A stretch of DNA of 64,000 nucleotides from the NCBI GenBank assembly GCA_905221605.1, contig CAJNDS010002001.1, forward strand, positions 611,001 to 675,000, in the 5' to 3' direction. The number at the start of each line of letters is the position of its first letter. Within the stretch, counting starts at the first letter, position 1. Shown in pieces: positions 1 through 64,000 of this stretch. The notes below the pieces were generated by a model. That model searched no databases and was not told where the DNA came from. It saw only the letters and a list, made by a program, of their open reading frames with translations. Origin of the DNA: Symbiodinium natans (lineage: Eukaryota > Sar > Dinophyceae > Suessiales > Symbiodiniaceae). The position numbers and the translations under genes were made by a program.

Positions 1-1060
1 TTAAGCCGCGCCTCACTTGGACTGACCTTGGGGCGGAATCTTAACGGGGCATGAGGAGGGAACCCTCGAAGGGACCCCTAATCTTATTCCCCTAACCCAT
101 ACATAACCCCTATATATATATATACACCTGATATCGTCCCTATATACTTAAGTTGCCCCTCAATAACACCTAAGGTCCCTTGTAAGGGTCCCTCCTTTAA
201 GCCCTTGAGATTCGTTTGTTGGGGGAGGGGGGAGGGGGAGGGGGGGGAGCGTTACTGGAGCGTGGATCCGGGTTTGGGTTTGAAGAGTTTCTGGGCCTAG
301 ATGGGCTTAGGGACGCGAAACCCTAGACCCTAAACCGTAAACCCTAAACCCTAAACTCTAAAGCTCTAAACCCTAAACCCTAAACACTGCTCCACGCTGC
401 TTGTCTGACACCCGGGAGACATCACAAACGCCAAAACCCCAAAACCCAAAACGGGTTTAGGGTTTAGGGTTTAGGGTTTAGGGTTTAGGGTTTAGGCTAA
501 AACCCCCTCAATCCTACAAACCCAAAAAACGCCAAAACCTCCCCTGAACCCCTGAACCCCTGAACCCTCAACCCCTCTACCCCTGAACTGCATTCGCTAT
601 CAAGCCGGACCTTCCGAATTTTCGCCCCAGAGCCTGAAATCCTATCAACCCTATCAACCCTACCAACCATCTCAACCCTATCAACCCTATGTATCCTATC
701 AACCCTCTAAACCCTATCAACCCTAAACGCTAAACCCTAACCCCTATCAACCCTCAACCCTAGAAGAGCTTTCTCCTTCCGCTCTAGGTCTAGCACCCTT
801 GTACCCTGCCTCACCACCCTTTTAGGGTATAAGGGCACTACTCTTATAGGGCTCTTCAGAAGGGGGGTTCAAGGGGGTTATGTAACCCAAGGTTCCCTGA
901 TACCCACTACTTCCTGTGGTTGGGGGAGGGGGGGGGGGGGTAGCCACCCGAAACCCGTGCCCTAAACCCCAAATCCTGAACCCTGAACCCTAAACCCAAA
1001 ACCAAACCCGAAACCCTAAACCCTACCCCTAAACCCCAAACCCTAAACTGCTCCTAAGAG
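1..1060. repeat. Array-rich stretch with no recognisable gene
   Basis: Mostly degenerate CCCTAAA/TTTAGGG units, a G-run at about 932-950 and an AT-rich patch (tatatatata) at 113-122. The stretch at 100-170 resembles 50170-50240, so it is probably another short dispersed element. I see no convincing exon. Confidence 0.6.
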
Positions 1061-1093
1061 GATTTTTCAGAGTCCTGTGGCGCCGGCGGGATC

Positions 1094-1129
1094 TGCTCCA
1101 GGTGCTTTACAAGCTGCCGAAGCTTTGAC
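1094..1129 (-). CDS. Poly(A) polymerase exon 21 (last in window, 3' end uncertain)
   Basis: Encodes [11 protein letters not shown]; with the split codon of exon 20 it reads [15 protein letters not shown], as in the family. The donor is uncertain: GA after CA at 1094 is the nearest option, and the frame stays open a little further (IPPAPQ). Later exons are not visible in 1-1090, which holds arrays and little else. Confidence 0.7.
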
Positions 1130-4100
1130 CTGGACTTAAGGCTTACAGGAGGGTTACAGGGTTTAGGGTTTAGGGTTTAGGGTTTAGGGTTTAGAGTGCA
1201 AAGGGTTTGGAGTACATAGGGCTTAAGGTTTGGGGTTTCGGGTTTAGGGTTTGGCGTGTTTAGGGGTTTAGGGCTTAGAGTACATAGGGTTTAGTGTCGA
1301 CCCCATGGCCCACAACCCGAAACCGAAACCCCAAAACTTGCCCTGTCCTTGCCCCAACCCTGAACCCTAAACCCAATAAGGGTTTACTTTAAACAAGATC
1401 AGGGAAGATTCAAACATGTCTAAGGGGCCGACCCAGGAAAGGGATCGTAATCCCTAAACTCTAAGGGTAGTTACATGGTCCCTATAGCATGGGCCCTTCA
1501 AAGGGGACTATGTTCTTCATAATTACCCTAAACCCTAAACCCTAAACCCTAAACCCTAAACCCTAAACCCTAAACCCTAAACCCTAAACCCTAAACCTAT
1601 ACAACCCAAGGGCCCAGACATCAGAACCCTGTGAGGAAAGAACTACCCTTAGAAACCCGATGAACCCTAAACCCTATGGACCCCCAAACCAAAAAAAACC
1701 TGAACCCTAAACCCTGAACCCTGAACCCTGAACCCTAAACCCTAAACCCTAACCCTGAACCCTGAACCCTGAACCCTAAACCCTAAACCCTACCTATACC
1801 CTAAACCCTAAGCCGAAAGCTCGTCTCTCCCTGAGCCGACAACTCCACGTGAGTCTCGGGATCCGGCTCGATCCAGCCAGTCCATTTTGTGAAGACCTGG
1901 CTTTGAGGGTTTGTAGGGTGTCGGCCCTAAACCCTAAACCCTAAACCCTAAACCCTAAACCCAAACCCTAAACCCTAAACCCTAAACCCTAATCCCGAAA
2001 AACATGTACTTTGGGCTGCTCCTTGTAATCTCTGAGGAGGCTAGGAGCGTATACTGATGAAGATCACAGGAGGCTGTGGTCTCCTAGATCAGGTTGTGAG
2101 GTTCAGTGTATAGGGTCATGTTTAATGTTTAGGGTTTAGGGTTTAGGGTTTACGGTGTGGGAGGGTACGGGGTTCCGGGTTTCAGGTTTGGGATGTAGCA
2201 AATGTGGGTTGAGGGCTTGTAGATGCAGTTGTAAGCTTTACGTGAAACTTGAAGGTTCGTTTAGGGTTTAGGGTATCCCATGGTTCCCTCACACTCCCCA
2301 CTGAGGCCCCCTAAGCTTCCCTAAGGTTCCCTAGGCGCCTGCCCCCCATGAACCTCCCCTCTTCTTCAGCTCGGCGAAGGAATGTGAGCCGCGCCCATCC
2401 AAGGCCATGCGCGTCGTTGCAATGAACCAATTTTGCACACGCGCCATGCGTGAGTAGGCTACATATGTACTGAAGACTGGAAGCCGAGGCACGTAGATTT
2501 GCCGGAACTTGGCAGTAGCCGGTCCGGCACACCAGCAAGGTGGACGATCTTGCGCGTGCCGCACTGCGACTTGCACGTGCACCATTGCATCCCGAGGTAA
2601 CGGCTTAGGTAGCGGTCGAGAACCCTACCATGGCCCAGGCCGGATATGTATTCCAGCGATTTGGCAAGGCCAATCCTCGGGTTCGATGATGGCACATGTG
2701 TGAAATCAGGGTTTAGGCTGAAGGCATCACTGCAAAGCGGTCTTCCCAAAGAGGGTGAGATCCCACCCGCGGACTAAGAAACGTGTCTCCTTTGTAAGGG
2801 TGTACGGAGTTTGTTTTGATGTATGAGCCTTGCTTACAAGGAGTACAACTTAACAAGCGCCCAAAAAAGGATGATTTTGAACAAGCTCCAACATGAAGTA
2901 TACCCTAACCCTAAACCCTAAACCCTAAACCCTAAACCCTAAACCCTAAACCCTAAACCCTAAACCCTAAACCCTAAACCCTAAACCCTAACCCTAAACC
3001 CTAAACCCTAAACCCTAAACCCTAAACCCTAAACCCTAAACACTCTCACCAATACTTAATCAGGAGCCTTGAGCACCGCAAAAGCGGCAGTATCAGCTTC
3101 AACCCTACTTAGGGTTTAGGGTTTTGGGTTTAGGGTTTAGGGTTCAGGGTTTAGGGTTTAGGGTGGGATTTCGCAAGAGGGTCAGCTTCATGAACTTCCC
3201 CCAACAAAACTACCACAATGGCTAAACAAAAACCAACCCCCACCCCAAATGGCATTTTCAGGGTTGAGGGTTGATGCGGTTAAGGTTTCGTTTCAGGGGG
3301 TTTAAAGGGATTTTGGGCTATCAGGGTGTTCTTCATGTCAAAGTCCAAAAACCCGATTGTGGGGGGGGGGGGTGCATGATACTTGTACCATGCGTAAACA
3401 CGTGTAAATCACACGCGCACACACATCTTTAAGAGCATGAGTGCTTTAAAATGGTTGTCAGGGTCTTGAATCGATCTAGCCAGAAAAGTTGATATGTACC
3501 TTGCAAGGGACTTCCATGCCTCTTTCTCACCTGCATCTACTATTTACTTAAGAACCCCCACAGAATAAAAAGTAATACTCCCTATGTTACACTTGTAAGG
3601 AAGAACTTTATTTCTTTGAGAGTCTTAAGCAATTGGTATGCGTTTGGCCAGTTCTATCTCCGCACCTTGAATAGTTCAGGGGTTCAGGGGTACAAAAGGG
3701 GCCGATAATCCCTCCAGGGCATAGCTCTTGAAGGGTGCTCTGGCGAACACACTTGCCAAACACCCGAAACCCGAGACCCTAAACCCGAAACTCCTCAACC
3801 CTAACCCCTAAACCCTAAAACTCCTAAACCCTAAACTCCTAAACCCTTAACCCTAAAACTCCTAAACCCTAAACCCATAACACCCTCAACTCGAAAACTG
3901 CCCAAGAGCTCGGAACGTCGCCTGCGGCGTGGAAGACAGCACCTCTATGAGTAGGAAGAACTTGTGCTGGTTGAAGAAGGGGAGCGGCCTGCATGGAGGT
4001 TTAGGGTTTAGGGTTTAGGGTTTAGGGTTTAGGGTTTAGGGTTTAAAGTTTACCATCAGCCCTAAATGCGAAATCCCCAAACCCCTGACCCTAAGCCCCA

Positions 4101-7100
4101 AGCCCTACCGGAAACCCGTTTGAGGTCCGCTATCATTGCTTCGCGGTCAACAGGGTTGTTTAGCTTTTGACTAGATGTCGCGTACCAGGGTCTCCAATGG
4201 ACAGGAAAGCTGCAGCTGAGGGCCCAATGATTTGCGCCAAGTCGCCAAACGCAGGCGAAGCGCGTGATGGGGGCAATTTGCTTGGCAACTGAATCGGCCT
4301 GTCTTTGTCGGGCAGCAATGAAGTCAATCTGCGAGGTATATTCGCCCCATTTGAAGGTGTATCTTGGGGCTCGGCCACTCCAGGTGTTAAGAAGACACAT
4401 CTGGTGTTCCTGCAAGATCAGTGTCAACATCAGTGGCTGGTCCGGGGCTCCAGGCATTGTTCTCGGCCCCACGCATTTGGAGTGCGGGCGGAACTGAGTG
4501 TTCCAGTCTCCTGCTATGATGAGGAAGCCGCGCTTCTCAACGACCCCCTACCCTACTCTTGAGTACCTACCGAAAACCCAAAACCCAAAACCGCAGGGGT
4601 TGCTTCAGACTCAGGTCTCAGGGAGCTGTGTTGCAAGTAGAGTTGGGCGTGCACTAACTTGGGCTATCCTACATACAACCTTAAACCCCATCTACAGGAT
4701 TCCTGGGTAATTGCCCTACAGGACGTCGGCTTAGGTTTTATGATGGTCTAGGGTACCTTCCCCCTAATCCTAACAGTCCTTGATAGGCAAAAAGCAGGCG
4801 GTACTAACATCTCCCTAAACCCTTAACCCTGCGTTCTGAAAAGCTCTCCATCCCAAAAAACCAAAAGACATCAAAGCCCTCAACCCTGAACTCCAAACTA
4901 AAACAAAGCAAAAAAGCATGTAGAATTAACACCAAACCCAAAAGGCCGCAAGGTCGTCAGCCCTTAATCCCTAAATCCGAAAGTCATGCAACGCTATGCC
5001 CCAATCCCAATCTCTACCCCCTGAACCCTCAAGACCCACACTCTAAACCCTAAACCCGAAACCCTAAGCCCCCTTTAAATACTAAAGCAGCCTCAGTATG
5101 CAGCTGGGCTTGAGAGGTGGCAGATGACAGCGGCTTGGGGTCCGAGCCCTCAAGGTCCATGTACTCTGAGGTTTAGGGTTAGGGTTTAGGGTTTAGGGCT
5201 TAGGGTGTTTAGGGTTTGGGGGGTTTATCTAGTGTTTTAGGGGTTGAGGGTTTGCTACTGTGTGCTTAAGAACCCCCCCCAAAAACAAAGTTCTTCCTTA
5301 CAAGTTGGGTCATGTGAATGATTATCCTCTTTGTATTTATGTTTCTTTTTTTGAGGGGCCCTGTTTCATATCCCTGTTGGGGAGCTTAAGGGTTTAGAGC
5401 TTTGTTTTCGGGTTTAGGACTTAGGGCTTTAGGGTTAGGGCCTAGGGTGTGTTGTCAACCTTGGCTTCATAAGCCCTGAACCGCCAAGTAAGGCGAAGAG
5501 CATTTACTGGGTTGGTCTTTAAACCCTCTGAAAAAACATGTATAGATAGGGTCCCCTATAAACCCCAATAAGGAAAAGAAACAACCTAGTTTAGGGCTTC
5601 AGGTTTTGGGGCGTCATTGATGGTTTTGGGGCGTACTGGATGAGCCTGTAGATGTCGCTCCACTTGCACCTTCCTCGCTCCACCTGGATGGCGAGGTTCA
5701 GGGTCAAACGTGTATAAGGTTTGGGTTGGTCCCCCTTAGACTAACTTAGGTCCACTTTTGGGGTTCAGGATTTAGGGTTTAGGGTTCGTGGTGCTTGGTT
5801 TGGGGCTAGTGTTAACCCTAAACCCTAAACCTTAAGGGCCATGTACTGGTTTCCTACTATCCCCAGCTGTCTCAAGAAGCCGCGCAAACCCTGACCCCTA
5901 CCCCGCAACTAAACCCCTCTACTAGTATCCTGAAGCCTACTCAAGCCTTAAACCCAAAAATGTTAAACCCGGTATCGAGTTCCAAGTGTAAAATTTGAGT
6001 CCTCCATCTTGCACCTGCAATTTGCCGGCCACATTGCTCTTCGCACCTTCCAAGCTCCTCAGACCCATCATTGACGTTCTCGGGAACAACAGTGGGGTGT
6101 ACAACTGACCCGCGCTGTCTGCCTCTTTGCGCAGCTGCACAGTGCCTGGTCGCCATGCCTGTCTGCTGTCATAACCCTAAACCCTAAACCCTAAACCAGC
6201 TTCCGACATGGAGCCTCTTTGAGCGCACCCCCTAGTCCCTTCCTTGAAAGGGATGAGGATTTATTTCTGCCAGTGTTCGCATAAAAACTATACCCAGCGG
6301 GGTATTCCCAGAGCCGTGCCCCCCTAACCCCTAAACAAATTAAATGTCTATGGGTTTTAGGTAACCCCTAGATTAAATGTCTGTGGGTTTTAGGGGTTTA
6401 GGCCGGTTTTGGTGTTGGGGGGGGGGGGGGGGGAGGGCATAAAAGCAACCCTCTGTCGTATACCATTGCGGAGGTGCATACTTAGGGTAGTGACATGGGT
6501 CTCTTAATTGTGTGTGCCCTTACGGGTGGACCCCACCTTATGCCAAGGGCCCGTGCTTCAAAACCCTGTAAAGTAGGCAAAGGACCACATTAAGGGACCA
6601 TGCAACTAACCTTTTGGTAAAACCTGAACCCTAACCCCCCCATAACCCCTCTAACCCTTCTACCCACTATCCTATAACCCGTGCAACCCCTAAACCTCTG
6701 CACCCCAGAATGCTTTCGGGCTTGTTAAGGATGGGTAGTTGTGTTTGTTTAAAGTCTAAGGGCAGCTACATGGTCCCTTAGCATGGGCCCTTAAAAGGGT
6801 ACCCCTTGTATACCCCTTGTATACCCAATACAAATCCGCCGAGGCCTCGGGCCGGAGGTGTAAAGGTTGTCAGAACAGGCACCCCCCTCCAAATCCTCCC
6901 CCCACACCCAAAGCCCTTTTTCGGACCCCTTTTTTTGGCCTCAAATGGGTACCCCCCCTGGGAAACCGGGGTCCGCAAGCGGACGGTTCGCCATGGACCA
7001 GAGGCAGTTGAAGCCCCTCCCAGCAGGGCCCCCCCCCTCTTCCCCCCCACCACCCCACCCCCCCCCCAACCCCCCCCCCCCCCCCTCCCCACCCACCCCC

Positions 7101-10100
7101 CCCCCCCGCTCCCCTCCCCCCACCCTGCCGAAGAGTCGCCTTAAAACCTTAAGGGGCCTGGCTCAACCCTACGATCACTCCAAGCCAAACCCTCAACCCC
7201 AAAGCGTGAACCTTGAGCCCTAAACTAACCCTCAACCCCAAACCCCAAACCATAAACCATAAACCCGGAACCCGGAACCCTCAACCCTCAACCCTCAATC
7301 CTCAACCCAACCCTTATTGCTTGGGGTCCAGCGACTTGGGCGCTGCGGAATCACCATGCTCACGCGGATGCGCTGGGCCGGGCCGAGGCGGGTCGCGTAG
7401 CGCTAAAATTAAGGGCCGATACATCAGAATCCTTTAACGGAAGTTCGGGAACATGCTAGGGGCTCATGAAACTACCCTCAGACAAAGGTACATGGACAAC
7501 CCTCAGCACTAGAACTGCGGACCTGCTCGATCACCTTGTTCGCCCGAGTCAGCTCCTCGAGAATGATTCGCTTTGTCCTGGCCCACATGGGGTTTACGAA
7601 AATAGGGGTACCTTATTGGGGTCCTTATTGTAAGGGAGTCCTACTATTTGGGGTCTAATTTTAGGGGTCCCCTATTTTCGTAAACTCCACATCGTCAGGC
7701 TCTCAGTCTGAAAGCCCGAATCGGCACATACTCCACCCCTGAGCCTGCTGAACAAAACCTCAACCATAAATTGTTTGCAGCAACTATAGTTCTACTTGCA
7801 GTAGGAAGGAACGGCGCTGACGATTACTCGAGCTCCTCAATTCCGGGGGTTGTACCTTGGACCCATATGGTTGCACCCTTCGGTTTTGGCGACCCGTTTT
7901 AAAGATCCTCAAGGAGCTAGATGGGGATCTTTTTGGGGTACAACCGTAGGGGTACGAGTCTTAACCCCTTGACCAAAGCACACAAATTCCTCGCCGCACC
8001 TGCACAACTTCTGCACCCTTGGATTGACCCTAAACCCTAAACCCTAAACCCTGAACCCTGAACTCTAAACCCTGACACCAACCAAACATGACTGAAGCCG
8101 GAAAATAACTGCCGACTAGGCGGTTCCGAAAATTCCGAAAATTCGGGACCCTAGGCCCTTAGCCCAAAACACCTTCTCGGGGTTCCTGCAGCCTGGATCC
8201 TAAACCCTAAACCCTAAACCCTAAATCCTAAACCCTAAGGATCTTGCGGGGCTCTTGAAAGAGTTCCCCATTTGCGAGATGCTCGTATCATTCGGGGGGT
8301 TGAGCCACATTCGGGGCCAAGGCGGGTCGGTGTTGCCAGTTGCTCTTAAGGGGTTTAGGGTTTAGGGTTTAGGGTTTAGGGTTTAGGGTTTAGGGTTTAG
8401 GGTTTAGGGGATACAGTAAGGGCTTATGGTGTTGGTGCAGGTTCAGGGTTTGGGTTTAGGGTTTGGGTTTAGGGTACGGGCAAGAGGTCCATCATCTAAA
8501 TCGATCCTCATGTCAGGCGTGAATTAAGGTTTTTTGACTGAGTTGTGCAAGTGACACTGGGAACTTTATGAAACCGCTGAAGATCTGAACCGGCTACTCC
8601 CTACCCCCCACACACACACAGACACACAAATTGACAGAGCATGGAAAACAACAAAAACAAGTGCCGAAGATGCCTCTGCTTGCGATTGTTGAAGCAGGTC
8701 GTGGCGACTGGTCGGCACGTTGTCCGTGTCTTCGGTCATCGTGCATCTGTCTGCGGCAAAGGACTCCCACATGGAGCTCCAGTCCTTCTCGGACATCCGC
8801 TCGGCCGTCAGCTCACAGCAATCCTTTTTCAGGAGCATTGTGCTGCCGGACTGCTCAGGCCCGTGGTTTACGTGGGGGGAAGGGCGTAGCGATGAACAGC
8901 GTGGGTCGCAACCCACTTTCGCTTGTGGCACTGAGAACGTTGTTCCACCGCCGGATGGGCACATTCTGGCTCAGTGAACATGCGTGCCCTGGTGCCTAGC
9001 ACAGTCCTAGGAATCGAGGAATACAAAGGGCACTCGTTTTCGGGTTTGGTGTTTAGGGTTTACGGTTTAGGGTTTAGGGTTGAAGGGCGTATAAGGGAAC
9101 CTCAACCCAAAAACGACGAATGAGGGCCTACTCTGGGCTCGAGCCCCAAACCTGAACCCTAAACCCGAGAAGGCCTACAAACTAAACCTCAAGACAAAAA
9201 AGGAATGAGGAGATACTCTGGGCTCGAGCCACAAACCCTAAACCCTAAACCCTAAACCCTAAACCCTAAACCCTAACCCTAAACCCTAAACCCTAAACCC
9301 TACACCCTAAACCCTAAACCCTAAACCCTAAACCCTAAACCCTAAACCCTAAACCCTAAACCCAATAAGGCCTACCCTGACTCCCAGGGGAACAGAGTCT
9401 CAGAGGTCCATCTGTTTGAGGCCGGGTCGCAACCCAAAGAAAGCCGACATCCCAAACATGTGTTATACGGTTGAGGGTTAAGGGTTTAGGGTTTGGAGTT
9501 TAGGGTTTAGGGTTTAGGGTTTAGGGTTTAGGCTTTGGAGTTTAGGGTTTAGGGTTAAGGGTTTGGAGTTTAGCGTTTAAAGGTTTCTTATCCCACATCC
9601 TGGCCCCGGACGATCCCCCCGGCCCTTGCAAGGCATGCCAGTCGGGCGTTTCCGAGACGTTGTGGGTGGAGTTCATGCACCTGGACAAACCATTTGAATG
9701 CTTCCGAGTAACCCTTGGGGTCAATGTACCTAAATAGGGAATACGTGGGCCTTGAAGTACCTCCTGTATATGGACTTTGGGGCCCAGGTCCAGGTATATA
9801 AAAATGAGTCACATGGACCCTTTGGGTACTACTATACTTCCGAGTAAGGTACCCTAAACCCTACCTCGGACCCAACTTGCCAACAGCTTTTACGGGACGC
9901 TACGAAATAGGCGGTACTTACTACCAAACTGTAGGTAACCAGGGTCCCAGGGAAATAACTCTGACTCTGAGTACCCCTAAACCTTAAACCCTAAGTCCAA
10001 ACCCTAAATCCCAAGCCCTAAACCCTAAAACCCTAACCCTAAACCCTAAACCCTAAACCCTAAAACCTAAACCCTAAACACCTTTTTCAGGGTTCATCCC

Positions 10101-13100
10101 CAAGGATCCAGTGCTGCTCAATGGCGGGAAGGCCGGGGTGATGACGGGCATCAGGTGCAGACGGTCCTGTGGGTACACCTTCGCTGCGTTTAGGGTTTAG
10201 GGTTTAGGGTTTAGGGTTTCGGGTTTCGGGTTTAGGGTTTAGGGTTTAGGGTTTAGGGTTTAGGGTTTAGGGTTTAGGGGTTAGGGTTTAGGGTTTAGGG
10301 TTTAGGGTTTAGGGTTTAGGGTTTAGGGTTTAGGGTTTAGGGCTTAGGGTTTAGCCTTCGCTTCAGCAAGTGCTTTTTGGGGTTTAGGGTTTAGGGCTTG
10401 GGGTTCAGGGAGCATCGAAAGCCCAGGCATGAACTAGTCAGGCAGTGTGTTCTCGAAATTGGGTCCCTTTTTGGGGTCCTTTTCAGAAGGTGCCGCACGA
10501 TATTAGGGCCCAAGAAGGGACCCTAATTCAGAACTGCTCATGGGCACACAGTGACATGTGAGGAACCTGCCAAGTCCACCTGCGAAGCCTCAAGATTGAA
10601 ACACCAAAGGTTATGCTACCCTAAACCCTAAACCCTAAAAATTAAAAACCCTAAACCCTAAACCCTAAACCCTAAACCCTAAACCCTAGACCCTAGACCC
10701 TAGACCCTAAACCCTAAACCCTAAACCCTAAACCCTGAACCCTAAACCCTAAACCCTAAACCCTAACCCTTTATGAGGCTCGGCTTGGGGTCTAAGCTTG
10801 TTCTGGGAGTTTAGCGCTTGGAAGAAGTGAAGCGGTACAGTGAAGCGTCCTTCAAGAAACGCTCGAATTTCACACTCCCAAGACCTAAATTCAGAACCAA
10901 ACAGCCCAAAAAGTGTGATAGCCTCGAACCCGAAAGCCCCGAAAGCCCTAAAACTTCCCGGAACCTCAATCCCTCACAGACCCTAACCCTAAACCCTAAA
11001 CCCTAAACCCTAAACCCTAAACCCTAAACCCTAAACCCTAAACCCTAAACCGCCCTAAACCCTAAACCCTAAACCCTAACCCTAAACCCCCAACCCTAAG
11101 AGCCCTGCGGGACCTTGGGATTCCAAATCTTGAAGTTCATGAGACCGGGCTCAGACCTCCACCCCCAAGTGGAGAATTTGGGGCCGGGTTCAGGGTTCGG
11201 GTTTAGGGTTTAGGGTTTAGGGATAGGGTTTAGGGTTTAGGGTTTAGGGTTTAGGGTTTAGGGTTTAGGGTTTAGGGTTTAGGGTTTGGAGTTCAGGGAT
11301 CAGGGTTTGGGAATTAGGGATTAGGGTCTTGGGTTTTGGGGTTTCGGGCTGAAAGACTTTAGGTTTAGGGGTTCAGGGATTCAGGGTTTGGCGGGCGGGG
11401 GGGGGGGTTAGGGTCTAGGCTGCAGCTGTACCCAAGAGCGGACCTCCTAAACCCTAAACCCTAAACCCTAAAAGTTTATAGGGTTTAGGATTTAGGGTTT
11501 CGGGCCTTGGGTTTGGTCCACTGCTGGCTCCAACCATTAGTCGGTAGCCCAAGGCAGATTAGGGTTTAGGGTTTAGGCTTTAGGGTTTAGGCTTTAGGGT
11601 TCAGGGTTTAGGGTTTAGGCTTTAGGGTTTAGGGTGAAGCGAGCCTGACAGCTTTTTCAGATTGACCTCCACACTTCATTGGCGACCAGCTCTCCAAGCG
11701 CGTTGCAATGGACCAAGTCATGAGGTACTCCCATCGAGTACGCAGCTGCTGACACCATGGTTCCATATGCAACTGACCTGTGTCGGTTGGAGTTGCAGTA
11801 GAGCAACAGGACCATTTTGAGCGATTGAGTAGCCGTCTACCCTCATCTTCATCTAGGGTCCCATCCTGAACCCCTGGGCGTCTGCCGACACAGCCCCCCG
11901 TTGGAGCTTCCAAGTAAGGTGAACTGCGAACATGGGTTTAGGATGAGTAGTGATGGGTTTCCCTATACTTGACCATAGAGGGTCTTAGGGATGATGTTCC
12001 AACTGCCTGGAGTTTACTATACTTGGAGGTTCATGGTGCTTATTAACCAATTATAACTGTACTTATAACTGTACTTATAACCATATTAGGGCACTTAACG
12101 GGTCCTAATCAGTGGGCTATAAGTACGATTATAACTGGCTAACAACCCAAAACCCTAAACCCTCAACCTTAAACACTAAAGTAAATGGTGACGGCGGTAC
12201 TCAGGAGACAGGCCCGCATGTGGCAGCCAAGACCCTCTTTCCCAATTGACGGATTTCGGGCGCCCGAGCTGATGGCAGAACAGCCAGGGGTAAGCTCCCG
12301 CGGGTTAGGGTTTAGGGTTTAGGGCTTAGGGATTAGGGATTCGAGTTTAGAGTTTAGGGTTGAAGCCTTCTTGGCTCGAGCTCCCCGGAACAGAGGACCG
12401 GGCTGATGATTTTAATGATTTCCGCGATTTCTCGACGACATTTGAGACCCACAAGGAATTTGTGAGGAAGGTGGCGGTTTAGGGTTTAGGGTTTAGGGTT
12501 TAGGGTTTAGCGTTTAGGGTTTAGGGTTTAGGGTTTAGGGTTTAGGGGTTAGGGTTTAGTGTCGGAGGACCATGCCAAAACGCGCACTGGTCAATACGAT
12601 GCTTGACCCCCTCGCATTTCCCCACACGAAGCTCTACGTCTCTCAGGGTTTAGGGCTTATATGGCGGTTTCCGAAATAAGGGGTACCTTTTTGGGGTCCT
12701 TATTATAATTGTATAAGGAAACCCTACTAGTTGGGGTCTATTTTGGGGGTCCCTTATTCTCGTAAACCCGCAGAAAGTTGTTTTGAAAATATTGTTCTTT
12801 CTTTTTTGGGTTTGAGGGGTTAAGGTTGGGGTTTAGGGTTTAGTGGGTTGGGTTTAGGGGTCAGGGTTTGGGTTTTTGGGTGCCCGGACTCTTTGACGTT
12901 GGAGTTTGAGAGCTTGCGGTTTCACATCACTCCTTGATCACCTACCCTAAACACTATAGCTGAACCCTAAACCCTAAACCCTAAACCCTAAACCCTAAAC
13001 CCTAAACCCTAAACCCTAAACCCTAAACCCTAAACCCTTACATAAACAACAGCTCAAGGACTTCCCCAGCCCAGCGGCTTCTCTTGCATGCGCGTCAGCG

Positions 13101-13419
13101 CCACCGGGTTCTTCCACTCCCACCTGAACCCCAGGTTGCCAAGCCCTAAACCCTAAACCCTGAACCCTGAACCCTAAACCCTAAACCCTAAACCTTAAAC
13201 CCCTCAACCCTAAGCCCTAAGCCCTAAACCCTAAACCCTGAATCCTAAACCCTAAACCCTAAATCCTGAGGAGGGAGGGAGGGTTATGGTGCCCGAACCT
13301 CGCCAGCCGATCTCTGCAACTATAAAGCCGTTTGGTCTTGTCTCAGGGCGGTTTAGGGCTTAGGGTTTCGGGATTTTAAGGCCGGACTTCAGAGTTCGGA
13401 GTGCTTGACGAATTCGGTG

Positions 13420-13455
<36 letters not shown>

Positions 13456-13876
13456 TCTGTGTCTGTGTCTGTGTCTGTGTCTGTGTCTGTGTCTGTGTCT
13501 GTGTCTGTGTCTGTGTCTGTGTCTGTGTCTGTGTCTGTGTCTGTGTCTGTGTCTGTGTGTGTCTGTGTCTGTGTCTGTGTCTGTGTCTGTGTCTGTGTCT
13601 GTGTCTGTGTCTGTGTCTGTGTCTGTGTCTGTGTCTGTGTCTGTGTCTGTGTCTGTGTCTGTGTGTCTGTGTGTCTGTGTGTCTGTGTGTCTGTGTCTGT
13701 GTGTCTGTGTCTGTGTGTCTGTGTCTGTGTGTCTGTGTCTGTGTGTCTGTGTCTCTGTGTCTGTGTGTCTGTGGGTATGTTGTGTCTTGTGTCTGTGTCT
13801 GTGTCTCTGTGTCTCTGTGTCTGTGTCTGTGTCTGTGTCTGTGTCTGTGTCTGGTCTGTGCTGTGCCTTGCCTGTG

Positions 13877-13912
<36 letters not shown>

Positions 13913-16900
13913 TGGGCTGTGCTGTGCCTGCGTCTGGCCTGCGTATGAGTCTGCGTCTGCGCGTCCTGCGTCTGCGTCTGCGGCTGCGTCTGCGTCTCTG
14001 TGTGCGTCTCTGTGTGTGGTCTCTGTGTGTGTCTCTGTGTGTGCTCTTTGAGTGCTGTGTGTGTGCTCTGTGTGTGTCTCTGTGTGTGTCTCTCTGTGTG
14101 TGTCTCTGTGTGTGTCTCTGTGTGTGTCTCTGTGGTGTGTGTGTCTCTGTGTGTGTCTCTGTGTGGTGGTGGGTCGGTGTGTCGGTGGGTCGGTGGGTAG
14201 GTGGGTGGGTGGGTGGGTGGGTGGGGGGGTGGGTGGGTGTGTGTGTGTTGTGTGTTGTGTGTGTGTGTGTGTGTGTGTGTCGGTGGGTCGGTGGAGTCGG
14301 TGGGTGGGGGGTGGGTGGGTGGGTGGGTGGGTGGTGTGTGTGTGGGTGTGTGTGTGTGTGTGTTTGTTTTTTTTTTGGGGGGGGGTAGATGATCGCAATC
14401 TTAGGGTTGAATTTGGTGCCCAGGGTAAGCTCAAGCCCTTAAAGCCACCGTAGGTTCAGGGTTTAAAGTTTAGGGCTTGGGACTTTGCACCCGAAATGGG
14501 CCCCAAACCCCGCCATGCAGTACGCAAGGGCCCCCCCCAAACAACAATAGCCCTAAGCCCGAAGCCCTAAACCCTAAACCTTAAACCCCAGTTGCAAAGG
14601 CTGCAAACCTCGTCCCCAGCCCCCGAACTCCCGAAATGAAGCCCGTAAGCCGCACTGCCCTAGGGTTTAGGGTTCCCCAACCTTAAACCCTAAACCCCAA
14701 ACCCCAAACCCTAAACCCTGGACCTTAAACCCTATAGACCCTAAACCCGAGACTCCTGGGCGAAAACCCGGAAACCAGGCCCTCAAGTCCTAAGCCCTAA
14801 ACCCTATAAACCTGGGAGCCGACCTGACGTAGAGGCGAAAGAATCGCTTCGCTAGCGCCGCGGCGTTGTAGTATGGATACAGCCTCTAGAGGGTCTTTTA
14901 TGGGGTGTTTGGGATTTTCCGGGCATTCAGGATTCAGGGGTCGGCGTCTATAGGGTGCTTTGTTTTGTTTTCCCGGTGTTTAGGGTTTAGGGCTTCAGGG
15001 TTGGGGAGTAACTAGCAAACGCTGGGTGTTATCTTGAGTGGCCTGCTTCAAAGTCAAATGATACAGGGTTGAACCCTGCAGATCCCTGATAAGCACTGCA
15101 TGAACACTTGCAATCTACCGCCCCCATATGCTACGCAAAGCACTCCAACACCGAAAAAAACAGGACTGCCTATAGGTAGGCCTTGGCTAAACCCTCAACC
15201 CTAAACCCTAAACCGTAAACCCTGAACCCTCAACCCTAAACCCTCAACCCTGAACCCTGAACCCTGAACCCTGAACCCTAAACTCTAAACCCTAAACCCT
15301 GAACCCTAAACCCTAAACCTTAAACCCTAAACCCTAAACCCTTGAACCCTGATGCAAGTTTGGGGTTGTTTACGCCTTGCTGTCTTTAAAGGGGGCCTGA
15401 TGCACCCCAAACCCTAGCACCCTAACACCCTAACACCCTAACACCGTAACACCGTAACACCCTAACACCCTAACACCCTAACACCCTAACACCCTAACAC
15501 CCTAACACCCTAACACCCTAACACCCTAACACCCTAAACCTGAACCTAAACCCTAAACCCTGAACCCCAAACCCAGAACCCTCAACCCTAAACCCTAAAC
15601 CCTCAATCCTAAACCCTACACACTAAAACCCTAAACCCTAAACCCTAAAACCCTAAACCCTACACCCTAAAAACCAAAAACCCAAACCCTAAACCCTAAA
15701 CCCTAAACCCTAAACCCTAAACCCTAAACCCTAAACCCTAAACCCTAAACCCTAAACCCTAAACCCTAAACCCTACACCCAAAAAACAAAAGCCCAAACC
15801 CTAAACCCTAAACCCTAAACCCTAAACCCTAAACCCTAAACCCTAAACCCTAAACCCTAAACCCTGAGAGCAAGGCTGGCATACACGCGCCACAAGGATC
15901 GCCCAGGTGATTCCCCCGAAGAAGCCAAGCCTTGTCAAGGCTAGGGCTTAGGGCTTAGGGCTTAGGGCTTAGGGTTTAGGGTTTAGGGTTTAGGGTTTAG
16001 GGTTTAGGGTTTAGGGTGTAGGGTTTAGGGTTTAGGGTTTAGGGTGTAGGGTGTAGGGTTTAGGGTTTAGGGTGCAGGGTTTGAGGCTTAGCACCAGTAC
16101 CGTGTCACGTCGGCTTTGTTTTAAACGGTAGTTGGGGGTCCGGAGTTGAGGGCCCAGCTGAGGTGTGAGGGGTGGCGGTTTGAGGGATTTTCGGCTTTGC
16201 CTGGAACTCTACCTGTACTTAGTTGTCCAGTAACCTGGGGGAACCAAAGGTTAACCTTTGGGATTATAAGGGCATTCTATTACCCCTAGGTATACCACTA
16301 TGTGCTTAAGAACCCACCCAAAAGATAGAAGATAAGAATCCCTATACTACCCTTATAAGGAAGACTGCTTTCTGTTCTTGGGGGTTCTTACACAAATAGT
16401 AGCATACCGACCCTGGGGATCAGATGAACCCTAGAATGTATGGCTCATATGACCTTAGTAGGGAATTCTAGTAGTAGAGAGTGTATGCTCTCCAACATTT
16501 GGGTTCATGTGGTCCCAAAGATATTCTTCAAACGCCTTGGTCCAGATGTCCTCCAGGAGGAGAAGAACGTGGATTACCATTCAGCAGGGTTTAGGGTTTA
16601 GGGTTTAGGGTTTAGGGTTTAGGGTTTAGGGTTTAGGGTTTAGGGTTTAGGGTTTAGGGCTACGTCCACGTTGGTTTTTTTGGGTCTCGAGCTTAAGAGT
16701 TGCAGACCACGCCCCAAAGGAAGCTGAGAAGAGCAGTCTTGGCCATGGCTTTGCAGTGCGGCAGCATGCCTCACAAACCACGCCTCGATGTCCTCCTTAC
16801 CCAAAGGGTCTTATAAGTACCTACATAGTGGAAAGTAGGGCTTTCTATAATAGGAATTACTATTATGGTTTGGGTAAGTGTCCCCCCATATAGGTAATTA

Positions 16901-19900
16901 GGACCCTGTGGGTTACAGGGTCAGGGCTGAGCAGCCGCCATCCGCACCGTTCTCTGCACGACGTGAACGTTGATCGGGTCGTGATTCCCCTAAGCCCTTA
17001 TAAACCCTAAACCCTAAACCCTAAACCCTAAACCCTAAACCCTACACCAAAAATGCGCTAAAGCCTTCAGCCCCCTCTTTGCGACCCTCTTTCAGAGAAC
17101 CCACCTGGGGTCTCCGGCACATCTTGAGAACCTCTAACCTTGTAAGATTCTTTTTGTGTAAAGGGTCGGGGGTCTAGGGCTTTGGATTTGGGGTCTAGCG
17201 CTTGGGGCCCTATAACCCCTAATTCCTCAATCCTGCACTGGGACGACGACACGTTGGAGTAGATTCCCCGGCGCTTCGCCCAAATCTTCACCAAGCGCAG
17301 CGTGTCCCGAAACCTTCGAGGCAGCTGCGGCTTGACGCTTTGAAGTTGAAGGTTGAGGGTTCAGGGTTAAGGTTCGTGTGAGGGGGGGGAGAGGCCGTGT
17401 ACAACACTGCCAAGAATGGAACGGACGGTTTAAAGGCTTCGAGGGTTTGGGGCTTGTTGCGGTTGATGGTGTTCCAACTCCTCCCCTTAAATTGGGGCGT
17501 CAACCTTGCTTCCCTAAACCCTAAACCCTAAACCCTAAACCCTAAACCCTAAACCCTAAACCCTAAACCCTAAACCCCTAAACCCTAAACCCGAAACCCT
17601 AAACCCTTAACCCTAAGACTCTAAAGATCAGGCTTTAGAGTCTAGGCCGCCTGGGTGGAAGCTTGCCCTTTGGGGAAAATCAACCCCCATAGGCTCAAGG
17701 TAACTTAGGCAAGGCTTTGGGATTTCCTAAGCCCTTGAGCCCACAAACCCTAAACCCCAAACCCCCCAAGTCCTAAACCCTAAGCCCTAAAACCCCCCAA
17801 ATCCTGAGCCCTCAGCCCTAAGCCCTAAGCCCTAAGCCCCAAACCCAAACCAGATGACCTTGGCCAAAAACCTCCAAAACCCCTAAACCCCAAACACCTT
17901 GGAAGCAGAGACATGAATATAGCCAACCAGCTTAACAAAGGGTTTTGAACGAAAAACACACACAACCCAAAGCATCCCAAAACCCTTAAGCCTCAAAGCC
18001 TCAACGAGGGCCTCAACCCTAGACCTAAAAGCCCAAGCCCGAAAATCCTGCCCCAAGCCCTAACAGCCAAAACCCTAACACCGGAAAAAAACCTCATCCA
18101 GACGTGCTCTCCCCAAACCCCTCTTAAACCCAAAACCCTAAACCCTAAACCCTAAACCCTAAACCCTAAACCCCTGCACCGGTGATCCCTCCTCCTCCGG
18201 GGGCCTCTCGGCATCGGGCACCAGGCTGAGGATGTGGTCAGCCACACGGCAGCCATTGAGGCTCCGGACCTAACATTTTTCAAGCTTGGGTTTATAGGGT
18301 TTAGGGTTTAGGGTTTAGGGTTTAGGGTTTAGACCAAACATGTTTTAAGCTGAAGAGATGTTTAGTTGTCCAGTGCCCTTGGGGGAACTAAAGGTTAACC
18401 TTTGGGATTATAACGGCATTCTATTACCCCAAAAACGTTAAAGGTTACCTACCCTATTACTAGGGATATCCAGGTGGGACGAAAGTTCTACCCACGATCA
18501 AGACATTAGCACATAGACAAGCATGGCAAGGCCAAGTCTCCCATCCCTTGTAGACGCCTAGCACAGGAGGACTCCACCCTTTTCAAAATAGTAATCTATT
18601 TTTTGCTCGGGTGGCCTACTACCCTAAACCCTAAACCCTAAACCCTAAACCCTAAACCCTAAACCCTAATTACTCCGCTGCGCAGGCTGTGTTGAATCCA
18701 CGTGTGCGCGACTCCGCGCCTCCGCAACATGCTCATGTCTTGGGGTGAAAAGGTCCCCAGCCCCCCCCCAAAAAATACCCAAGGGTTCACATGTGAACCA
18801 TGCAAATGCAACTTTTCTTCGAGCCCCTGCAACCTGAAGCTTTCAAGGTCTAGGGTTTAGGGTTTAGGGTTTAGGGTTTAGGGTTTCGGGTTGCGCCCTA
18901 AACCCAAGATAGCCCTCAAGGACCTTTCTTTAGCCCCTGCTCTATTAAGGTTAAGGGTTTAGGAGGGTGCGGGGTTTACAAGGGATTAGGGCTGAGGGTA
19001 AAGGGTTTAATTAGCCCCCGCCTTCATCCTAAACCTCTCGAAGAACTCTGGGGCCCGTGCCGTCTTATCATCGAGGTTCTTCAGCCTCGGGCCCAAAGGC
19101 TAAACGCTGTTGAGGGTTTCGGGCTGTGAGGCCGGTTTAGGGAGTTCAGGGGTTGGGAGTTGAGGGTGTCAGGGCTTTCTAAGGGGCTTCTCTAAAACCC
19201 TACACCCTCAGGGTTGAGGATCCCACCCTAGACGTTCCACCCTAAACCCTAAACCCTAAACCCTAAACCCTAGACCCTAAACCCCTAAACCCCTGTTCCA
19301 CACGAGCCCTGACAACTAATATGAACCCTCAATCCGTGACCATCAGCTCTAATCCCTCTAGGGTTCAGGGTCACAGCAGCCCTGAACACGCGTGGTTTAG
19401 GGTTTAGGGTTTAGGGTTTAGGGGAAGGGGGTGAAGGGATGAGGGATTTTAAGGTGTTTGGGACTCATCTTGTTTGGGCTGGAGTTGTCTTGCTGGGCTT
19501 GTTTGTGCGAGGGATGGGGCTTCAGGGGGTCTAGGGTTCAGGGTTACTTGGCCCTTCGACGTTTTTGGCCTTTGTCGAAACTTGTCTTAAGCTCGTCGTT
19601 GTCTAGCGTTGGTCCAGGGGGCGTATGTAAGACTCCTAAAAGCTCTAGGGTCTATGGCTTAGGGTTCAGGGCTAAGGTTCAGGAACCCTGACATCTCCTG
19701 AACACCTCCAAGCCACCCAAGGCCAAAGGATTCCGTTCAACCATGCATGCCCCTGAGCCTACATCCACCCCATTCAACAACCCTAATCCCTAAAGCCTAA
19801 AGCCTAATCTGCAAACCCTCAACCCTAAACCCCAAACCCTAAACCCCAAACCCTAAACCCCAAACCCCAAACTCTGAACCCCTAACCCTATAAGCCCTAA

Positions 19901-22900
19901 ACCCCAAACCCTAAACTCTGAACCCCAAACCCTATGAACCCCCTACCCCCAAACCCCAAACCCCAAACCCTAAACCCTAAACCCTAAACCCGAAACCCTA
20001 AACCCTAACCCTAAACCCTAAACCCTAAACCCCAAACCCTATGAGCCCTAAACCCCAAACACTCCAAGGAGCAAGTTGTCGTCGCTCAGGGACTCCAGGT
20101 CTTCGGGAATCTGCGGTTTCGGGTTTCGGGTTTCGGGTTTCGGGTTTAGGGTTTAGGGTTTAGGGTTTAGGGTTTAGGGTTTAGGGTTTAGGGTTTAGGG
20201 TTTAGGGTTTAGGGTTTGAGGCAAGGCCCCGGGTCAACCACCTTCATTTTAACCCCTTAAGCCCCGGGCCCTTGGACCCTAAGCAGGGTCCTGACCCTAA
20301 AGCCCTACAAACCCTAAGTCAGACCCTAAACCCTAAATCCTTGATTGTTAAGCCCTTGTGAGGCTTTGAGGTTGCGAGCTAGCGGGGTTTGGTGCGGTAG
20401 ACGTTGGGGGGCTTTAGGGTTTAGGGTTTAGAGCTTAGGGGCCTAGAGTTGCTTTAAGGCTTTGGGGTCCTTAGGGTTATAAGATGTGGATGGCCGCAGA
20501 GCCAGGGGGCCCAAATAATTCTTTTTTGCGGCCCGGGTTGCGGGCTGGGATTGCGGCTGGTTTTTGGCTTGCAGATTTGTTGTGGGCTGGGTTGCAAATT
20601 TGTTGCGAACGGTTTTTTGGATTGCAAATTGGGTTGCAGGTTTTTTGCGACTTTGGCTGCAGATTTTTTGCGAAATTGGTTGCGATGTTTTTGCGATTTT
20701 GTTGCAATGTTTCTTGCAAACGGTGGTTTTTGCTTATTAATTTAATAGAAAGCCCATTGACAAAACCCGAATGGTGTCTTTTCTGCCTGGCCGGGCCGTC
20801 TGCAAAAAATCTGCAAGCCGGCTTGCAAAAAATCTGCAACCAAAGCTGCAATGCTCCAGGGGCCCCGGGGCCCCGTCTGCAAAATCACGAAACCCCACAT
20901 CTGCAAAAAAATTGCAATGAATCTGCAAAAATAATTATTTAAAGAGGCCTTTGTGCTGTGGCCAGATGCGATTCTTATAACCTTAGGGTAGTAGGGTTGA
21001 CATGTTTAGGTTTCGGGGCTTAGGGGTTCACACGAAGGCTCTTAGGATTTAGGGGTCTACGACCCCAAACCCTCAACCCTAAACCCTAAACCCCACAGGG
21101 TCGAGGTTGCGTCGGCATGTCCAGCACGAGCTCGGGGCTTGGGGCTTCGGATTCAGTCTAAGCCACTTGGAGGTTCACACGGTTTAGGGTTTAGGGTTTA
21201 GGGTACTTGTAACCCCAACTTATAAGTCTACTCATAACCTTCTTAGGGGACTTAGGAGGTTTGTAAGTACAGATATAAATGGGGTTATAAGTACCCATGA
21301 ACCTCCAAGTAGTGGGGATCGAGCACCGTCTTGGTCTCCTAGTGGCACCCGCTTGCCCTTGTTGGGGTATTCCCCTTCAACACCGTGAACTACTATTTGC
21401 TTAAGAAGCCCCCAAAATTGAAAAACACTCATCCCTATATTACTCTTATAAGGAAAATAGTTTGATGTGTTTTGGAGGGTTCTTAAGCAATTCGTAGTGA
21501 ATGCTTTGCCTTAAGAACCTCCACATTTTGCACGGATTCTTGCCCTAAGCCCTACATTCTAACCCGAAACCCTAAACCCTAAACCCGAAACCCTGGACCC
21601 TAAACCCTAAACCCTAAACCCTAAACCCTAAACCCTAAACCCTAAACCCTAAACCCTAAACCCTAAACCCTGAGCCTCAAAAAAAGAAATCCCAGGATGC
21701 TTCAGGTCTGGGCTGCGGACGCATAAGCACGGAACTTTCTACCCAAGACTCAAGACGTTATAAACCCCAAACCCTATAGACCCTAAGGTTTCGGGTCTAG
21801 GGTTTAGGGTTTGGGGTTTAAGGCTTAGGGTTTAGGGGGGGGGATAGGGTTTAGGGTTACCTTGTAGCGGCTTTAGAACATGGAGTATTGCGGTTCAGGA
21901 TTTAGGGAAAAATTTAGGGCCTTCAACGGAGGCCCAACCTCGGCCAGCGAGGACAGGCGTGCGAAGAGCAGATCAATCTCGATGCCCGACAGCTTCATCT
22001 ACCCACATGGGGTTTAGGGTTTCAGGTTTAGGGCTTAAGGGTTTAAGGCTTTAGGGTTTAGGGTTTAGGGCGATTCCCCAAATAGGAGACCCCTAATGAA
22101 CCAAAACATATTCTAGTCCTCAGATTAGAGGAATTTATGGCGTTCTCTCTTTGACTCTACTCACTTTAGTTCAAGGGACTCAGCACGTGATAGCGCTACT
22201 TTAAAGCTCTGTTGATTTAGCAACTCTACTTAGTATGCCCTAGAAACCCTACTAGAATCCACAAAGTCAACAGGGCTTCCCAGTAGAGGACTTCCTCCAA
22301 GTATCCTCTTCAGGCGCACTGGAGACCCCAACAACACCGGGAACTTAAATTGTAGCGAATACGGCAGAACCCTAGCCTCTAGAAGCCTACTTGGCAAGTC
22401 CTAAACCCTAAACCTTAAGCCCTAAACACTAAACCGAGGCTCCATATTATGGTCTGAACTTCAGGGCGGACCGTAAACCCAAAACCCCAAACTCTACACT
22501 TAAGGCTCTCATGTAGTTCCTTTTTGGGGTTGGTTGTAATTACGGAATTCTAGTATACTAACCTAAAAGCGACACTACTACATGGGAGCCTTTAGGCAAA
22601 ACCGAAGCCCTCTGCGTTGAAAGGAGCCAGGTCAGGCGGCTGGGCCCCAAGTGCCTAGAGACTTGCGGCTTAGGGTTTAGGGTTTAGGGTTTAGGGTTTA
22701 GGGTTTAGGGTTTCGGGTTCAGGGTTTAGGGTTCAGGGTTTCGGGGGTTTGGGGGGCACAGGGCTACCTGAGCTGAAAATGTTGGGATCCCCTCCCCTCG
22801 TTGGGGTCTAAGCTTCTTCGTTTCGGGCCTAGGGTTAGGGGTTTAGGGTTTAGGGTTTAGGGTTTAGGGTTTAGGGTTTAGGGTTTAGGGTTTAGGGTTT

Positions 22901-25900
22901 AGGGTTTAGGGTTTAGGGTTTAGGGTTTAGGGTTTAGGGCTACTCAAGGGGCTTGTAAGTGGGCTGCAGTTGCAATTGGGTTCGAGTTTATCCATGAACC
23001 TCCAGGCAGTTAAACCATCAACGGGGCCTTGATGATGGGGGTATAGGCGTCGGGCACAGGCGTCACATCCGACACGTCCGGATGTTCCTCTGCAGTCAGA
23101 AAAAACTCTTAGGGTAGGGTTCTAAGGGTTTCAAGCCTAAACCCTAAACCCTACACCCTACACCCTAAACCCTAAACCCTAAAGGACTCTAGGATCCATA
23201 GTGTTGAAAGGGTTTAGCAGGTTTTGTTGTTGTTGATAGGCCTTGGTTTGAGGGGCTCAAATCTGCCCCCCAAACGTGGATCATCCGATCTCTGGGGCCA
23301 CCAAAACAGAGCCCGGAAGCAAAAGAAGACGACTCCTCAGAGCATAAAGGTTTAGGGTTTAGGGTTTAGGGTTTAGGGTTTAGGGTTTAGGGTTTAGGGT
23401 TTAGGGTTTAGGGCTAAACCCGAACCTTACGAAATCGGAATCCTTCGAGCCCTGACGCTGCATTTTGGGCTTCTTTCGCCAAGCAAGAAGCCAGGGAACA
23501 ACACTTCGATGGAAAGGCTGAGCTCATGAATGGGTTTAGGGTTTAGGGTTTAGGGTTTAGGGTTTAGGGTTTAGGGCTTAGGGCTTAGGGTCCAGGGTTT
23601 TGGGTCTGGGGATGAAAAGAAAAATTCTCAGACCCGCAGAAAGCCATGGGGGCCCTTGACAAACCCTTTGTTCGGTTCCCTTACCTTTCGGGGGGCGGGG
23701 GGAGGCGGACCCTAAACCCTAAACCCTAAACCCTAAACCCTAAACCCCTAGACCCAGGAGTTGCCTAGGCATAAAAGGGCACCCCTTTTGGCTTTAAGAG
23801 GATTATACCCTAAACCCTAAACCCTAAACCCTAAACCCTAAACCCTAAACCCCAAAAAAGAAATAGGGGCCTACTCCGCTTCCTAGTTTTTACCCTCCCA
23901 AAACTTAGCTAACTCCACAGAGGGGGTTGGGGTGTAGGGTTTGGGGCTTAGGGTCCGAAGCCCGAACCCTAAACCCGAAACCCTAAACCCTAAATCCTGA
24001 ACCCTGAACCCTAAACCAACAGCAAAAAACACATAGAGAACCAAGCATGCTGGACTGCGGGAGGCAGCAATAGCAGTCCTGTAGCTTGGGCACCAAGACC
24101 TCCAGCAGGGCAGGGCTTGCAGGTTTAGGGTTTAGGGTTTAGGGTTTAGGGTTTAGGGTTTAGGGTTGAGGGTTTAGGGTTTAGGGTTTAGGGTTTAGGG
24201 TTTAGGGTTTAGGGATCAGGGTTTAGGGTTAGAAAACCTGAGCCCGCTTTTGGGGGAAGCGAAGAGTCGGGTTCAAGGTCTCCTAGGGTTTGGGATGACT
24301 TGGGGGACTTTTTCCGTCTACCTTCATGGGGGTTAAAGGGCCCTGAATCATAGGTACGTGTAGGACTTATGTAGGGTTCAGGGTTCCGTCGCCCTAAACC
24401 CTAAACCCGACACCCCAAACCCCAAACCCCAAACCCCAAACCCCAAACCCTAAACCCTAAACCCTAAAAACTCTCAACCTGACTACACGGCACACTTGGC
24501 GAGCTTTGTGGGTGGAAGCTCCTAAAAAACCCCTCAACCCTAAACTCTAGTGGAAGACTTGAAAAGGCTCAGAGGGAACTAGATGTGGGCTATAAATCAA
24601 GGTTCGCGTTCGAGGGGCTTGAAGGGTTTTAAGGGTTTTAAGGGTTTAAAGTGTTTGAAGGGCTTTAATTTAAGCATATAAAAGGCTCAGAGGCTTGCGG
24701 GCTTTGGGGGTACAACTTAGATGACGATTTCCTGAGATTTCAGACGCCCGCAAGGACTCAAAGCCCTAAGACCTGAACCCTAAAACCTAAAAAACCCTGA
24801 ACTTATCAAGCCTAAACCCTAGACTCTAGACCCTAGACCGTAAACCCGAATCAGCCGCGGGGCCTTACACGTGACTGGCTGAACCCTAGTCCTGCGATCA
24901 AACAAGGCCAACATCCCCCTGAAAAGGGTTAGGGGGGGCCGTAAAGACTACTTAAGTAACACCCCTCCCCCGCACCTTGGTAGCCCAGTGGTCATATTCC
25001 AATAAAGGGTATCCTTTTTGGTTTTGGTTACTTTATAGTGGAACCTTGAGCCCAAAAAAGGGCGCAAAGGGTACCACTGGGCTGCCAAGTTGAAGTAACA
25101 CCCCCTCCCCCCACCCTAAGAACCCTAAACCCTAAACCCTAAACCCTAAACCCTAAACCCTAAACCCTAAACCCTAAGCCCTAAACCCTAAACCCTAAAC
25201 CCTAAGCCCTAAACCCCAACCCTAAACCCCAACACCTGACGCCAAAGCCCGGCCTGAAAGAAGGACTCGCGCGTGACATTCTTGGGCCTAGGCGATGTAG
25301 GTGTAGGCAAACCCTAAATCCCAAAAGGGGATGTTGGGGAATCCCTTCCCCCTAAAATGAATCCCCAATCCCCCGCCTAGTATTAAGACCTCCCGAAACC
25401 CCCAAAGGATGTTTAGTATTAGGGGGGGATTCTTATTGACTATCTGAACAAACCTTGGCTGCACTTAGGAGGGTAGCAAACAATTAAACTTTTAGCAGCC
25501 TTATTAAGAAACCCAATAAACCCAAAAAGGCTAAAGATGTAAAGTTACAGTAAAGCACCACAAAGAAACAGCCCGTCCCTATTGTAGCTGGCTGGGAGAC
25601 CGCAAGCCTAGGAACTGAGAGGAACTTGAACCTTGAGGGTTCAGGATTCTGCTTCTGGCTTCCGACCCCGCCTACTCCCTCCTTAGTTCGGTAGTTTTTT
25701 AGTTTTTTTTGCTTTTTGTTTTTTTGTTGTTTCTTGTTTTTTTGTTTTTATAGGGGCGGGTGCGGGATCGGGTTTTGGGGTCAAGGAGTTTTTGGTATTC
25801 GCGGCGTCTTGATTCTGGGGGGAAGGAAATAGGGTTTTGGGAGCTTGAAGTAGGAGATGTGAGGGACTACGAGCCCCAAACATAGTAAACCCCAAGCCTG

Positions 25901-28900
25901 TACCCGTCATGTACGGTGGGGATATGAAAGAGGCATTTGAATAACGAGCATACCAATTGGACACCCCGCAACAAAATGTACAACCCGTCCATCATGAAAC
26001 CCAAGGCCCTAAACCGTTCAGGGTTTCGGCTTTAGGGGTTTAGGGTTTGGGGTTTAGGGTTTAGGGGTGTAGGTTAGGGTTCAGGGATGTAAGCCCTATA
26101 CACCATGACCCTAAACTCTATACCTATACCCCATGTGGGGAAGGATCCAGAAAGCAATTCGCTCAGGGTGCATACACCTAGGAAGAAAATATGGGGGTTT
26201 CCGAATTTCGGGGTACCTTCTTGGGGTCCTCATTTTAAGGGGATCCTGCTATTAGGATTACATATTGGGGGTTCCACATTTTCGTACACCCCCATATGGG
26301 TGTGTCCTGATCTGTCGACCTTCAGTCCAAGATGCACCGTCAAGACCTTGCCTCCCCTTGTTGAAGGGTTTTAGGTTTAAGTTTAGGGTGTAGGGTTTAG
26401 GGCCAGTTTAGGGTTTAGGGTTTAGGGTTTAGGGTTTAGGGTTACCCGACCCTCATCAGGCCCCCCTGCGCCACGCAAAGCGTGTCGATGTCGGAACCCG
26501 GATTGATAAGTCCCAACCTGCACAGGCGGTTGAGGGTTTAGGGTTTAGGGTTTAGATTTAAGGTTTTAGGGTTTAGGGCCTAGGGTTGGTTTAGGGTTTA
26601 GACTTTCGAGTTTGGCTGCATTTGGGCCCCCTTGTGAGAAGATAAGGGTCGCGCGCGCCCAGAGGGGCCCTCTCTAGAAGAACTCCCATTCAGGGTTTAG
26701 GGTTTAGGGTTTAGGGTTTAGGGTTTAGGGTTTCGGGTTTAGGGTGCATCATGCCGGAGGTTGGGAAATAATGGGTTTGCCTTGGGCCTACATGGATCAG
26801 AAGCCCCATGCCACTCTACATCCCAAAGCTCCTAAACCCTCAAACCCTAAACCCTAAACCCTAAACCCTAAACCCCACCTGGGTCCCAGATTTCAGGGAT
26901 GGCTTCGGCGGTTCAGGTCATAGCATCCAATCCCACCCCACCCTAACGGACCCACCCTAAACCTCTACCCCACCCGAAACCCTAAACCCTAAACCCTAAA
27001 CCCTAAGCCCTAAACCCTAAACCCTAAACCTCTACCCCACCCAAAACCCTGAATCCGAAAACCCTGAATCCTAAACCCTCAACCCTCCCAAATTGAGACC
27101 CAACCTTGCCTGAGGCGTTGGGTAGGGTTAGGATTTGTAGTACAAGAAGATGTGAACTAGCTACGGTGAGGGTTTCGGGTTTAGGGTTTATGGTTTAGGG
27201 GACTTGCCGCCCAAGCTCTTCTGCATGTTACCCAAGCTTTTATTGGCTTCGCAACCTGGTTTGGGATAGGACCCTAAACCCTAAACCTATCGAAACGCGA
27301 TGATGCTAGCCTTCAAGCGATTTCTGGTTTCGGGCTTCGCGTCCTGTATGAGCCAAAGGTGAAGATCTTGGCTCCCGCGGTGCGAGCCAGCTCCTCCTTT
27401 AATCGCAGGCTCACACGAGTTTAGGGCATAGTAGGGCCCCAGGGCTCAGGGTGGGGGGGGCGGGTGGTTTTAGGGTTTAGGGTTTAGGGTTTACCACATA
27501 AACATAAGGATCCTACTATTGGGGTATAAGGGTCCCCTATAAGGGGGATTCCGAAAAAAAAACCTGTTTGTAGGATCCTTCTGTTTAGGTGGCCTTTTGG
27601 ACCCCCACATAGGGCCCCAAACCCTAAACCCTAAACCCTAAATCCCACACCCTGCCTCCTAAAACCCTAAACCCTAAGCCCCAAAATAGCCATAAACCCT
27701 AAACCCTAAACCCTAAACCCTAAACCCTAAACCCTAAACCCTAAACCCTAAACCCCGTGCCCCAAACCCTAAGCCCTGGGGCTTCGGGGGTATGACCTTG
27801 CCCTGCAAGGCTCGGTATACGCGAAGCCCAGTGGCTTGTGGTTTTGGGGCGCGAGGTTCGGGATTCGTTTTAGCGTTTCACATCCTGGAGCGTTCAAAAA
27901 AAAACCAAGGCCCCTCAGCCCTGCGTCCTAAACCCTCAGCCCTGAGCCCTAAGCCCTGAACCCCAAACCCTAAACCCCAAGCAGCCCAAGCACTAAACCC
28001 TGAAACATGAACTTCTCAGGTTGTTTTTTTGCTTTAATTGTACTTAACTAAGGTGCTGGTTCATCTTTAGGGGGGGTGTGTTGAGGCTAAACGCTGCAGG
28101 GTTTGGGGCTTAGGGATTAGGGTTCAGGGCCCAGCTCGACCCCAAGGCCTGTAGTTGCCTAAGCAGCCCTTACCTTGAGGACCAAAGGAACCCCCAAAAT
28201 TGGGATCGGATACTCTGTGCTCGTATAAGTCCTGTTAAGGTGATATGACCTGTTAAGGTGACATGAACATAAACCTTTTGGGGTTCAGCTGGTCGCCAAG
28301 GTATACTGTAGGAGGTTGAACAAACTACCAAAGCCCCCAAGTCCTTAAGGGCCCGTCGAACCCCTAGGTACGTAGTTGGAATGCAGCGCGAGCTGCCAAG
28401 AAGGTGCACTTAGAACCTGACTAAGGTTTGCCTTGAGCTTTCAAGAAAGCCACAAAACCCGAAAACCTCCATCTTTGTGCCTTTTAGCATGTAGGGTTTG
28501 GGGTTTCGGGAATCCCGACAGCTCAATGCGCAAGCGTGCTCCTGACCCTGGGCCACGCAGACCTGCGGGGATCTTTAAGGGCTGGGGGCTTTGGGCTTCA
28601 GAGCTTCGGGTTTCGGGCTTGTGGGTATGGGACCTACATCCTATGAACCACAAGACCTAAGGCCGTAAAGTCCTTCTAACGCCCTAGCAATTACGAATAC
28701 CGAGCTGGGCTAAACCCTAAACCCTCAACCCCGAGTTAATCTCAGCGCGACCTAAACCCTGATGAGCCCTATAAAGGTCTACTTGGTGAACAGGCTACAC
28801 TTTATTCCCCGAGTGTACAAGACGACTACAACACAGGGGGTTGCAAAAACACCCCATGTTGCATCTATTCATCCGATCTAGGGTTATCGTTTTTCTTCTT

Positions 28901-29343
28901 ATCGTTTTACAGATTTTGATGGAACCAGCCTACAACTTCATGGCTTAGAAACGAAAGTTTCTGTGAGAAAACGCCGAGATTTGTATTAATTTGTAGTACA
29001 AGCTTATCGTACTTTTCAGGATTGTGGGCTTCAGGGCACTAAGCCCACGGGTCTTACCTCCGGTAGTTGCGAGTAAACGGTGGTCTGCGTTGAGGATCTA
29101 GGGTCATCATCCGTGGCTGAGGATCTTTGTGATATGGGAATGTAGGGTTTCCTTTTACTACACACCCTAAACCCCAAACCCTAAACCCGAAACCCTAACC
29201 CTAAACCCTAAACCCTAAACCCTAAACCCTAAACCCTAAACCCTAAACCCTAAGCCTAAATCCTCATCCCCGACCTCCTGAACCCACTGGAGGACAATGC
29301 GCCGGAGCTCGACCAGCACGGCCGCCCGGAACCGCATCTTTTC
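1094..29343 (-). CDS. Poly(A) polymerase (canonical, nuclear type), 21 exons, 5' end missing
   Basis: The enzyme adds poly(A) tails to mRNA 3' ends. I joined 21 small exons on the minus strand, each listed below. Their reading frame and splice phase fit at all 20 junctions, and the joined protein runs through the family in the right order: helix before the catalytic core, [15 protein letters not shown] (first two catalytic Asp), [18 protein letters not shown] (third catalytic Asp), [79 protein letters not shown] and GWIESKLRQLV. About 340 codons are placed. The N-terminal segment is not found and the C-terminal RNA-binding region would lie left of 1.09 kb. Donors are GC (12), GT (6) and GA (2); 18 of 21 exons begin with G. 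All three catalytic Asp survive, so nothing suggests a pseudogene. Right-hand neighbours on the same strand are unrecognised exons at 30-31 kb. Confidence 0.9.
1525..1597 (+). repeat. (CCCTAAA)n array
   Basis: About ten near-perfect units in a poly(A) polymerase intron. Confidence 0.95.
1868..1896 (-). CDS. Poly(A) polymerase exon 20
   Basis: Encodes VFTKWTGWI plus split Glu, the W.GW(V/I)ES motif. Acceptor CCAG|G, donor GC. Confidence 0.82.
2331..2749 (-). pseudogene. Unrecognised ORF remnant in poly(A) polymerase intron
   Basis: A repeat-free block open in overlapping minus-strand frames, one of 84 and one of 96 codons, suggesting an old coding segment with a frameshift. One frame contains LVHCN, also seen in the fragment at 11.63-11.91 kb, so the two may be decayed copies of one domain. 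No function can be assigned. It lies between exons 19 and 20 of the polymerase, whose frame does not need it. Confidence 0.3.
2904..3041 (+). repeat. (CCCTAAA)n array
   Basis: About 20 near-perfect units, intronic. Confidence 0.95.
3538..3638. mobile_element. MITE-like element, family D
   Basis: About 100 bp with imperfect terminal inverted repeats, TACTTAAGAACCCCC at the left and TCTTAAGCAATTGGTA at the right. Related copies lie at 16297-16401 and 21391-21498. Confidence 0.7.
3922..3988 (-). CDS. Poly(A) polymerase exon 19
   Basis: Encodes [20 protein letters not shown] then PQ, the FF..YK.FL.IEV.. strand. Acceptor GCAG|G, donor GC. Confidence 0.82.
4062..4547 (-). pseudogene. Endonuclease/exonuclease/phosphatase-domain fragment (LINE-like)
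   Basis: Open for about 160 codons without introns, unlike the surrounding gene. It contains [10 protein letters not shown] near the start (the GDxN metal/phosphate motif), then [23 protein letters not shown] (the SQIDFI stretch typical of this fold) and [11 protein letters not shown] (the catalytic H near the end, normally H in a D-H pair). The order fits the C-terminal half of an EEP nuclease such as those of non-LTR retrotransposons. No ATG is needed and the N-terminal half and any reverse transcriptase are absent, so this is a fragment lying in the intron between polymerase exons 18 and 19. A decayed cellular EEP gene is the alternative. Confidence 0.65.
5646..5683 (-). CDS. Poly(A) polymerase exon 18
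   Basis: Encodes [12 protein letters not shown] plus split Arg, the W..L/I.....PFF approach. Acceptor CAG|G, donor GC; joining to exon 19 gives YRPLPFF. Confidence 0.7.
5937..6156 (-). other. Unrecognised ORF in intron
   Basis: Two overlapping minus-strand frames (67 and 71 codons) are open through a repeat-free block. Composition looks protein-like in both, so the frame cannot be chosen. It lies between polymerase exons 17 and 18 and is not needed by that gene. Confidence 0.2.
7026..7120. repeat. C-rich tract
   Basis: Nearly pure poly(C) broken by A, T and G. It opens several long proline or glycine frames that are artefacts. Confidence 0.9.
7523..7577 (-). CDS. Poly(A) polymerase exon 17
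   Basis: Encodes [18 protein letters not shown], corresponding to the TL.I...E..RA..I helix after NVS. Its acceptor CAG|G lies directly beside the MITE at 7588-7689. Donor GT. Confidence 0.75.
7588..7689. mobile_element. MITE-like element, family F
   Basis: Terminal inverted repeats GGGGTTTACGAAAATAGGGG and CCCCTATTTTCGTAAACTCC; about 100 bp. Copies at 12660-12768 and 26188-26296. It lies immediately upstream (gene sense) of the acceptor of polymerase exon 17. Confidence 0.85.
8348..8408 (-). repeat. (TTTAGGG)n array
   Basis: Eight to nine perfect units in an intron. Confidence 0.95.
8566..8964 (-). other. Unrecognised ORF in intron
   Basis: A 132-codon minus-strand frame; the stretch [19 protein letters not shown] looks protein-like and follows an acceptor-like GAGCAG. 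I considered it as polymerase code, but exons 16 and 17 join in phase without it and already supply the expected helix. It may be a nested gene remnant. Confidence 0.25.
9236..9363 (+). repeat. (CCCTAAA)n array
   Basis: About 18 near-perfect units, intronic. Confidence 0.95.
9648..9680 (-). CDS. Poly(A) polymerase exon 16
   Basis: A 33-nt exon encoding [10 protein letters not shown], the invariant MNST.NVS motif. Acceptor CAG|G, donor GC. The intron upstream contains the MITE at 9723-9820. Confidence 0.88.
9723..9820. mobile_element. MITE-like element, family E
   Basis: About 98 bp, from AATGTACCTAAATAGGGA to GAGTCACATGGACCC. Copies at 49759-49853 and 58098-58193 share the GGTCCATGTACC termini and the TACGTG...AAGTACCTCCT core. 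Confidence 0.75.
10126..10183 (-). CDS. Poly(A) polymerase exon 15
   Basis: Encodes [18 protein letters not shown] with split codons at both ends, matching D..H.MPIITPA.P. Acceptor GCAG|C beside a TTTAGGG array; donor GC. Confidence 0.9.
10189..10355 (-). repeat. (TTTAGGG)n array
   Basis: More than 20 units with a few variants. It directly abuts the acceptor side of polymerase exon 15. Confidence 0.95.
10618..10770 (+). repeat. (CCCTAAA)n array with CCCTAGA variants
   Basis: About 20 units including three consecutive CCCTAGA variants, which suggests local duplication. Confidence 0.95.
10979..11096 (+). repeat. (CCCTAAA)n array
   Basis: About 16 units, slightly interrupted. Confidence 0.95.
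11629..11913 (-). pseudogene. Unrecognised fragment with an HRSVA motif
   Basis: A repeat-free block open in several minus-strand frames. One frame, without an ATG, reads [17 protein letters not shown] then [15 protein letters not shown]. The C...RHRSVA pattern resembles the Cys/HRSV motif of RapZ-type domains, which I recall being common in dinoflagellate proteins. It lies in the intron between polymerase exons 14 and 15 and is probably a decayed insertion. Homology is a guess. Confidence 0.3.
12660..12768. mobile_element. MITE-like element, family F
   Basis: Second copy of the family at 7588-7689: GCGGTTTCCGAAATAAGGGG at the left and TCTCGTAAACCCGC at the right. Confidence 0.75.
12963..13037 (+). 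repeat. (CCCTAAA)n array
   Basis: About ten units, next to polymerase exon 14. Confidence 0.95.
13062..13123 (-). CDS. Poly(A) polymerase exon 14
   Basis: Encodes [20 protein letters not shown], matching W.WP.PV.L.......LG. Acceptor CAG|G; GT donor in phase 1, compatible with exon 15. Confidence 0.88.
13418..14385 (+). repeat. Compound TG-rich microsatellite
   Basis: Starts with (GTGC)n, continues as a long (TGTGTC)n block to about 13860, then degenerates through TGCCTG, TCTGCG and TCTCTGTG units to (GGTG)n at 14160-14330, and ends in a T-run followed by a G-run. All six frames are partly open, giving spurious ORFs up to 352 codons. It sits in the intron between polymerase exons 13 and 14. 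Confidence 0.97.
14824..14883 (-). CDS. Poly(A) polymerase exon 13
   Basis: Encodes [19 protein letters not shown], the QLYPNA....RFF.VY segment. Acceptor GAG|G, donor GT. The following intron contains the TG-rich microsatellite at 13.4-14.4 kb. Confidence 0.88.
15416..15536 (+). repeat. (ACCCTAAC)n 8-bp telomere-variant array
   Basis: About 15 copies of an 8-bp unit, CCCTAACA, differing from the usual 7-bp unit by a changed and added base, beside standard CCCTAAA arrays. Confidence 0.95.
15631..15866 (+). repeat. (CCCTAAA)n arrays with duplicated spacer
   Basis: Three array blocks separated by two similar spacers (CCCTACACCC then AAAAA...), the pattern of a duplicated segment. Ends just before polymerase exon 12. 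Confidence 0.9.
15877..15930 (-). CDS. Poly(A) polymerase exon 12
   Basis: Encodes [17 protein letters not shown], the GF.GG..WA.LVAR.CQ helix. Acceptor AAG|G; donor GC splits the Gln codon. Confidence 0.92.
16217..16290. mobile_element. Dispersed short element, family H
   Basis: Begins TAGTTGTCCAGTAACC and contains AAAGGTTAACCTTTGGGA; similar sequence recurs at 18361-18460 and 47251-47365. Confidence 0.6.
16297..16401. mobile_element. MITE-like element, family D
   Basis: Copy of the family at 3538-3638: ACTATGTGCTTAAGAACCC at the left, GGGTTCTTACACAAATAGTA at the right. Confidence 0.7.
16584..16659 (-). repeat. (TTTAGGG)n array
   Basis: About ten units, intronic. Confidence 0.95.
17251..17313 (-). 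CDS. Poly(A) polymerase exon 11
   Basis: Encodes [20 protein letters not shown], the FR..LR..K.WAK.RGIYSN signature of the central domain. Acceptor AAG|G; donor GT after AACGT. Confidence 0.93.
18205..18269 (-). CDS. Poly(A) polymerase exon 10
   Basis: Encodes [21 protein letters not shown], among the most conserved stretches of the family (SLNG.RV...IL.LVP). Acceptor TAG|G, donor GC in phase 2. Confidence 0.92.
18361..18460. mobile_element. Dispersed short element, family H
   Basis: TAGTTGTCCAGTGCCCTTGG start and AAAGGTTAACCTTTGGGA core, as at 16217-16290. Confidence 0.6.
19061..19085 (-). CDS. Poly(A) polymerase exon 9 (25-nt microexon)
   Basis: Encodes LKNLDDKT, continuing LL into the conserved N.D..S/T.RSLNG stretch. 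Acceptor GAG|G, donor GC. Phase fits on both sides. Confidence 0.7.
20073..20110 (-). CDS. Poly(A) polymerase exon 8
   Basis: Encodes [12 protein letters not shown] plus a split Leu codon, the family's VP..LDL.DD.LL segment. Acceptor CGCAG|A, donor GC. The acceptor lies next to a variant telomere array. Confidence 0.75.
20119..20217 (-). repeat. TTTCGGG then (TTTAGGG)n array
   Basis: Four TTTCGGG variants followed by about 11 standard units, upstream (gene sense) of polymerase exon 8. Confidence 0.95.
20480..20940. repeat. TTGC-rich diverged repeat with inverted halves
   Basis: The first half (20540-20730) is built of units like TTGCAGATTTTTTGCG on the plus strand; the second half (20800-20935) has the complement, GCAAAAAATCTGCAA, several times. 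G/C-rich blocks (GGGGGCCC, GGGGCCCCGGGGCCCC) lie near both ends. The two halves could form an imperfect hairpin. The long frames it opens are rich in C, F and Q and look like artefacts. Confidence 0.75.
21391..21498. mobile_element. MITE-like element, family D
   Basis: Best copy of the family: TACTATTTGCTTAAGAAGCC at the left and GGGTTCTTAAGCAATTCGTA at the right. Confidence 0.8.
21552..21672 (+). repeat. (CCCTAAA)n array
   Basis: About 15 units, the first few degenerate. Confidence 0.95.
21939..21998 (-). CDS. Poly(A) polymerase exon 7 (third catalytic Asp)
   Basis: Encodes [20 protein letters not shown]; the Asp of EIDLLFA is the third catalytic carboxylate. Acceptor TAG|A, donor GT. One of three exons here not starting with G. 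Confidence 0.92.
22843..22939 (-). repeat. (TTTAGGG)n array
   Basis: About 14 units in the intron before polymerase exon 7. Confidence 0.95.
23028..23087 (-). CDS. Poly(A) polymerase exon 6
   Basis: Twenty codons, [20 protein letters not shown], matching the V..L..V..A.VP.IK strand before the third catalytic Asp. Acceptor GAG|G, donor GC, phase 0. Confidence 0.85.
23754..23886. mobile_element. MITE-like element, family G, split by an array
   Basis: Left end ACCCAGGAGTTGCCTAGG and right end GGGGCCTACTCCGCTTCCTA resemble each other's complements; a CCCTAAA array lies in the middle. Copies at 43196-43300, 47862-47977 and 54558-54687. Confidence 0.65.
24079..24099 (-). CDS. Poly(A) polymerase exon 5 (21-nt microexon)
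   Basis: Only seven codons, VLVPKLQ, between GAG|G and CAG|GA. It fills precisely the gap between the FF motif of exon 4 and the EHPDV start of exon 6, keeping phase 0. Because it is so short, the call depends on its neighbours. Confidence 0.6.
24121..24216 (-). repeat. (TTTAGGG)n array
   Basis: About 13 units, upstream (gene sense) of the 21-nt microexon. Confidence 0.95.
24976..25089. mobile_element. MITE-like element, family A
   Basis: Terminal inverted repeats CTTGGTAGCCCAGTGG and CCACTGGGCTGCCAAG. On both sides lies a similar stretch, AAGTAACACCCC followed by a C-run, as if the insertion site was duplicated or the element landed in a repeat. Confidence 0.9.
25254..25287 (-). CDS. Poly(A) polymerase exon 4
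   Basis: Encodes [11 protein letters not shown], the family's P.hV.R..FF stretch directly after CVAP. Acceptor TAG|G, donor GC. Confidence 0.8.
25453..25565 (-). mobile_element. Introner-like element, family B
   Basis: About 113 bp. In gene sense it runs from CTTTGTGGTGCTTTACTG to TAAGTGCAGCCAAG. It shares imperfect ends with three copies in the oxidoreductase gene (46916-47034, 49977-50088, 53100-53211), all in the same orientation. Confidence 0.85.
26188..26296. mobile_element. MITE-like element, family F
   Basis: Ends ATGGGGGTTTCCGAATTTCG and TTTTCGTACACCCCCAT, as at 7588-7689. Confidence 0.75.
26470..26517 (-). CDS. Poly(A) polymerase exon 3 (catalytic DID)
   Basis: Encodes [16 protein letters not shown]. 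The two Asp of GSDID are the metal-binding catalytic residues of this nucleotidyltransferase family. Acceptor GCAG|G, donor GC. Confidence 0.9.
27344..27396 (-). CDS. Poly(A) polymerase exon 2
   Basis: Encodes [18 protein letters not shown], the FGSYR nucleotide-binding motif. Ends TACAG|GA, a GA donor, in phase 2; joining to the next exon restores the Arg codon and continues [11 protein letters not shown]. Confidence 0.85.
29275..29343 (-). CDS. Poly(A) polymerase exon 1 (first exon found)
   Basis: Twenty-three codons, [15 protein letters not shown] then IVLQWVQE, matching the N-terminal helix of poly(A) polymerases (R..VL..L..IV..WV). The acceptor AG is supplied by the neighbouring array itself (CCCTAAAG|G); the donor is GT. 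Upstream coding sequence for the N-terminus was not found. Confidence 0.75.
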
Positions 29344-29447
29344 CTTTAGGGTTTAGGGTTTAGGGTTTAGGGTTTAGGGTTTAGGGTTTAGGGTTTAGGG
29401 TTTAGGGTTTAGGGTTTAGGGTTTAGGGTTTAGGGTTTAGGGTTTAG
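29344..29447 (-). repeat. (TTTAGGG)n array supplying a splice acceptor
   Basis: About 14 units ending flush against polymerase exon 1; the exon's acceptor AG is part of the last unit (CCCTAAAG|G in gene sense). Confidence 0.9.
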
Positions 29448-30029
29448 GAGACTTCTGGGTTCATTGCTTCGGGTTTTTGAGCTTGCAAGAGGGTGTAGGC
29501 TTCTTACCCACGGCTCTAAAACATCTTTTTGTTGGGAGTCCCTAAGACCCGAAACCCCAAACCCCAAACCCTAAACCCTAAACCCTAGGCCCTAAACCCT
29601 AACCCTTTTTGGGGGCTTTGGGTTTTACAAGCTGTGGGGGCTTGGGGTTAGGTTTAGGGATACGGACTGGCTTATTTTGGGTTGAAGTAAAGTGTTTCGG
29701 GGGCGATTCTCAGGCAGCGTCGTAATCCCTCACAGTCTCTAAGCCCCAAGCCCTCAGCCCTAAGCCCTAAACCCAAACCCAACTTCGAAAGCCCAAAGCC
29801 ACTTTCTTCCGAGAAGCTCCTAAAGCTCCTAAGGTCCTAAGCGCGCTGTAGCCCCTATAAGGCCCATAGCACTTAGGGTTTAGAGTATAGGGTTTAGGGT
29901 TTAGGGTCACACACCCTCCAAACCCGGCCCAAACCCAGTTCAGGAACTTGTTCGTAAGTCGTAAGTTTTCGGGGGGGGGGGGGGGGGGGGTGTCCCACTC
30001 CCTAAACCCTAAACCCTGAACCCCCACCA

Positions 30030-30975
30030 AACTCATCATGGGCGATCTCTCCGCACGACCCTCACGGAGCGAAGCCAAGGCGATGCACGACCACTCTTCA
30101 AGGGCCACTACCAGGGGTCCTCTCACTGGCAGCTAAATTGTAGAATTGATGTGGACAGCGCCGTACTCATGTTAGCGCGTGCAACCTGAAAAGGGCGTGC
30201 AACAGCGTGAAGTGGTTGGGAGTCCTTGCAGTTGCTTTTCAAGCAACGCAGCTGCATGTCCCTCGCTTCACCCGTGTCAATACTTGCGTCAGTCTCCTCT
30301 GGTTCCTCTTCAAAACTCGAGAGCATCAAAACTTCCTCTGGTTTCTCTGGCTTTTTTGATGAAGCAATGACGCCTCGGAGCTCGGCGAGAGCACTTCCTC
30401 TGGTTCCGCCTCGGAGGTCGGCAAGAGCGGCATCAAAACTTCCTCTTGCTGCTCTGCGACCTTGGCGAAGAGCCTCCTTGTGGCCCACTCGGCGGTCCAA
30501 GATTCGACGTCCGACTGCGACACCCTAAACCCTAAACCCTAAACCCTAAACCCTAAACCCTAAACCCTAAACCCTAAACCCTATGAAGGGGGAGGGGAGT
30601 TGGCAGAAAGGAGGAGGTCAAGGCTGAAGACCTGTTGCTCTCCCACCCTCTGAAGACGGAGCACAAACCTCATCCACACCTTACGAGGGGCCCGGAGTTA
30701 GGGTTTAGGGTTTAGGGTTTAGGGTTTAGGGTTTAGGGTTTAGGGTTTAGGGCCTAGCTTAACGTTGCGGGGTGCCCTCTCGAAACATTCTTGGAATGTC
30801 TACTTGTGTGGACCGACCCCAAATCCCCAAACCCTAAAACGCCTTAGGCGGTTTAGGGTTTTTGGGGTTTAGGGTTTAGGGTTTAGGGCAACGTGCAGCC
30901 GCCTTGAATTACACCTCTCAAACTGAGCGTGGCCTCGGTCTCCAGCGGGGCATCCCGTTTCATCTCCTGCTCCGC
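30030..30975 (-). CDS. Exon-like segments of an unrecognised gene
   Basis: Several repeat-free minus-strand blocks look coding: about 30900-30975 (AEQEMKRDAPLETEATLSL), about 30600-30690 (WMRFVLRLQRVGEQQVFSL), 30443-30523 (WATRRLFAKVAEQQE), 30123-30335 (EVLMLSSFEEEPEET) and about 30030-30120 (LVVALEEWSCIALASL). The third and fourth join in frame if 30336-30442 is removed; that stretch is bounded by direct repeats of GAGGAAGTTTTGATGC with GA...AG ends. I recognise no family. It could be an upstream neighbour of the poly(A) polymerase or its divergent N-terminus. Confidence 0.4.
30336..30442 (-). other. Probable 107-nt GA-AG intron with direct-repeat ends
   Basis: GAGGAAGTTTTGATGC occurs at both ends. 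Removing one copy plus the interior restores one frame across QQE|EVLM, while leaving it in shifts the frame. Confidence 0.55.
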
Positions 30976-32053
30976 ACTCCCTAAACCCTAAACCCTATAC
31001 CCTATGCCCCAAACCCTAAACCCTAAACCTCCTAAACCCTTAAAACCCTAAACCCTAAACCCTAAACCCTGAACCCCTAACCCTAAACCCTAAACCCTAA
31101 ACCCTAAACCCTAAACCCTAAACCCTAATTATGCATTGGAAGTTCCAACCTTCAAGGGTTCGGGGTTTCGGGTTTAGGTCTTGGAGTTTAGGGTTTAGGG
31201 TTAGGGGTTTCGGGTTTAGGGTTTGGGGATTGGGGTTTAGGGTTAAGGGTTTAGGGTTGAGGGATTCGAGTTTAGGGTTTGGGGTTTAGAGTTTAGGGTT
31301 TAGGGCTCGGGGTCTGTCTATATAAGCTTGTAGGGGTCTACAGGCTTAGGGTTTAGGAAGAACTTCAAGGTTTAGAAGTTCTGACTTTAGAGTTTCAGAT
31401 TTAGAAGCTTGGTGTTTACTTGGGAGTTTTCGGCTTCTGGAAGTTTAGAGTTTCAGGTTTAAGGATTAGGCGCTCGAAGCTTAAATGTTGCAAGGGCTTG
31501 AGGCCCTTTATGAAAGCCTAAACCCTACCTGCACACCCAAGGGCCCCCTAATACCTTAATAAGGGCCACGAAGGTACGTTAATGGGGGCATTGAGGGCCC
31601 TAAACCCTAAACCCTAAACCCTAAACCCTAAACCCTAAACCCTAAACCCTAAACCCAAAGGGTACTTTGGGGGTGCAGGTAAGGTCGGCGTCGACAGCCT
31701 TTTTCCACCGACCGCAGTCACAGGCTCGCAGATTGCAAGCTCTACACGGTAAGGTCAGGGCTTGGGGCTAGGCTGGCTAGGCTGGCTAGACTCTAAACTT
31801 AAACCCGTGAACCCTATTATAACCCCCGTAAGCTCTGCATTTTAACTGAAGTCCGAAGGGGAAGTCCGCTCCCACACCCTGAACCCTTAGTTGGGCCATC
31901 TTGCCGGGGGTGTAGGGTTTTTAGGGTTTAGGGTTTAGGGTTGAGGGTAGAATCCCAAATTGACCAGCTGAGCTCTAGGACAAAACAGGTCAACCTGAAG
32001 GTTACCTGCGTCGCACATCTCTTGCGCCAACCCCAACACCAAAAACTCCAAAC

Positions 32054-32190
32054 CCCTAAACCTAAACCCTAAACCCTAAACCCTAAACCCTAAACCCTAA
32101 ACCCTAAACCCTAAACCCTAAACCCTAAACCCTAAACCCTAAACCCTAAACCCTAAACCCTAAACCCTAAACCCTAAACCCGAACCCCTA
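32054..32190 (+). repeat. (CCCTAAA)n array, retrotransposon target
   Basis: About 19 units ending in degenerate CCCCTAA units where the LTR element begins; the array resumes at 42103 on the other side. Confidence 0.95.
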
Positions 32191-32197
32191 ACCCCTA

Positions 32198-32418
32198 TGC
32201 GGAGCTGCTGCTGGTATTGTAGAAAAGAGTTAGTGTTGGGAGTTGGAAGGGTTAATGAACCCGGAAAACATGTTTGGCTCAAGACTGGGCCATGTGCCTG
32301 GTAGTAAAAGGTGAGTGCCCTGCGGTTTGGGTTTGTTGTGTGGTTGATCCAGGGAAATCAAGGGTTTCTGTTGGGGTTGACTGTTTGGTTTCTCGTCCCC
32401 CTTCGGTTTCCCCCCGTA
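32198..32418 (+). repeat. 5' LTR
   Basis: Starts TGCGGAGCTGCTGCTGG and ends TTTCCCCCCGTA; 220 of 221 bases match the 3' LTR. It begins TG as expected but ends TA rather than CA. The exact right edge is set by where the two copies stop matching. Confidence 0.93.
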
Positions 32419-32430
32419 GGTTATGAGCCC
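32419..32430 (+). other. Primer-binding site, tRNA-Met anticodon-arm type
   Basis: GGTTATGAGCCC directly follows the 5' LTR. Its complement, GGGCTCATAACC, reads as an anticodon stem-loop with CAT, as in a methionine tRNA. Drosophila copia is known to prime with a 5' half of initiator tRNA-Met annealed at this region, so half-tRNA priming is inferred here. Confidence 0.6.
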
Positions 32431-32479
32431 AAATTAGGCTCCCTGTGGGTTGGTTAAGATTTTGTCTTTGTTTGGTGCC

Positions 32480-32695
32480 ATGGATATGATGTGGCGTCGA
32501 TCTGAACCTGGACCATTATCGGCGGCCAATGATGCCGAAGAAAATCGTGGTGATGGGGGTGAAGAACGACAACAAATGGTACAGGCGCTGACAGATGGTA
32601 GGGAGGTTGCAATGATACAACCAACGTCTCAGGTGGAAAACGAAGTGGTTCCGGGTTCCAGCAGCGAATCCTTTCTGGAGCGAGCGGGCTCATGA
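32480..32695 (+). CDS. Retrotransposon gag, N-terminal piece
   Basis: First ATG (gccATGg) after the primer-binding site; 71 codons beginning MDMMWRRSEPG, ending at TGA 32693. Family-typical gag text continues in another frame: just upstream of 32700 the plus-one frame reads NPFWSERAHEEM, so the true gag probably switches frame near 32660, where one extra base relative to an intact frame would explain it. Confidence 0.65.
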   Translation: MDMMWRRSEPGPLSAANDAEENRGDGGEERQQMVQALTDGREVAMIQPTSQVENEVVPGSSSESFLERAGS

Positions 32696-32699
32696 AGAA

Positions 32700-34037
32700 A
32701 TGAGACTGAGGCAATCAAGGCCAGCAAGTCTCCCTGCGAGCGGAGGGGATAGAAGTGGTGAAGAAACAAGAAGGCCACCGTCGTTGCCAGAACTTCGGGA
32801 TCGGGAACCTGTCCCAGCTGAGAGGCCATCGTCAGGTTTGATGGGCCAGATGGAAAGAGGTAATATCGGTGAGACACAAGGCGAGGAAGAGCTTATTCCT
32901 GATCTGAGTGGTGAAGAACAAGGTGAAGATATGGCGGTGGTAAAGCGTGCGCTGAAAGAGTTGCTTGTGCAAACAAAGGAGCTGGGGAACAGGTTGCATC
33001 GGGTGGAGGAGAAAAGCTATACCTCTGCTGCATCTGGGTCAGCTTCGAGAGCACGGAGCACTGGAGTGGTGGACGCAAATGCTGCATATCCTTTGGGAAT
33101 GACTCCAGAGAAGCAGTACCTGCCAGCACAAGTTTTCTACACTGATGGTATGGGTGGTTTCTGGACTGTGTTGCCTGATGGGACATGGCTGCCGATTGAG
33201 GGCTACGACCTTCCAAAGGGTTGTGACCTTCAACCCTTGCCTGAGCCCAGGAAAGGGGATGTTCACGTGGAGGATGAGAAGGAAGTGCCAATGGTGCACG
33301 TAACTGAAGGGAAGAAACCCTCCAGATTGCCTCCATTGAATTACCCCATGGGAGGTTCTGCAAGTGGTGGATATGCAAGTGGACCACCTGGTTTAACACA
33401 TGTTCCGATTACTTCCTTGCCGTCAGGCGTTGATGGTTCTGCCGCACTGTTGGGAAATCAGCCCGGTTTTGTTTCAGCTCGGGAAACTTCAGCGCAAGAG
33501 AACTCAGCAGGATCGGGTGGATATACAATGGTAGATGATGTTCCATATCGGTGGAAAATGATTGCTGGGAAGTTGGAATTAGAAAAGGTTCCGCTCACAG
33601 TTTTTACGCCCGGAATGGGACATGGACTGCCTCAAGGGCCTGGTGGAAGGGTCAGCTTACCTCCTGGAGCGGTGGTGCCACGTGGTATGCCAAACATTGG
33701 TGATAGTTCTGGAACTGAACGTCCGGAGGCTCTTGGGAAGCATGTGATGAGCCTTCCTACTTTGGCAGACTATACATCAAGCAATCCGACGGCACTAGGT
33801 GATTGGATCGCAATGATCGAGCCAATGCTGTCTTCGCTGACAGATACAGGAAGAGTGTGGTGGCAATCCGTCTATACAAAGGCGTATGAGGCGTACGCCA
33901 AATGGTTGAGTGTCCCTCAGTGGAAAGGTTGGGCATCAAGGCTGAGCTGGAAGGGCTCAAGGGGGTTCGAACTGTGCATGTTTTGTTGGAGCAGAGAGCG
34001 GTGTCTTTGCTGCTACAGGCGATTCCGGAGAGATTGA
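32700..34037 (+). CDS. Retrotransposon gag, main ORF
   Basis: A 445-codon ORF; the same frame is open from 32616. Hydrophilic N-terminal part, a likely coiled coil (VKRALKELLVQTKELGNRL, residues about 81-99), a Gly/Pro-rich middle and a capsid-like end with WWQSVYTKAYEAYAKWLSV (about residues 385-403). From residue about 405 the sequence stops resembling gag; the continuation (SVERLGIKAELEGL) is in the minus-one frame, the next ORF. The break lies in GTGTCCCTCAG at about 33910-33920, where one missing C would explain it. Confidence 0.8.
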   Translation: MRLRQSRPASLPASGGDRSGEETRRPPSLPELRDREPVPAERPSSGLMGQMERGNIGETQGEEELIPDLSGEEQGEDMAVVKRALKELLVQTKELGNRLHRVEEKSYTSAASGSASRARSTGVVDANAAYPLGMTPEKQYLPAQVFYTDGMGGFWTVLPDGTWLPIEGYDLPKGCDLQPLPEPRKGDVHVEDEKEVPMVHVTEGKKPSRLPPLNYPMGGSASGGYASGPPGLTHVPITSLPSGVDGSAALLGNQPGFVSARETSAQENSAGSGGYTMVDDVPYRWKMIAGKLELEKVPLTVFTPGMGHGLPQGPGGRVSLPPGAVVPRGMPNIGDSSGTERPEALGKHVMSLPTLADYTSSNPTALGDWIAMIEPMLSSLTDTGRVWWQSVYTKAYEAYAKWLSVPQWKGWASRLSWKGSRGFELCMFCWSRERCLCCYRRFRRD

Positions 34038-35620
34038 AGACCGAGATCGTTTCCACTCGAATGTTGGGGTCGGTGATGATATTTTACAAGTTGCTGACAG
34101 TTTACCAACCAGGTGGAGCAAACGAGCGCAGCACAATGTTAAACTTCTTGGCGCAACCATCCTCAGCGACCTCGATCTCAGAGGCTATTAAGGGAGTGCG
34201 ACAATGGGCGCAATGGCGTTCCCGGTTAAGGGAGCTGCGAGCATCCGAGCCGGATGCTACCTTGCTTATCAAGGGATTGGATGCTTTATCATCCGCGTTG
34301 CTGGCAAAACACCCTACGGTGCATTTCAGAGTGGCATCCTTCCGGGAGAAATTGGGGGTGGACTACTCGCCGACCTCTGAAACTGCGACACAACTAGCTG
34401 AAATGTTACAAGCAGAATTCGAACTGCTATTGCATAGCGCTGGTGAACAAGAGGTGAAGCAGGACTCGGACGCCAAGAAAAGGGCCAGGTTAAACAAGGC
34501 CCAAAAGGGAACTGGTGACGAGACGGAGGAGGGTGACAAAGGCAAAGGGAAAGGAAAAAGGTACAGCGGAGATGGTGAACGTCCTTTCTGTTGGATATAT
34601 GGGAAGACAGAAGCAGGCTGCAAGTTCGGATCACGTTGCAAATTTCGCCATGACAAGGACTCCCTGGAGCGTGGAAGATGTTTTGAATGTGGGGCCATTG
34701 GCCATTTACAGCCGCAGTGTCCATACAAAGATGGTGTAAGTTCCAATGCGGACTCAAATCCTGAAAGGAATAGATCTAAAGGGAATTCTCCCAAAGGGGG
34801 AAAGGGCGGCAAAGGTGCAAAATGGGGAAATGCCAAAAAGGCAGAAGTGGCTGAAGTGGGAGATGAGATGGCTAATGCGGGATTGGATAAAGGTTCTGCA
34901 AGTCCCTCATCACCATCAACACCCAATCAGGTCCTTGCTGAAGCGTTAGAAGTGCTGAAATCTATGAAGCTGTCATCAGCGCAGTCAGCATCAAGCGGGG
35001 ATCCCAGTCGAATGTTATGTGACTCTGGATTATTTCAGCAGGAAGGGAGAGTGGCGTTGGTGGATACAGCTGCTACGCATCTTGTGCGGACGCTTTTTCC
35101 ATGGGAATGTTTACCCGACACTACTGTTATGGTGCAAAGCGCGCTTGGTGGTGTGACAATGAGGATTACAGAGAAAGGGACGTTGATTAGGGAAGACAAT
35201 GGGCCCCTGATTATCCCTCTCTGGTTGATTTTGGAGTTTGGGGCGAACCTCACCGTGATCAATGGGATGTGTCACGTGAGTGCAAAATCTTCGCTGGACC
35301 AACTCTTATGGTTTGAACATGGCTGTTTGGTTATGGATTACAAAACAGCTGAAAAAATGGTTTTGCATGCTGAAAGGCAGCGTGCGTCGTTGTCCCATTC
35401 TCAATGGAGGAATGGAAGGGCGGACTGTGGAGTCGGTTCGTCTGATGCCACGTTGTTGCCGAAGCAGAAGGCCGAGGAGTATGCGTTCTACATGTGGCCA
35501 GGGTTTCTGACACCAATGAGTGTTCGGGAATGGGCATGTTGGACTCGGGAGCATCACATCCTCTCAGATCACTTCGTCCTGGTGAACAGCTTCCGCAGCA
35601 AAAGGTGTTGGTGTCTTTAG
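33902..35620 (+). CDS. Retrotransposon gag C-terminus and first protease-like domain
   Basis: A 572-codon ORF overlapping the previous one by 136 nt. Capsid-like helices occupy residues 1-200. A basic stretch precedes a CCCH zinc finger (C230-x9-C-x5-C-x3-H) and a CCHC zinc knuckle (C260-x2-C-x4-H-x4-C), both nucleic-acid binding and normal for gag. Residues about 385-455 read VDTAATHLVRTL and then a beta-rich stretch that parallels the true protease at the start of the next ORF, but with DTAA in place of the catalytic DSGA. The last about 45 residues are out of frame; the element continues in the minus-one frame. Confidence 0.8.
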   Translation: MVECPSVERLGIKAELEGLKGVRTVHVLLEQRAVSLLLQAIPERLKTEIVSTRMLGSVMIFYKLLTVYQPGGANERSTMLNFLAQPSSATSISEAIKGVRQWAQWRSRLRELRASEPDATLLIKGLDALSSALLAKHPTVHFRVASFREKLGVDYSPTSETATQLAEMLQAEFELLLHSAGEQEVKQDSDAKKRARLNKAQKGTGDETEEGDKGKGKGKRYSGDGERPFCWIYGKTEAGCKFGSRCKFRHDKDSLERGRCFECGAIGHLQPQCPYKDGVSSNADSNPERNRSKGNSPKGGKGGKGAKWGNAKKAEVAEVGDEMANAGLDKGSASPSSPSTPNQVLAEALEVLKSMKLSSAQSASSGDPSRMLCDSGLFQQEGRVALVDTAATHLVRTLFPWECLPDTTVMVQSALGGVTMRITEKGTLIREDNGPLIIPLWLILEFGANLTVINGMCHVSAKSSLDQLLWFEHGCLVMDYKTAEKMVLHAERQRASLSHSQWRNGRADCGVGSSDATLLPKQKAEEYAFYMWPGFLTPMSVREWACWTREHHILSDHFVLVNSFRSKRCWCL

Positions 35621-38600
35621 CTGTTGGATCTCGGGAGATGTGTATTACCCCAGGTGGGACCCTGGTAACTCCTGAAATGGTAGATCCACTGGTGCCAATT
35701 GGCAAAGCGAGCGCCTTGGTTGGTCTCAGAGTTCAGTGGCGTGGTGGCAAGTGCACAGCCTCACATCCTGTTCTGGGAGAACTTCGCGTTCGTGATCTGA
35801 ATGGGTGCCCTTGTTTGGAAAAGGAGGTGGCGCTTCAGATCATTGATGAAATGGATTGGTGTTCACCAAAGCAAGCATTGAAGGTGGCACGTATGGTTCA
35901 AGGGTGTCCGAATACGGACAACGAGGTGGCTGTAAAAGCGTCGTTGCAAAGCGCAGCGCGGACAGCGTCAGCGAATGAGGAGGAGTTCGTCCAGGCATGC
36001 TGGCGGTTTCTTCGGTGGTATTATGGGGATATACCAGAAAATATGCTGATGGAGCTGTTGCCACGTGGAGATATTGCGGCGCTGCCTTTCAACCGTCATA
36101 AAAGGAGACGGCTGGCACGAGCAAAAAGGGTGGTGGTACACCTATTTTCGGGAAAACAAAAATGGCATTTTCCCAGTCGGGATGTGGAGGTACTGGAGCT
36201 GGATTTGAAGAAAGGCGGTGACCTACATAATTCGAGCGTCTGGAAGTATCTTCTGCATCTGGCGGCTGAAGGAAAGGTGGTTGCTGTGGTTGGAGGACCT
36301 CCATGCAGGACAGTGTCAAGGTTGAGAGGTGAAGACGGTGGTCCACCTGTATTACGCCGACGCTGTGGGCCTGAACGGTTGGGATTAAAGAGTCTTCCTT
36401 GGCCACATCAAGAATTAGCTCAAAAGGATGGTGTTTTACTTCTGAAGATGCTTTTCCTATATGACGTGGCGGTGCATTCAAGGTGTGGAACTGCTGAAGT
36501 CATCAATGGGAGTTCTGTCTTCTTTGGTATGGAAAGCCCTGGGGACCCTGAACTCATAGGGAAGGATTTCTCTCAGAACGGCAAAACGGTCTTGAGTGCT
36601 GAGGATCTGGTGGATGGTTCTCAGGAAGGGCTCTCAAGTCCTACCTTCTGGAGTTGGCCAGAGGTGAAAAGCTTTTGTGAGCGTTATGGAATGTACGCTG
36701 CACATTTTGATCAAGGAGCATTGGGACATGCTCTGGTGAAACCTACGACTTTCCTGGTGTCTGATATGGAACTGTGGGAATCGTTGGAACAGGTTCGCGT
36801 GGTTGTTCCGTGGTCGGCAACATTCGCTTCTACCCTGGAAGAACGTATTGGACAATCCTCCATATGGGCGCGATGGGCGTTTGGATTGGTTAAAAGAATA
36901 CGTCACAGGTTGGCACAATGGTTGCACGAGAGCGATGCTGAACGGGAAGCTACGGTGTTAAAAAAGGGAGAACGAGAAGGGACGTTACGGAGGTTGACAG
37001 CTGAGGAGCGAGCTTTCCGTGACCATTGCCTAAGGGGGCATATTCCTTTCAGACGTGATTGTCAAATTTGTGTGTCTGCCGCTGGCAAAGAGCGTCGCCA
37101 TTTGAGGCGGAAGCATGGGGATGCTTACACTTTATCATTGGACTTAGCGGGTCCATACAAGTGTTCAAAGGATGCTCACCAGCAGAAGCCACGACACGCT
37201 GTTATTGGTGTGTATCAATTTCCAATGTTGGATCCCAATGTGGGTCGCCCTCCAGAAAAGGAGGAAGATGCGGATGAGGTGGAAGATCAGGTGGCAGATG
37301 AAGGTGCTGGTGTCGGAGAATGGTTAGGCGATGCAGTCGCTAACTTCGAGGAGGAAGACTCTGCGCCGGTGGAACCTGCGCCAGTTCTGGAGGCAGAGGT
37401 GTTAAAAATCCAAGCTTCTGAAAAATCCTGGAAGGAACTGAGGGACCATTTGACCCAACCTGTCCGTATGATCAACTTCGTTATGGTGGAGCCGATTGTG
37501 GATACACAGCAAACAACTGTTTTGTCGGCGGTTCAAAGAATGATGGTGCGCTTGCAGAGACATGGGTATCCGGTGTTGAGAATCCACTCAGATCGAGCGG
37601 GGGAGTTTGTCAATGCACGCTTCCGGTCCTTTTGTGAAACTCGTCTGATATACAGGACCACTGGTGATCCTGGAGTCCCGCAAACAAATGGGCGCGCTGA
37701 AGCATGTGTGGGTTTATTCAAACGTGGTGTGAGGTCGCTCTTAAAGGAGGCGCGACTCGGGCCGGCGTACTGGGCACTGGCTGCTCGCCATTGGTCAATG
37801 TTACGGTGGCAGAAAGCTGAAAGGGAGTTGGGTTTGAAACCGAAAGCATTGCTTCCCTTTGGTGCTCAGATTCAAGTCAAACGTCGTCCGTGGGAGTTGC
37901 TGGGTCCGGATGGAACAAAGAAAGGTCGGCAATGGGTCGATCGTACGCAGCCCGCGCTTCTTTTGGGTCCATGCGATGACCTACCTGGTGGTTATTGGGT
38001 GGAAGCTCAAGGGACTGCCAAAGATCCGGATGAACTGGTGTTATTTCCCTGCACTACGATTTTTTCCAATATAAAGGAACCGCCTGCATTGGAGCTGGAA
38101 GGGGTGGTAGAAGAACAGGAGCCTTCTCCTCCGGAGCATCGTCTCAAGGGGAAAAAACCAGCGCTTCGGTTCGCTGATGAGGAAGGTCCTCCTTTACCTC
38201 CGCCTCGCGATCCTCCAGCTCACCATCGGTTAAAGGCAAAAAGCCCGGCCTCTTCACTGCGTGGTCATGTGGGCTCTTTGCGCTTGCTTCGCAAGCGGGG
38301 GGAGAGTCCGCCCTTAGAAATTTTCGAGGATGACATGCAGGGTTTGGGGGAGCTGGAAGAAAATGCAGATGTTGAGGACAATGTTCCTGGTGATGAGTAT
38401 TGGCCGACATGCTGTTCTCCTCATGAAAATGCTTATTTGGTCTGCAAAAGTGAGACTGCCGAGGATGGAACACAGTTGGAAAAAGAAGAACAAAAAGCCA
38501 AGTCAATGTATGAAAGGTCTATGTATGATTACGTGGACTGTGAGGAGCTTTTGGAAGGGATTGTATACCCAAAGAGGGTGAATCGGAGAGGTGGTATCAA

Positions 38601-41600
38601 CAATTGGTGCACAAGCACGCGAGCTCTGGTGTTGGGCCACTATACTCATGGCGGAGTGTGTGGTATTACAAAAGAGACCCATCGAAGGCCATGGCTATGT
38701 CGTTATTTGACATCATTCGTGAGGCACCACAATCCTGAAGCCAAATTTTCTGCTCTTCAGATCTCGTGCAATGCTCCGGTATCATTGCATAGGGATAGTC
38801 ACAATGAAAAGCATTGCTGCAATTATGTGTGTGGCTTTGGTGACTATAAAGATGGTCAGCTGTGGGTTGAGGATGAAAAGGTTTTAGAGGAAGGAGCTGA
38901 AGTGGTGGAGCAATCCTATGGGAAGAAAGTCTTACCTGGAAAATTGGTCGATATCCACTGGAACTTCATGTCGTTCTTTCCGAGAAAACTGCATGGTCCT
39001 ATGCCTTGGAAAGGGAACAGGGTATCCTTGACAGGGTACACACCTGTTTTTATGGAGCGTTTGAGCTACAAGGATAGGTGCTATCTTCTCCAATGCAAGT
39101 TTCCTCTTCCGGAACCACAAGCTGAAGAAGGTGAAAAAAGGAAATGGTTAAAAATGACGCTGAAAGAAACCTCGCTGGACGACCTTGCAGAGGAAGTCGA
39201 CTACGCTGTGTTCGAAGCGCATCAATGGGCTCTAGAGGAGCATTTGAGTATTCGACGCCTAATTGCTGAACAGGAATGTTGCATTTTGGACGAGTTCCAT
39301 GGATCGGCCAATGAGTCGAATGAGGAAAAAGGATCAGAGACTAGAGAATGGCTGGTTAAAGCAAAAAGGGCTGAGGAACAGCTCTCGAAGTTTTTGGTCA
39401 AAGCAGCTCAAGTTCAGCAAATGGTACAAGAAAATACTGCGCTTGAGGCAGCAGAGGAGGTTGAGTTCCTGCAAACAAAAACAATCCCTACACAAGAAGC
39501 CATGCAAGAGCTGGAAAAGTGGAGGGAATCATTGTCGGATGAGGTGGCATCTTTGGTGAAAGAGTTGGAGGTGGTGGAACCAGCAACTCAAGAAAAGCTG
39601 GACAAATTGGCGGAAGAGCCTAACGCACCGGTGATTGAGTACGTTCCCAGTCTGGTGGTGTTTACTCGGAAGCAAGGGACAGGGAGGCGACGTGCCCGTA
39701 TCTGTGCATGTGGAAACTTTATTTCGTCAACGGCAGCTACAGAGTATGAAGGGCCGAGGTCCCTCAGTCGTCACTCGCTGTACGCTCCAGGTTTAGATTC
39801 AACTACATTCAGGTGTCAAGTGAGGCACGCAGCATATATGGTGTGGATCATCGCTGGTTTAGACATTTCCAAAGCTTTTCTGACGGCGCCGATGAATAGG
39901 GCGCAAAGAGAAGGGCGTTTGGTGGTGGTGCAGCCTCCAAGGGCGGCGGTGAAATTGGGTCTTTGCACAAAGGAGGAGCGGTGGATTGTGAGAAAGGCCT
40001 TGTACGGTTTGGCCGCAAGTCCTGCAGCATGGGTGGAGTGGCGAGACCAACGTCTTCAAGGTATGTCTTGGGTGTCAAAGGATGGACGAGCAATGAGCTT
40101 TCAGAGGTCCAACGCAGACCCAAGTCTGTTCCTTATTATGGCACAAGAAAAGCCGGAAGGTGCAAGCAAGTTGGTAGGGACAATGGGTCTTTACGTGGAT
40201 GATTTTTTGATGGCTGGGACTATGACAGTGCTCCGGGAAGCCTTGGAACAGATCAGGAAGGAGTGGAAAACTTCTGAACCCGAGTTCTGTGGTCCAGGCT
40301 GTGGTGATGGATTCCTGAAGTTTTTGGGTGTCCAAATCTGGTATCGAAATGGCAGCTTCTTTCTCAACCAGGAGGACTTCGTGAGAGATTTGCTGAACCG
40401 AAGAGGGTATCAGATTGATGAAACTGGAAAAGGTAGTAACCTGCCAATGGTGAAAGAAACTCCAGGTGAAGAAGAGGAGGTGGATATTCCTTCCTTGCGA
40501 GCGGCTCAAGGTGCCGTAGGGGAGTTCCTCTGGGTGGCAATCAAAACTCGACCTGATTTGGCGTTCTGCACGAGCCAGTTGTCTTTGTGGACATCCCGAA
40601 GGCCGCGATTTGTGGTTAAAAAGGCTGAGGAAGTTTTCCGATACCTTGCTGCAACTCCAACGTTAGGCTTGACGTTCGGAGCAATCGCAACATGCGAAAA
40701 AGAAAGAAATGAGGTGTTGCGTTATGGACGAGGCGTCAAGGTGGTGGAGTCCTACGCGGATGCCAGCTTTGCGGCAGGTGAAAATGAAAAGAGCCACTCA
40801 GGAGCAGTGGTGGTGTGGGGTGATTGTCCAGTGATGTGGGCAACACAAAGACAATCAACGGTGGCTTTAAGTACGGCTGAAGCTGAATTACATGCGTCCA
40901 TAGAGGGAGCAACGATGATTCAGTCGTGCACCCCTATAATTGCCGCTTTGGTTGGAACAGGTGAAGAATCGCTGCAAAAAGTGCTGTATACAGATCCGGT
41001 TTCGACATGCTCAATCATTCAATATCCGGCTGGAAGCTGGAGGACAAGACACCTGAGAATTCGAGCAGCCGGTGTCAGGTCTCTGGTAGACCGTGGTTAC
41101 ATGGTGATAGCGCATCTTCGTGGTGAGTATATGATTGCTGATCTGTTGACAAAATTGATGAGTGGACAGGTTTATGCAAAGCAAAAGGCACTTTGGGGTC
41201 TCCAACTGTTAGTACAAGGAACTGACTTGAAAAGGGCCTCTCTTGCAATGGCGGTCATGATGGTGGCTGCATCGCTGCAAGGGATGGCAACAGGTGGAGA
41301 AGAAGTGTCAGCTGCTGGTTTCTTTTGCTCAGAAGAAGGGGTGTGCCAGGTCGCCAATACATCTACGGTTATGGTTCTGGCTCAAGGTATTGAAATGGTT
41401 ATCAACAATTCAGACCTTGTTGCGTATTTGGTGGCAGCAATCATAATCTGGGAATTGACATGGTGCCTCTTTCGGCGGCTGTACAAATGGCTGTGGATCA
41501 AGAAAGTGGTGGTTATTCCTGCGAGTGCCACTTTGTATACAACAGTGGGTGGGAACTGTATGCACGCAAGCAGTGACTGTGATGTTCTGCGATATTCACA

Positions 41601-41694
41601 GCCCAGGGCTAAGACGCTTTGTAAGCATTGCCTCAAGGATGGCTGGGTGGTGAATGCTGAGTTCCTTGGTGAGGAACGGGCCGCTGGAACGTAA
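35494..41694 (+). CDS. Retrotransposon pol polyprotein with methyltransferase-like and oxygenase-like domains
   Basis: 2066 codons; the nominal start is GTG, so translation must come from upstream by frameshift or in an intact relative. Domains by residue: aspartic protease 15-110 (D17 in LDSGASH); cytosine-C5-methyltransferase-like 205-440 (VVHLFSG 214-220, GGPPC 267-271 with C271, ME 346-347, DQG...KPTTF about 406-419); integrase with HHCC zinc site (H511, H516, C523, C526) and core D550, D700, E736, i.e. D,D35E; 2OG-Fe(II)-oxygenase-like 1030-1200 (H1099, D1101, H1167, R1176); coiled coil about 1290-1390; RVT_2 reverse transcriptase 1390-1640 (D1457, YVDD 1567-1570); RNase H 1745-1880 (D1756, E1796, D1834). 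C-terminal extension: hydrophobic segments 1915-1928 and 1976-1991, then a Cys/His cluster (C2022, H2024, C2029, C2043, H2045, C2046). The catalytic residues of all retroelement enzymes are present. Confidence 0.92.
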   Translation: MARVSDTNECSGMGMLDSGASHPLRSLRPGEQLPQQKVLVSLAVGSREMCITPGGTLVTPEMVDPLVPIGKASALVGLRVQWRGGKCTASHPVLGELRVRDLNGCPCLEKEVALQIIDEMDWCSPKQALKVARMVQGCPNTDNEVAVKASLQSAARTASANEEEFVQACWRFLRWYYGDIPENMLMELLPRGDIAALPFNRHKRRRLARAKRVVVHLFSGKQKWHFPSRDVEVLELDLKKGGDLHNSSVWKYLLHLAAEGKVVAVVGGPPCRTVSRLRGEDGGPPVLRRRCGPERLGLKSLPWPHQELAQKDGVLLLKMLFLYDVAVHSRCGTAEVINGSSVFFGMESPGDPELIGKDFSQNGKTVLSAEDLVDGSQEGLSSPTFWSWPEVKSFCERYGMYAAHFDQGALGHALVKPTTFLVSDMELWESLEQVRVVVPWSATFASTLEERIGQSSIWARWAFGLVKRIRHRLAQWLHESDAEREATVLKKGEREGTLRRLTAEERAFRDHCLRGHIPFRRDCQICVSAAGKERRHLRRKHGDAYTLSLDLAGPYKCSKDAHQQKPRHAVIGVYQFPMLDPNVGRPPEKEEDADEVEDQVADEGAGVGEWLGDAVANFEEEDSAPVEPAPVLEAEVLKIQASEKSWKELRDHLTQPVRMINFVMVEPIVDTQQTTVLSAVQRMMVRLQRHGYPVLRIHSDRAGEFVNARFRSFCETRLIYRTTGDPGVPQTNGRAEACVGLFKRGVRSLLKEARLGPAYWALAARHWSMLRWQKAERELGLKPKALLPFGAQIQVKRRPWELLGPDGTKKGRQWVDRTQPALLLGPCDDLPGGYWVEAQGTAKDPDELVLFPCTTIFSNIKEPPALELEGVVEEQEPSPPEHRLKGKKPALRFADEEGPPLPPPRDPPAHHRLKAKSPASSLRGHVGSLRLLRKRGESPPLEIFEDDMQGLGELEENADVEDNVPGDEYWPTCCSPHENAYLVCKSETAEDGTQLEKEEQKAKSMYERSMYDYVDCEELLEGIVYPKRVNRRGGINNWCTSTRALVLGHYTHGGVCGITKETHRRPWLCRYLTSFVRHHNPEAKFSALQISCNAPVSLHRDSHNEKHCCNYVCGFGDYKDGQLWVEDEKVLEEGAEVVEQSYGKKVLPGKLVDIHWNFMSFFPRKLHGPMPWKGNRVSLTGYTPVFMERLSYKDRCYLLQCKFPLPEPQAEEGEKRKWLKMTLKETSLDDLAEEVDYAVFEAHQWALEEHLSIRRLIAEQECCILDEFHGSANESNEEKGSETREWLVKAKRAEEQLSKFLVKAAQVQQMVQENTALEAAEEVEFLQTKTIPTQEAMQELEKWRESLSDEVASLVKELEVVEPATQEKLDKLAEEPNAPVIEYVPSLVVFTRKQGTGRRRARICACGNFISSTAATEYEGPRSLSRHSLYAPGLDSTTFRCQVRHAAYMVWIIAGLDISKAFLTAPMNRAQREGRLVVVQPPRAAVKLGLCTKEERWIVRKALYGLAASPAAWVEWRDQRLQGMSWVSKDGRAMSFQRSNADPSLFLIMAQEKPEGASKLVGTMGLYVDDFLMAGTMTVLREALEQIRKEWKTSEPEFCGPGCGDGFLKFLGVQIWYRNGSFFLNQEDFVRDLLNRRGYQIDETGKGSNLPMVKETPGEEEEVDIPSLRAAQGAVGEFLWVAIKTRPDLAFCTSQLSLWTSRRPRFVVKKAEEVFRYLAATPTLGLTFGAIATCEKERNEVLRYGRGVKVVESYADASFAAGENEKSHSGAVVVWGDCPVMWATQRQSTVALSTAEAELHASIEGATMIQSCTPIIAALVGTGEESLQKVLYTDPVSTCSIIQYPAGSWRTRHLRIRAAGVRSLVDRGYMVIAHLRGEYMIADLLTKLMSGQVYAKQKALWGLQLLVQGTDLKRASLAMAVMMVAASLQGMATGGEEVSAAGFFCSEEGVCQVANTSTVMVLAQGIEMVINNSDLVAYLVAAIIIWELTWCLFRRLYKWLWIKKVVVIPASATLYTTVGGNCMHASSDCDVLRYSQPRAKTLCKHCLKDGWVVNAEFLGEERAAGT
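36106..36813 (+). other. C5-methyltransferase-like domain inside pol
   Basis: Residues about 205-440 of the pol frame, between protease and integrase, where Copia elements normally have nothing. VVHLFSGKQ resembles motif I (DLFSG.GG), the DVEVLELDLKKGGDL stretch resembles motifs II-III, VVAVVGGPPCRTVSR resembles motif IV with the catalytic Cys (C271), and FFGMESPGDP resembles motif VI with the catalytic Glu (E347, normally ENV). A classical motif VIII/target-recognition region is not obvious. Role inferred: DNA methylation or a derived, perhaps non-catalytic, SAM-binding domain. Confidence 0.6.
38581..39093 (+). other. 2-oxoglutarate/Fe(II) oxygenase-like domain inside pol
   Basis: Residues about 1030-1200, between integrase and reverse transcriptase. 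SLHRDSHNE gives the HxD iron pair (H1099, D1101), GFGDYKDGQLWVED fits the strand after it, and FFPRKLHGPMPWKGNRVSL gives the distal His (H1167) and, nine residues on, the Arg (R1176, in RVS) that binds 2-oxoglutarate. The order and spacing match the double-stranded beta-helix family. The H.D..N pattern resembles TET/JBP DNA oxygenases more than prolyl hydroxylases, but subfamily assignment needs a profile search. Confidence 0.62.
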
Positions 41695-41867
41695 ACTTTT
41701 TTCAAGTTCGAGGTGAAGAAATCCTCAATGGTAAGGGATTCGGCCAATGAGCTGAAGGGTCGTCCTGGAAGACGTAAAACCATAATGTGCATTTCAAGCA
41801 GCTGGCTGCTGCCTAAACGGTGGTTTTTGGCCCAGGATCTGCACCTCCAACGTGCCCTAGGAAATCC

Positions 41868-41881
41868 TAGGACAGGGGGAG
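41868..41881 (+). other. Polypurine tract
   Basis: AGGACAGGGGGAG ends immediately before the 3' LTR, the expected primer for plus-strand DNA synthesis. Confidence 0.8.
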
Positions 41882-42102
41882 TGCGGAGCTGCTGCTGGTA
41901 TTGTAGAAAAGAGTTAGTGTTGGGAGTTGGAAGGGTTAATGAACCCGGAAAACATGTTTGGCTCAAGACTGGGCCATGTGCCTGGTAGTAAAAGGTGAGT
42001 GCCCTGCGGTTTGGGTTTGTTGTGTGGTTGATCCAGGGAAATCAAGGGTTTCTGTTGGGGTTGACTGTTTGGTTTCTCGTCCCCCTTCGGTTTCCACCCG
42101 TA
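41882..42102 (+). repeat. 3' LTR
   Basis: Identical to the 5' LTR except A at 42096. Followed at once by CCCTAAACCC. Confidence 0.93.
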
Positions 42103-43022
42103 CCCTAAACCCTAAACCCTAAACCCTAAACCTAGACTCTGGATCCCATGCGCGGCGCAAACGCGCTCGTGGCCCTGCGGGTACCTTGGGGACGCAGAAT
42201 TTTGGTAGGGTTCAGGGCTTAGGGCTTAGGGCTTTGGGGTTTAGGGTTTAGGGCTTTGGGGTTTAGGGTTTAGGGTCTGGGGTTTGGGGTTTAGGGTCCT
42301 TAACTGCAGTTCATTCCTGTTTTTTGTCGGGGGGGGGGGGGGGGGGTTGCCGTTTAGGCCTTACGGTTTTGGGGTTTGGGTGTGGCTGTGAAGGGGGGTG
42401 TGGGAGCTTCATGGTTGGTATGGGATTGTCGTCAAGGGTATGAGATCCCAGCTTTTTGGTTCATTTAACCGTAAAATGGACACCTCAGGCTTTAAAGGCT
42501 CTAAAGAGGGAGGGGGGGGGGGGGCTCTTGCTAAACTAAGTATATCTATGAGGGACCGATTTTGGGTTTTAGGGTCTAGGGTTTAGGGTAGCCGCGGGTA
42601 GCCTAACTTCTACTCATTCGAACCCATCACCCTGGTCTTTGGGAGGCCTCACAAAGATTCGTCAATATGATGCATCATCACAGAATATGTGGGTACAAGC
42701 GATCACTCCCTATACGAGTACAAGCATGGCAAGGGCCTACCCTGCAATCACTACATCCAGAACCCTAAACCCTAATCAATCTACTTATAGCCAGGGGGTC
42801 CATCCTCGTACTATAGGTTCTTAGCCTTTGAAATGATTCCAGGGAAAGAAAATATGCTCTTGAGGGGGGGGGGTCTCCTTCCAGTACAGACATGAACCCT
42901 AAACCAAAAATCAAAAAGAAGTACACCCTAACCCCAAACCCCAAACCCTTAAGCCAAAACCCCAATCCCCAAACCCTAAAACTTCAACATCCCACAAGGA
43001 GCCTTAAACTCAACACCTTGCA

Positions 43023-43115
43023 AACCCTAAACCCTAAACCCTAAACCCTAAACCCTAAACCCTAAACCCTAAACCCTAAACCCTAAACCCTAAACCCTAA
43101 ACCCTAAACCCTAAA
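43023..43115 (+). repeat. (CCCTAAA)n array
   Basis: Thirteen near-perfect units. Confidence 0.95.
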
Positions 43116-43195
43116 CCGAGCTCAGTCTTTCCACCTCAGAGGCCCGAAGCATGGTCTCGCTTTTTGCTGCTCATAAAGCATGCTTTCTAGGCTGC

Positions 43196-43300
43196 CCAGT
43201 AACCTAGGCTTAAAAGGGTGCCCCTTTTTTGCTTAAAGGGGTTTATAAGGGAACCTAAACCCCCCAAAAAAAGGGAATAAGGGTACTACAGGGCATGCTT
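43196..43300. mobile_element. MITE-like element, family G
   Basis: GCCCAGTAACCTAGGCTTAA at the left and GGGTACTACAGGGC at the right, with the AAAGGGTGCCCC...AAAAAAAGGGAATAAGGG interior shared with other copies. Confidence 0.65.
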
Positions 43301-44005
43301 TTCAAGGCCCGGCTCCTAAAAAAAACAAGCTACACACCCGGGTTTAGGGCTTGGGGTGCAGGGCTTAGGGTGAAGCAAAAGATAGCCAGAATGCCCTGAT
43401 GTCCGAATTTCCCTAAACCTAAACCTAAAACCCCCATGCCCTTCAACCTTGCAACATCACCCCTACCACCCCCACCCCCCCCCCCACCCCCTAGACCCTC
43501 TTTCCTACTTACCTAGGGGACTCAGGGTTTAGAATATTTAGAATATCGGGGGTTTCGGGTTTAGGGCGTCAAACGCCAGAGCGCCTCATTCCAAACGACC
43601 TGGAATATACTCGAGGAGTAAGGGTTTTGCCAAAATAGGGTTACCTTTTGTGGGGTTCGTAGAGTTAGGATTACCGTGCTTTGCGGTATAAAGGGCGGCA
43701 GCCTATTCGGGAACATGCACATACAGTTTGAGGAACTATTCAATCTTCCTTCGCCACATAGCCAATCTTCCTGAAAGGGTGTTGGGTAGTGGGCTCTCTA
43801 GAGGATTGTGGGTGCGCTAAGGTTTAGGCTTTAGGGCTTGCGGGCGCGAAGAAGTGGAACCCACTACAATCCTAAGCCACCTAACTAAACCCCACCCTAG
43901 CCCGAACTCTCAAACCCTAATCCCGAAAACACTCAACCCTAAAAGGGGCTTAGAAGGGAACGTAAACCCCCGAGAAGAAGGGAAAAGGGCACTACGGGGG
44001 AAACC

Positions 44006-44108
44006 CTAAACCCTAAACCCCTTGTCCCCTTGCTTCTGCTCCGGGCATTTCGTGGTCTCGGCGCCCACACATTGGAAGCAGGTGAATAGGTGATACGGGT
44101 CATACTTC
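44006..44108 (-). CDS. FAD oxidoreductase last exon (KYDPYHLF)
   Basis: Encodes KYDPYHLFTCFQCVG, then ETTKCPEQKQGDKG and FRV-stop. KYDP..LF is the family terminus. The last three codons and the TAG stop are read from a TTTAGGG array. It is separated from the previous exon by a 2.36-kb intron containing the minisatellite. Confidence 0.85.
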
Positions 44109-47100
44109 CTTAGCTGCTCTTGGCGTCCCCCTTTTGGGTTTAGGGTTTAGGGTTCAGCATCTCAAGTTCGAGCATTTACTAGGCCAGCAGTGTGTGTAGG
44201 CAACGGAAAAAAACCCACCCACCCAGAGAATCCCAAAACATTAAGAAAATAAAAAGTTTACATTTCTCATCAGCAAGCCCTGTCCTCCAACCTCCCTCTG
44301 TCATGGAGCATCCTACCCACGAACCATTTCATCGGCCCCCATAGAGGGGCGGGACTTGAAATCCTGAAGCCGGTGAAGGCTCGGTTTTGGTCAAAAATCC
44401 AGAAAACGAGAGACCACCCAGAGCCGTCGATTTCAGTACTAAAAAATCGCATTTTTACTTGGGACCCGGGCCGATCCTGGGGTCCCCCTCATTTTGGGTG
44501 TTTTTGGAGGCAAACTTTCCCTCTCAAGGGGGGGTCGGAGTTTGAGGCAAGGGGGGGTCTCAGAAGACTATTTTGCCTTTAAAATTGAAAAATACGACCC
44601 CCCCTTGACCAAAATTAGGCTGTGAAAAGGTCGCGGGGGCGGCCCTTCATCAGAATTGAGGGTTAAAAACCCTGAAAGACCCTGAAAAACATTGAAAAAC
44701 CATAAAAAACACTGAAAAACTCTGAAAAACCTTGAAAAACCTTGAAAAAGCCAAGGCCCGCACGCGCGCGGGGGCCAGGACAAAGGCCAGACCCTTGAGT
44801 GCCCAACAGGGCCGGTCGATCTGGAAGGGCCAAGGCCAAGGCCTCCCGCGCGCGGGCCAGGACAAGGCCAGACACCCTTGACTGCCCACCAACAGGGCCG
44901 GTCGACCTGGAAGGGCCAAAACCAAGGCCAAGGCCGCCCGCGCGCGGGCCAGGACAAGGCCAGACCCTTGAGTGCCCAACAGGGCCGGTCGATCTGGAAG
45001 GGCCAAAACCAAGGCCGCCCGCGCGCGGGCCAGGACAAGGCCAGACCCTTGAGTGCCCAACAGGGCCGGTCGATCTGGAATGGCCAAGGCCAAGGCCAAG
45101 GCCGCCCGCGCGCGGGCCAGGACAAGGCCAGACCCTTGAGCGCCCAACAGGGCCGGTCGATCTGGAAGGGCCAAAAGGCCAAGGCCGCCCGCGCGCGGGC
45201 CAGGACAAGGCCAGACCCCCTTGAGTGCCCAACAGGGCCGGTCGATCTGGAAGGGCCCAAACCAAGGCCAAGGCCGCCCGCGCGCGGGCCAGGACAAGGC
45301 CAGACCCTTGAGTGCCCAACAGGGCCGGTCGATCTGGAAGGGCCAAAACCAAGGCCCCGCCCGCGCGCGGGCCAGGACAAGGCCAGACCCCCTTAGTGCC
45401 CAACAGGGCCGGTCGATCTGGAAGGGCCAAAACCAAGGCCAAGGCCGCTCGCGCGCGGGCCAGGACAAGGCCAGACCCTTGAGTGCCCAACAGGGCCGGT
45501 CGATCTGGAAGGCCAAGGCCGCCCACGCGCGGGCCAGGACAAGGCCAGACCCCCTTGAGTGCCCAACAGGGCCACTCGATTTTCTGACTATAGGGTTTAA
45601 ATATATATAGGTAAGAGAGGTTTAGGGTTTAGGGTTTAGGGTTTAGGGTTTAGGGTTTAGGGATGTTCCCCTTATACTAGGAGTCCTTCATAGGGATTCT
45701 AGTACCCCCTATTAGAATCCCTATGAAGGACAGTTAGTATAAGGGGAACATCCCAATTTGGAGCCCTTAAGGAAATATGCGGGATTGCCAAAAATGAATA
45801 TCAGGGATTCCAATTTCAAAAGGCTCCGCAATATTCTATTCGCTGATTTTCTTTTGGTTGGGACACCGGGGGTGGGGTGAAGACCGGACGGAGGGGAGGG
45901 GAGGGGAGGAGAGGGGAGGGGAGGGGAGGTTGATTGGGGATGTATATATCTATAGAGAGCGGTTTTTCGGGGCGGAGGGGGTTCATGTAACGGCGGGGTT
46001 GGAGGACCGAAAGACAGAGGACCAGAAGACCCTAAACCCTAAACCCAAAACCCTAAACCCTTAAGACCCAGAAGACGGACAGCCGGAAGAGCAGGAGCAG
46101 GGGAATGGACCAGGAGACAGGAGAAGCAGGGAACCGGAAGAGGGGAGGAAGAAACAAAAGCATCCAAACAACACGATTTTGCTTCGAACATTCCCACCCT
46201 CTTTGGGTAGAGATACTCTGGCGTTGGGCACTCCAGGGATACTCTGGGGTTGGGCACTCCAGGGGGCACTCTGGGACACTCTGAAATTGGGCACTCCACC
46301 AACACTCTGACTCCGGGGACACCAAGGGGTTGGGCACCCTGGGGTTGGGCGAGAAGCAGACCGGGCGAGGAGAAGAGTCGAGTTTAAAATCTAACAGCCC
46401 CACACCGAGGGTGGGGAAAACTATACTGACAAGCCATAAATGGGGGCTTGGGTGAGTTTACCGTCCAGCTTCTTCTTCACGGGAAGGAGCTGTGGATAGT
46501 TCGCTCCCCAGTACCTTACCGACTGAGTTCTGCAAGGAGGAAAAGGCCAGCCCTTAAGTGCTACAGAGGGTTTAGGGTTTAGGGTTTAGGGTTTAGGGTT
46601 TAGGGTTTAGGGTTTAGGGTTTAGGGTTTAGGGTTTAGGGTTTAGGGATAAACTACCCCCCCCCCCACCCCCGCCCAAAAAAAAAGAAGTCAAAGGCTAT
46701 GTGCGCAGCACTTGCTGGAGGTACCTGTCTTGCCAGTTCTCCTCAGAATAGTCGCCCTCGTTCAGGTACCCGCCCATGCCCCCCAACACCTCATCAACGG
46801 CTTGCTTCGCAGCTCTGAAGGTTTTCCAGATGTGAATGTCGATCTGCTCCCCAGGCTCCACGATTTTGGGTCTTTTGAAGCCGGTAAGCCAGTCAAACTT
46901 CAGTGTGGCGATCGCCTCGTGGCTGGTCTTAGGAGGGTAGTTACAAGTTAAAACTTTTTAGCTGCCTTACGAAGAAACCCCAATAAACCCAAAAAGCCTT
47001 AGGATCTAAAGTTACAGGAAAGCACCACAAAGGCCTTGTGCACGTGCGGGTGCACGGAGGTTGCGTTGACGTGGTTGATGGCCGCCTTCGAGCCTCCGAG

Positions 47101-50100
47101 GACGTAGTTCAGCGAAAAGACCACCCCGTTCCTTGACCGGCTGAGCTGTCGAGGAAACAAGAGGTCCAGGGTTTGGGGATTAGGGCTTAGGACCTTGAGG
47201 TTTTCAGGAGAGTTTAGGCAACAACAAAGTTTTAAGTGTTCCCAGCCAATAACTTAGTTGTCCAGGAACCTGGGGGAATTAAAGGTTAACCCGTGGGATT
47301 TTGATAGCAATTCGAATACCCCCCCCCCCCCCCCCAAAAAAAAAAAAAAGAAGAGTTAAAGGCTACCTACTCTAAACCCAAAACCCTAGACCCTAAACCC
47401 TAAACCTTGAAGCCCTAAAACCTAAAACCTAAACCCTATACCACAACAAAGTTTTAAGTCTTCCAAGCCGATAAGGTTCCAATCTGGGGAGTAGCCCTAA
47501 ACCCTAAACCCAATCTCGGGAAGGTAGCCCTAAACCCGAATCCCTAAACCCTAAACCCTTTGAACCCAAAACTCTACTACTAAGACAAGGTTCCAATCTG
47601 GGGACGGTGCAACGGCCGCTGCGGCCTTGGCCGCCTGGACCAAGGCGCGGATGAGCCGCGCCGGTTCAAATTTCAAGTGGTGCCTTGGGGGTTTCGGGTT
47701 TGGGTTTAGGGTTTAGGGTTTAGGGCTTAGGGCTTAGGGTTTAGGGTTTGGCGTTTCGGGTTTGGGGTTTGGGGTTTGGGGTTTAGGTTTTGGGTGCAGC
47801 GCGTGAATGCTTGAAAGGACCATGGATCAGGGTGTACAGACTTTCATATACTAGACCCATCAGTCACCTTGGGAAGAAGAAGGGTGCCCTTGTTGGTTAG
47901 AAGGGGTTGTGAGGGAACCTAACTAAACTGACCTAAACCCTAACAAAAAGGGAATAAAGGCCCACTCCGGGTCTTATAGCATAAGGATGCCGGTGGCATT
48001 TATAAGGGTGTCCGTGCGTGGTCGAGGTGCGGAAGCACGTAACGGGTCATTGACGCAACGTGGTAGGACGATGCCATCTTTCTCATCCATTCAGGCTCCA
48101 CACCCGGTGCTCCGTTCGGACTTCCCTCGTACGAGCTGAGGTCGTTGAAAACAGCGTCCTCTGTGCAATTCAGCCCCTTGAAAAAATCGAAGCCTGCAAT
48201 GATCTTCTGGCAGTCCTTCGGGAACAATTGAAAGCTCGTGATCCCAGATGCCAAGAAACCAGGATTTGAGTAAGGAACGCTACGACCCCCCCCCCCCCCA
48301 AAAAAAAAAAAAAAAAAAATGATGTTGCACCCCCAACCCCAAATCCCAAACCCTCGCCGGTTTATTGGGTTTATGGGGTTTATTGGGGTTACAGGGTTTA
48401 TAGAGCTCATGAGGATTGTGGGGCATGTGGGCTTTATAGGTTCTCCGACCGTCCTCCGTGGGAAGGTTCACGTAGGTCAGAAGCACAAAAATGCCCCGCG
48501 TGCCACCCGGAAACGTGAGGATCCCGCCCCAGTGGTGGGTCAGGTCGAGATCCAACACCGCCTCATGGCCGGGCACAGGGTGCCTAAACCCTAAACCCTA
48601 AACCCTAAAGCCCACACCCAAGGTTAGGCAGTTCAAGGGCCCTTACCACTCTACTTGCAACTCGAAATCCTTTCGCGCAGCAATCTCCTGGGTACAGATG
48701 TGACCGAGGAACCGCAGACCTTACTGCAAACCACATATTAGGCGGGTTATTTGGGATACTACACTGACTATACCCCACCAAAAGAAGGCCCAAAGAAGCA
48801 CTATCCGTGTGGGCCTCTCTCTGGGAACGGGTAGCTAGTGTGGATGGTATGGGATCTCACAGCCCGGAACCAACAACCTGAGGCGTACGGCCGTGCCTTG
48901 TACCATGAGAAGAAGCTTTGCAAGCTCATGTGCATGTCGCCAGGCACGTCGCCCAGAACTTTGCCGGACACCTCTGGAGCAATGCGGGTTCCCCTAAACC
49001 CGAAACCCGACGCTCGAAATAGCGACCGAAAGGAAGCCTTTTAAATAACCTAAGCGAGGTTGCCCTGGCTAAAACCTGGTTTACCTGACCCCAAACCCTA
49101 CCTACAAACCCTATTCCCGATAAACCCTACAAAGCCGAGATTTAAAAAAAAAAAAAAACACCTGCAAACCCCATACACCCCATAAACCCTAACTAACCCA
49201 TTAAACCCTGAACCCCTCTTGTTCAGTTCGCTTTGCCTTTAGGAAACCCTAAGCCTTGAACCCAAAACCCTAAACCCTAAACCCTAAACCCCAAACCCCA
49301 AACCCTAAACCCTAAACCCCAAACCCTAACCCTAAACCCTAAACCCTAAACCGGGCAGGCCTTGGGCAGGTCAAAGGTGCGGTAGGTGAACTTCCTGGCT
49401 TTAGGGTTTAGGGTTCAGGGTTTAGGGTTTAGGTGAGGGTGTACTGTAAACTCCAGAAAGTTGGAACATGGTTTAAGGATGATGAGAGCTGGGACTCCTT
49501 CTAGTACTCCTTTTGGTGGTATGGGGGTAAAGATGTGCCAACGCTTTGGAGTTTACTGCAGGGTGTAGGGTTTTAGGCTTTCTGGTTCAGGCTTTCGGTT
49601 TTTAGGAGCGGGTTTCGGGTGTGGGGCTCTAACCCTAAACCCGAAACCCTAAACCCTAAACCCTGGGGATATGTGTGGGCGTAAATGAAGCTGCATATGT
49701 TCTGAGTAGGATGACTCACTGCCCCTGGTAGCTTAAAACCCTAGCCCTGAGGCCTTTTGGTCCATGTATCTCATTGTTATACACGTGGGCCCCAAAATCC
49801 CTAAATAGGAGGTACTTTAAGGCCCAAGTATTCCTTATTTTGGTACATGGACCCTTGGGGTGAACCCTAGGGGCCCCGAGACTTTCCAGCAGCCCAGCTT
49901 CGTCACGAGGCCGAATCCGGGACCCCCGCCACGCAGGGCCTCTTGGAGGGTTTAGGATTTAGGGTTTATAGGTTTACTGGGCTGCACTCAGAAGGGTAGC
50001 TATAAATTAAATTTTTAGCTGCCATATTCAGAAACCCAATAAACCCCAAAAGGCTAAGGATCTAAAGTTACAGTAAAGCACCACAAAGTTGTAGGTCTGT

Positions 50101-53100
50101 GAGAAGGGGTGCGGCGTACGCCTCGAAAGCTTCGTGAACTCCGTGGAGGGCCATCTAGGCTCAATCTTGTTCCCCTATATAACCCATATATCTATATACA
50201 CACCTCATATAGTCCCTTTTTACCTAGGTAGCCCCTAAACCCCACCCCGTCTCAGGTGGCAAACAAAAACCCAACCTACTCGATTCACTTGCCTGGTTCC
50301 CCAAATGACTTCCTCCTTCAAGGGGGTTAAGGGGCTTCCTTCACGGGGTAACCCAGGGTTCGGGAAAAAGTGGCCTACTCCAGTAGCAATGATGCACGGA
50401 TCTTGATGGCGGAAATGACCCCTACGTTTTCTCCAGGCTTTTGGGGCTTCTCAAACTTCCGTTCTGGACACATCAGATTCTGGGCTGCTTGCCATAGGGG
50501 TTTGGAGTCTGTTCCCGAGAAGGAATGGCGTCCAGCCAAAATCCTGTATCGTACAAACCCCCATATAAACCCTCAACCCTAGACCCTATAAACCCTGAAA
50601 CCACACACTCTTACGAGAACGTAGATAACCAACTTACGTGTAGTACGGTGCCTCAATTATTGGAATAGGTTTGTGTTTTTTTGTTTGGGGGGGGGCTATG
50701 ATGGTACAAGTATGAAGGGACGACATGGGGAATACGATTCGCTACTTCTATAACGACATAGTTGCTGGGAGTTCCTGGGCCCAAAGCACGTTCATGTTTT
50801 CGAAGGCCGGAGCATGAACAAGATAAGGGTTTGGGGTTTAGGGTTTAGGGTTCAGGGTTGAGGGCTTAGGGCAAAACGTGCAGCAACTTTCCTGCGGTTA
50901 AAAATCAAAGGGCACCAGATGAAGCGCCAAGTTCGCCCGAAAACCTAAACCCTAAACCCTAAACCCTAAACCTCTAAACCCGAAACCGGAAACCCGAAAC
51001 CCTAAACCCTAAACCCTTCCGAAGGGGTTCTTCCCTGAAGGGCAAGAAGTCCGGGAGCCTTGAAGAGGTCGGCGTACTGATTGCAAGCGCTGGCAGTGAC
51101 CACCTTGACACCCTCTGCCCTGAACCCTTTACGGTTACAACCTTGGGCGTGGGGTTTAGGGTTTAGGGTTTACTGTAGGGTTTGGGGTTACTGGGTTTAG
51201 GGTGTAGGGTTCAGGGTTGCAGGGTTTCGGGTTGTAGGGATATAGGCTTTAGGTTGAGGGTTGCAGGTTTAGGCTTGGGTTAGGGTTCTAGGGCTTCGGG
51301 TTGTAAGGCAAAAGGATGTTATAATTTTCTACAACCTGCAAAATACATGTCCCTTGAACCCTTAAATTAACCCCAAACCTCAAGCCCTGACACTGTCTGA
51401 GTCTGACCTGGCGGAATCACAACTTTGCGCCCGTTTGAACCCCTACTTGTGGGTCTCTAAACCCCAAACCCCAAACCCCAAACCCCAAACCCTAAACCCT
51501 AAACCCTAAACCCTAAACCCTAAACCCTAAACCCTAAACCCTAAACCCTAAACCCTAAACCCTATCCGGGAACCAGAGCAGAGATGGGTTCATATACTCG
51601 AATAGGGGTCAAGCGTTTAAGGGTATGGGGTTTAGGGTTTTAGTAGGGCCCTAAACCCTAAGCCCTAAGCCCTAAGCCCTAAACCCTAAACCCTAAAGGG
51701 CTTAGGGGCTTCGGATGTATACTTATCGGGCAGTTGCATGAAGTGGTAGTGGTGGAAGTGGTGGTCACGGTTGTGACGGCATAGGGTTTGCCATAAGCTC
51801 CATAAAGCCCCAAGCCCTAAACACTACACCACAACAAAAAACCAAACTGCCCAAACACTGAACCGCCCGTAACAAAGCCCAGCCACAAAGCCCTCGAGAA
51901 ACCAAAGACGCATGCTCAAGTATAACCCTAGGGTCTACAGGGTTAAAACCTTCATCAGTCCCCTAAACCCTAAACCCTAAACCCTAAACCCTAAACCCTA
52001 AACCCTAAACCCTAAACCCTAAACCAATACGCAAGGCCAGTTCTAGCCGCTAGCCATTCTAGTCCAACTCGCTGCCTCCCCGCTGGCCAGGACGACTTCT
52101 GCCTTTCGCGGGGCACCCTAAACCCGAAACCCTGAGGGTATAGGGTTCCGGGCTTAGGCACCCTAAACCCTAAACCCTAAACCCTAAACCCTAAACCCTA
52201 CACCCTACACCCTACACCCTACACCCTACACCCTACACCCTACACCCTACACCCTAAACCCTAAACCCTAAACCCTAAACCCTAAACCCTAAACCCTAAA
52301 CCCTAAACCCTACCCCCAAGGGGTTCAGGGCGTAGGGTGCAGGGCTTCGGGACCATGAATCCCTAAATCTTGGCTCCAAATCGTCGCATGACTCATAGTA
52401 ACCATATTCTAATTAGGGTACACTTCTGTTGGTTGGTTACTTTAGAAGGGAACCCAGAACCAAGAAAAAGGCAAAAGGTAGCAATGGGGTACCAAGGTGA
52501 TCACTTCTGTTGGAAGGGGAGAGGGGGGCCAGTGTTAGGGAGAAGGGACTTGCAGGAAGGGGGGGTTGGGGTAGAGGGTTTCGGGTTGGGCGTGCCATCT
52601 TATGGTCGCTTACCCAAAGTTGGACCTTGAAACACAAGCTCGTGATCCGCTTCTTCTTAACTACTGGTGCCTGTTGCCGCGGCACCAAAGAATGACTACG
52701 GAAGAGGTTATGCAAACAAACGCTTTGCGACTCGCAACCACGAGCCTGACAACATACTTGCTCCAGTCTCTGGAATGTTGGATACTTTATAAAGGAACCC
52801 AGATCCCTAAACCCTAAACCCTAAACCCTAAACCCTAAACCCTAAACCCTAAACCCTAAACCCTAAACCCTAAAAATGGTAAAGTGTACCACTGGGCTAC
52901 CAAGATGCAGCATTTCTACGGCTAATATTCGGAGTAGAAAACCTTTCGAGGATGAAGGCTCAAGGTACATTTTGTGTGACCCTATTTCATGGGCTTGAGG
53001 ACGTCGGGGGAAAATTTTCGGGGTCTTGGTGAGCGAGGTCGACGGGTTGAGGACTTTCAGAGCAGGCCGCAGGCGCGACTGATCCCCTGCCCTAATATTC

Positions 53101-56100
53101 TTGGCTGCACTTAGGAGGGTAGCTATAAATTAAATTTTTAGCTGCCTTGTTAAGAAACCCAATAAGCCCAAAAAGGCTAAAGATCTAAAGTTACAGTAAA
53201 GCACCACAAAGTATTGATCCCCCCCCACCCCTCAATTAAATATCCTCCCCCCCCCCCCCCCCCCCCCCCTCCCATATACTCTAAGATAACTAGACTGGGA
53301 GTCTGTACTCAGAATTGGGGGGGGGGGGGGGGGTGGTGGGGTTGCACATTAGGGGGAGGGGATTAGGGCGTAGAGGAATGACTGTCTTTCTGAGTGCTAA
53401 GGCGTGTGAGGGTAAGTTCCAAGCGCTTGGGGTTTTTCCGGGGCTCCGATGTCTATAATTCCTTCTTGTGACAGTGTAAGGATTCTAGTATACTTCGCCA
53501 AAAAGGTACACCACAGGAGCCTGTTTAACCCTAAACCCTGAACCCTACACCCCAAACCCTAAACCCCAAGCTTCGTTCGCCAGGCCTCCAACAAGTTCGA
53601 TGCACCCGAGCCTGATGGGCAAAAACGTTCAATCAAACCGATTAAGATGATATCGCGCTATTCTAAGTTCCCCCCCAAGCCTTCAAGTAGGGGTCTATAT
53701 GCTTGGGGGTTTAGGATTTGGGGCTTACTGCTTCGGATTATGTTTTGTTTCTTGGGGATTCATTCAGCCTCAAACGGGTGAAGGTATCTGGTGGCACAGG
53801 CTGCGTGATAAGTACCCTACATCGGATTGGCCCAGTTTCTAACATGCTGCAAGCGACAGGTTTCCTGACCTTTAAGTCACCCAAGCAGCCGTAATAGCGG
53901 CTGTAGTAGCCATAGCCACCACCAAGCGTGAATCCAACATGCCCCACCGTCGCGCAATCGCCAGTGACGACAAACCGCTTGTGATCCTGAACTTGGGCAT
54001 TGCCCGAAGGCTCTGAGTATTACAGCAAGGCCATACTATTTAGGGTCTAGAGCTAGTTTGAGCTTAAGGTTAGGTTCGGGGTGCAAGTTTTGCGGGTTCA
54101 GTGTGTAGGGTGCAGGTGATGTATATAAAGAACCCTATATCCTTGAATGCCTACAGCCCATACACCCTGCTGTAGCCCTAAACCCTAAACCCTAAACCCT
54201 AAACCCTAAACCCTAAACCCTAAACCCTACTCCCCAAACCCTAACTCCAATGGCATGTGGGCAGCTCCCTGAGTCATCCCGCTTGGAGCCCTATGGTGCC
54301 CCGAAAAAAGAACTCAGATTTGCAAGGCAAGAGGTTTAGGGCTGTTTAAGGTTCATGTAGGGTTCGGGGTTCAGGGTTCAGGGTTCAGGGTTTAGGGTTT
54401 AGGGTTTAGGGTTTAGGGTTTAGGGCTCAGGCTTGTCCTTCATCGCTAGGAGGACCTCCCAAACTTGGACGCCAGCGCCAAAAGTTGCCGCCGGCGCTGT
54501 GATGTCACAGCCATCTGGTTGGTAGGAGTCGTGCCACTGCATGTCCTGCTTCATCTAGACCCAGGAGTAGCCTAGGAATAACCCTTTTTGGTTTAACGTG
54601 GATTATAAGGGAGCCCCAACCGAAACCCTAAACCCTAAACCCTAAACCCTAAATAAGGAAATAAGGGCCTACTCCGGGTCCTGCTTCATCGGGCCTTGAG
54701 GTCCTCCCATGCCTCCAAATCCCCACAGTTTGGTCGGTCAGGACCCTTACATATCGAAACCCTTCTAGGATTTAGGGTTTAGGGTTTAGGGTTTAGGGTT
54801 TAGGGTTGAGGGTTAGGTTTAGGGTTCAGGGCTTAGGGCTTCGTACCCCAAAATGTAGCCGCTACCGCACGTCCTTCAGGCGGTGGGTCCAGAGCAAGAA
54901 GCCCTTCGACATCGACCTGGTGGACTAAGCCCCTACGACCCCCCTCTATACTAGTTTAGGGTTTTGGGTTTGGGGTTTGGGGTTAGGGTTTAGGGTTTAG
55001 GGTTTAGGGTTTAGGGTTTAGGGTTTAGGGTTTAGGGTTTAGGGTTTAGGGTTTAGGGCCCCCAGTATTAAGGGTTACTTACGGATACTTAAGCCGAATT
55101 AAGGCTATTTACCGGGGGGGAACCTAGGTAGGGGAACCAGGATAAGTTCAAACCCCAAACCCCGACGACCTGGAACTGAGCCCCATCCACCAACGTGTAC
55201 AAGGCTTAACCGACAACAGAGGGCCTGGTCAGAATTCTAAAATAGTTTGTAGGGTTTAGGACTCTAAAAGGCATCATAATGGCGAATTGTTAGACCAATG
55301 CACAAGACGTTGCGGGTTTATGAATCTTTTACACACTGCGGCTTTAGGGCCTCAAGGCTGATGGCATTCAAATAACAACACGAAGTCCACCTTTGTCACA
55401 AAACTTACATGTTCTAAGCCCGAGCCAAAAACAAGAGCTATGAGAGCCTCTGAAACCACAAGACAACACAATCCTAACCACCCTAGGATGGGTTGGTCGA
55501 GGCTTCGGGAGCAAACTATATTCCCCTTGGTAACACAGTAACCATACTATGATAAGGGTACCCCTTTTTTGGCTTGGCATCTGCAAAAGGGAAAAGGGTA
55601 CCACTGGGCTACCATCTCCCATAAGATCCCCAAACGCCTCCGTCTTTGAGGATTTGCCCTACTTTTGAGTAGATCCTGGACAAAGAGTATATACTTTTTG
55701 GGGATACGTAGCTATGATCGGAACCCTGAATCAAAAAAAGTACTAAAGTATAGTACTCCAAAACCCAGTTTAGGGGAAACTCGACGAGGCACCTGCCAAA
55801 CCAGTCGTGCCCAGTGCTCTGCACCACCAGCTGCAAGTTGTACCTCAACCGTTCCCAGGAAACTCACCTGAATTGAACAACTTACAACCTTAAACCGTAG
55901 ACCTTGGGATGTTTTTCTTGTTCTCACAGTCCTTGATAGGGATTTCTAAGGACTGTTAGTAACTGTTAGTATAACGGGGAACATCCCAATACCAAGAATC
56001 AAACACATCTTCTCAAGAACAGTTCAGGTGCTCCCGTGCGAAGTTTACTGCCTTCACGGCATCTGAACTCGCGCTCTCGCTGCGCAAGAGAGCATACCTG

Positions 56101-57113
56101 CACGAGGCCCAGGTACTTGCTAAGTAGGGTTTAGGGTTGAGGGTTTAGGCTTGAGGGTTCACCTCGGGCACCAGATGAGACCCCCAAAATTGGGGTGAGA
56201 TCCCCTCTGTGAGTATAACTCCTCTTGAGGACCCTTAAACTCTGAACCCTAAATACCCAAAACCCCAAACCCTACACCCCTTTAGGGGGGTCATATTGGT
56301 CCCCCTACAATGTCTATGTAGGTCATATCCCGAACCCCTAAACCCTAAACCCTAAAACCTAAGCCCTACACCCTGAACCCTACGCCCTACACCCTAAACT
56401 CTAAACCCTCCCAAGGAAATTAAGGGCTTGGTAGAGCTCCGAGGCACGGCCAGTTCCACGAGCTAAATCTGAGCAACTTATACTTACGACCTAGATGCAA
56501 AGATGTATGGACCAGGCTTAGGCCTTCATAATATACGTTCACCTAAACACTAAATCCTTAAGGTTTTTAGTTTTTAGTTTTTGAGAGCCCGCAGAGCAAA
56601 AGACCTCTCAAGGAGCAAAAAGGGGGTACCATAATCATTATTAAGGGTTTAGGGTTTAGGGTTTAGGGTGTAGGGGGAACATCCCAATTCTAATATCATG
56701 ACTAGACCAGCGCCAATGATTCTGGGTTGTGGACACAAAAAACTCGACAAGCGGCTACCAGTTGCCAGAATGATCCGGAACAGCAAGTACCATGAACCCC
56801 CCCCCAAAAAAAAAAGAGAGAGAGAGAGAGAGAGAAAAAAAAAAAAGTTGAAAACACGAAACCCAGCTTACAACTCCGCCCAGATACATGTCTGGGGTCG
56901 AGTTGAGCACCGTCCAGCCTGCACCACTGTTGGGGTACTATTTCAAAGTGGCCATGCTTGTTCCTCAATGGGTTTAAGTCTAAGTACTCAGAAAAATGGA
57001 AAATGATTCTCAACAATGGCCCAGCAGCCTGGACACTCCGGCGCGCCCATCATCCCGCTATGAAACGCAAGATCAGGTTGCTCGGAGATCCACAAGGGGT
57101 CATTCTGCGCCAT
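44006..57113 (-). CDS. FAD-linked (berberine-bridge-type) oxidoreductase, about 16 exons
   Basis: Minus-strand gene joined from small exons listed below. The protein follows the BBE family: CWAIV, DAVKAVNFAREH, VVQSTGHDWFGR (His for covalent FAD), MKQDMQWHDSY then TFGAGVQ, GDCATVGHVGFTLGGGYG (Cys for a possible second FAD link), VVTASACNQYADLFK|ALRGGGPGFGLVTKL (the DLFWALRGGGG.FG.VT signature), HWGGILTF, GGYLNEGDYSEENWQD|RYWGANYPQLL and KYDPYHLF (the BBE C-terminus: NE.D....WQ..FWG.NY..L..IK.KYDP..LF). Such enzymes oxidise alcohols, amines or sugars with O2; the substrate cannot be told. No signal peptide could be judged because the N-terminus is uncertain. A short segment between exons 4 and 5 is not found. 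Introns hold MITEs, arrays and a minisatellite. The stop codon lies in a telomere unit. Confidence 0.88.
44669..44755. repeat. Short tandem repeat, about 12 bp unit
   Basis: Seven or eight imperfect copies of a unit like CTTGAAAAACC directly before the minisatellite. Confidence 0.85.
44755..45575. repeat. GC-rich minisatellite, unit about 80-90 bp
   Basis: Nine to ten copies of a unit containing CAGGGCCGGTCGATCTGGAA, CGCCCGCGCGCGGGCCAGGA and CAAGGCCAGACCCTTGAGTG, with small indels. Six or more overlapping frames stay open for 129-288 codons on both strands because units lack stops; these are not genes. It lies in the last intron of the oxidoreductase. Confidence 0.97.
45660..45754. mobile_element. 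Near-perfect palindromic MITE, family C
   Basis: GGGATGTTCCCCTTATACTA at the left and TAGTATAAGGGGAACATCCC at the right. Inverted arms of about 45 bp meet almost without a spacer. Related copies at 55906-55988, 58485-58527 and 59187-59287. Confidence 0.9.
46470..46514 (-). CDS. FAD oxidoreductase exon (YWGANYPQLL)
   Basis: Encodes YWGANYPQLLPVKK plus split codon, the (F/Y)WG.NY..L..IK motif. Acceptor TAAG|G, GC donor. Confidence 0.92.
46567..46647 (-). repeat. (TTTAGGG)n array inside an intron
   Basis: About 11 units within the 210-nt intron 46515-46724. Confidence 0.95.
46725..46915 (-). CDS. FAD oxidoreductase exon (GGYLNEGDYSEENWQD)
   Basis: Sixty-three codons plus two bases, from AIATLKFDWLTGF to GGYLNEGDYSEENWQD. 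This is the BBE C-terminal motif. If the acceptor were CTAAG|ACC, four codons would be added at the start. GT donor; the next intron (46515-46724) holds an array and a C/A run. Confidence 0.92.
46916..47034 (-). mobile_element. Family B introner-like element forming a whole intron
   Basis: In gene sense the intron begins GCCTTTGTGGTGCTTTCCTG and ends CTAAGACCAGCCACGAG|GCG. Its length and sequence match the dispersed family B copies end to end, so the element and the intron are the same thing. Both splice phases are 0. Confidence 0.85.
47035..47145 (-). CDS. FAD oxidoreductase exon (FSLNYVLGG)
   Basis: Thirty-seven codons: LSRSRNGVVFSLNYVLGG, then NATSVHPHVHK. Acceptor ACAG|C, GC donor. The intron that follows is one family B element. 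Confidence 0.85.
47251..47365. mobile_element. Dispersed short element, family H
   Basis: TAGTTGTCCAGGAACCTGGG start, AAAGGTTAACC core, with a C-run followed by an A-run inside. Confidence 0.55.
47626..47683 (-). CDS. FAD oxidoreductase exon (ARLIRALVQAAK)
   Basis: Encodes HHLKFEPARLIRALVQAAK. Acceptor AAG|G. The donor could be GC after AAG (47626) or one of two other nearby in-frame sites. Confidence 0.6.
47862..47977. mobile_element. MITE-like element, family G
   Basis: Shares AAGGGTGCCCTTGTTGG..., AAAAAGGGAATAAAGGCC and CACTCCGGGTC with the other copies; lies in an oxidoreductase intron. Confidence 0.6.
48031..48215 (-). CDS. FAD oxidoreductase exon (longest, 185 nt)
   Basis: Sixty-one codons, from DCQKIIAGFDFFKGLN to MASSYHVASMTRYVL, substrate-domain region. 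Acceptor AAG|G; GC donor splits Pro and joins the next exon in phase. Confidence 0.75.
48454..48561 (-). CDS. FAD oxidoreductase exon (HHWGGILTF)
   Basis: Thirty-six codons including LTHHWGGILTFPGGTRGI and FVLLTYVNLPTE, the substrate-domain strands. Acceptor GAG|G, donor GA. Confidence 0.75.
48897..48971 (-). CDS. FAD oxidoreductase exon (SFFSWYK)
   Basis: Twenty-five codons: VSGKVLGDVPGDMHMSLQSF then FSWYK. Acceptor AGAG|G, donor GC, phase 0. Fits the F..FY helix before HWG. Confidence 0.7.
49759..49853. mobile_element. MITE-like element, family E
   Basis: Termini GGTCCATGTATCTCATT and TTTTGGTACATGGACCC form inverted repeats. Confidence 0.8.
49890..49939 (-). CDS. FAD oxidoreductase exon (ALRGGGPGFGLVTKL), 3' end approximate
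   Basis: The most diagnostic BBE motif, WALRGGGG.FGVVT. Acceptor AAGAG|G; the donor was not settled (GC after CTGG is one option). A family E MITE lies just downstream at 49759-49853. Confidence 0.9.
49977..50088 (-). mobile_element. Introner-like element, family B
   Basis: Same ends and orientation as the intron-forming copy at 46916-47034. Confidence 0.85.
51059..51112 (-). CDS. FAD oxidoreductase exon (NQYADLFK)
   Basis: Encodes GVKVVTASACNQYADLFK. Acceptor GAG|G, GC donor; joins in frame to ALRGGGPG. Confidence 0.9.
52155..52313 (+). repeat. (CCCTAAA)n with (CCCTACA)n core
   Basis: Standard units flank a run of about eight CCCTACA variants, consistent with local expansion of one mutated unit. 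Confidence 0.95.
52394..52497. mobile_element. MITE-like element, family A (diverged)
   Basis: Interior TTGGTTACTTTAGAAGGGAA and right end GGGGTACCAAGG match family A; the left end is degraded. Confidence 0.5.
53100..53211 (-). mobile_element. Introner-like element, family B
   Basis: Best match to the 25453-25565 copy; same orientation as the host gene. Confidence 0.85.
53241..53333. repeat. C-run and G-run pair
   Basis: A C-run of roughly 28 bases near 53241 and a G-run of about 17 bases near 53317 lie within 100 bp and could pair. Confidence 0.8.
53870..53986 (-). CDS. FAD oxidoreductase exon (GFTLGGGYG)
   Basis: Thirty-nine codons with GDCATVGHVGFTLGGGYGYY and SRYYG. The Cys aligns with the second covalent FAD residue of bicovalent BBE enzymes. 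Acceptor CAG|G, donor GT. Confidence 0.93.
54438..54554 (-). CDS. FAD oxidoreductase exon (GAGVQ)
   Basis: Thirty-nine codons: MKQDMQWHDSYQPDGC, then PAATFGAGVQVWEVLLAMK. Matches the MN.I..HD.F.P.GC...P.VTVGAG strand. Acceptor CTAG|A; donor GA, phase 0. Confidence 0.88.
54558..54687. mobile_element. MITE-like element, family G, with 11-bp flanking repeat
   Basis: ACCCAGGAGTAGCCTAGG at the left and GGCCTACTCCGGGT at the right; CCTGCTTCATC occurs immediately outside on both sides, a likely target duplication. A CCCTAAA array sits inside. Confidence 0.75.
54709..54745 (-). CDS. FAD oxidoreductase exon, tentative (GIWRH)
   Basis: Reads VLTDQTVGIWRH, matching the SL.IWTH that precedes MK in the family, and the phase fits both neighbours, but the bases after it (GGG) are not a normal donor. 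Confidence 0.4.
54972..55058 (-). repeat. (TTTAGGG)n array
   Basis: About 12 units, intronic. Confidence 0.95.
55526..55613. mobile_element. MITE-like element, family A
   Basis: CTTGGTAACACAGTAACC at the left and GGTACCACTGGGCTACCA at the right; internally shortened. Confidence 0.7.
55793..55843 (-). CDS. FAD oxidoreductase exon (STGHDWFGR)
   Basis: Encodes YNLQLVVQSTGHDWFG plus split Arg. The His of STGHD is the family's covalent FAD-attachment His. Acceptor GAG|G, donor GT. Confidence 0.88.
55906..55988. mobile_element. MITE-like element, family C
   Basis: GGGATGTTTTTCTTGTTCTC at the left and AACGGGGAACATCCC at the right, with ACAGTCCTTGATAGGGAT inside. Confidence 0.7.
56026..56073 (-). 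CDS. FAD oxidoreductase exon (SDAVKAVNFAREH)
   Basis: Encodes SASSDAVKAVNFAREH, the family's S..DV..AV.FAREH helix before the FAD-binding loop. The acceptor is uncertain (GAG|A at 56073, or CAG|C at 56079). The donor reads GA and fits the next exon in phase. Confidence 0.65.
57012..57113 (-). CDS. FAD oxidoreductase, most 5' exon found
   Basis: Thirty-four codons from an ATG preceded in frame by TAG; contains DPLWISEQPDLAFHS and ends GCWAIV, which continues well into SASSDAVKAV. Either the start exon or an internal one with acceptor CCAG just before the ATG. Confidence 0.45.
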
Positions 57114-58004
57114 GCTGGATGCAAGGATAGCCTAGGTTGACCCTGGCAAACCTGAAGACAAACCCTAGCATCAAAGCCACCCTCAGCCCACCATTAAGCC
57201 GAAATGAAACAAAGAACCTTCATGGACCCAGAAGCACACATTGAAACAAGTATTCCTCAAGGACCCACAGGAGGGCAAAACACATACCATATCCCAAGGT
57301 CCTAACCCTGAACCCTGAACCCTGAACCCTAAACCCTAAACCCTAACCCTAAACCCTAAACCCTAAACCCTACCCAGTAGCCTTGCTTGGGGCGAAGAGG
57401 TGCAGGACATCGACGCCCGCGTCACGCAAGGTGGCCCACGGGGCGTTCGTGAAGCAGGGTCCGGAAGAGCATGGGCATCCCCTGGCAGAGCCCTAAACCC
57501 TAAACCCTAAACCCTAAACCCTGTAAACCCTAAACCCTAAACCCTAACTAGTCGTTATAGAGCTTACGCCAGGGCTGGGAGAGACAAGGTTAACCCTAAA
57601 CCAGTTTTCCTAGTTACTGAGTACCCTGGGCCAAAAAAGGTAACGTTTCAACTATGCCAGGATGTATAGGGTCACCTACTCGGCTACTAAGAAAATATAT
57701 GGAGGTTCCCTTATAATCAGGACCCCACTAAGGTAGGCCTATTTTCGTGAACCCTAAACCCTAAACCCTAAACCCTAAACCCTAAATCCTAAGCCCTAAG
57801 CCCTAAGCCCTGAACCAGCAACCCTCAAAAACAGGTAGAGGTGTAGCTGCGCACTGAAGCTTCAGGGTTTAGGGTTTAGGGTTTAGGGTTTAGGGGTTGC
57901 CTGTGAAGCACCGGAGGGTGCTCTCCGGGATTCTGGCCAAAGAGAAGAGCAAAGAGCCATGGCATTGCGACAAGGCAAACCCTAAGGGCCCATGTACCTA
58001 GATT

Positions 58005-58094
58005 GGGGTTTAGGGTTTAGGGTTTAGGGTTTAGGGTTTAGGGTTTAGGGTTTAGGGTTTAGGGTTTAGGGTTTAGGGTTTAGGGTTAAGGGTT
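58005..58094 (-). repeat. (TTTAGGG)n array
   Basis: About 12 units, next to the family E MITE. Confidence 0.95.
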
Positions 58095-58097
58095 AGG

Positions 58098-58193
58098 GGT
58101 CCATGTACCTAAGTAGGGAATACGTGTTCCTTAAAGTACCTCCTTGACAGGGACTTTGGCGCCCAAGTATATAATAATGAGGTACATGGACCC
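58098..58193. mobile_element. MITE-like element, family E
   Basis: GGTCCATGTACCTAAGTAGG at the left and GGTACATGGACCC at the right, clean terminal inverted repeats. Confidence 0.85.
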
Positions 58194-59148
58194 TCGGGCA
58201 ACGTTCCTAACGAGCCCGTGGCTGAGGGTTCTCGGCTTTGGGAAAGATGAAGGCACTCCCAAACGTCGGAAGCTCCATTCTTAAGCCCTCCTGAGACTAC
58301 AAACCTTGCGTGACACACCTGCTTCTGATTCTAGGGTTTAGGGTTGTTGGGGTTTAGAGGTTAAACCATAAACCGGGAGGCAAGTCGTTTCCACACGAGG
58401 CGGGTGCTTCATCTCCCCCACCTAACCGGCTCTTCCTGGGTTTAGGGTTGAGGGTTTAGGGTTGAGGGTGAAGGGTTGCTAATAGGGGGGTACTAAGGAC
58501 TGTTAGTATCAGGGGGAACGTCCCAGGGTTTAGGGGCCCTAAACTGAACCCTAAACCGTATACCCTATGCCCTATACCCTAAACCCTATCTAGCATCTAC
58601 TTGTGCCTTAAAGTGGTGGGGTTTGCGGGTTTATTTCGTACGGGGCTTCATGGGACTTCTAGTGTATGAGGTTTATCGAGTCTTAGGGTCAGAGTGTAGA
58701 GCGTTGCGTACTTTCCTGATTCCTTCAGGCTTCGGCAGTCAGAATTCTGAATGGAGACGGACTCTCGCAGCGAGGATCGAAGACAGCCGCTTCTCCGATT
58801 GGATGAAGCCGCCGTCCCAGGAAGGGAGAAGACCCGGACAAACTCCCGAAAGCTTCCGTGGCGGCTCAGGTCTAAACCCTAAACCCTAAACTCTTAACCC
58901 TAAACCCTAAACCCTAAACTCAACCCTAAACCCTTATAAACCTCCAGCAGCAAACTGCGCCTCCTCAACTCGACTGTGCTGAGATGCCTGAATTACCACC
59001 AGACTCATGGGCCTCAAGCAGCAAATGCAGGGCCTCGAACTGCCAATTGTGCACCTTCGTAGTCCGGTAGCCATTCGGGTTTAGGGTTTAGGGTTTAGGG
59101 TTTAGGGTTTGGGGTTTAGGGTTTAGGGTTTAGGGAGCCCAGTGGTCA

Positions 59149-59391
59149 GAATTGAATAAGGGTGACCTTCTTTTGGGTTGGTTATTGGGATGTTCCACCC
59201 TTACATGTACTAACGGCCCTTCGTAGGGATTACAAGAAGGGGTTATAATCCTCTTGAGGACTGCTAGCATAAGGGGAACATCCCAATTGGTTACTTTATA
59301 AGGGAGCCCTAAACCCTAAACCCTAAACCCTAAACCCTAAACCCTAAACACCAAAAAAGGGTAAAAGGGTACCAGTGGGCTACAAAGGCTC
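59149..59391. mobile_element. Family A MITE with a nested family C MITE and an array
   Basis: Outer element: AGCCCAGTGG at 59149 and CCAGTGGGCTACAAAG at the right. A complete family C element (GGGATGTTCC...GGGGAACATCCC, 59187-59287) and a CCCTAAA array are inserted in it. The outer element supplies the last codons and stop of the neighbouring ankyrin gene model. Confidence 0.75.
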
Positions 59392-60284
59392 TAGCAGAGC
59401 CCTCCACTCCACCTTCTCGACCAAATCGATGTGAGCTCCAGCCTCTTTGCGGCGTTGTAAGCAGTATGTAGTTTTTAGGGTTTAGGGTTTAGGGCTTAGG
59501 GTTTAGGGTTTAGGGTTGAGGGTTTAGGGTTTAGGGCTTAGGGTTTAGGGGCTCCGGCCTCAAGCAAGAGCCGCACGACCTCCGCGTGGCCATTTTCGGC
59601 TGCCGCCATCAGGGCCGTGTAGCCGTCGGTGTCGGCCAAGTCGATGTGAGCCCCGGCCTCCATAGGGTTTAGGGTTTAGGGTTTAGGGTTTAGGGTTTAG
59701 GGTTTAGGGTTTAGGGTTTAGGGCCCCGGCCTCCAGCAACAAAGCCACGAGCTCCACGTGGCCGCTTTCAGAGGCCATCATCAGAGCTGTCACGCCATCT
59801 CTGTCGGCCGCGTCGGGGTCATAGGGATGTTGCAGCATGGACTCAACCTGGCAGGGGGCGCTCAATTCAAAAACTCTCATAGCCCGACAAGTCCCGAAAA
59901 TCTTGAAAGTCTATCACCTGCTGTGCCCGACGGGCCGTGGGCAAGTAAGCCCGTGCCCAGCGGATTGACCCGTCTAATCAGCAGAACTTACCAGAAAATA
60001 CCGACCTCAGCGACAGAGCCGTGTGATGCAGCGGAAAGGAGCTCTTCCATCTGCAGATCAGAAACCGCCGAAGATGCAAGCAGGACGAGCTCCAGCTCCA
60101 CGGGGGCGTCTATCCTGGCAGCGTCCTCCAACGCCTCGCCGTCGAGAAGCAGCCTTTGCCGGAAACGTGGCGGCAAACCATGGAGCCGATGCAGGTTCTG
60201 CTTCAAGCTCCTCACATCCCTCAGCTCCTCTTGCAGTGGCACCTTCGCCACCTCTTCGCCCGAGAGAAGTCGCACGGAGAGCAT
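59380..60284 (-). CDS. Ubiquitin-like/ankyrin-repeat protein 1
   Basis: Five-piece minus-strand gene: 60284-60006, 59847-59731, 59657-59559 and 59442-59380, the first being one 279-nt exon (93 codons from ATG). Residues about 1-70 read like a ubiquitin fold: LSVRLLSGEEV, LKQNLHRLHGLPPRFRQRLL then LDGEALED and LELVLL. Ankyrin repeats follow, with DGVTALMMASESGHVELV and DGYTALMAAAENGHAEVV, each ending LLLEAGA. The protein would be about 184 residues. Introns: 59848-60005 (GT-AG), 59658-59730 and 59443-59558 (both GC-AG); phases are 0 throughout. The last two introns are TTTAGGG arrays between copies of the GAGGCCGG motif. The end (VEWRALLEPL-stop) runs into a MITE, so the C-terminus may be truncated. 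Role unknown; ankyrin repeats bind proteins. Confidence 0.85.
59443..59558 (-). other. Telomere-repeat array acting as a 116-nt GC-AG intron
   Basis: GAGGCCGGAGCC at the donor and GAGGCTGGAGCT at the acceptor are near-identical; the interior is TTTAGGG units plus about 30 bp. Removal gives LLLE|AGAHIDLVEK. Confidence 0.75.
59658..59730 (-). other. Telomere-repeat array acting as a 73-nt GC-AG intron
   Basis: GCCCCGGCCTCCA occurs on both sides of a TTTAGGG array of about nine units. In gene sense the exon reads LLLE|AGAHIDL when everything from GCCGGGGCC to TATGGAG is removed. Without splicing, the frame meets stops in the array. Confidence 0.8.
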
Positions 60285-60496
60285 CAGGACATATCAAAGA
60301 GCAGGCTCTTGGGCATGCTACCAGTAGGACGCACATCCTGACAAGTTACGATGCTGCATGCATCCGCTGCCCGTTTAACCTCAGCCACTAAACGCCTACA
60401 ACCCACGGCGCTAAGCTTAAGCCTGATTCTATATCGGACAGAAGCACCGGAGACCCAGAACCCTCGAAGATTTGGGGGTTCGCATCTATTGAGGGG

Positions 60497-60533
<37 letters not shown>

Positions 60534-61080
60534 GGGGTTGAGGGTTCTGGTAATTTGGGGTACATCAGGGACACCTGCCTGGAGCCGATAGTCGTGGAAA
60601 ACAAAGGCCCTGACCCCAAAGTTGGGTGCCGGGTTTAGGGTTGAGGCTTTACCATAGTGTTCAGGCCATCTTATATAGAGGCACAGGGGCAATCTAGGTA
60701 GACCAGGCAGAGCCCCCCCCACCCGCCCTCACAAAAAAACAAAACACAAAAACGGCCCTGACACCTTGTAAGCCTTGGGAACCAAATGGGACTCAGAAAA
60801 CGTTTGAGATCCGGAGGCGATACGGGCCGTAGTGTTGCATACGTGTAAGTCTAACCCTGAACCCCAAACCTCAGCCCAAAACCCTCAACCCTAACCCTGA
60901 GCCCTAAACCCTAAACCCTAAACCCTAAACCCCAAGGCCTAAACCCCAAACCCTAAACCCCAAATCCTAAACCCTAAACGACCCTTCAGGGTAAACTCAG
61001 ATTCCCAAGCTGGCGGCCCAGGACAGCGCGGCGCAGCCGGGAGCTCCGGTTCCTTGGAGGCCAAATGAACCCTAAAATGG

Positions 61081-61167
61081 GGGTTTAGGGTTTAGGGTTT
61101 AGGGTTTAGGGTTTAGGGTTTAGGTTTAGGGTTTAGGGTTTAGGGTTTAGGGTTTAGGGTTTAGGGT
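61081..61167 (-). repeat. (TTTAGGG)n array
   Basis: About 12 units followed by degenerate TTTGAGG units. Confidence 0.95.
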
Positions 61168-62305
61168 TTGAGGTTTAAGGGTTTGAGGTTTAGGGGTTTG
61201 AGGTTTAAGGGTTTGAGGTTTAGGGGTTTAGGGTTTAGGGTTTGGGGTTTAGGGTGTAGGGTTTGGGGTTTAGGGTTTAGGGGTCATACACCCTACACGG
61301 CTATAGTTGCTTTATTGTTGGCAGCTGCAGCCTTTTTTCTTCTTTTTTTGGGGGGGGGGGGGTGTGGGCGGAGTTGGGGGCTGGGTTTAGGGTTGAGGGT
61401 TTAAGGGTTTAGGGTTTAGGCTCAGCGTTTCGGGTTTCGGGTTGAGGGTTTGAATGGTTGAGGGTTTAAGGTTGGAAGGTTTGAAAGGGTTTAGGGGGTT
61501 TGGGGTTTAGGGTTTTGGGGTTTTGGGGGTTTAGGGTTGTAGTGTTTCGTTTAGGGGGTTTAGGGCCCAGGGTTGTATAGGGGGCTTAGGGATTAGGTGT
61601 TTAAAGGATTTAGGGCGAAAGTTTAGGGGTTAAAGGGTTTAAAGGGTTTAAAGGGTTTAGGGGGTTTCGGGTCTGGGTTTATGGGACTGTGGATTTAGGG
61701 TGTAGAGGGTTTAAGGTTTAGGGAATGAGGGCTTCGGGTGTGTAGCTTTGGGATTTGTAGGGAGTTTGGGGTCAAGAATATTGGTTTTCAGGAATGAGGG
61801 TCTGGAGGGTTTAGCTGCGGCGGGGTGGCGGGCGTTTAGGGTTTAGGGTTTGAGGATTTGGGGTCTAGGGCCCATAGGGCCTAGGGCTTGGCTTTTTTTT
61901 CCCTAAACCCTCAACCCTAAACCCTAAACCCTAAACCCTAAACCCTAAACCCTAAACCCTAAACCTGGGGGGGGGGGGTTTAGGGGGGGGGGGGGGGGGG
62001 GGGTGCGGCCTTGGAAGCTTTTTGTCGCTGGTTGGGGGGCTTTAGGATGCGAGACTTGAGGAGTTGTCTTAAGTGCGCGGAGGTCCGTCGGGTCCATATT
62101 TCTGTTGCTGGTAAGCGTACAATTTCATGGATGTCCTTTTGAGCCTAAACCCTAAACCCTAAACCCTAAACCCTAAACCCTAAACCCTAAACCCTAAACC
62201 GGATGTCCTTTTGAGGGTGACCAAGTGAATCCTAAACTTGGGGGTCGTATACACCCGTTTGGGGTTCGGTCCCTGAGGTGCTGGTACGGTTTAGGGTTTA
62301 GGGGG

Positions 62306-62402
62306 TTGAAGGGTTTAGGGTTTAGGGTTTAGGGTTTAGGGTTTAGGGTTTAGGGTTTAGGGTTTAGGGTTTAGGGTTTAGGGTTTAGGGTTTAGGGTTT
62401 AG
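62306..62402 (-). repeat. (TTTAGGG)n array
   Basis: About 14 near-perfect units. Confidence 0.95.
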
Positions 62403-62797
62403 GTTGCCGAGCTAGCATGGGCTGTGAAGCAGCGACCGCGACTCTGAAACGAAGAGATACCTCTACCATCCAACTCTACTAAAAACACTCGGGGACCCCA
62501 AACCCTAAAGCCTGAAGCCTGAACCCTGACACTTATGTAGATTTTGTAGGAGCTCTAGGGGTTTAGGGTTTAGGGTCAAACCCTAAACCCTAAAACCCTG
62601 AGCGATGAAACGTCCAGAGCTGTCAACAAAAACCTTACACGCTTGAGCCCTCCACTCCTTCTCCTTAAAAGCCCTATTCCACACCGGTGTAGGATTCAGG
62701 GGTTTAGGGTTTAGGGTTTAGGGATTAGGGATTAGGGATTAGGGATTCGGATATTCTGAAGGATCTGCTGTGGCGCTTTCCTTCAGGGGGGGTAGCT

Positions 62798-63846
62798 TCA
62801 CAGGTGGCGCAGTCGCTTGGACACACATGGAACCACGTCGGTTCGAGCGTCGTCCTCCAGCATGTGCACGACCTTCTCGAAACCCGCGTCAGATGCCGCC
62901 ATCAAAGCTGTGACGCCCTCGTTGTTGGCCAAGTCGGTGCGAGCACCGAGCTCCAGCAACAAGCGCACGACATCAACATGACCACGTGCAGCTGCCACCA
63001 TCAAAGCCGTCCCCCCATCGTTGGTGGCCGAGTCGATATGAGCACCGGCTCTGAGCAATAAACGCACGACCTCAACACGAGCATCAAGAGCTGCCAGAAT
63101 CAGAGCGGTGCAACCATGGTTGTCAACCAATTCCTTGGTACCCCAGTAACCATCTTACAATAAGGGAAACCTTTTTTTTGTTTGCTAATTCATAAGGGAA
63201 CCTTGAGCCGAAACAAGGGAAAGGGTACCACTGGGCTACCAAGATTCGATGTGAGCCGCAGCCTCAAGCAACAAGCGCACGACCTTGTCATGGCCCCTTG
63301 AAGAGGCTTCCATCAGGGCCGTCCTGGCGATGTTATTGACCCAGTCGACCCGAGCAGAGGCCTTAAGCAACAAGCGCACGACCTCCACGTGACCATAATG
63401 AGATGCCACTGTCAGAGCTGTCCCACCGTCGTCCTTGGTCAAGTCGATGTGAGCACCGGCCTCAAGCAACACGCGCACGACCTCAACGAGATCGCAGCTA
63501 GCTGCCAGAATAAGAGCTGTCCAACCACTGTTGTCGGCCAAGTTCATGTGAGCCACAGCCTCCAGTAACAAACGCACGACCCTAACGTGGCCCATGGAAG
63601 AGGCTATCATCAGAGCTGTCCTGCCGATGATATTGGCCGAGTTGGGGCAAGCACCGGCCTCAAGCAGTTCAGGGTTTAGGGTTTATAAGGGTTTAGGGCT
63701 TAGGGTTTAGGGCTTAGGGCGCCTTCGGCCTCCAGCAACAACGCCACGACCTCAGCGTGACCGCGCGCGGAGGCCATTGTCAGAGCTGTCACGCCGTCAT
63801 CGTCAGCCGCGTGCGGGTCGCTGGGATGCTGCAACATGGACTCAAC
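62798..63846 (-). CDS. Ankyrin-repeat protein 2 (5' part beyond window)
   Basis: Minus-strand paralogue of the gene at 59.4-60.3 kb. Exons 63846-63730, 63658-63248 and 63133-62798 give 287 codons in one frame with at least seven ankyrin repeats (for example DNSGWTALILAASCDLVEVV, DDGGTALTVASHYGHVEVV, NDGGTALMVAAARGHVDVV), ending SKRLRHL-stop. The first exon here (VESMLQHPSDPHAADDDG) corresponds to exon 2 of gene 1 (VESMLQHPYDPDAADRDG), at the same splice site, so a ubiquitin-like first exon is expected right of 64000. Introns: 63659-63729 (GC-AG, a degenerate TTTAGGG array) and 63134-63247 (GA-AG, a MITE). Confidence 0.9.
63134..63243. mobile_element. Family A MITE forming an intron of the ankyrin gene
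   Basis: CTTGGTACCCCAGTAACC at the left and CCACTGGGCTACCAAG at the right, flanked on both sides by ATTC (GAAT in gene sense), a 4-bp target duplication. Removal of the element plus one ATTC joins HIE|LVDNHG in frame with GA...AG|G boundaries. Confidence 0.9.
63659..63729 (-). other. Telomere-like array acting as a 71-nt GC-AG intron
   Basis: Direct repeat GAGGCCG at both ends, interior of TTTAGGG/CTTAGGG units. Removal joins ALLLE|AGACPNSAN in frame. Confidence 0.75.
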
Positions 63847-63849
63847 CTG

Positions 63850-64000
63850 CAAGGGGCTCTCGAGACTGAAGAGGGTTTAGGGTTTAGGGTTTAGGGTATT
63901 AACCTGGAGTCTCTAATGTAGTCCCTTTTGGGTTTAGTTATATTGCAACAGTCCCCCTACACACTGAATGTCTGTGGTCTGTACCCTGACGCATGTCAGT
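63850..64000 (-). other. Intron upstream of ankyrin gene 2
   Basis: Ends TTGCAG before the exon at 63846; contains a short TTTAGGG array. By analogy with gene 1 this is the intron after the ubiquitin-like exon, which lies outside the window. Confidence 0.5.

Follow-up and report, generated by a model that had tools for sequence, protein, structure and literature searches.

A Ty1/copia-type LTR retroelement of Symbiodinium natans carries, within a single pol frame, a C5-cytosine-methylase-like domain (MT) and a 2-oxoglutarate (2OG)/Fe(II)-dioxygenase-like domain (OG), placed on either side of the integrase. The element occupies positions 32198–42102 of the window (the whole 64,000-nucleotide stretch of contig CAJNDS010002001.1 that was analysed; positions are those of the window) and is flanked by two 221-bp LTRs, identical at 220 of 221 positions. 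The insertion is recent, and the clade to which the element belongs, within the Ty1/copia-type LTR retroelements, is large and old. Its pol ORF (35446–41694, 2082 aa) is intact, and encodes, in order, protease, MT, integrase, OG, Copia reverse transcriptase and RNase H.

Anatomy of the element

The features identified are listed below, with strand where one applies.

32193..32197, no strand: 5′ target-site duplication CCCTA; identical 5-mers lie outside both LTRs
32198..32418, +: 5′ LTR, 221 bp
32419..32436, +: primer-binding-site-like stretch GGTTATGAGCCC..., directly 3′ of the 5′ LTR
32480..35620, +: gag-to-protease region, spread across three reading frames in this copy
34670..34747, +: gag zinc knuckle (zf-CCHC_6 E 0.0048, zf-CCHC E 0.0079, both under the Pfam cut-offs)
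35051..35221, +: first retropepsin-like segment (DTAAT)
35530..35700, +: second retropepsin-like segment (DSGAS), at the N-terminal end of the long pol frame
36082..36930, +: MT, C5-cytosine-methylase-like domain, pol residues 213–495
37024..38100, +: integrase (rve E 0.0017 with the whole frame, 0.00022 alone, both under the Pfam cut-off)
38584..39087, +: OG, 2OG/Fe(II)-dioxygenase-like domain, pol residues 1047–1214
39652..40401, +: Copia-type reverse transcriptase (RVT_2, E 7.1e-10, over the Pfam cut-off)
40486..41235, +: RNase H region (YADASFA, ALSTAEAEL), placed by its position after the reverse transcriptase and by motifs; limits approximate
41416..41472, +: hydrophobic segment resembling a membrane helix, close to the pol C-terminus (Kyte–Doolittle mean 2.1, 19 residues)
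41869..41881, +: polypurine-tract-like stretch AGGACAGGGGGAG, directly 5′ of the 3′ LTR
41882..42102, +: 3′ LTR
42103..42107, no strand: 3′ target-site duplication CCCTA

It is apparent that the features of a Ty1/copia LTR retrotransposon are present: LTRs, a polypurine-tract-like stretch, a target-site duplication, an RVT_2 match and an integrase upstream of the reverse transcriptase (rve at residues 693–744, reverse transcriptase at 1403–1652). The CCCTA duplication is weak evidence alone, because the insertion site lies within CCCTAAA repeats; arrays of TTTAGGG are present in the window. The primer-binding-site-like stretch presumably resembles half of an initiator-Met tRNA site, as in copia. 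The order protease, integrase, reverse transcriptase, RNase H, the RVT_2 profile and the short LTRs are as in Ty1/copia elements (Pseudoviridae), whereas the two domains added around the integrase and the doubled protease-like segment are not. The two protease-like segments, which from their DTAAT and DSGAS motifs we take to be of the retropepsin class, are 35% identical to each other (E about 1e-5), and a Pfam search with the second gave no match. The integrase region also matches IS481 and IS3 transposase models, under cut-off. A profile search with the RNase H region gave no match, and its assignment is our reading of its two motifs.

The gag of the window copy is frame-broken, with ORFs at 32616–34037 and 33890–35620. 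An open frame of at least 3000 aa was found in 28 of 130 copies among the matches listed. In 23 of the 30 best copies the 1.5 kb upstream of MT is open; the window copy, itself one of the 30, is not open there.

The methylase-like and oxygenase-like domains

The earlier note had proposed a DNA-methylase-like domain in this Copia pol, and the motif analysis agrees with it. Motifs I, IV (PC with a downstream Ser), VI (Glu) and VIII of the C5-methyltransferases occur in order in the window MT, where motif IV is GGPPCRTVS (C287 at 36304–36306), motif VI is MESP (E363) and motif VIII is QGALGHALVKPT. The ordered-motif block score of this domain against an independent C5-methylase family was 28.7 bits, a value reached by none of 3000 shuffles (maximum 11.0), and 43 pol tiles from residue 500 on scored at most −3.2. 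Twelve of 612 ORF decoys reached the MT score, the eight listed ones being from loci chosen for carrying KPT-type methylases.

An alignment of the MT family (11 rows, median pairwise identity 37%) keeps motifs I, IV and VI and the KPT-type motif VIII. Six of its 32 invariant positions were set by the search pattern, and the invariance of motif IV, including Cys287, is thus by construction; invariants outside the pattern include S291, E363, P365, Q423, G424, K432-P433-T434, D253 and G236. Block scores ranged from 21.7 to 47.8 in all 11 rows, each over the maximum of 300 shuffles, those of the relatives being inflated by selection on motif IV and that of the window copy not.

The MT family profile matched the KPT-type C5 family, found in IMG/VR contigs, with an hhalign probability of 78 (E 1.7e-5), as against a probability of 9 for Dcm-type C5 enzymes; the Dcm-type profile was also tried on the window MT, and its score was matched by 441 of 2000 shuffles. 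The motifs of the KPT-type proteins (LFAG, PPC, ENP and YG...KPT) appear in the same order in MT, with 26% identity over 65 profile-aligned columns. The KPT-type proteins are mostly 208–230 aa among the twelve listed, whereas MT has longer spacers, and its motif VI is E-S/H/Q-P rather than the ENV or ENP of classical C5 enzymes (ENP in the KPT type). A single-sequence HMM comparison of MT with the KPT family gave 0.6 bits, a score that 11 of 2000 shuffles equalled or passed; it was set aside, because unrelated pol tiles score higher (2.2 bits).

Standard profiles recognise the domain poorly. Pfam, PHROGs and NCBIfam gave no match to the window MT up to E 10, and PF00145 gave none over its curated cut-off for this copy; in one of ten relatives PF00145 matched at E 0.046 (13.6 bits, cut-off 22). 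DNA methyltransferase PHROGs were weakly matched in four of five MT family members (E 0.02–0.5), and TIGR00675 in two of the five (E 0.10 and 0.12). A target-recognition domain is not evident in MT. As read from its sequence, MT, which separates the protease from the integrase, is C5-cytosine-methyltransferase-like and divergent.

For OG, the evidence lies in residue conservation. The 12-row alignment (20–76% pairwise identity, median 26%) has nine invariant positions, none of them favoured by row selection, and five of the nine form the HxDxxN...H...R pattern of an Fe(II)/2-oxoglutarate site. These putative catalytic residues (H1115, D1117, N1120, H1183 and R1192) include the HxD...H metal triad and downstream Arg of the 2OG/Fe(II) dioxygenases, present in all 12 rows. 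The bare HxD..H..R arrangement arises in 696 of 5000 shuffles of the window OG, so the motif alone is not significant.

Pfam, PHROGs and NCBIfam gave no match to the window OG up to E 10, and no curated oxygenase family was matched above cut-off by any OG examined. In the Pfam scan (the window and ten relatives, L288 left out), Tet_JBP (PF12851) matched one of 11 domains, that of a relative, at 16.4 bits (E 0.0055; cut-off 34.9 bits). Searches with PF12851 found nothing across the whole genome at E 0.001, where the positive control was also silent, and nothing in four bacterial genomes, where the control was likewise silent. The OG family was also compared with YbiX and AlkB: the active-site registers agree, with scores not above those of shuffles. 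Of the base oxygenase proposed in the earlier note, therefore, the oxygenase-like domain in pol and its likely 2OG/Fe(II) dioxygenase class are well supported, and kinship to TET/JBP is only hinted at by a profile match under its cut-off; OG may be a base oxygenase.

Co-occurrence and selection across the genome

A first look with loose settings gave 863 MT and 1372 OG candidates in the one genome, of which 145 and 150, respectively, were scored. The earlier note had suggested a search for both domains in the same order, and this was borne out: in all 12 divergent loci chosen by the MT motif alone, OG is also present, in the same order and place, at E 4.3e-6 or better (43-kb set). Two of the 12 carry frameshifts and were dropped from alignments, L289 from both families and L284 (frameshift before motif IV) from that of MT; both remain within the presence count. 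L276 is partly masked (N). Since such divergent relatives in the same genome give family evidence, both domain calls stand.

In the converse comparison, 42 of 64 OG hits picked by OG similarity have MT 1.8–2.4 kb upstream on the same strand; the 64 are the first of 150 listed, and several are near-identical and so not independent. The other 22 have no MT match among the matches listed. For MT, at least 166 matches were found, 96 listed rows being used in the pairing with OG and the other listed rows compared by eye; about 54 further rows had, by eye, no OG nearby among the matches listed. The open frames around some of these reach 3548 or 3702 aa. The OG matches listed cannot show absence of OG, because known OGs (e.g. 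those of L281 and L286) are missing from them; elements with MT and no OG may also exist in this genome.

Thirty other Copia loci had no OG in the stretch examined, and six of these had neither domain. Another Copia, L274, appeared by eye to carry MT, a reading dropped because its block score was 0.3. Further relatives were sought in IMG/VR, with both motif patterns and back-translated peptides, and in GTDB contigs with one pattern, and these searches gave nothing or chance matches. A phage tblastn search with MT and OG queries gave no match, and a PDB sequence search with the MT and OG of the window and relatives gave none of relevance.

Both domains are under purifying selection, comparable to that on the integrase. 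In divergent pairs, Ka/Ks was 0.10 and 0.15 for MT, 0.08 and 0.16 for OG and 0.07 for the integrase, these being the five of 12 comparisons in which Ks was not saturated. No stop codon was found within the matched stretch of the 150 OG matches listed, and 129 of 130 close MT copies listed were without one; three MT rows among the matches listed contain a stop. Codon changes in 30 close copies comprised 32 synonymous, six nonsynonymous and one stop; these copies were the best by protein score, a choice biased against amino-acid changes, and the claim of selection is therefore based on the divergent pairs. The loci examined showed neither random domain loss nor neutral decay, the outcomes that the earlier note had set against its own proposal, the 22 OG hits without a listed MT being noted. 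The earlier note's interpretation is thus supported in part: the two domains, their fixed order and the selection on them hold, whereas a writer and eraser of DNA bases, serving self-marking or evasion, is a potential role of the pair.

Possible roles and relation to known systems

It is tentatively proposed that the Pol-encoded MT and OG work successively on the cDNA of the element itself and that the modified new copies benefit. The Pol products would be packaged together, which would put both putative enzymes on that cDNA, where they could act one after the other. By one route, MT would methylate a pyrimidine at C5 and OG would oxidise that methyl group; by a second, the methyl group of thymine would be oxidised. 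New copies would integrate already bearing modified bases, with possible effects on stability, integration or escape from silencing. A broader proposal, that the whole Copia clade encodes two-step DNA base hypermodification in Pol, marking nascent cDNA and adding 5mC/5hmC/5hmU to the host genome, is rather doubtful. As background, most repeat classes of the dinoflagellate Breviolum minutum are enriched for 5-hydroxymethyluracil, according to the available text of PMC11071213, and SymbioDIRS DNMTs expressed in yeast methylate CG, according to that of PMC5890265. CpG depletion was considered as a sign of self-methylation; the element is not depleted (CpG observed/expected 0.68, against 0.49 for the window outside it), and CpG self-methylation is therefore not supported.

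The substrate of the pair could also be RNA or protein. The polyprotein bearing MT and OG would meet RNA before cDNA, and tRNA is a substrate of some C5 methylases (DNMT2). MT might then methylate cytosine C5 in the genomic RNA or the tRNA primer, and an AlkB-like OG reverse or trim the methyl marks, controlling packaging, translation or priming; the HxD of AlkB is in register with that of OG, in a non-significant alignment. This is unlikely, however, given that the C5 family closest by motifs is the KPT-type group, which are presumably DNA enzymes, and that the sole oxygenase family hint is Tet_JBP, not AlkB. Were OG instead a hydroxylase of prolyl-hydroxylase-like kind, with Gag, a host protein or a small molecule as its substrate, MT would be the sole nucleic-acid enzyme. 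2OG enzymes are functionally broad, and one PKHD hydroxylase, YbiX, is in register with OG at its H..R end, again non-significantly. Neither YbiX nor AlkB outscores shuffles against OG, however, and the coupling of OG with MT suggests a common substrate, so this alternative is given a low probability.

An equally low one is given to counter-silencing, in which a TET-like OG would oxidise host 5mC on the inserted element while MT binds or masks CG sites, the two being opposed rather than sequential. Fungal DNA transposons and Helitrons bearing TET/JBP are thought to counter silencing (PMC12730594, available text). Against this, MT keeps the Glu of motif VI and motif VIII, which argues for catalysis, and a Pol product would act mostly before integration. 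Finally, MT and/or OG might be leftover enzyme folds kept for Pol structure or nucleic-acid binding, as the weak profile matches of both and the drift to median identities of 26% (OG) and 37% (MT) could suggest; but HxDxxN...H...R survives that drift in 12 of 12 OG rows, and Glu363 and the KPT motif are present in 11 of 11 MT rows (Cys287 too, by selection). The leftover reading is considered very unlikely.

The element may be set beside systems already described. As far as the available text of PMC5890265 goes, SymbioLINE-Dnmt, SymbioDIRS-Dnmt3 and KnitGypsy-Dnmt3 are dinoflagellate and charophyte retrotransposons with a C5 methylase under purifying selection, and in this the present element, with a C5-methylase-type domain in its coding region, is like them. 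Their backbones are LINE, DIRS and Gypsy, whereas that found here is Copia, and the same text (de Mendoza et al.) gives Symbiodinium Copia as being without any DNMT domain. Those DNMTs were found via PF00145, which does not recognise the MT of the window copy; the text mentions no oxygenase. The fungal TET/JBP DNA transposons and Helitrons are likewise mobile elements with a putative base-modifying 2OG/Fe(II) oxygenase; in the available text of that survey (Kojima, PMC12730594), TET/JBP is a gene beside the transposase and no retrotransposon was found with it, whereas OG forms part of Pol itself and has a methylase-like domain as its partner.

Retrotransposons with a methylase and DNA transposons with TET-like oxygenases are thus already known, separately; no described element with methylase and oxygenase in one polyprotein was found in the open-access literature searched. 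The domains described here constitute an abundant enzyme-like family missed by standard profile libraries. If the pair is active, the origin of the unusual base modifications on dinoflagellate repeats would become testable, as would the question of whether retroelements mark their own cDNA.

Structure of the element and state of the window copy

The C5-cytosine-methylase-like domain (MT) and the 2OG/Fe(II)-dioxygenase-like domain (OG) considered here both lie within the pol of one Copia element:

32198–42102, + strand: LTR retroelement, 9.9 kb, with paired LTRs
35446–41694, + strand: long pol frame, 2082 residues
36082–36930, + strand: MT, between protease and integrase
38584–39087, + strand: OG, between integrase and reverse transcriptase (RT)

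The LTRs (221 bp each, one mismatch between them) and the polypurine stretch preceding the 3′ LTR are clear. CCCTA is found on either side of the LTR pair, but this target-site duplication is weak evidence by itself, because the insertion site lies within CCCTAAA repeats. The putative primer-binding site (32419–32436) may be of the kind used by copia, which is complementary to half of the initiator-Met tRNA. The sole Pfam recognitions in the pol were the RVT_2 reverse transcriptase (E 7e-10) and a weak integrase match under the cut-off. The gag is spread across three reading frames. Among the 130 close copies listed from the rest of the genome, 28 have open frames of at least 3000 aa, and 23 of the best 30 are open over the 1.5 kb upstream of MT, which is interrupted here. 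The window copy is therefore young, with a broken gag and an open pol. MT identity within its family is 98–100% over 130 listed copies (130 scored of 846 candidates), and the family is, by sequence, a recent burst.

Two retropepsin-like segments occur in tandem, at 35051–35221 (DTAAT) and 35530–35700 (DSGAS); they are 35% identical, lie in different frames in the window copy and are possibly a duplicated protease. A C-terminal extension after RNase H (41236–41691), in which a segment resembles a membrane helix and Cys and His residues are clustered, gave no match in a Pfam search. TTTAGGG/CCCTAAA runs are very numerous in the window, interspersed and in both orientations (e.g. 29143–32190, 10188–10354 and 15187–15865), and one such run is the insertion site. 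Taken with the genome size and in line with the earlier note, these arrays point to a probable dinoflagellate host. A GC-rich minisatellite with periods of approximately 87 and 172 bp and minus-strand open frames is situated at 44750–45580.

Divergent relatives and domain class

Neither domain of the window copy was recognised up to E 10 in Pfam, PHROGs or NCBIfam, and the plain HxD..H..R spacing of OG was reached in 696 of 5000 shuffles, so the claim needed relatives. None were found in IMG/VR, GTDB contigs or phages; the deciding evidence came from the genome to which the window belongs (759 Mb, 2543 contigs). Relatives were sought there by a motif IV pattern, one codon of which was chosen to be unlike the window family; it gave 64 matches versus 2 in a backward control. 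MT, integrase and OG occurred in that order in all 12 loci fetched from the 64, with OG at E 4.3e-6 or better (43-kb set). The retroelement with both domains proposed in the earlier note has counterparts in further Copia polyproteins of this one genome.

The MT alignment (window plus 10 rows; pairwise identity 27–75%, median 37%) has 32 invariant positions, including, in pol numbering, G236, D253, the motif IV set, S291, R294, E363, P365, D367, P368, Q423, G424, A425, G427, K432, P433 and T434; G283–C287 and T289 were preset by the search pattern and are discounted, while the others count. The OG alignment (window plus 11 rows; 20–76%, median 26%) has nine, including H1115, D1117, N1120, H1183 and R1192, with no bias toward them in the choice of loci. 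As aligned, these are laid out as in Fe(II)/2-oxoglutarate dioxygenases, where the corresponding residues form the metal triad and the arginine that binds 2OG. Pfam Tet_JBP matched the catalytic half of OG in one of ten relatives scanned (locus L286; E 0.0055, under the curated cut-off) and did not match the window OG; TET/JBP kinship is for this reason a hint rather than membership.

MT was compared with 80 Dcm-type C5 methylases and with another C5 group, represented by 110 members, whose motif VIII has the form YG...KPT. On five ordered motif blocks of this KPT group the window MT scored 28.7 bits, against a maximum of 11.0 in 3000 shuffles, at most –3.2 in 43 pol tiles from residue 500 onward, and a median of 16.8 for 81 genuine Dcm-type enzymes. 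Among 612 ORF decoys, 12 reached the score of the window MT; at least eight of these were in loci fetched for carrying the KPT group. The Dcm-type whole profile did no better on the window MT than on shuffles. By hhalign, a profile of the 11 MTs matched the KPT group with probability 78 (E 1.7e-5, over motifs I to IV) and the Dcm group with only 9, compared with 98 between the two groups and less than 2 between the OG family and either. Whole-profile support for the putative class is thus weaker than the motif-block score. The relatives' MTs gave weak matches to DNA methyltransferase PHROGs (four of five, E 0.02–0.5), TIGR00675 (two of five, E 0.10 and 0.12) and PF00145 (one of ten, E 0.046), mostly spanning motif IV, by which the relatives were selected; PHROG 2882 matches span motif VIII, no part of that selection. 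A stretch of another Copia family (locus L274, ~2280–2640, before integrase) appeared MT-like by eye (LWASLPS..., WKILTN), though lacking the catalytic Cys, and was rejected because its block score was not significant.

Co-occurrence and selection

A search by OG similarity was scored for the best 150 of 1372 candidates (identity 31–100%), none of which had a stop in the matched stretch. An MT match lay 1.8–2.4 kb upstream on the same strand in 42 of the first 64, pairings that are not independent because several are near-identical copies. The absence of random loss, on which the earlier note's reading depended, is supported by the 12 paired loci and qualified by the remaining 22 OG matches, which had no MT partner among the MT matches listed but may have one outside them. 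Approximately 54 further listed MT matches, some in 3548- or 3702-aa open frames, had no OG nearby by eye among the OG matches listed, which cannot prove its absence because known OGs (loci L281 and L286) are missing from them; MT-bearing elements without OG may exist. The genome has further MT-bearing families, e.g. at C114:322284 and C635:373149 (contig:position), whose open frames measure 3548 and 3702 aa and whose MTs are ~31–40% identical to that of locus L279.

In the 30 best-RVT_2 loci, from other Copia lineages, no OG was found up to 1.5 kb away from the RT match; this stretch excludes the expected position of MT and so informs on OG only. In six further Copia or Copia-like loci (4.5–5 kb, one partly masked), OG gave no match at E 0.1 and MT matches were no better than E 0.034. 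By comparison with the paired loci, MT and OG together seem to characterise a clade, and Copia elements do not all carry them.

MT, OG and integrase were compared in four pairs of relatives, three at 65–76% protein identity and the fourth at 54–57%. pN was 0.15–0.34 versus pS 0.67–0.83, alike in the three domains. Ks was unsaturated in 5 of 12 comparisons, with Ka/Ks of 0.10 and 0.15 for MT, 0.08 and 0.16 for OG and 0.07 for integrase, values that are rough because Ks was 1.7–2.4 even in these. MT and OG look to be kept about as strictly as integrase, and the purifying selection for which the earlier note had asked is indicated for both (0.08–0.16).

Known systems and proposed function

For Symbiodinium, the accessible text of de Mendoza et al. 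2018 (PMC5890265) describes LINE and DIRS elements with C5 methylases, and for Klebsormidium a Gypsy element; the window element is Copia. That paper gives Copia as the most abundant class and devoid of any DNMT domain, a count that relies on PF00145, which is blind to the window MT. According to the accessible text of Kojima 2025 (PMC12730594), TET/JBP is carried in fungi by DNA transposons and Helitrons, with no retrotransposon found to bear it. The pair is unmentioned in the accessible portions of PMC11453091, PMC9998398 and PMC6338049. The earlier note, which knew of no described element with this pair, agrees with the open-access literature, as far as accessible, in which no description was found; subscription papers and preprints lie outside that scope.

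The sequences show where the two domains lie, that they occur together in the loci examined, that their likely active sites are conserved and that they are under purifying selection. The leading but tentative proposal is that MT and OG act on bases of the element's own cDNA. Both would be freed from Pol and travel with the cDNA, where they would modify bases by first methylating C5 and then oxidising the methyl; oxidation of thymine would be an alternative chemistry. RNA may instead be the substrate, or the two may have opposed writer and eraser roles. A simple CG-methylation model is counted against by CpG content (observed/expected), which is higher in the element (0.68) than in its surroundings (0.49).

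With regard to modification of the cDNA, 5-hydroxymethyluracil is enriched in most repeat classes of Breviolum minutum, Mavericks most and some LINEs excepted, according to the accessible text of PMC11071213. Incoming DNA carrying oxidised pyrimidines might therefore look native.
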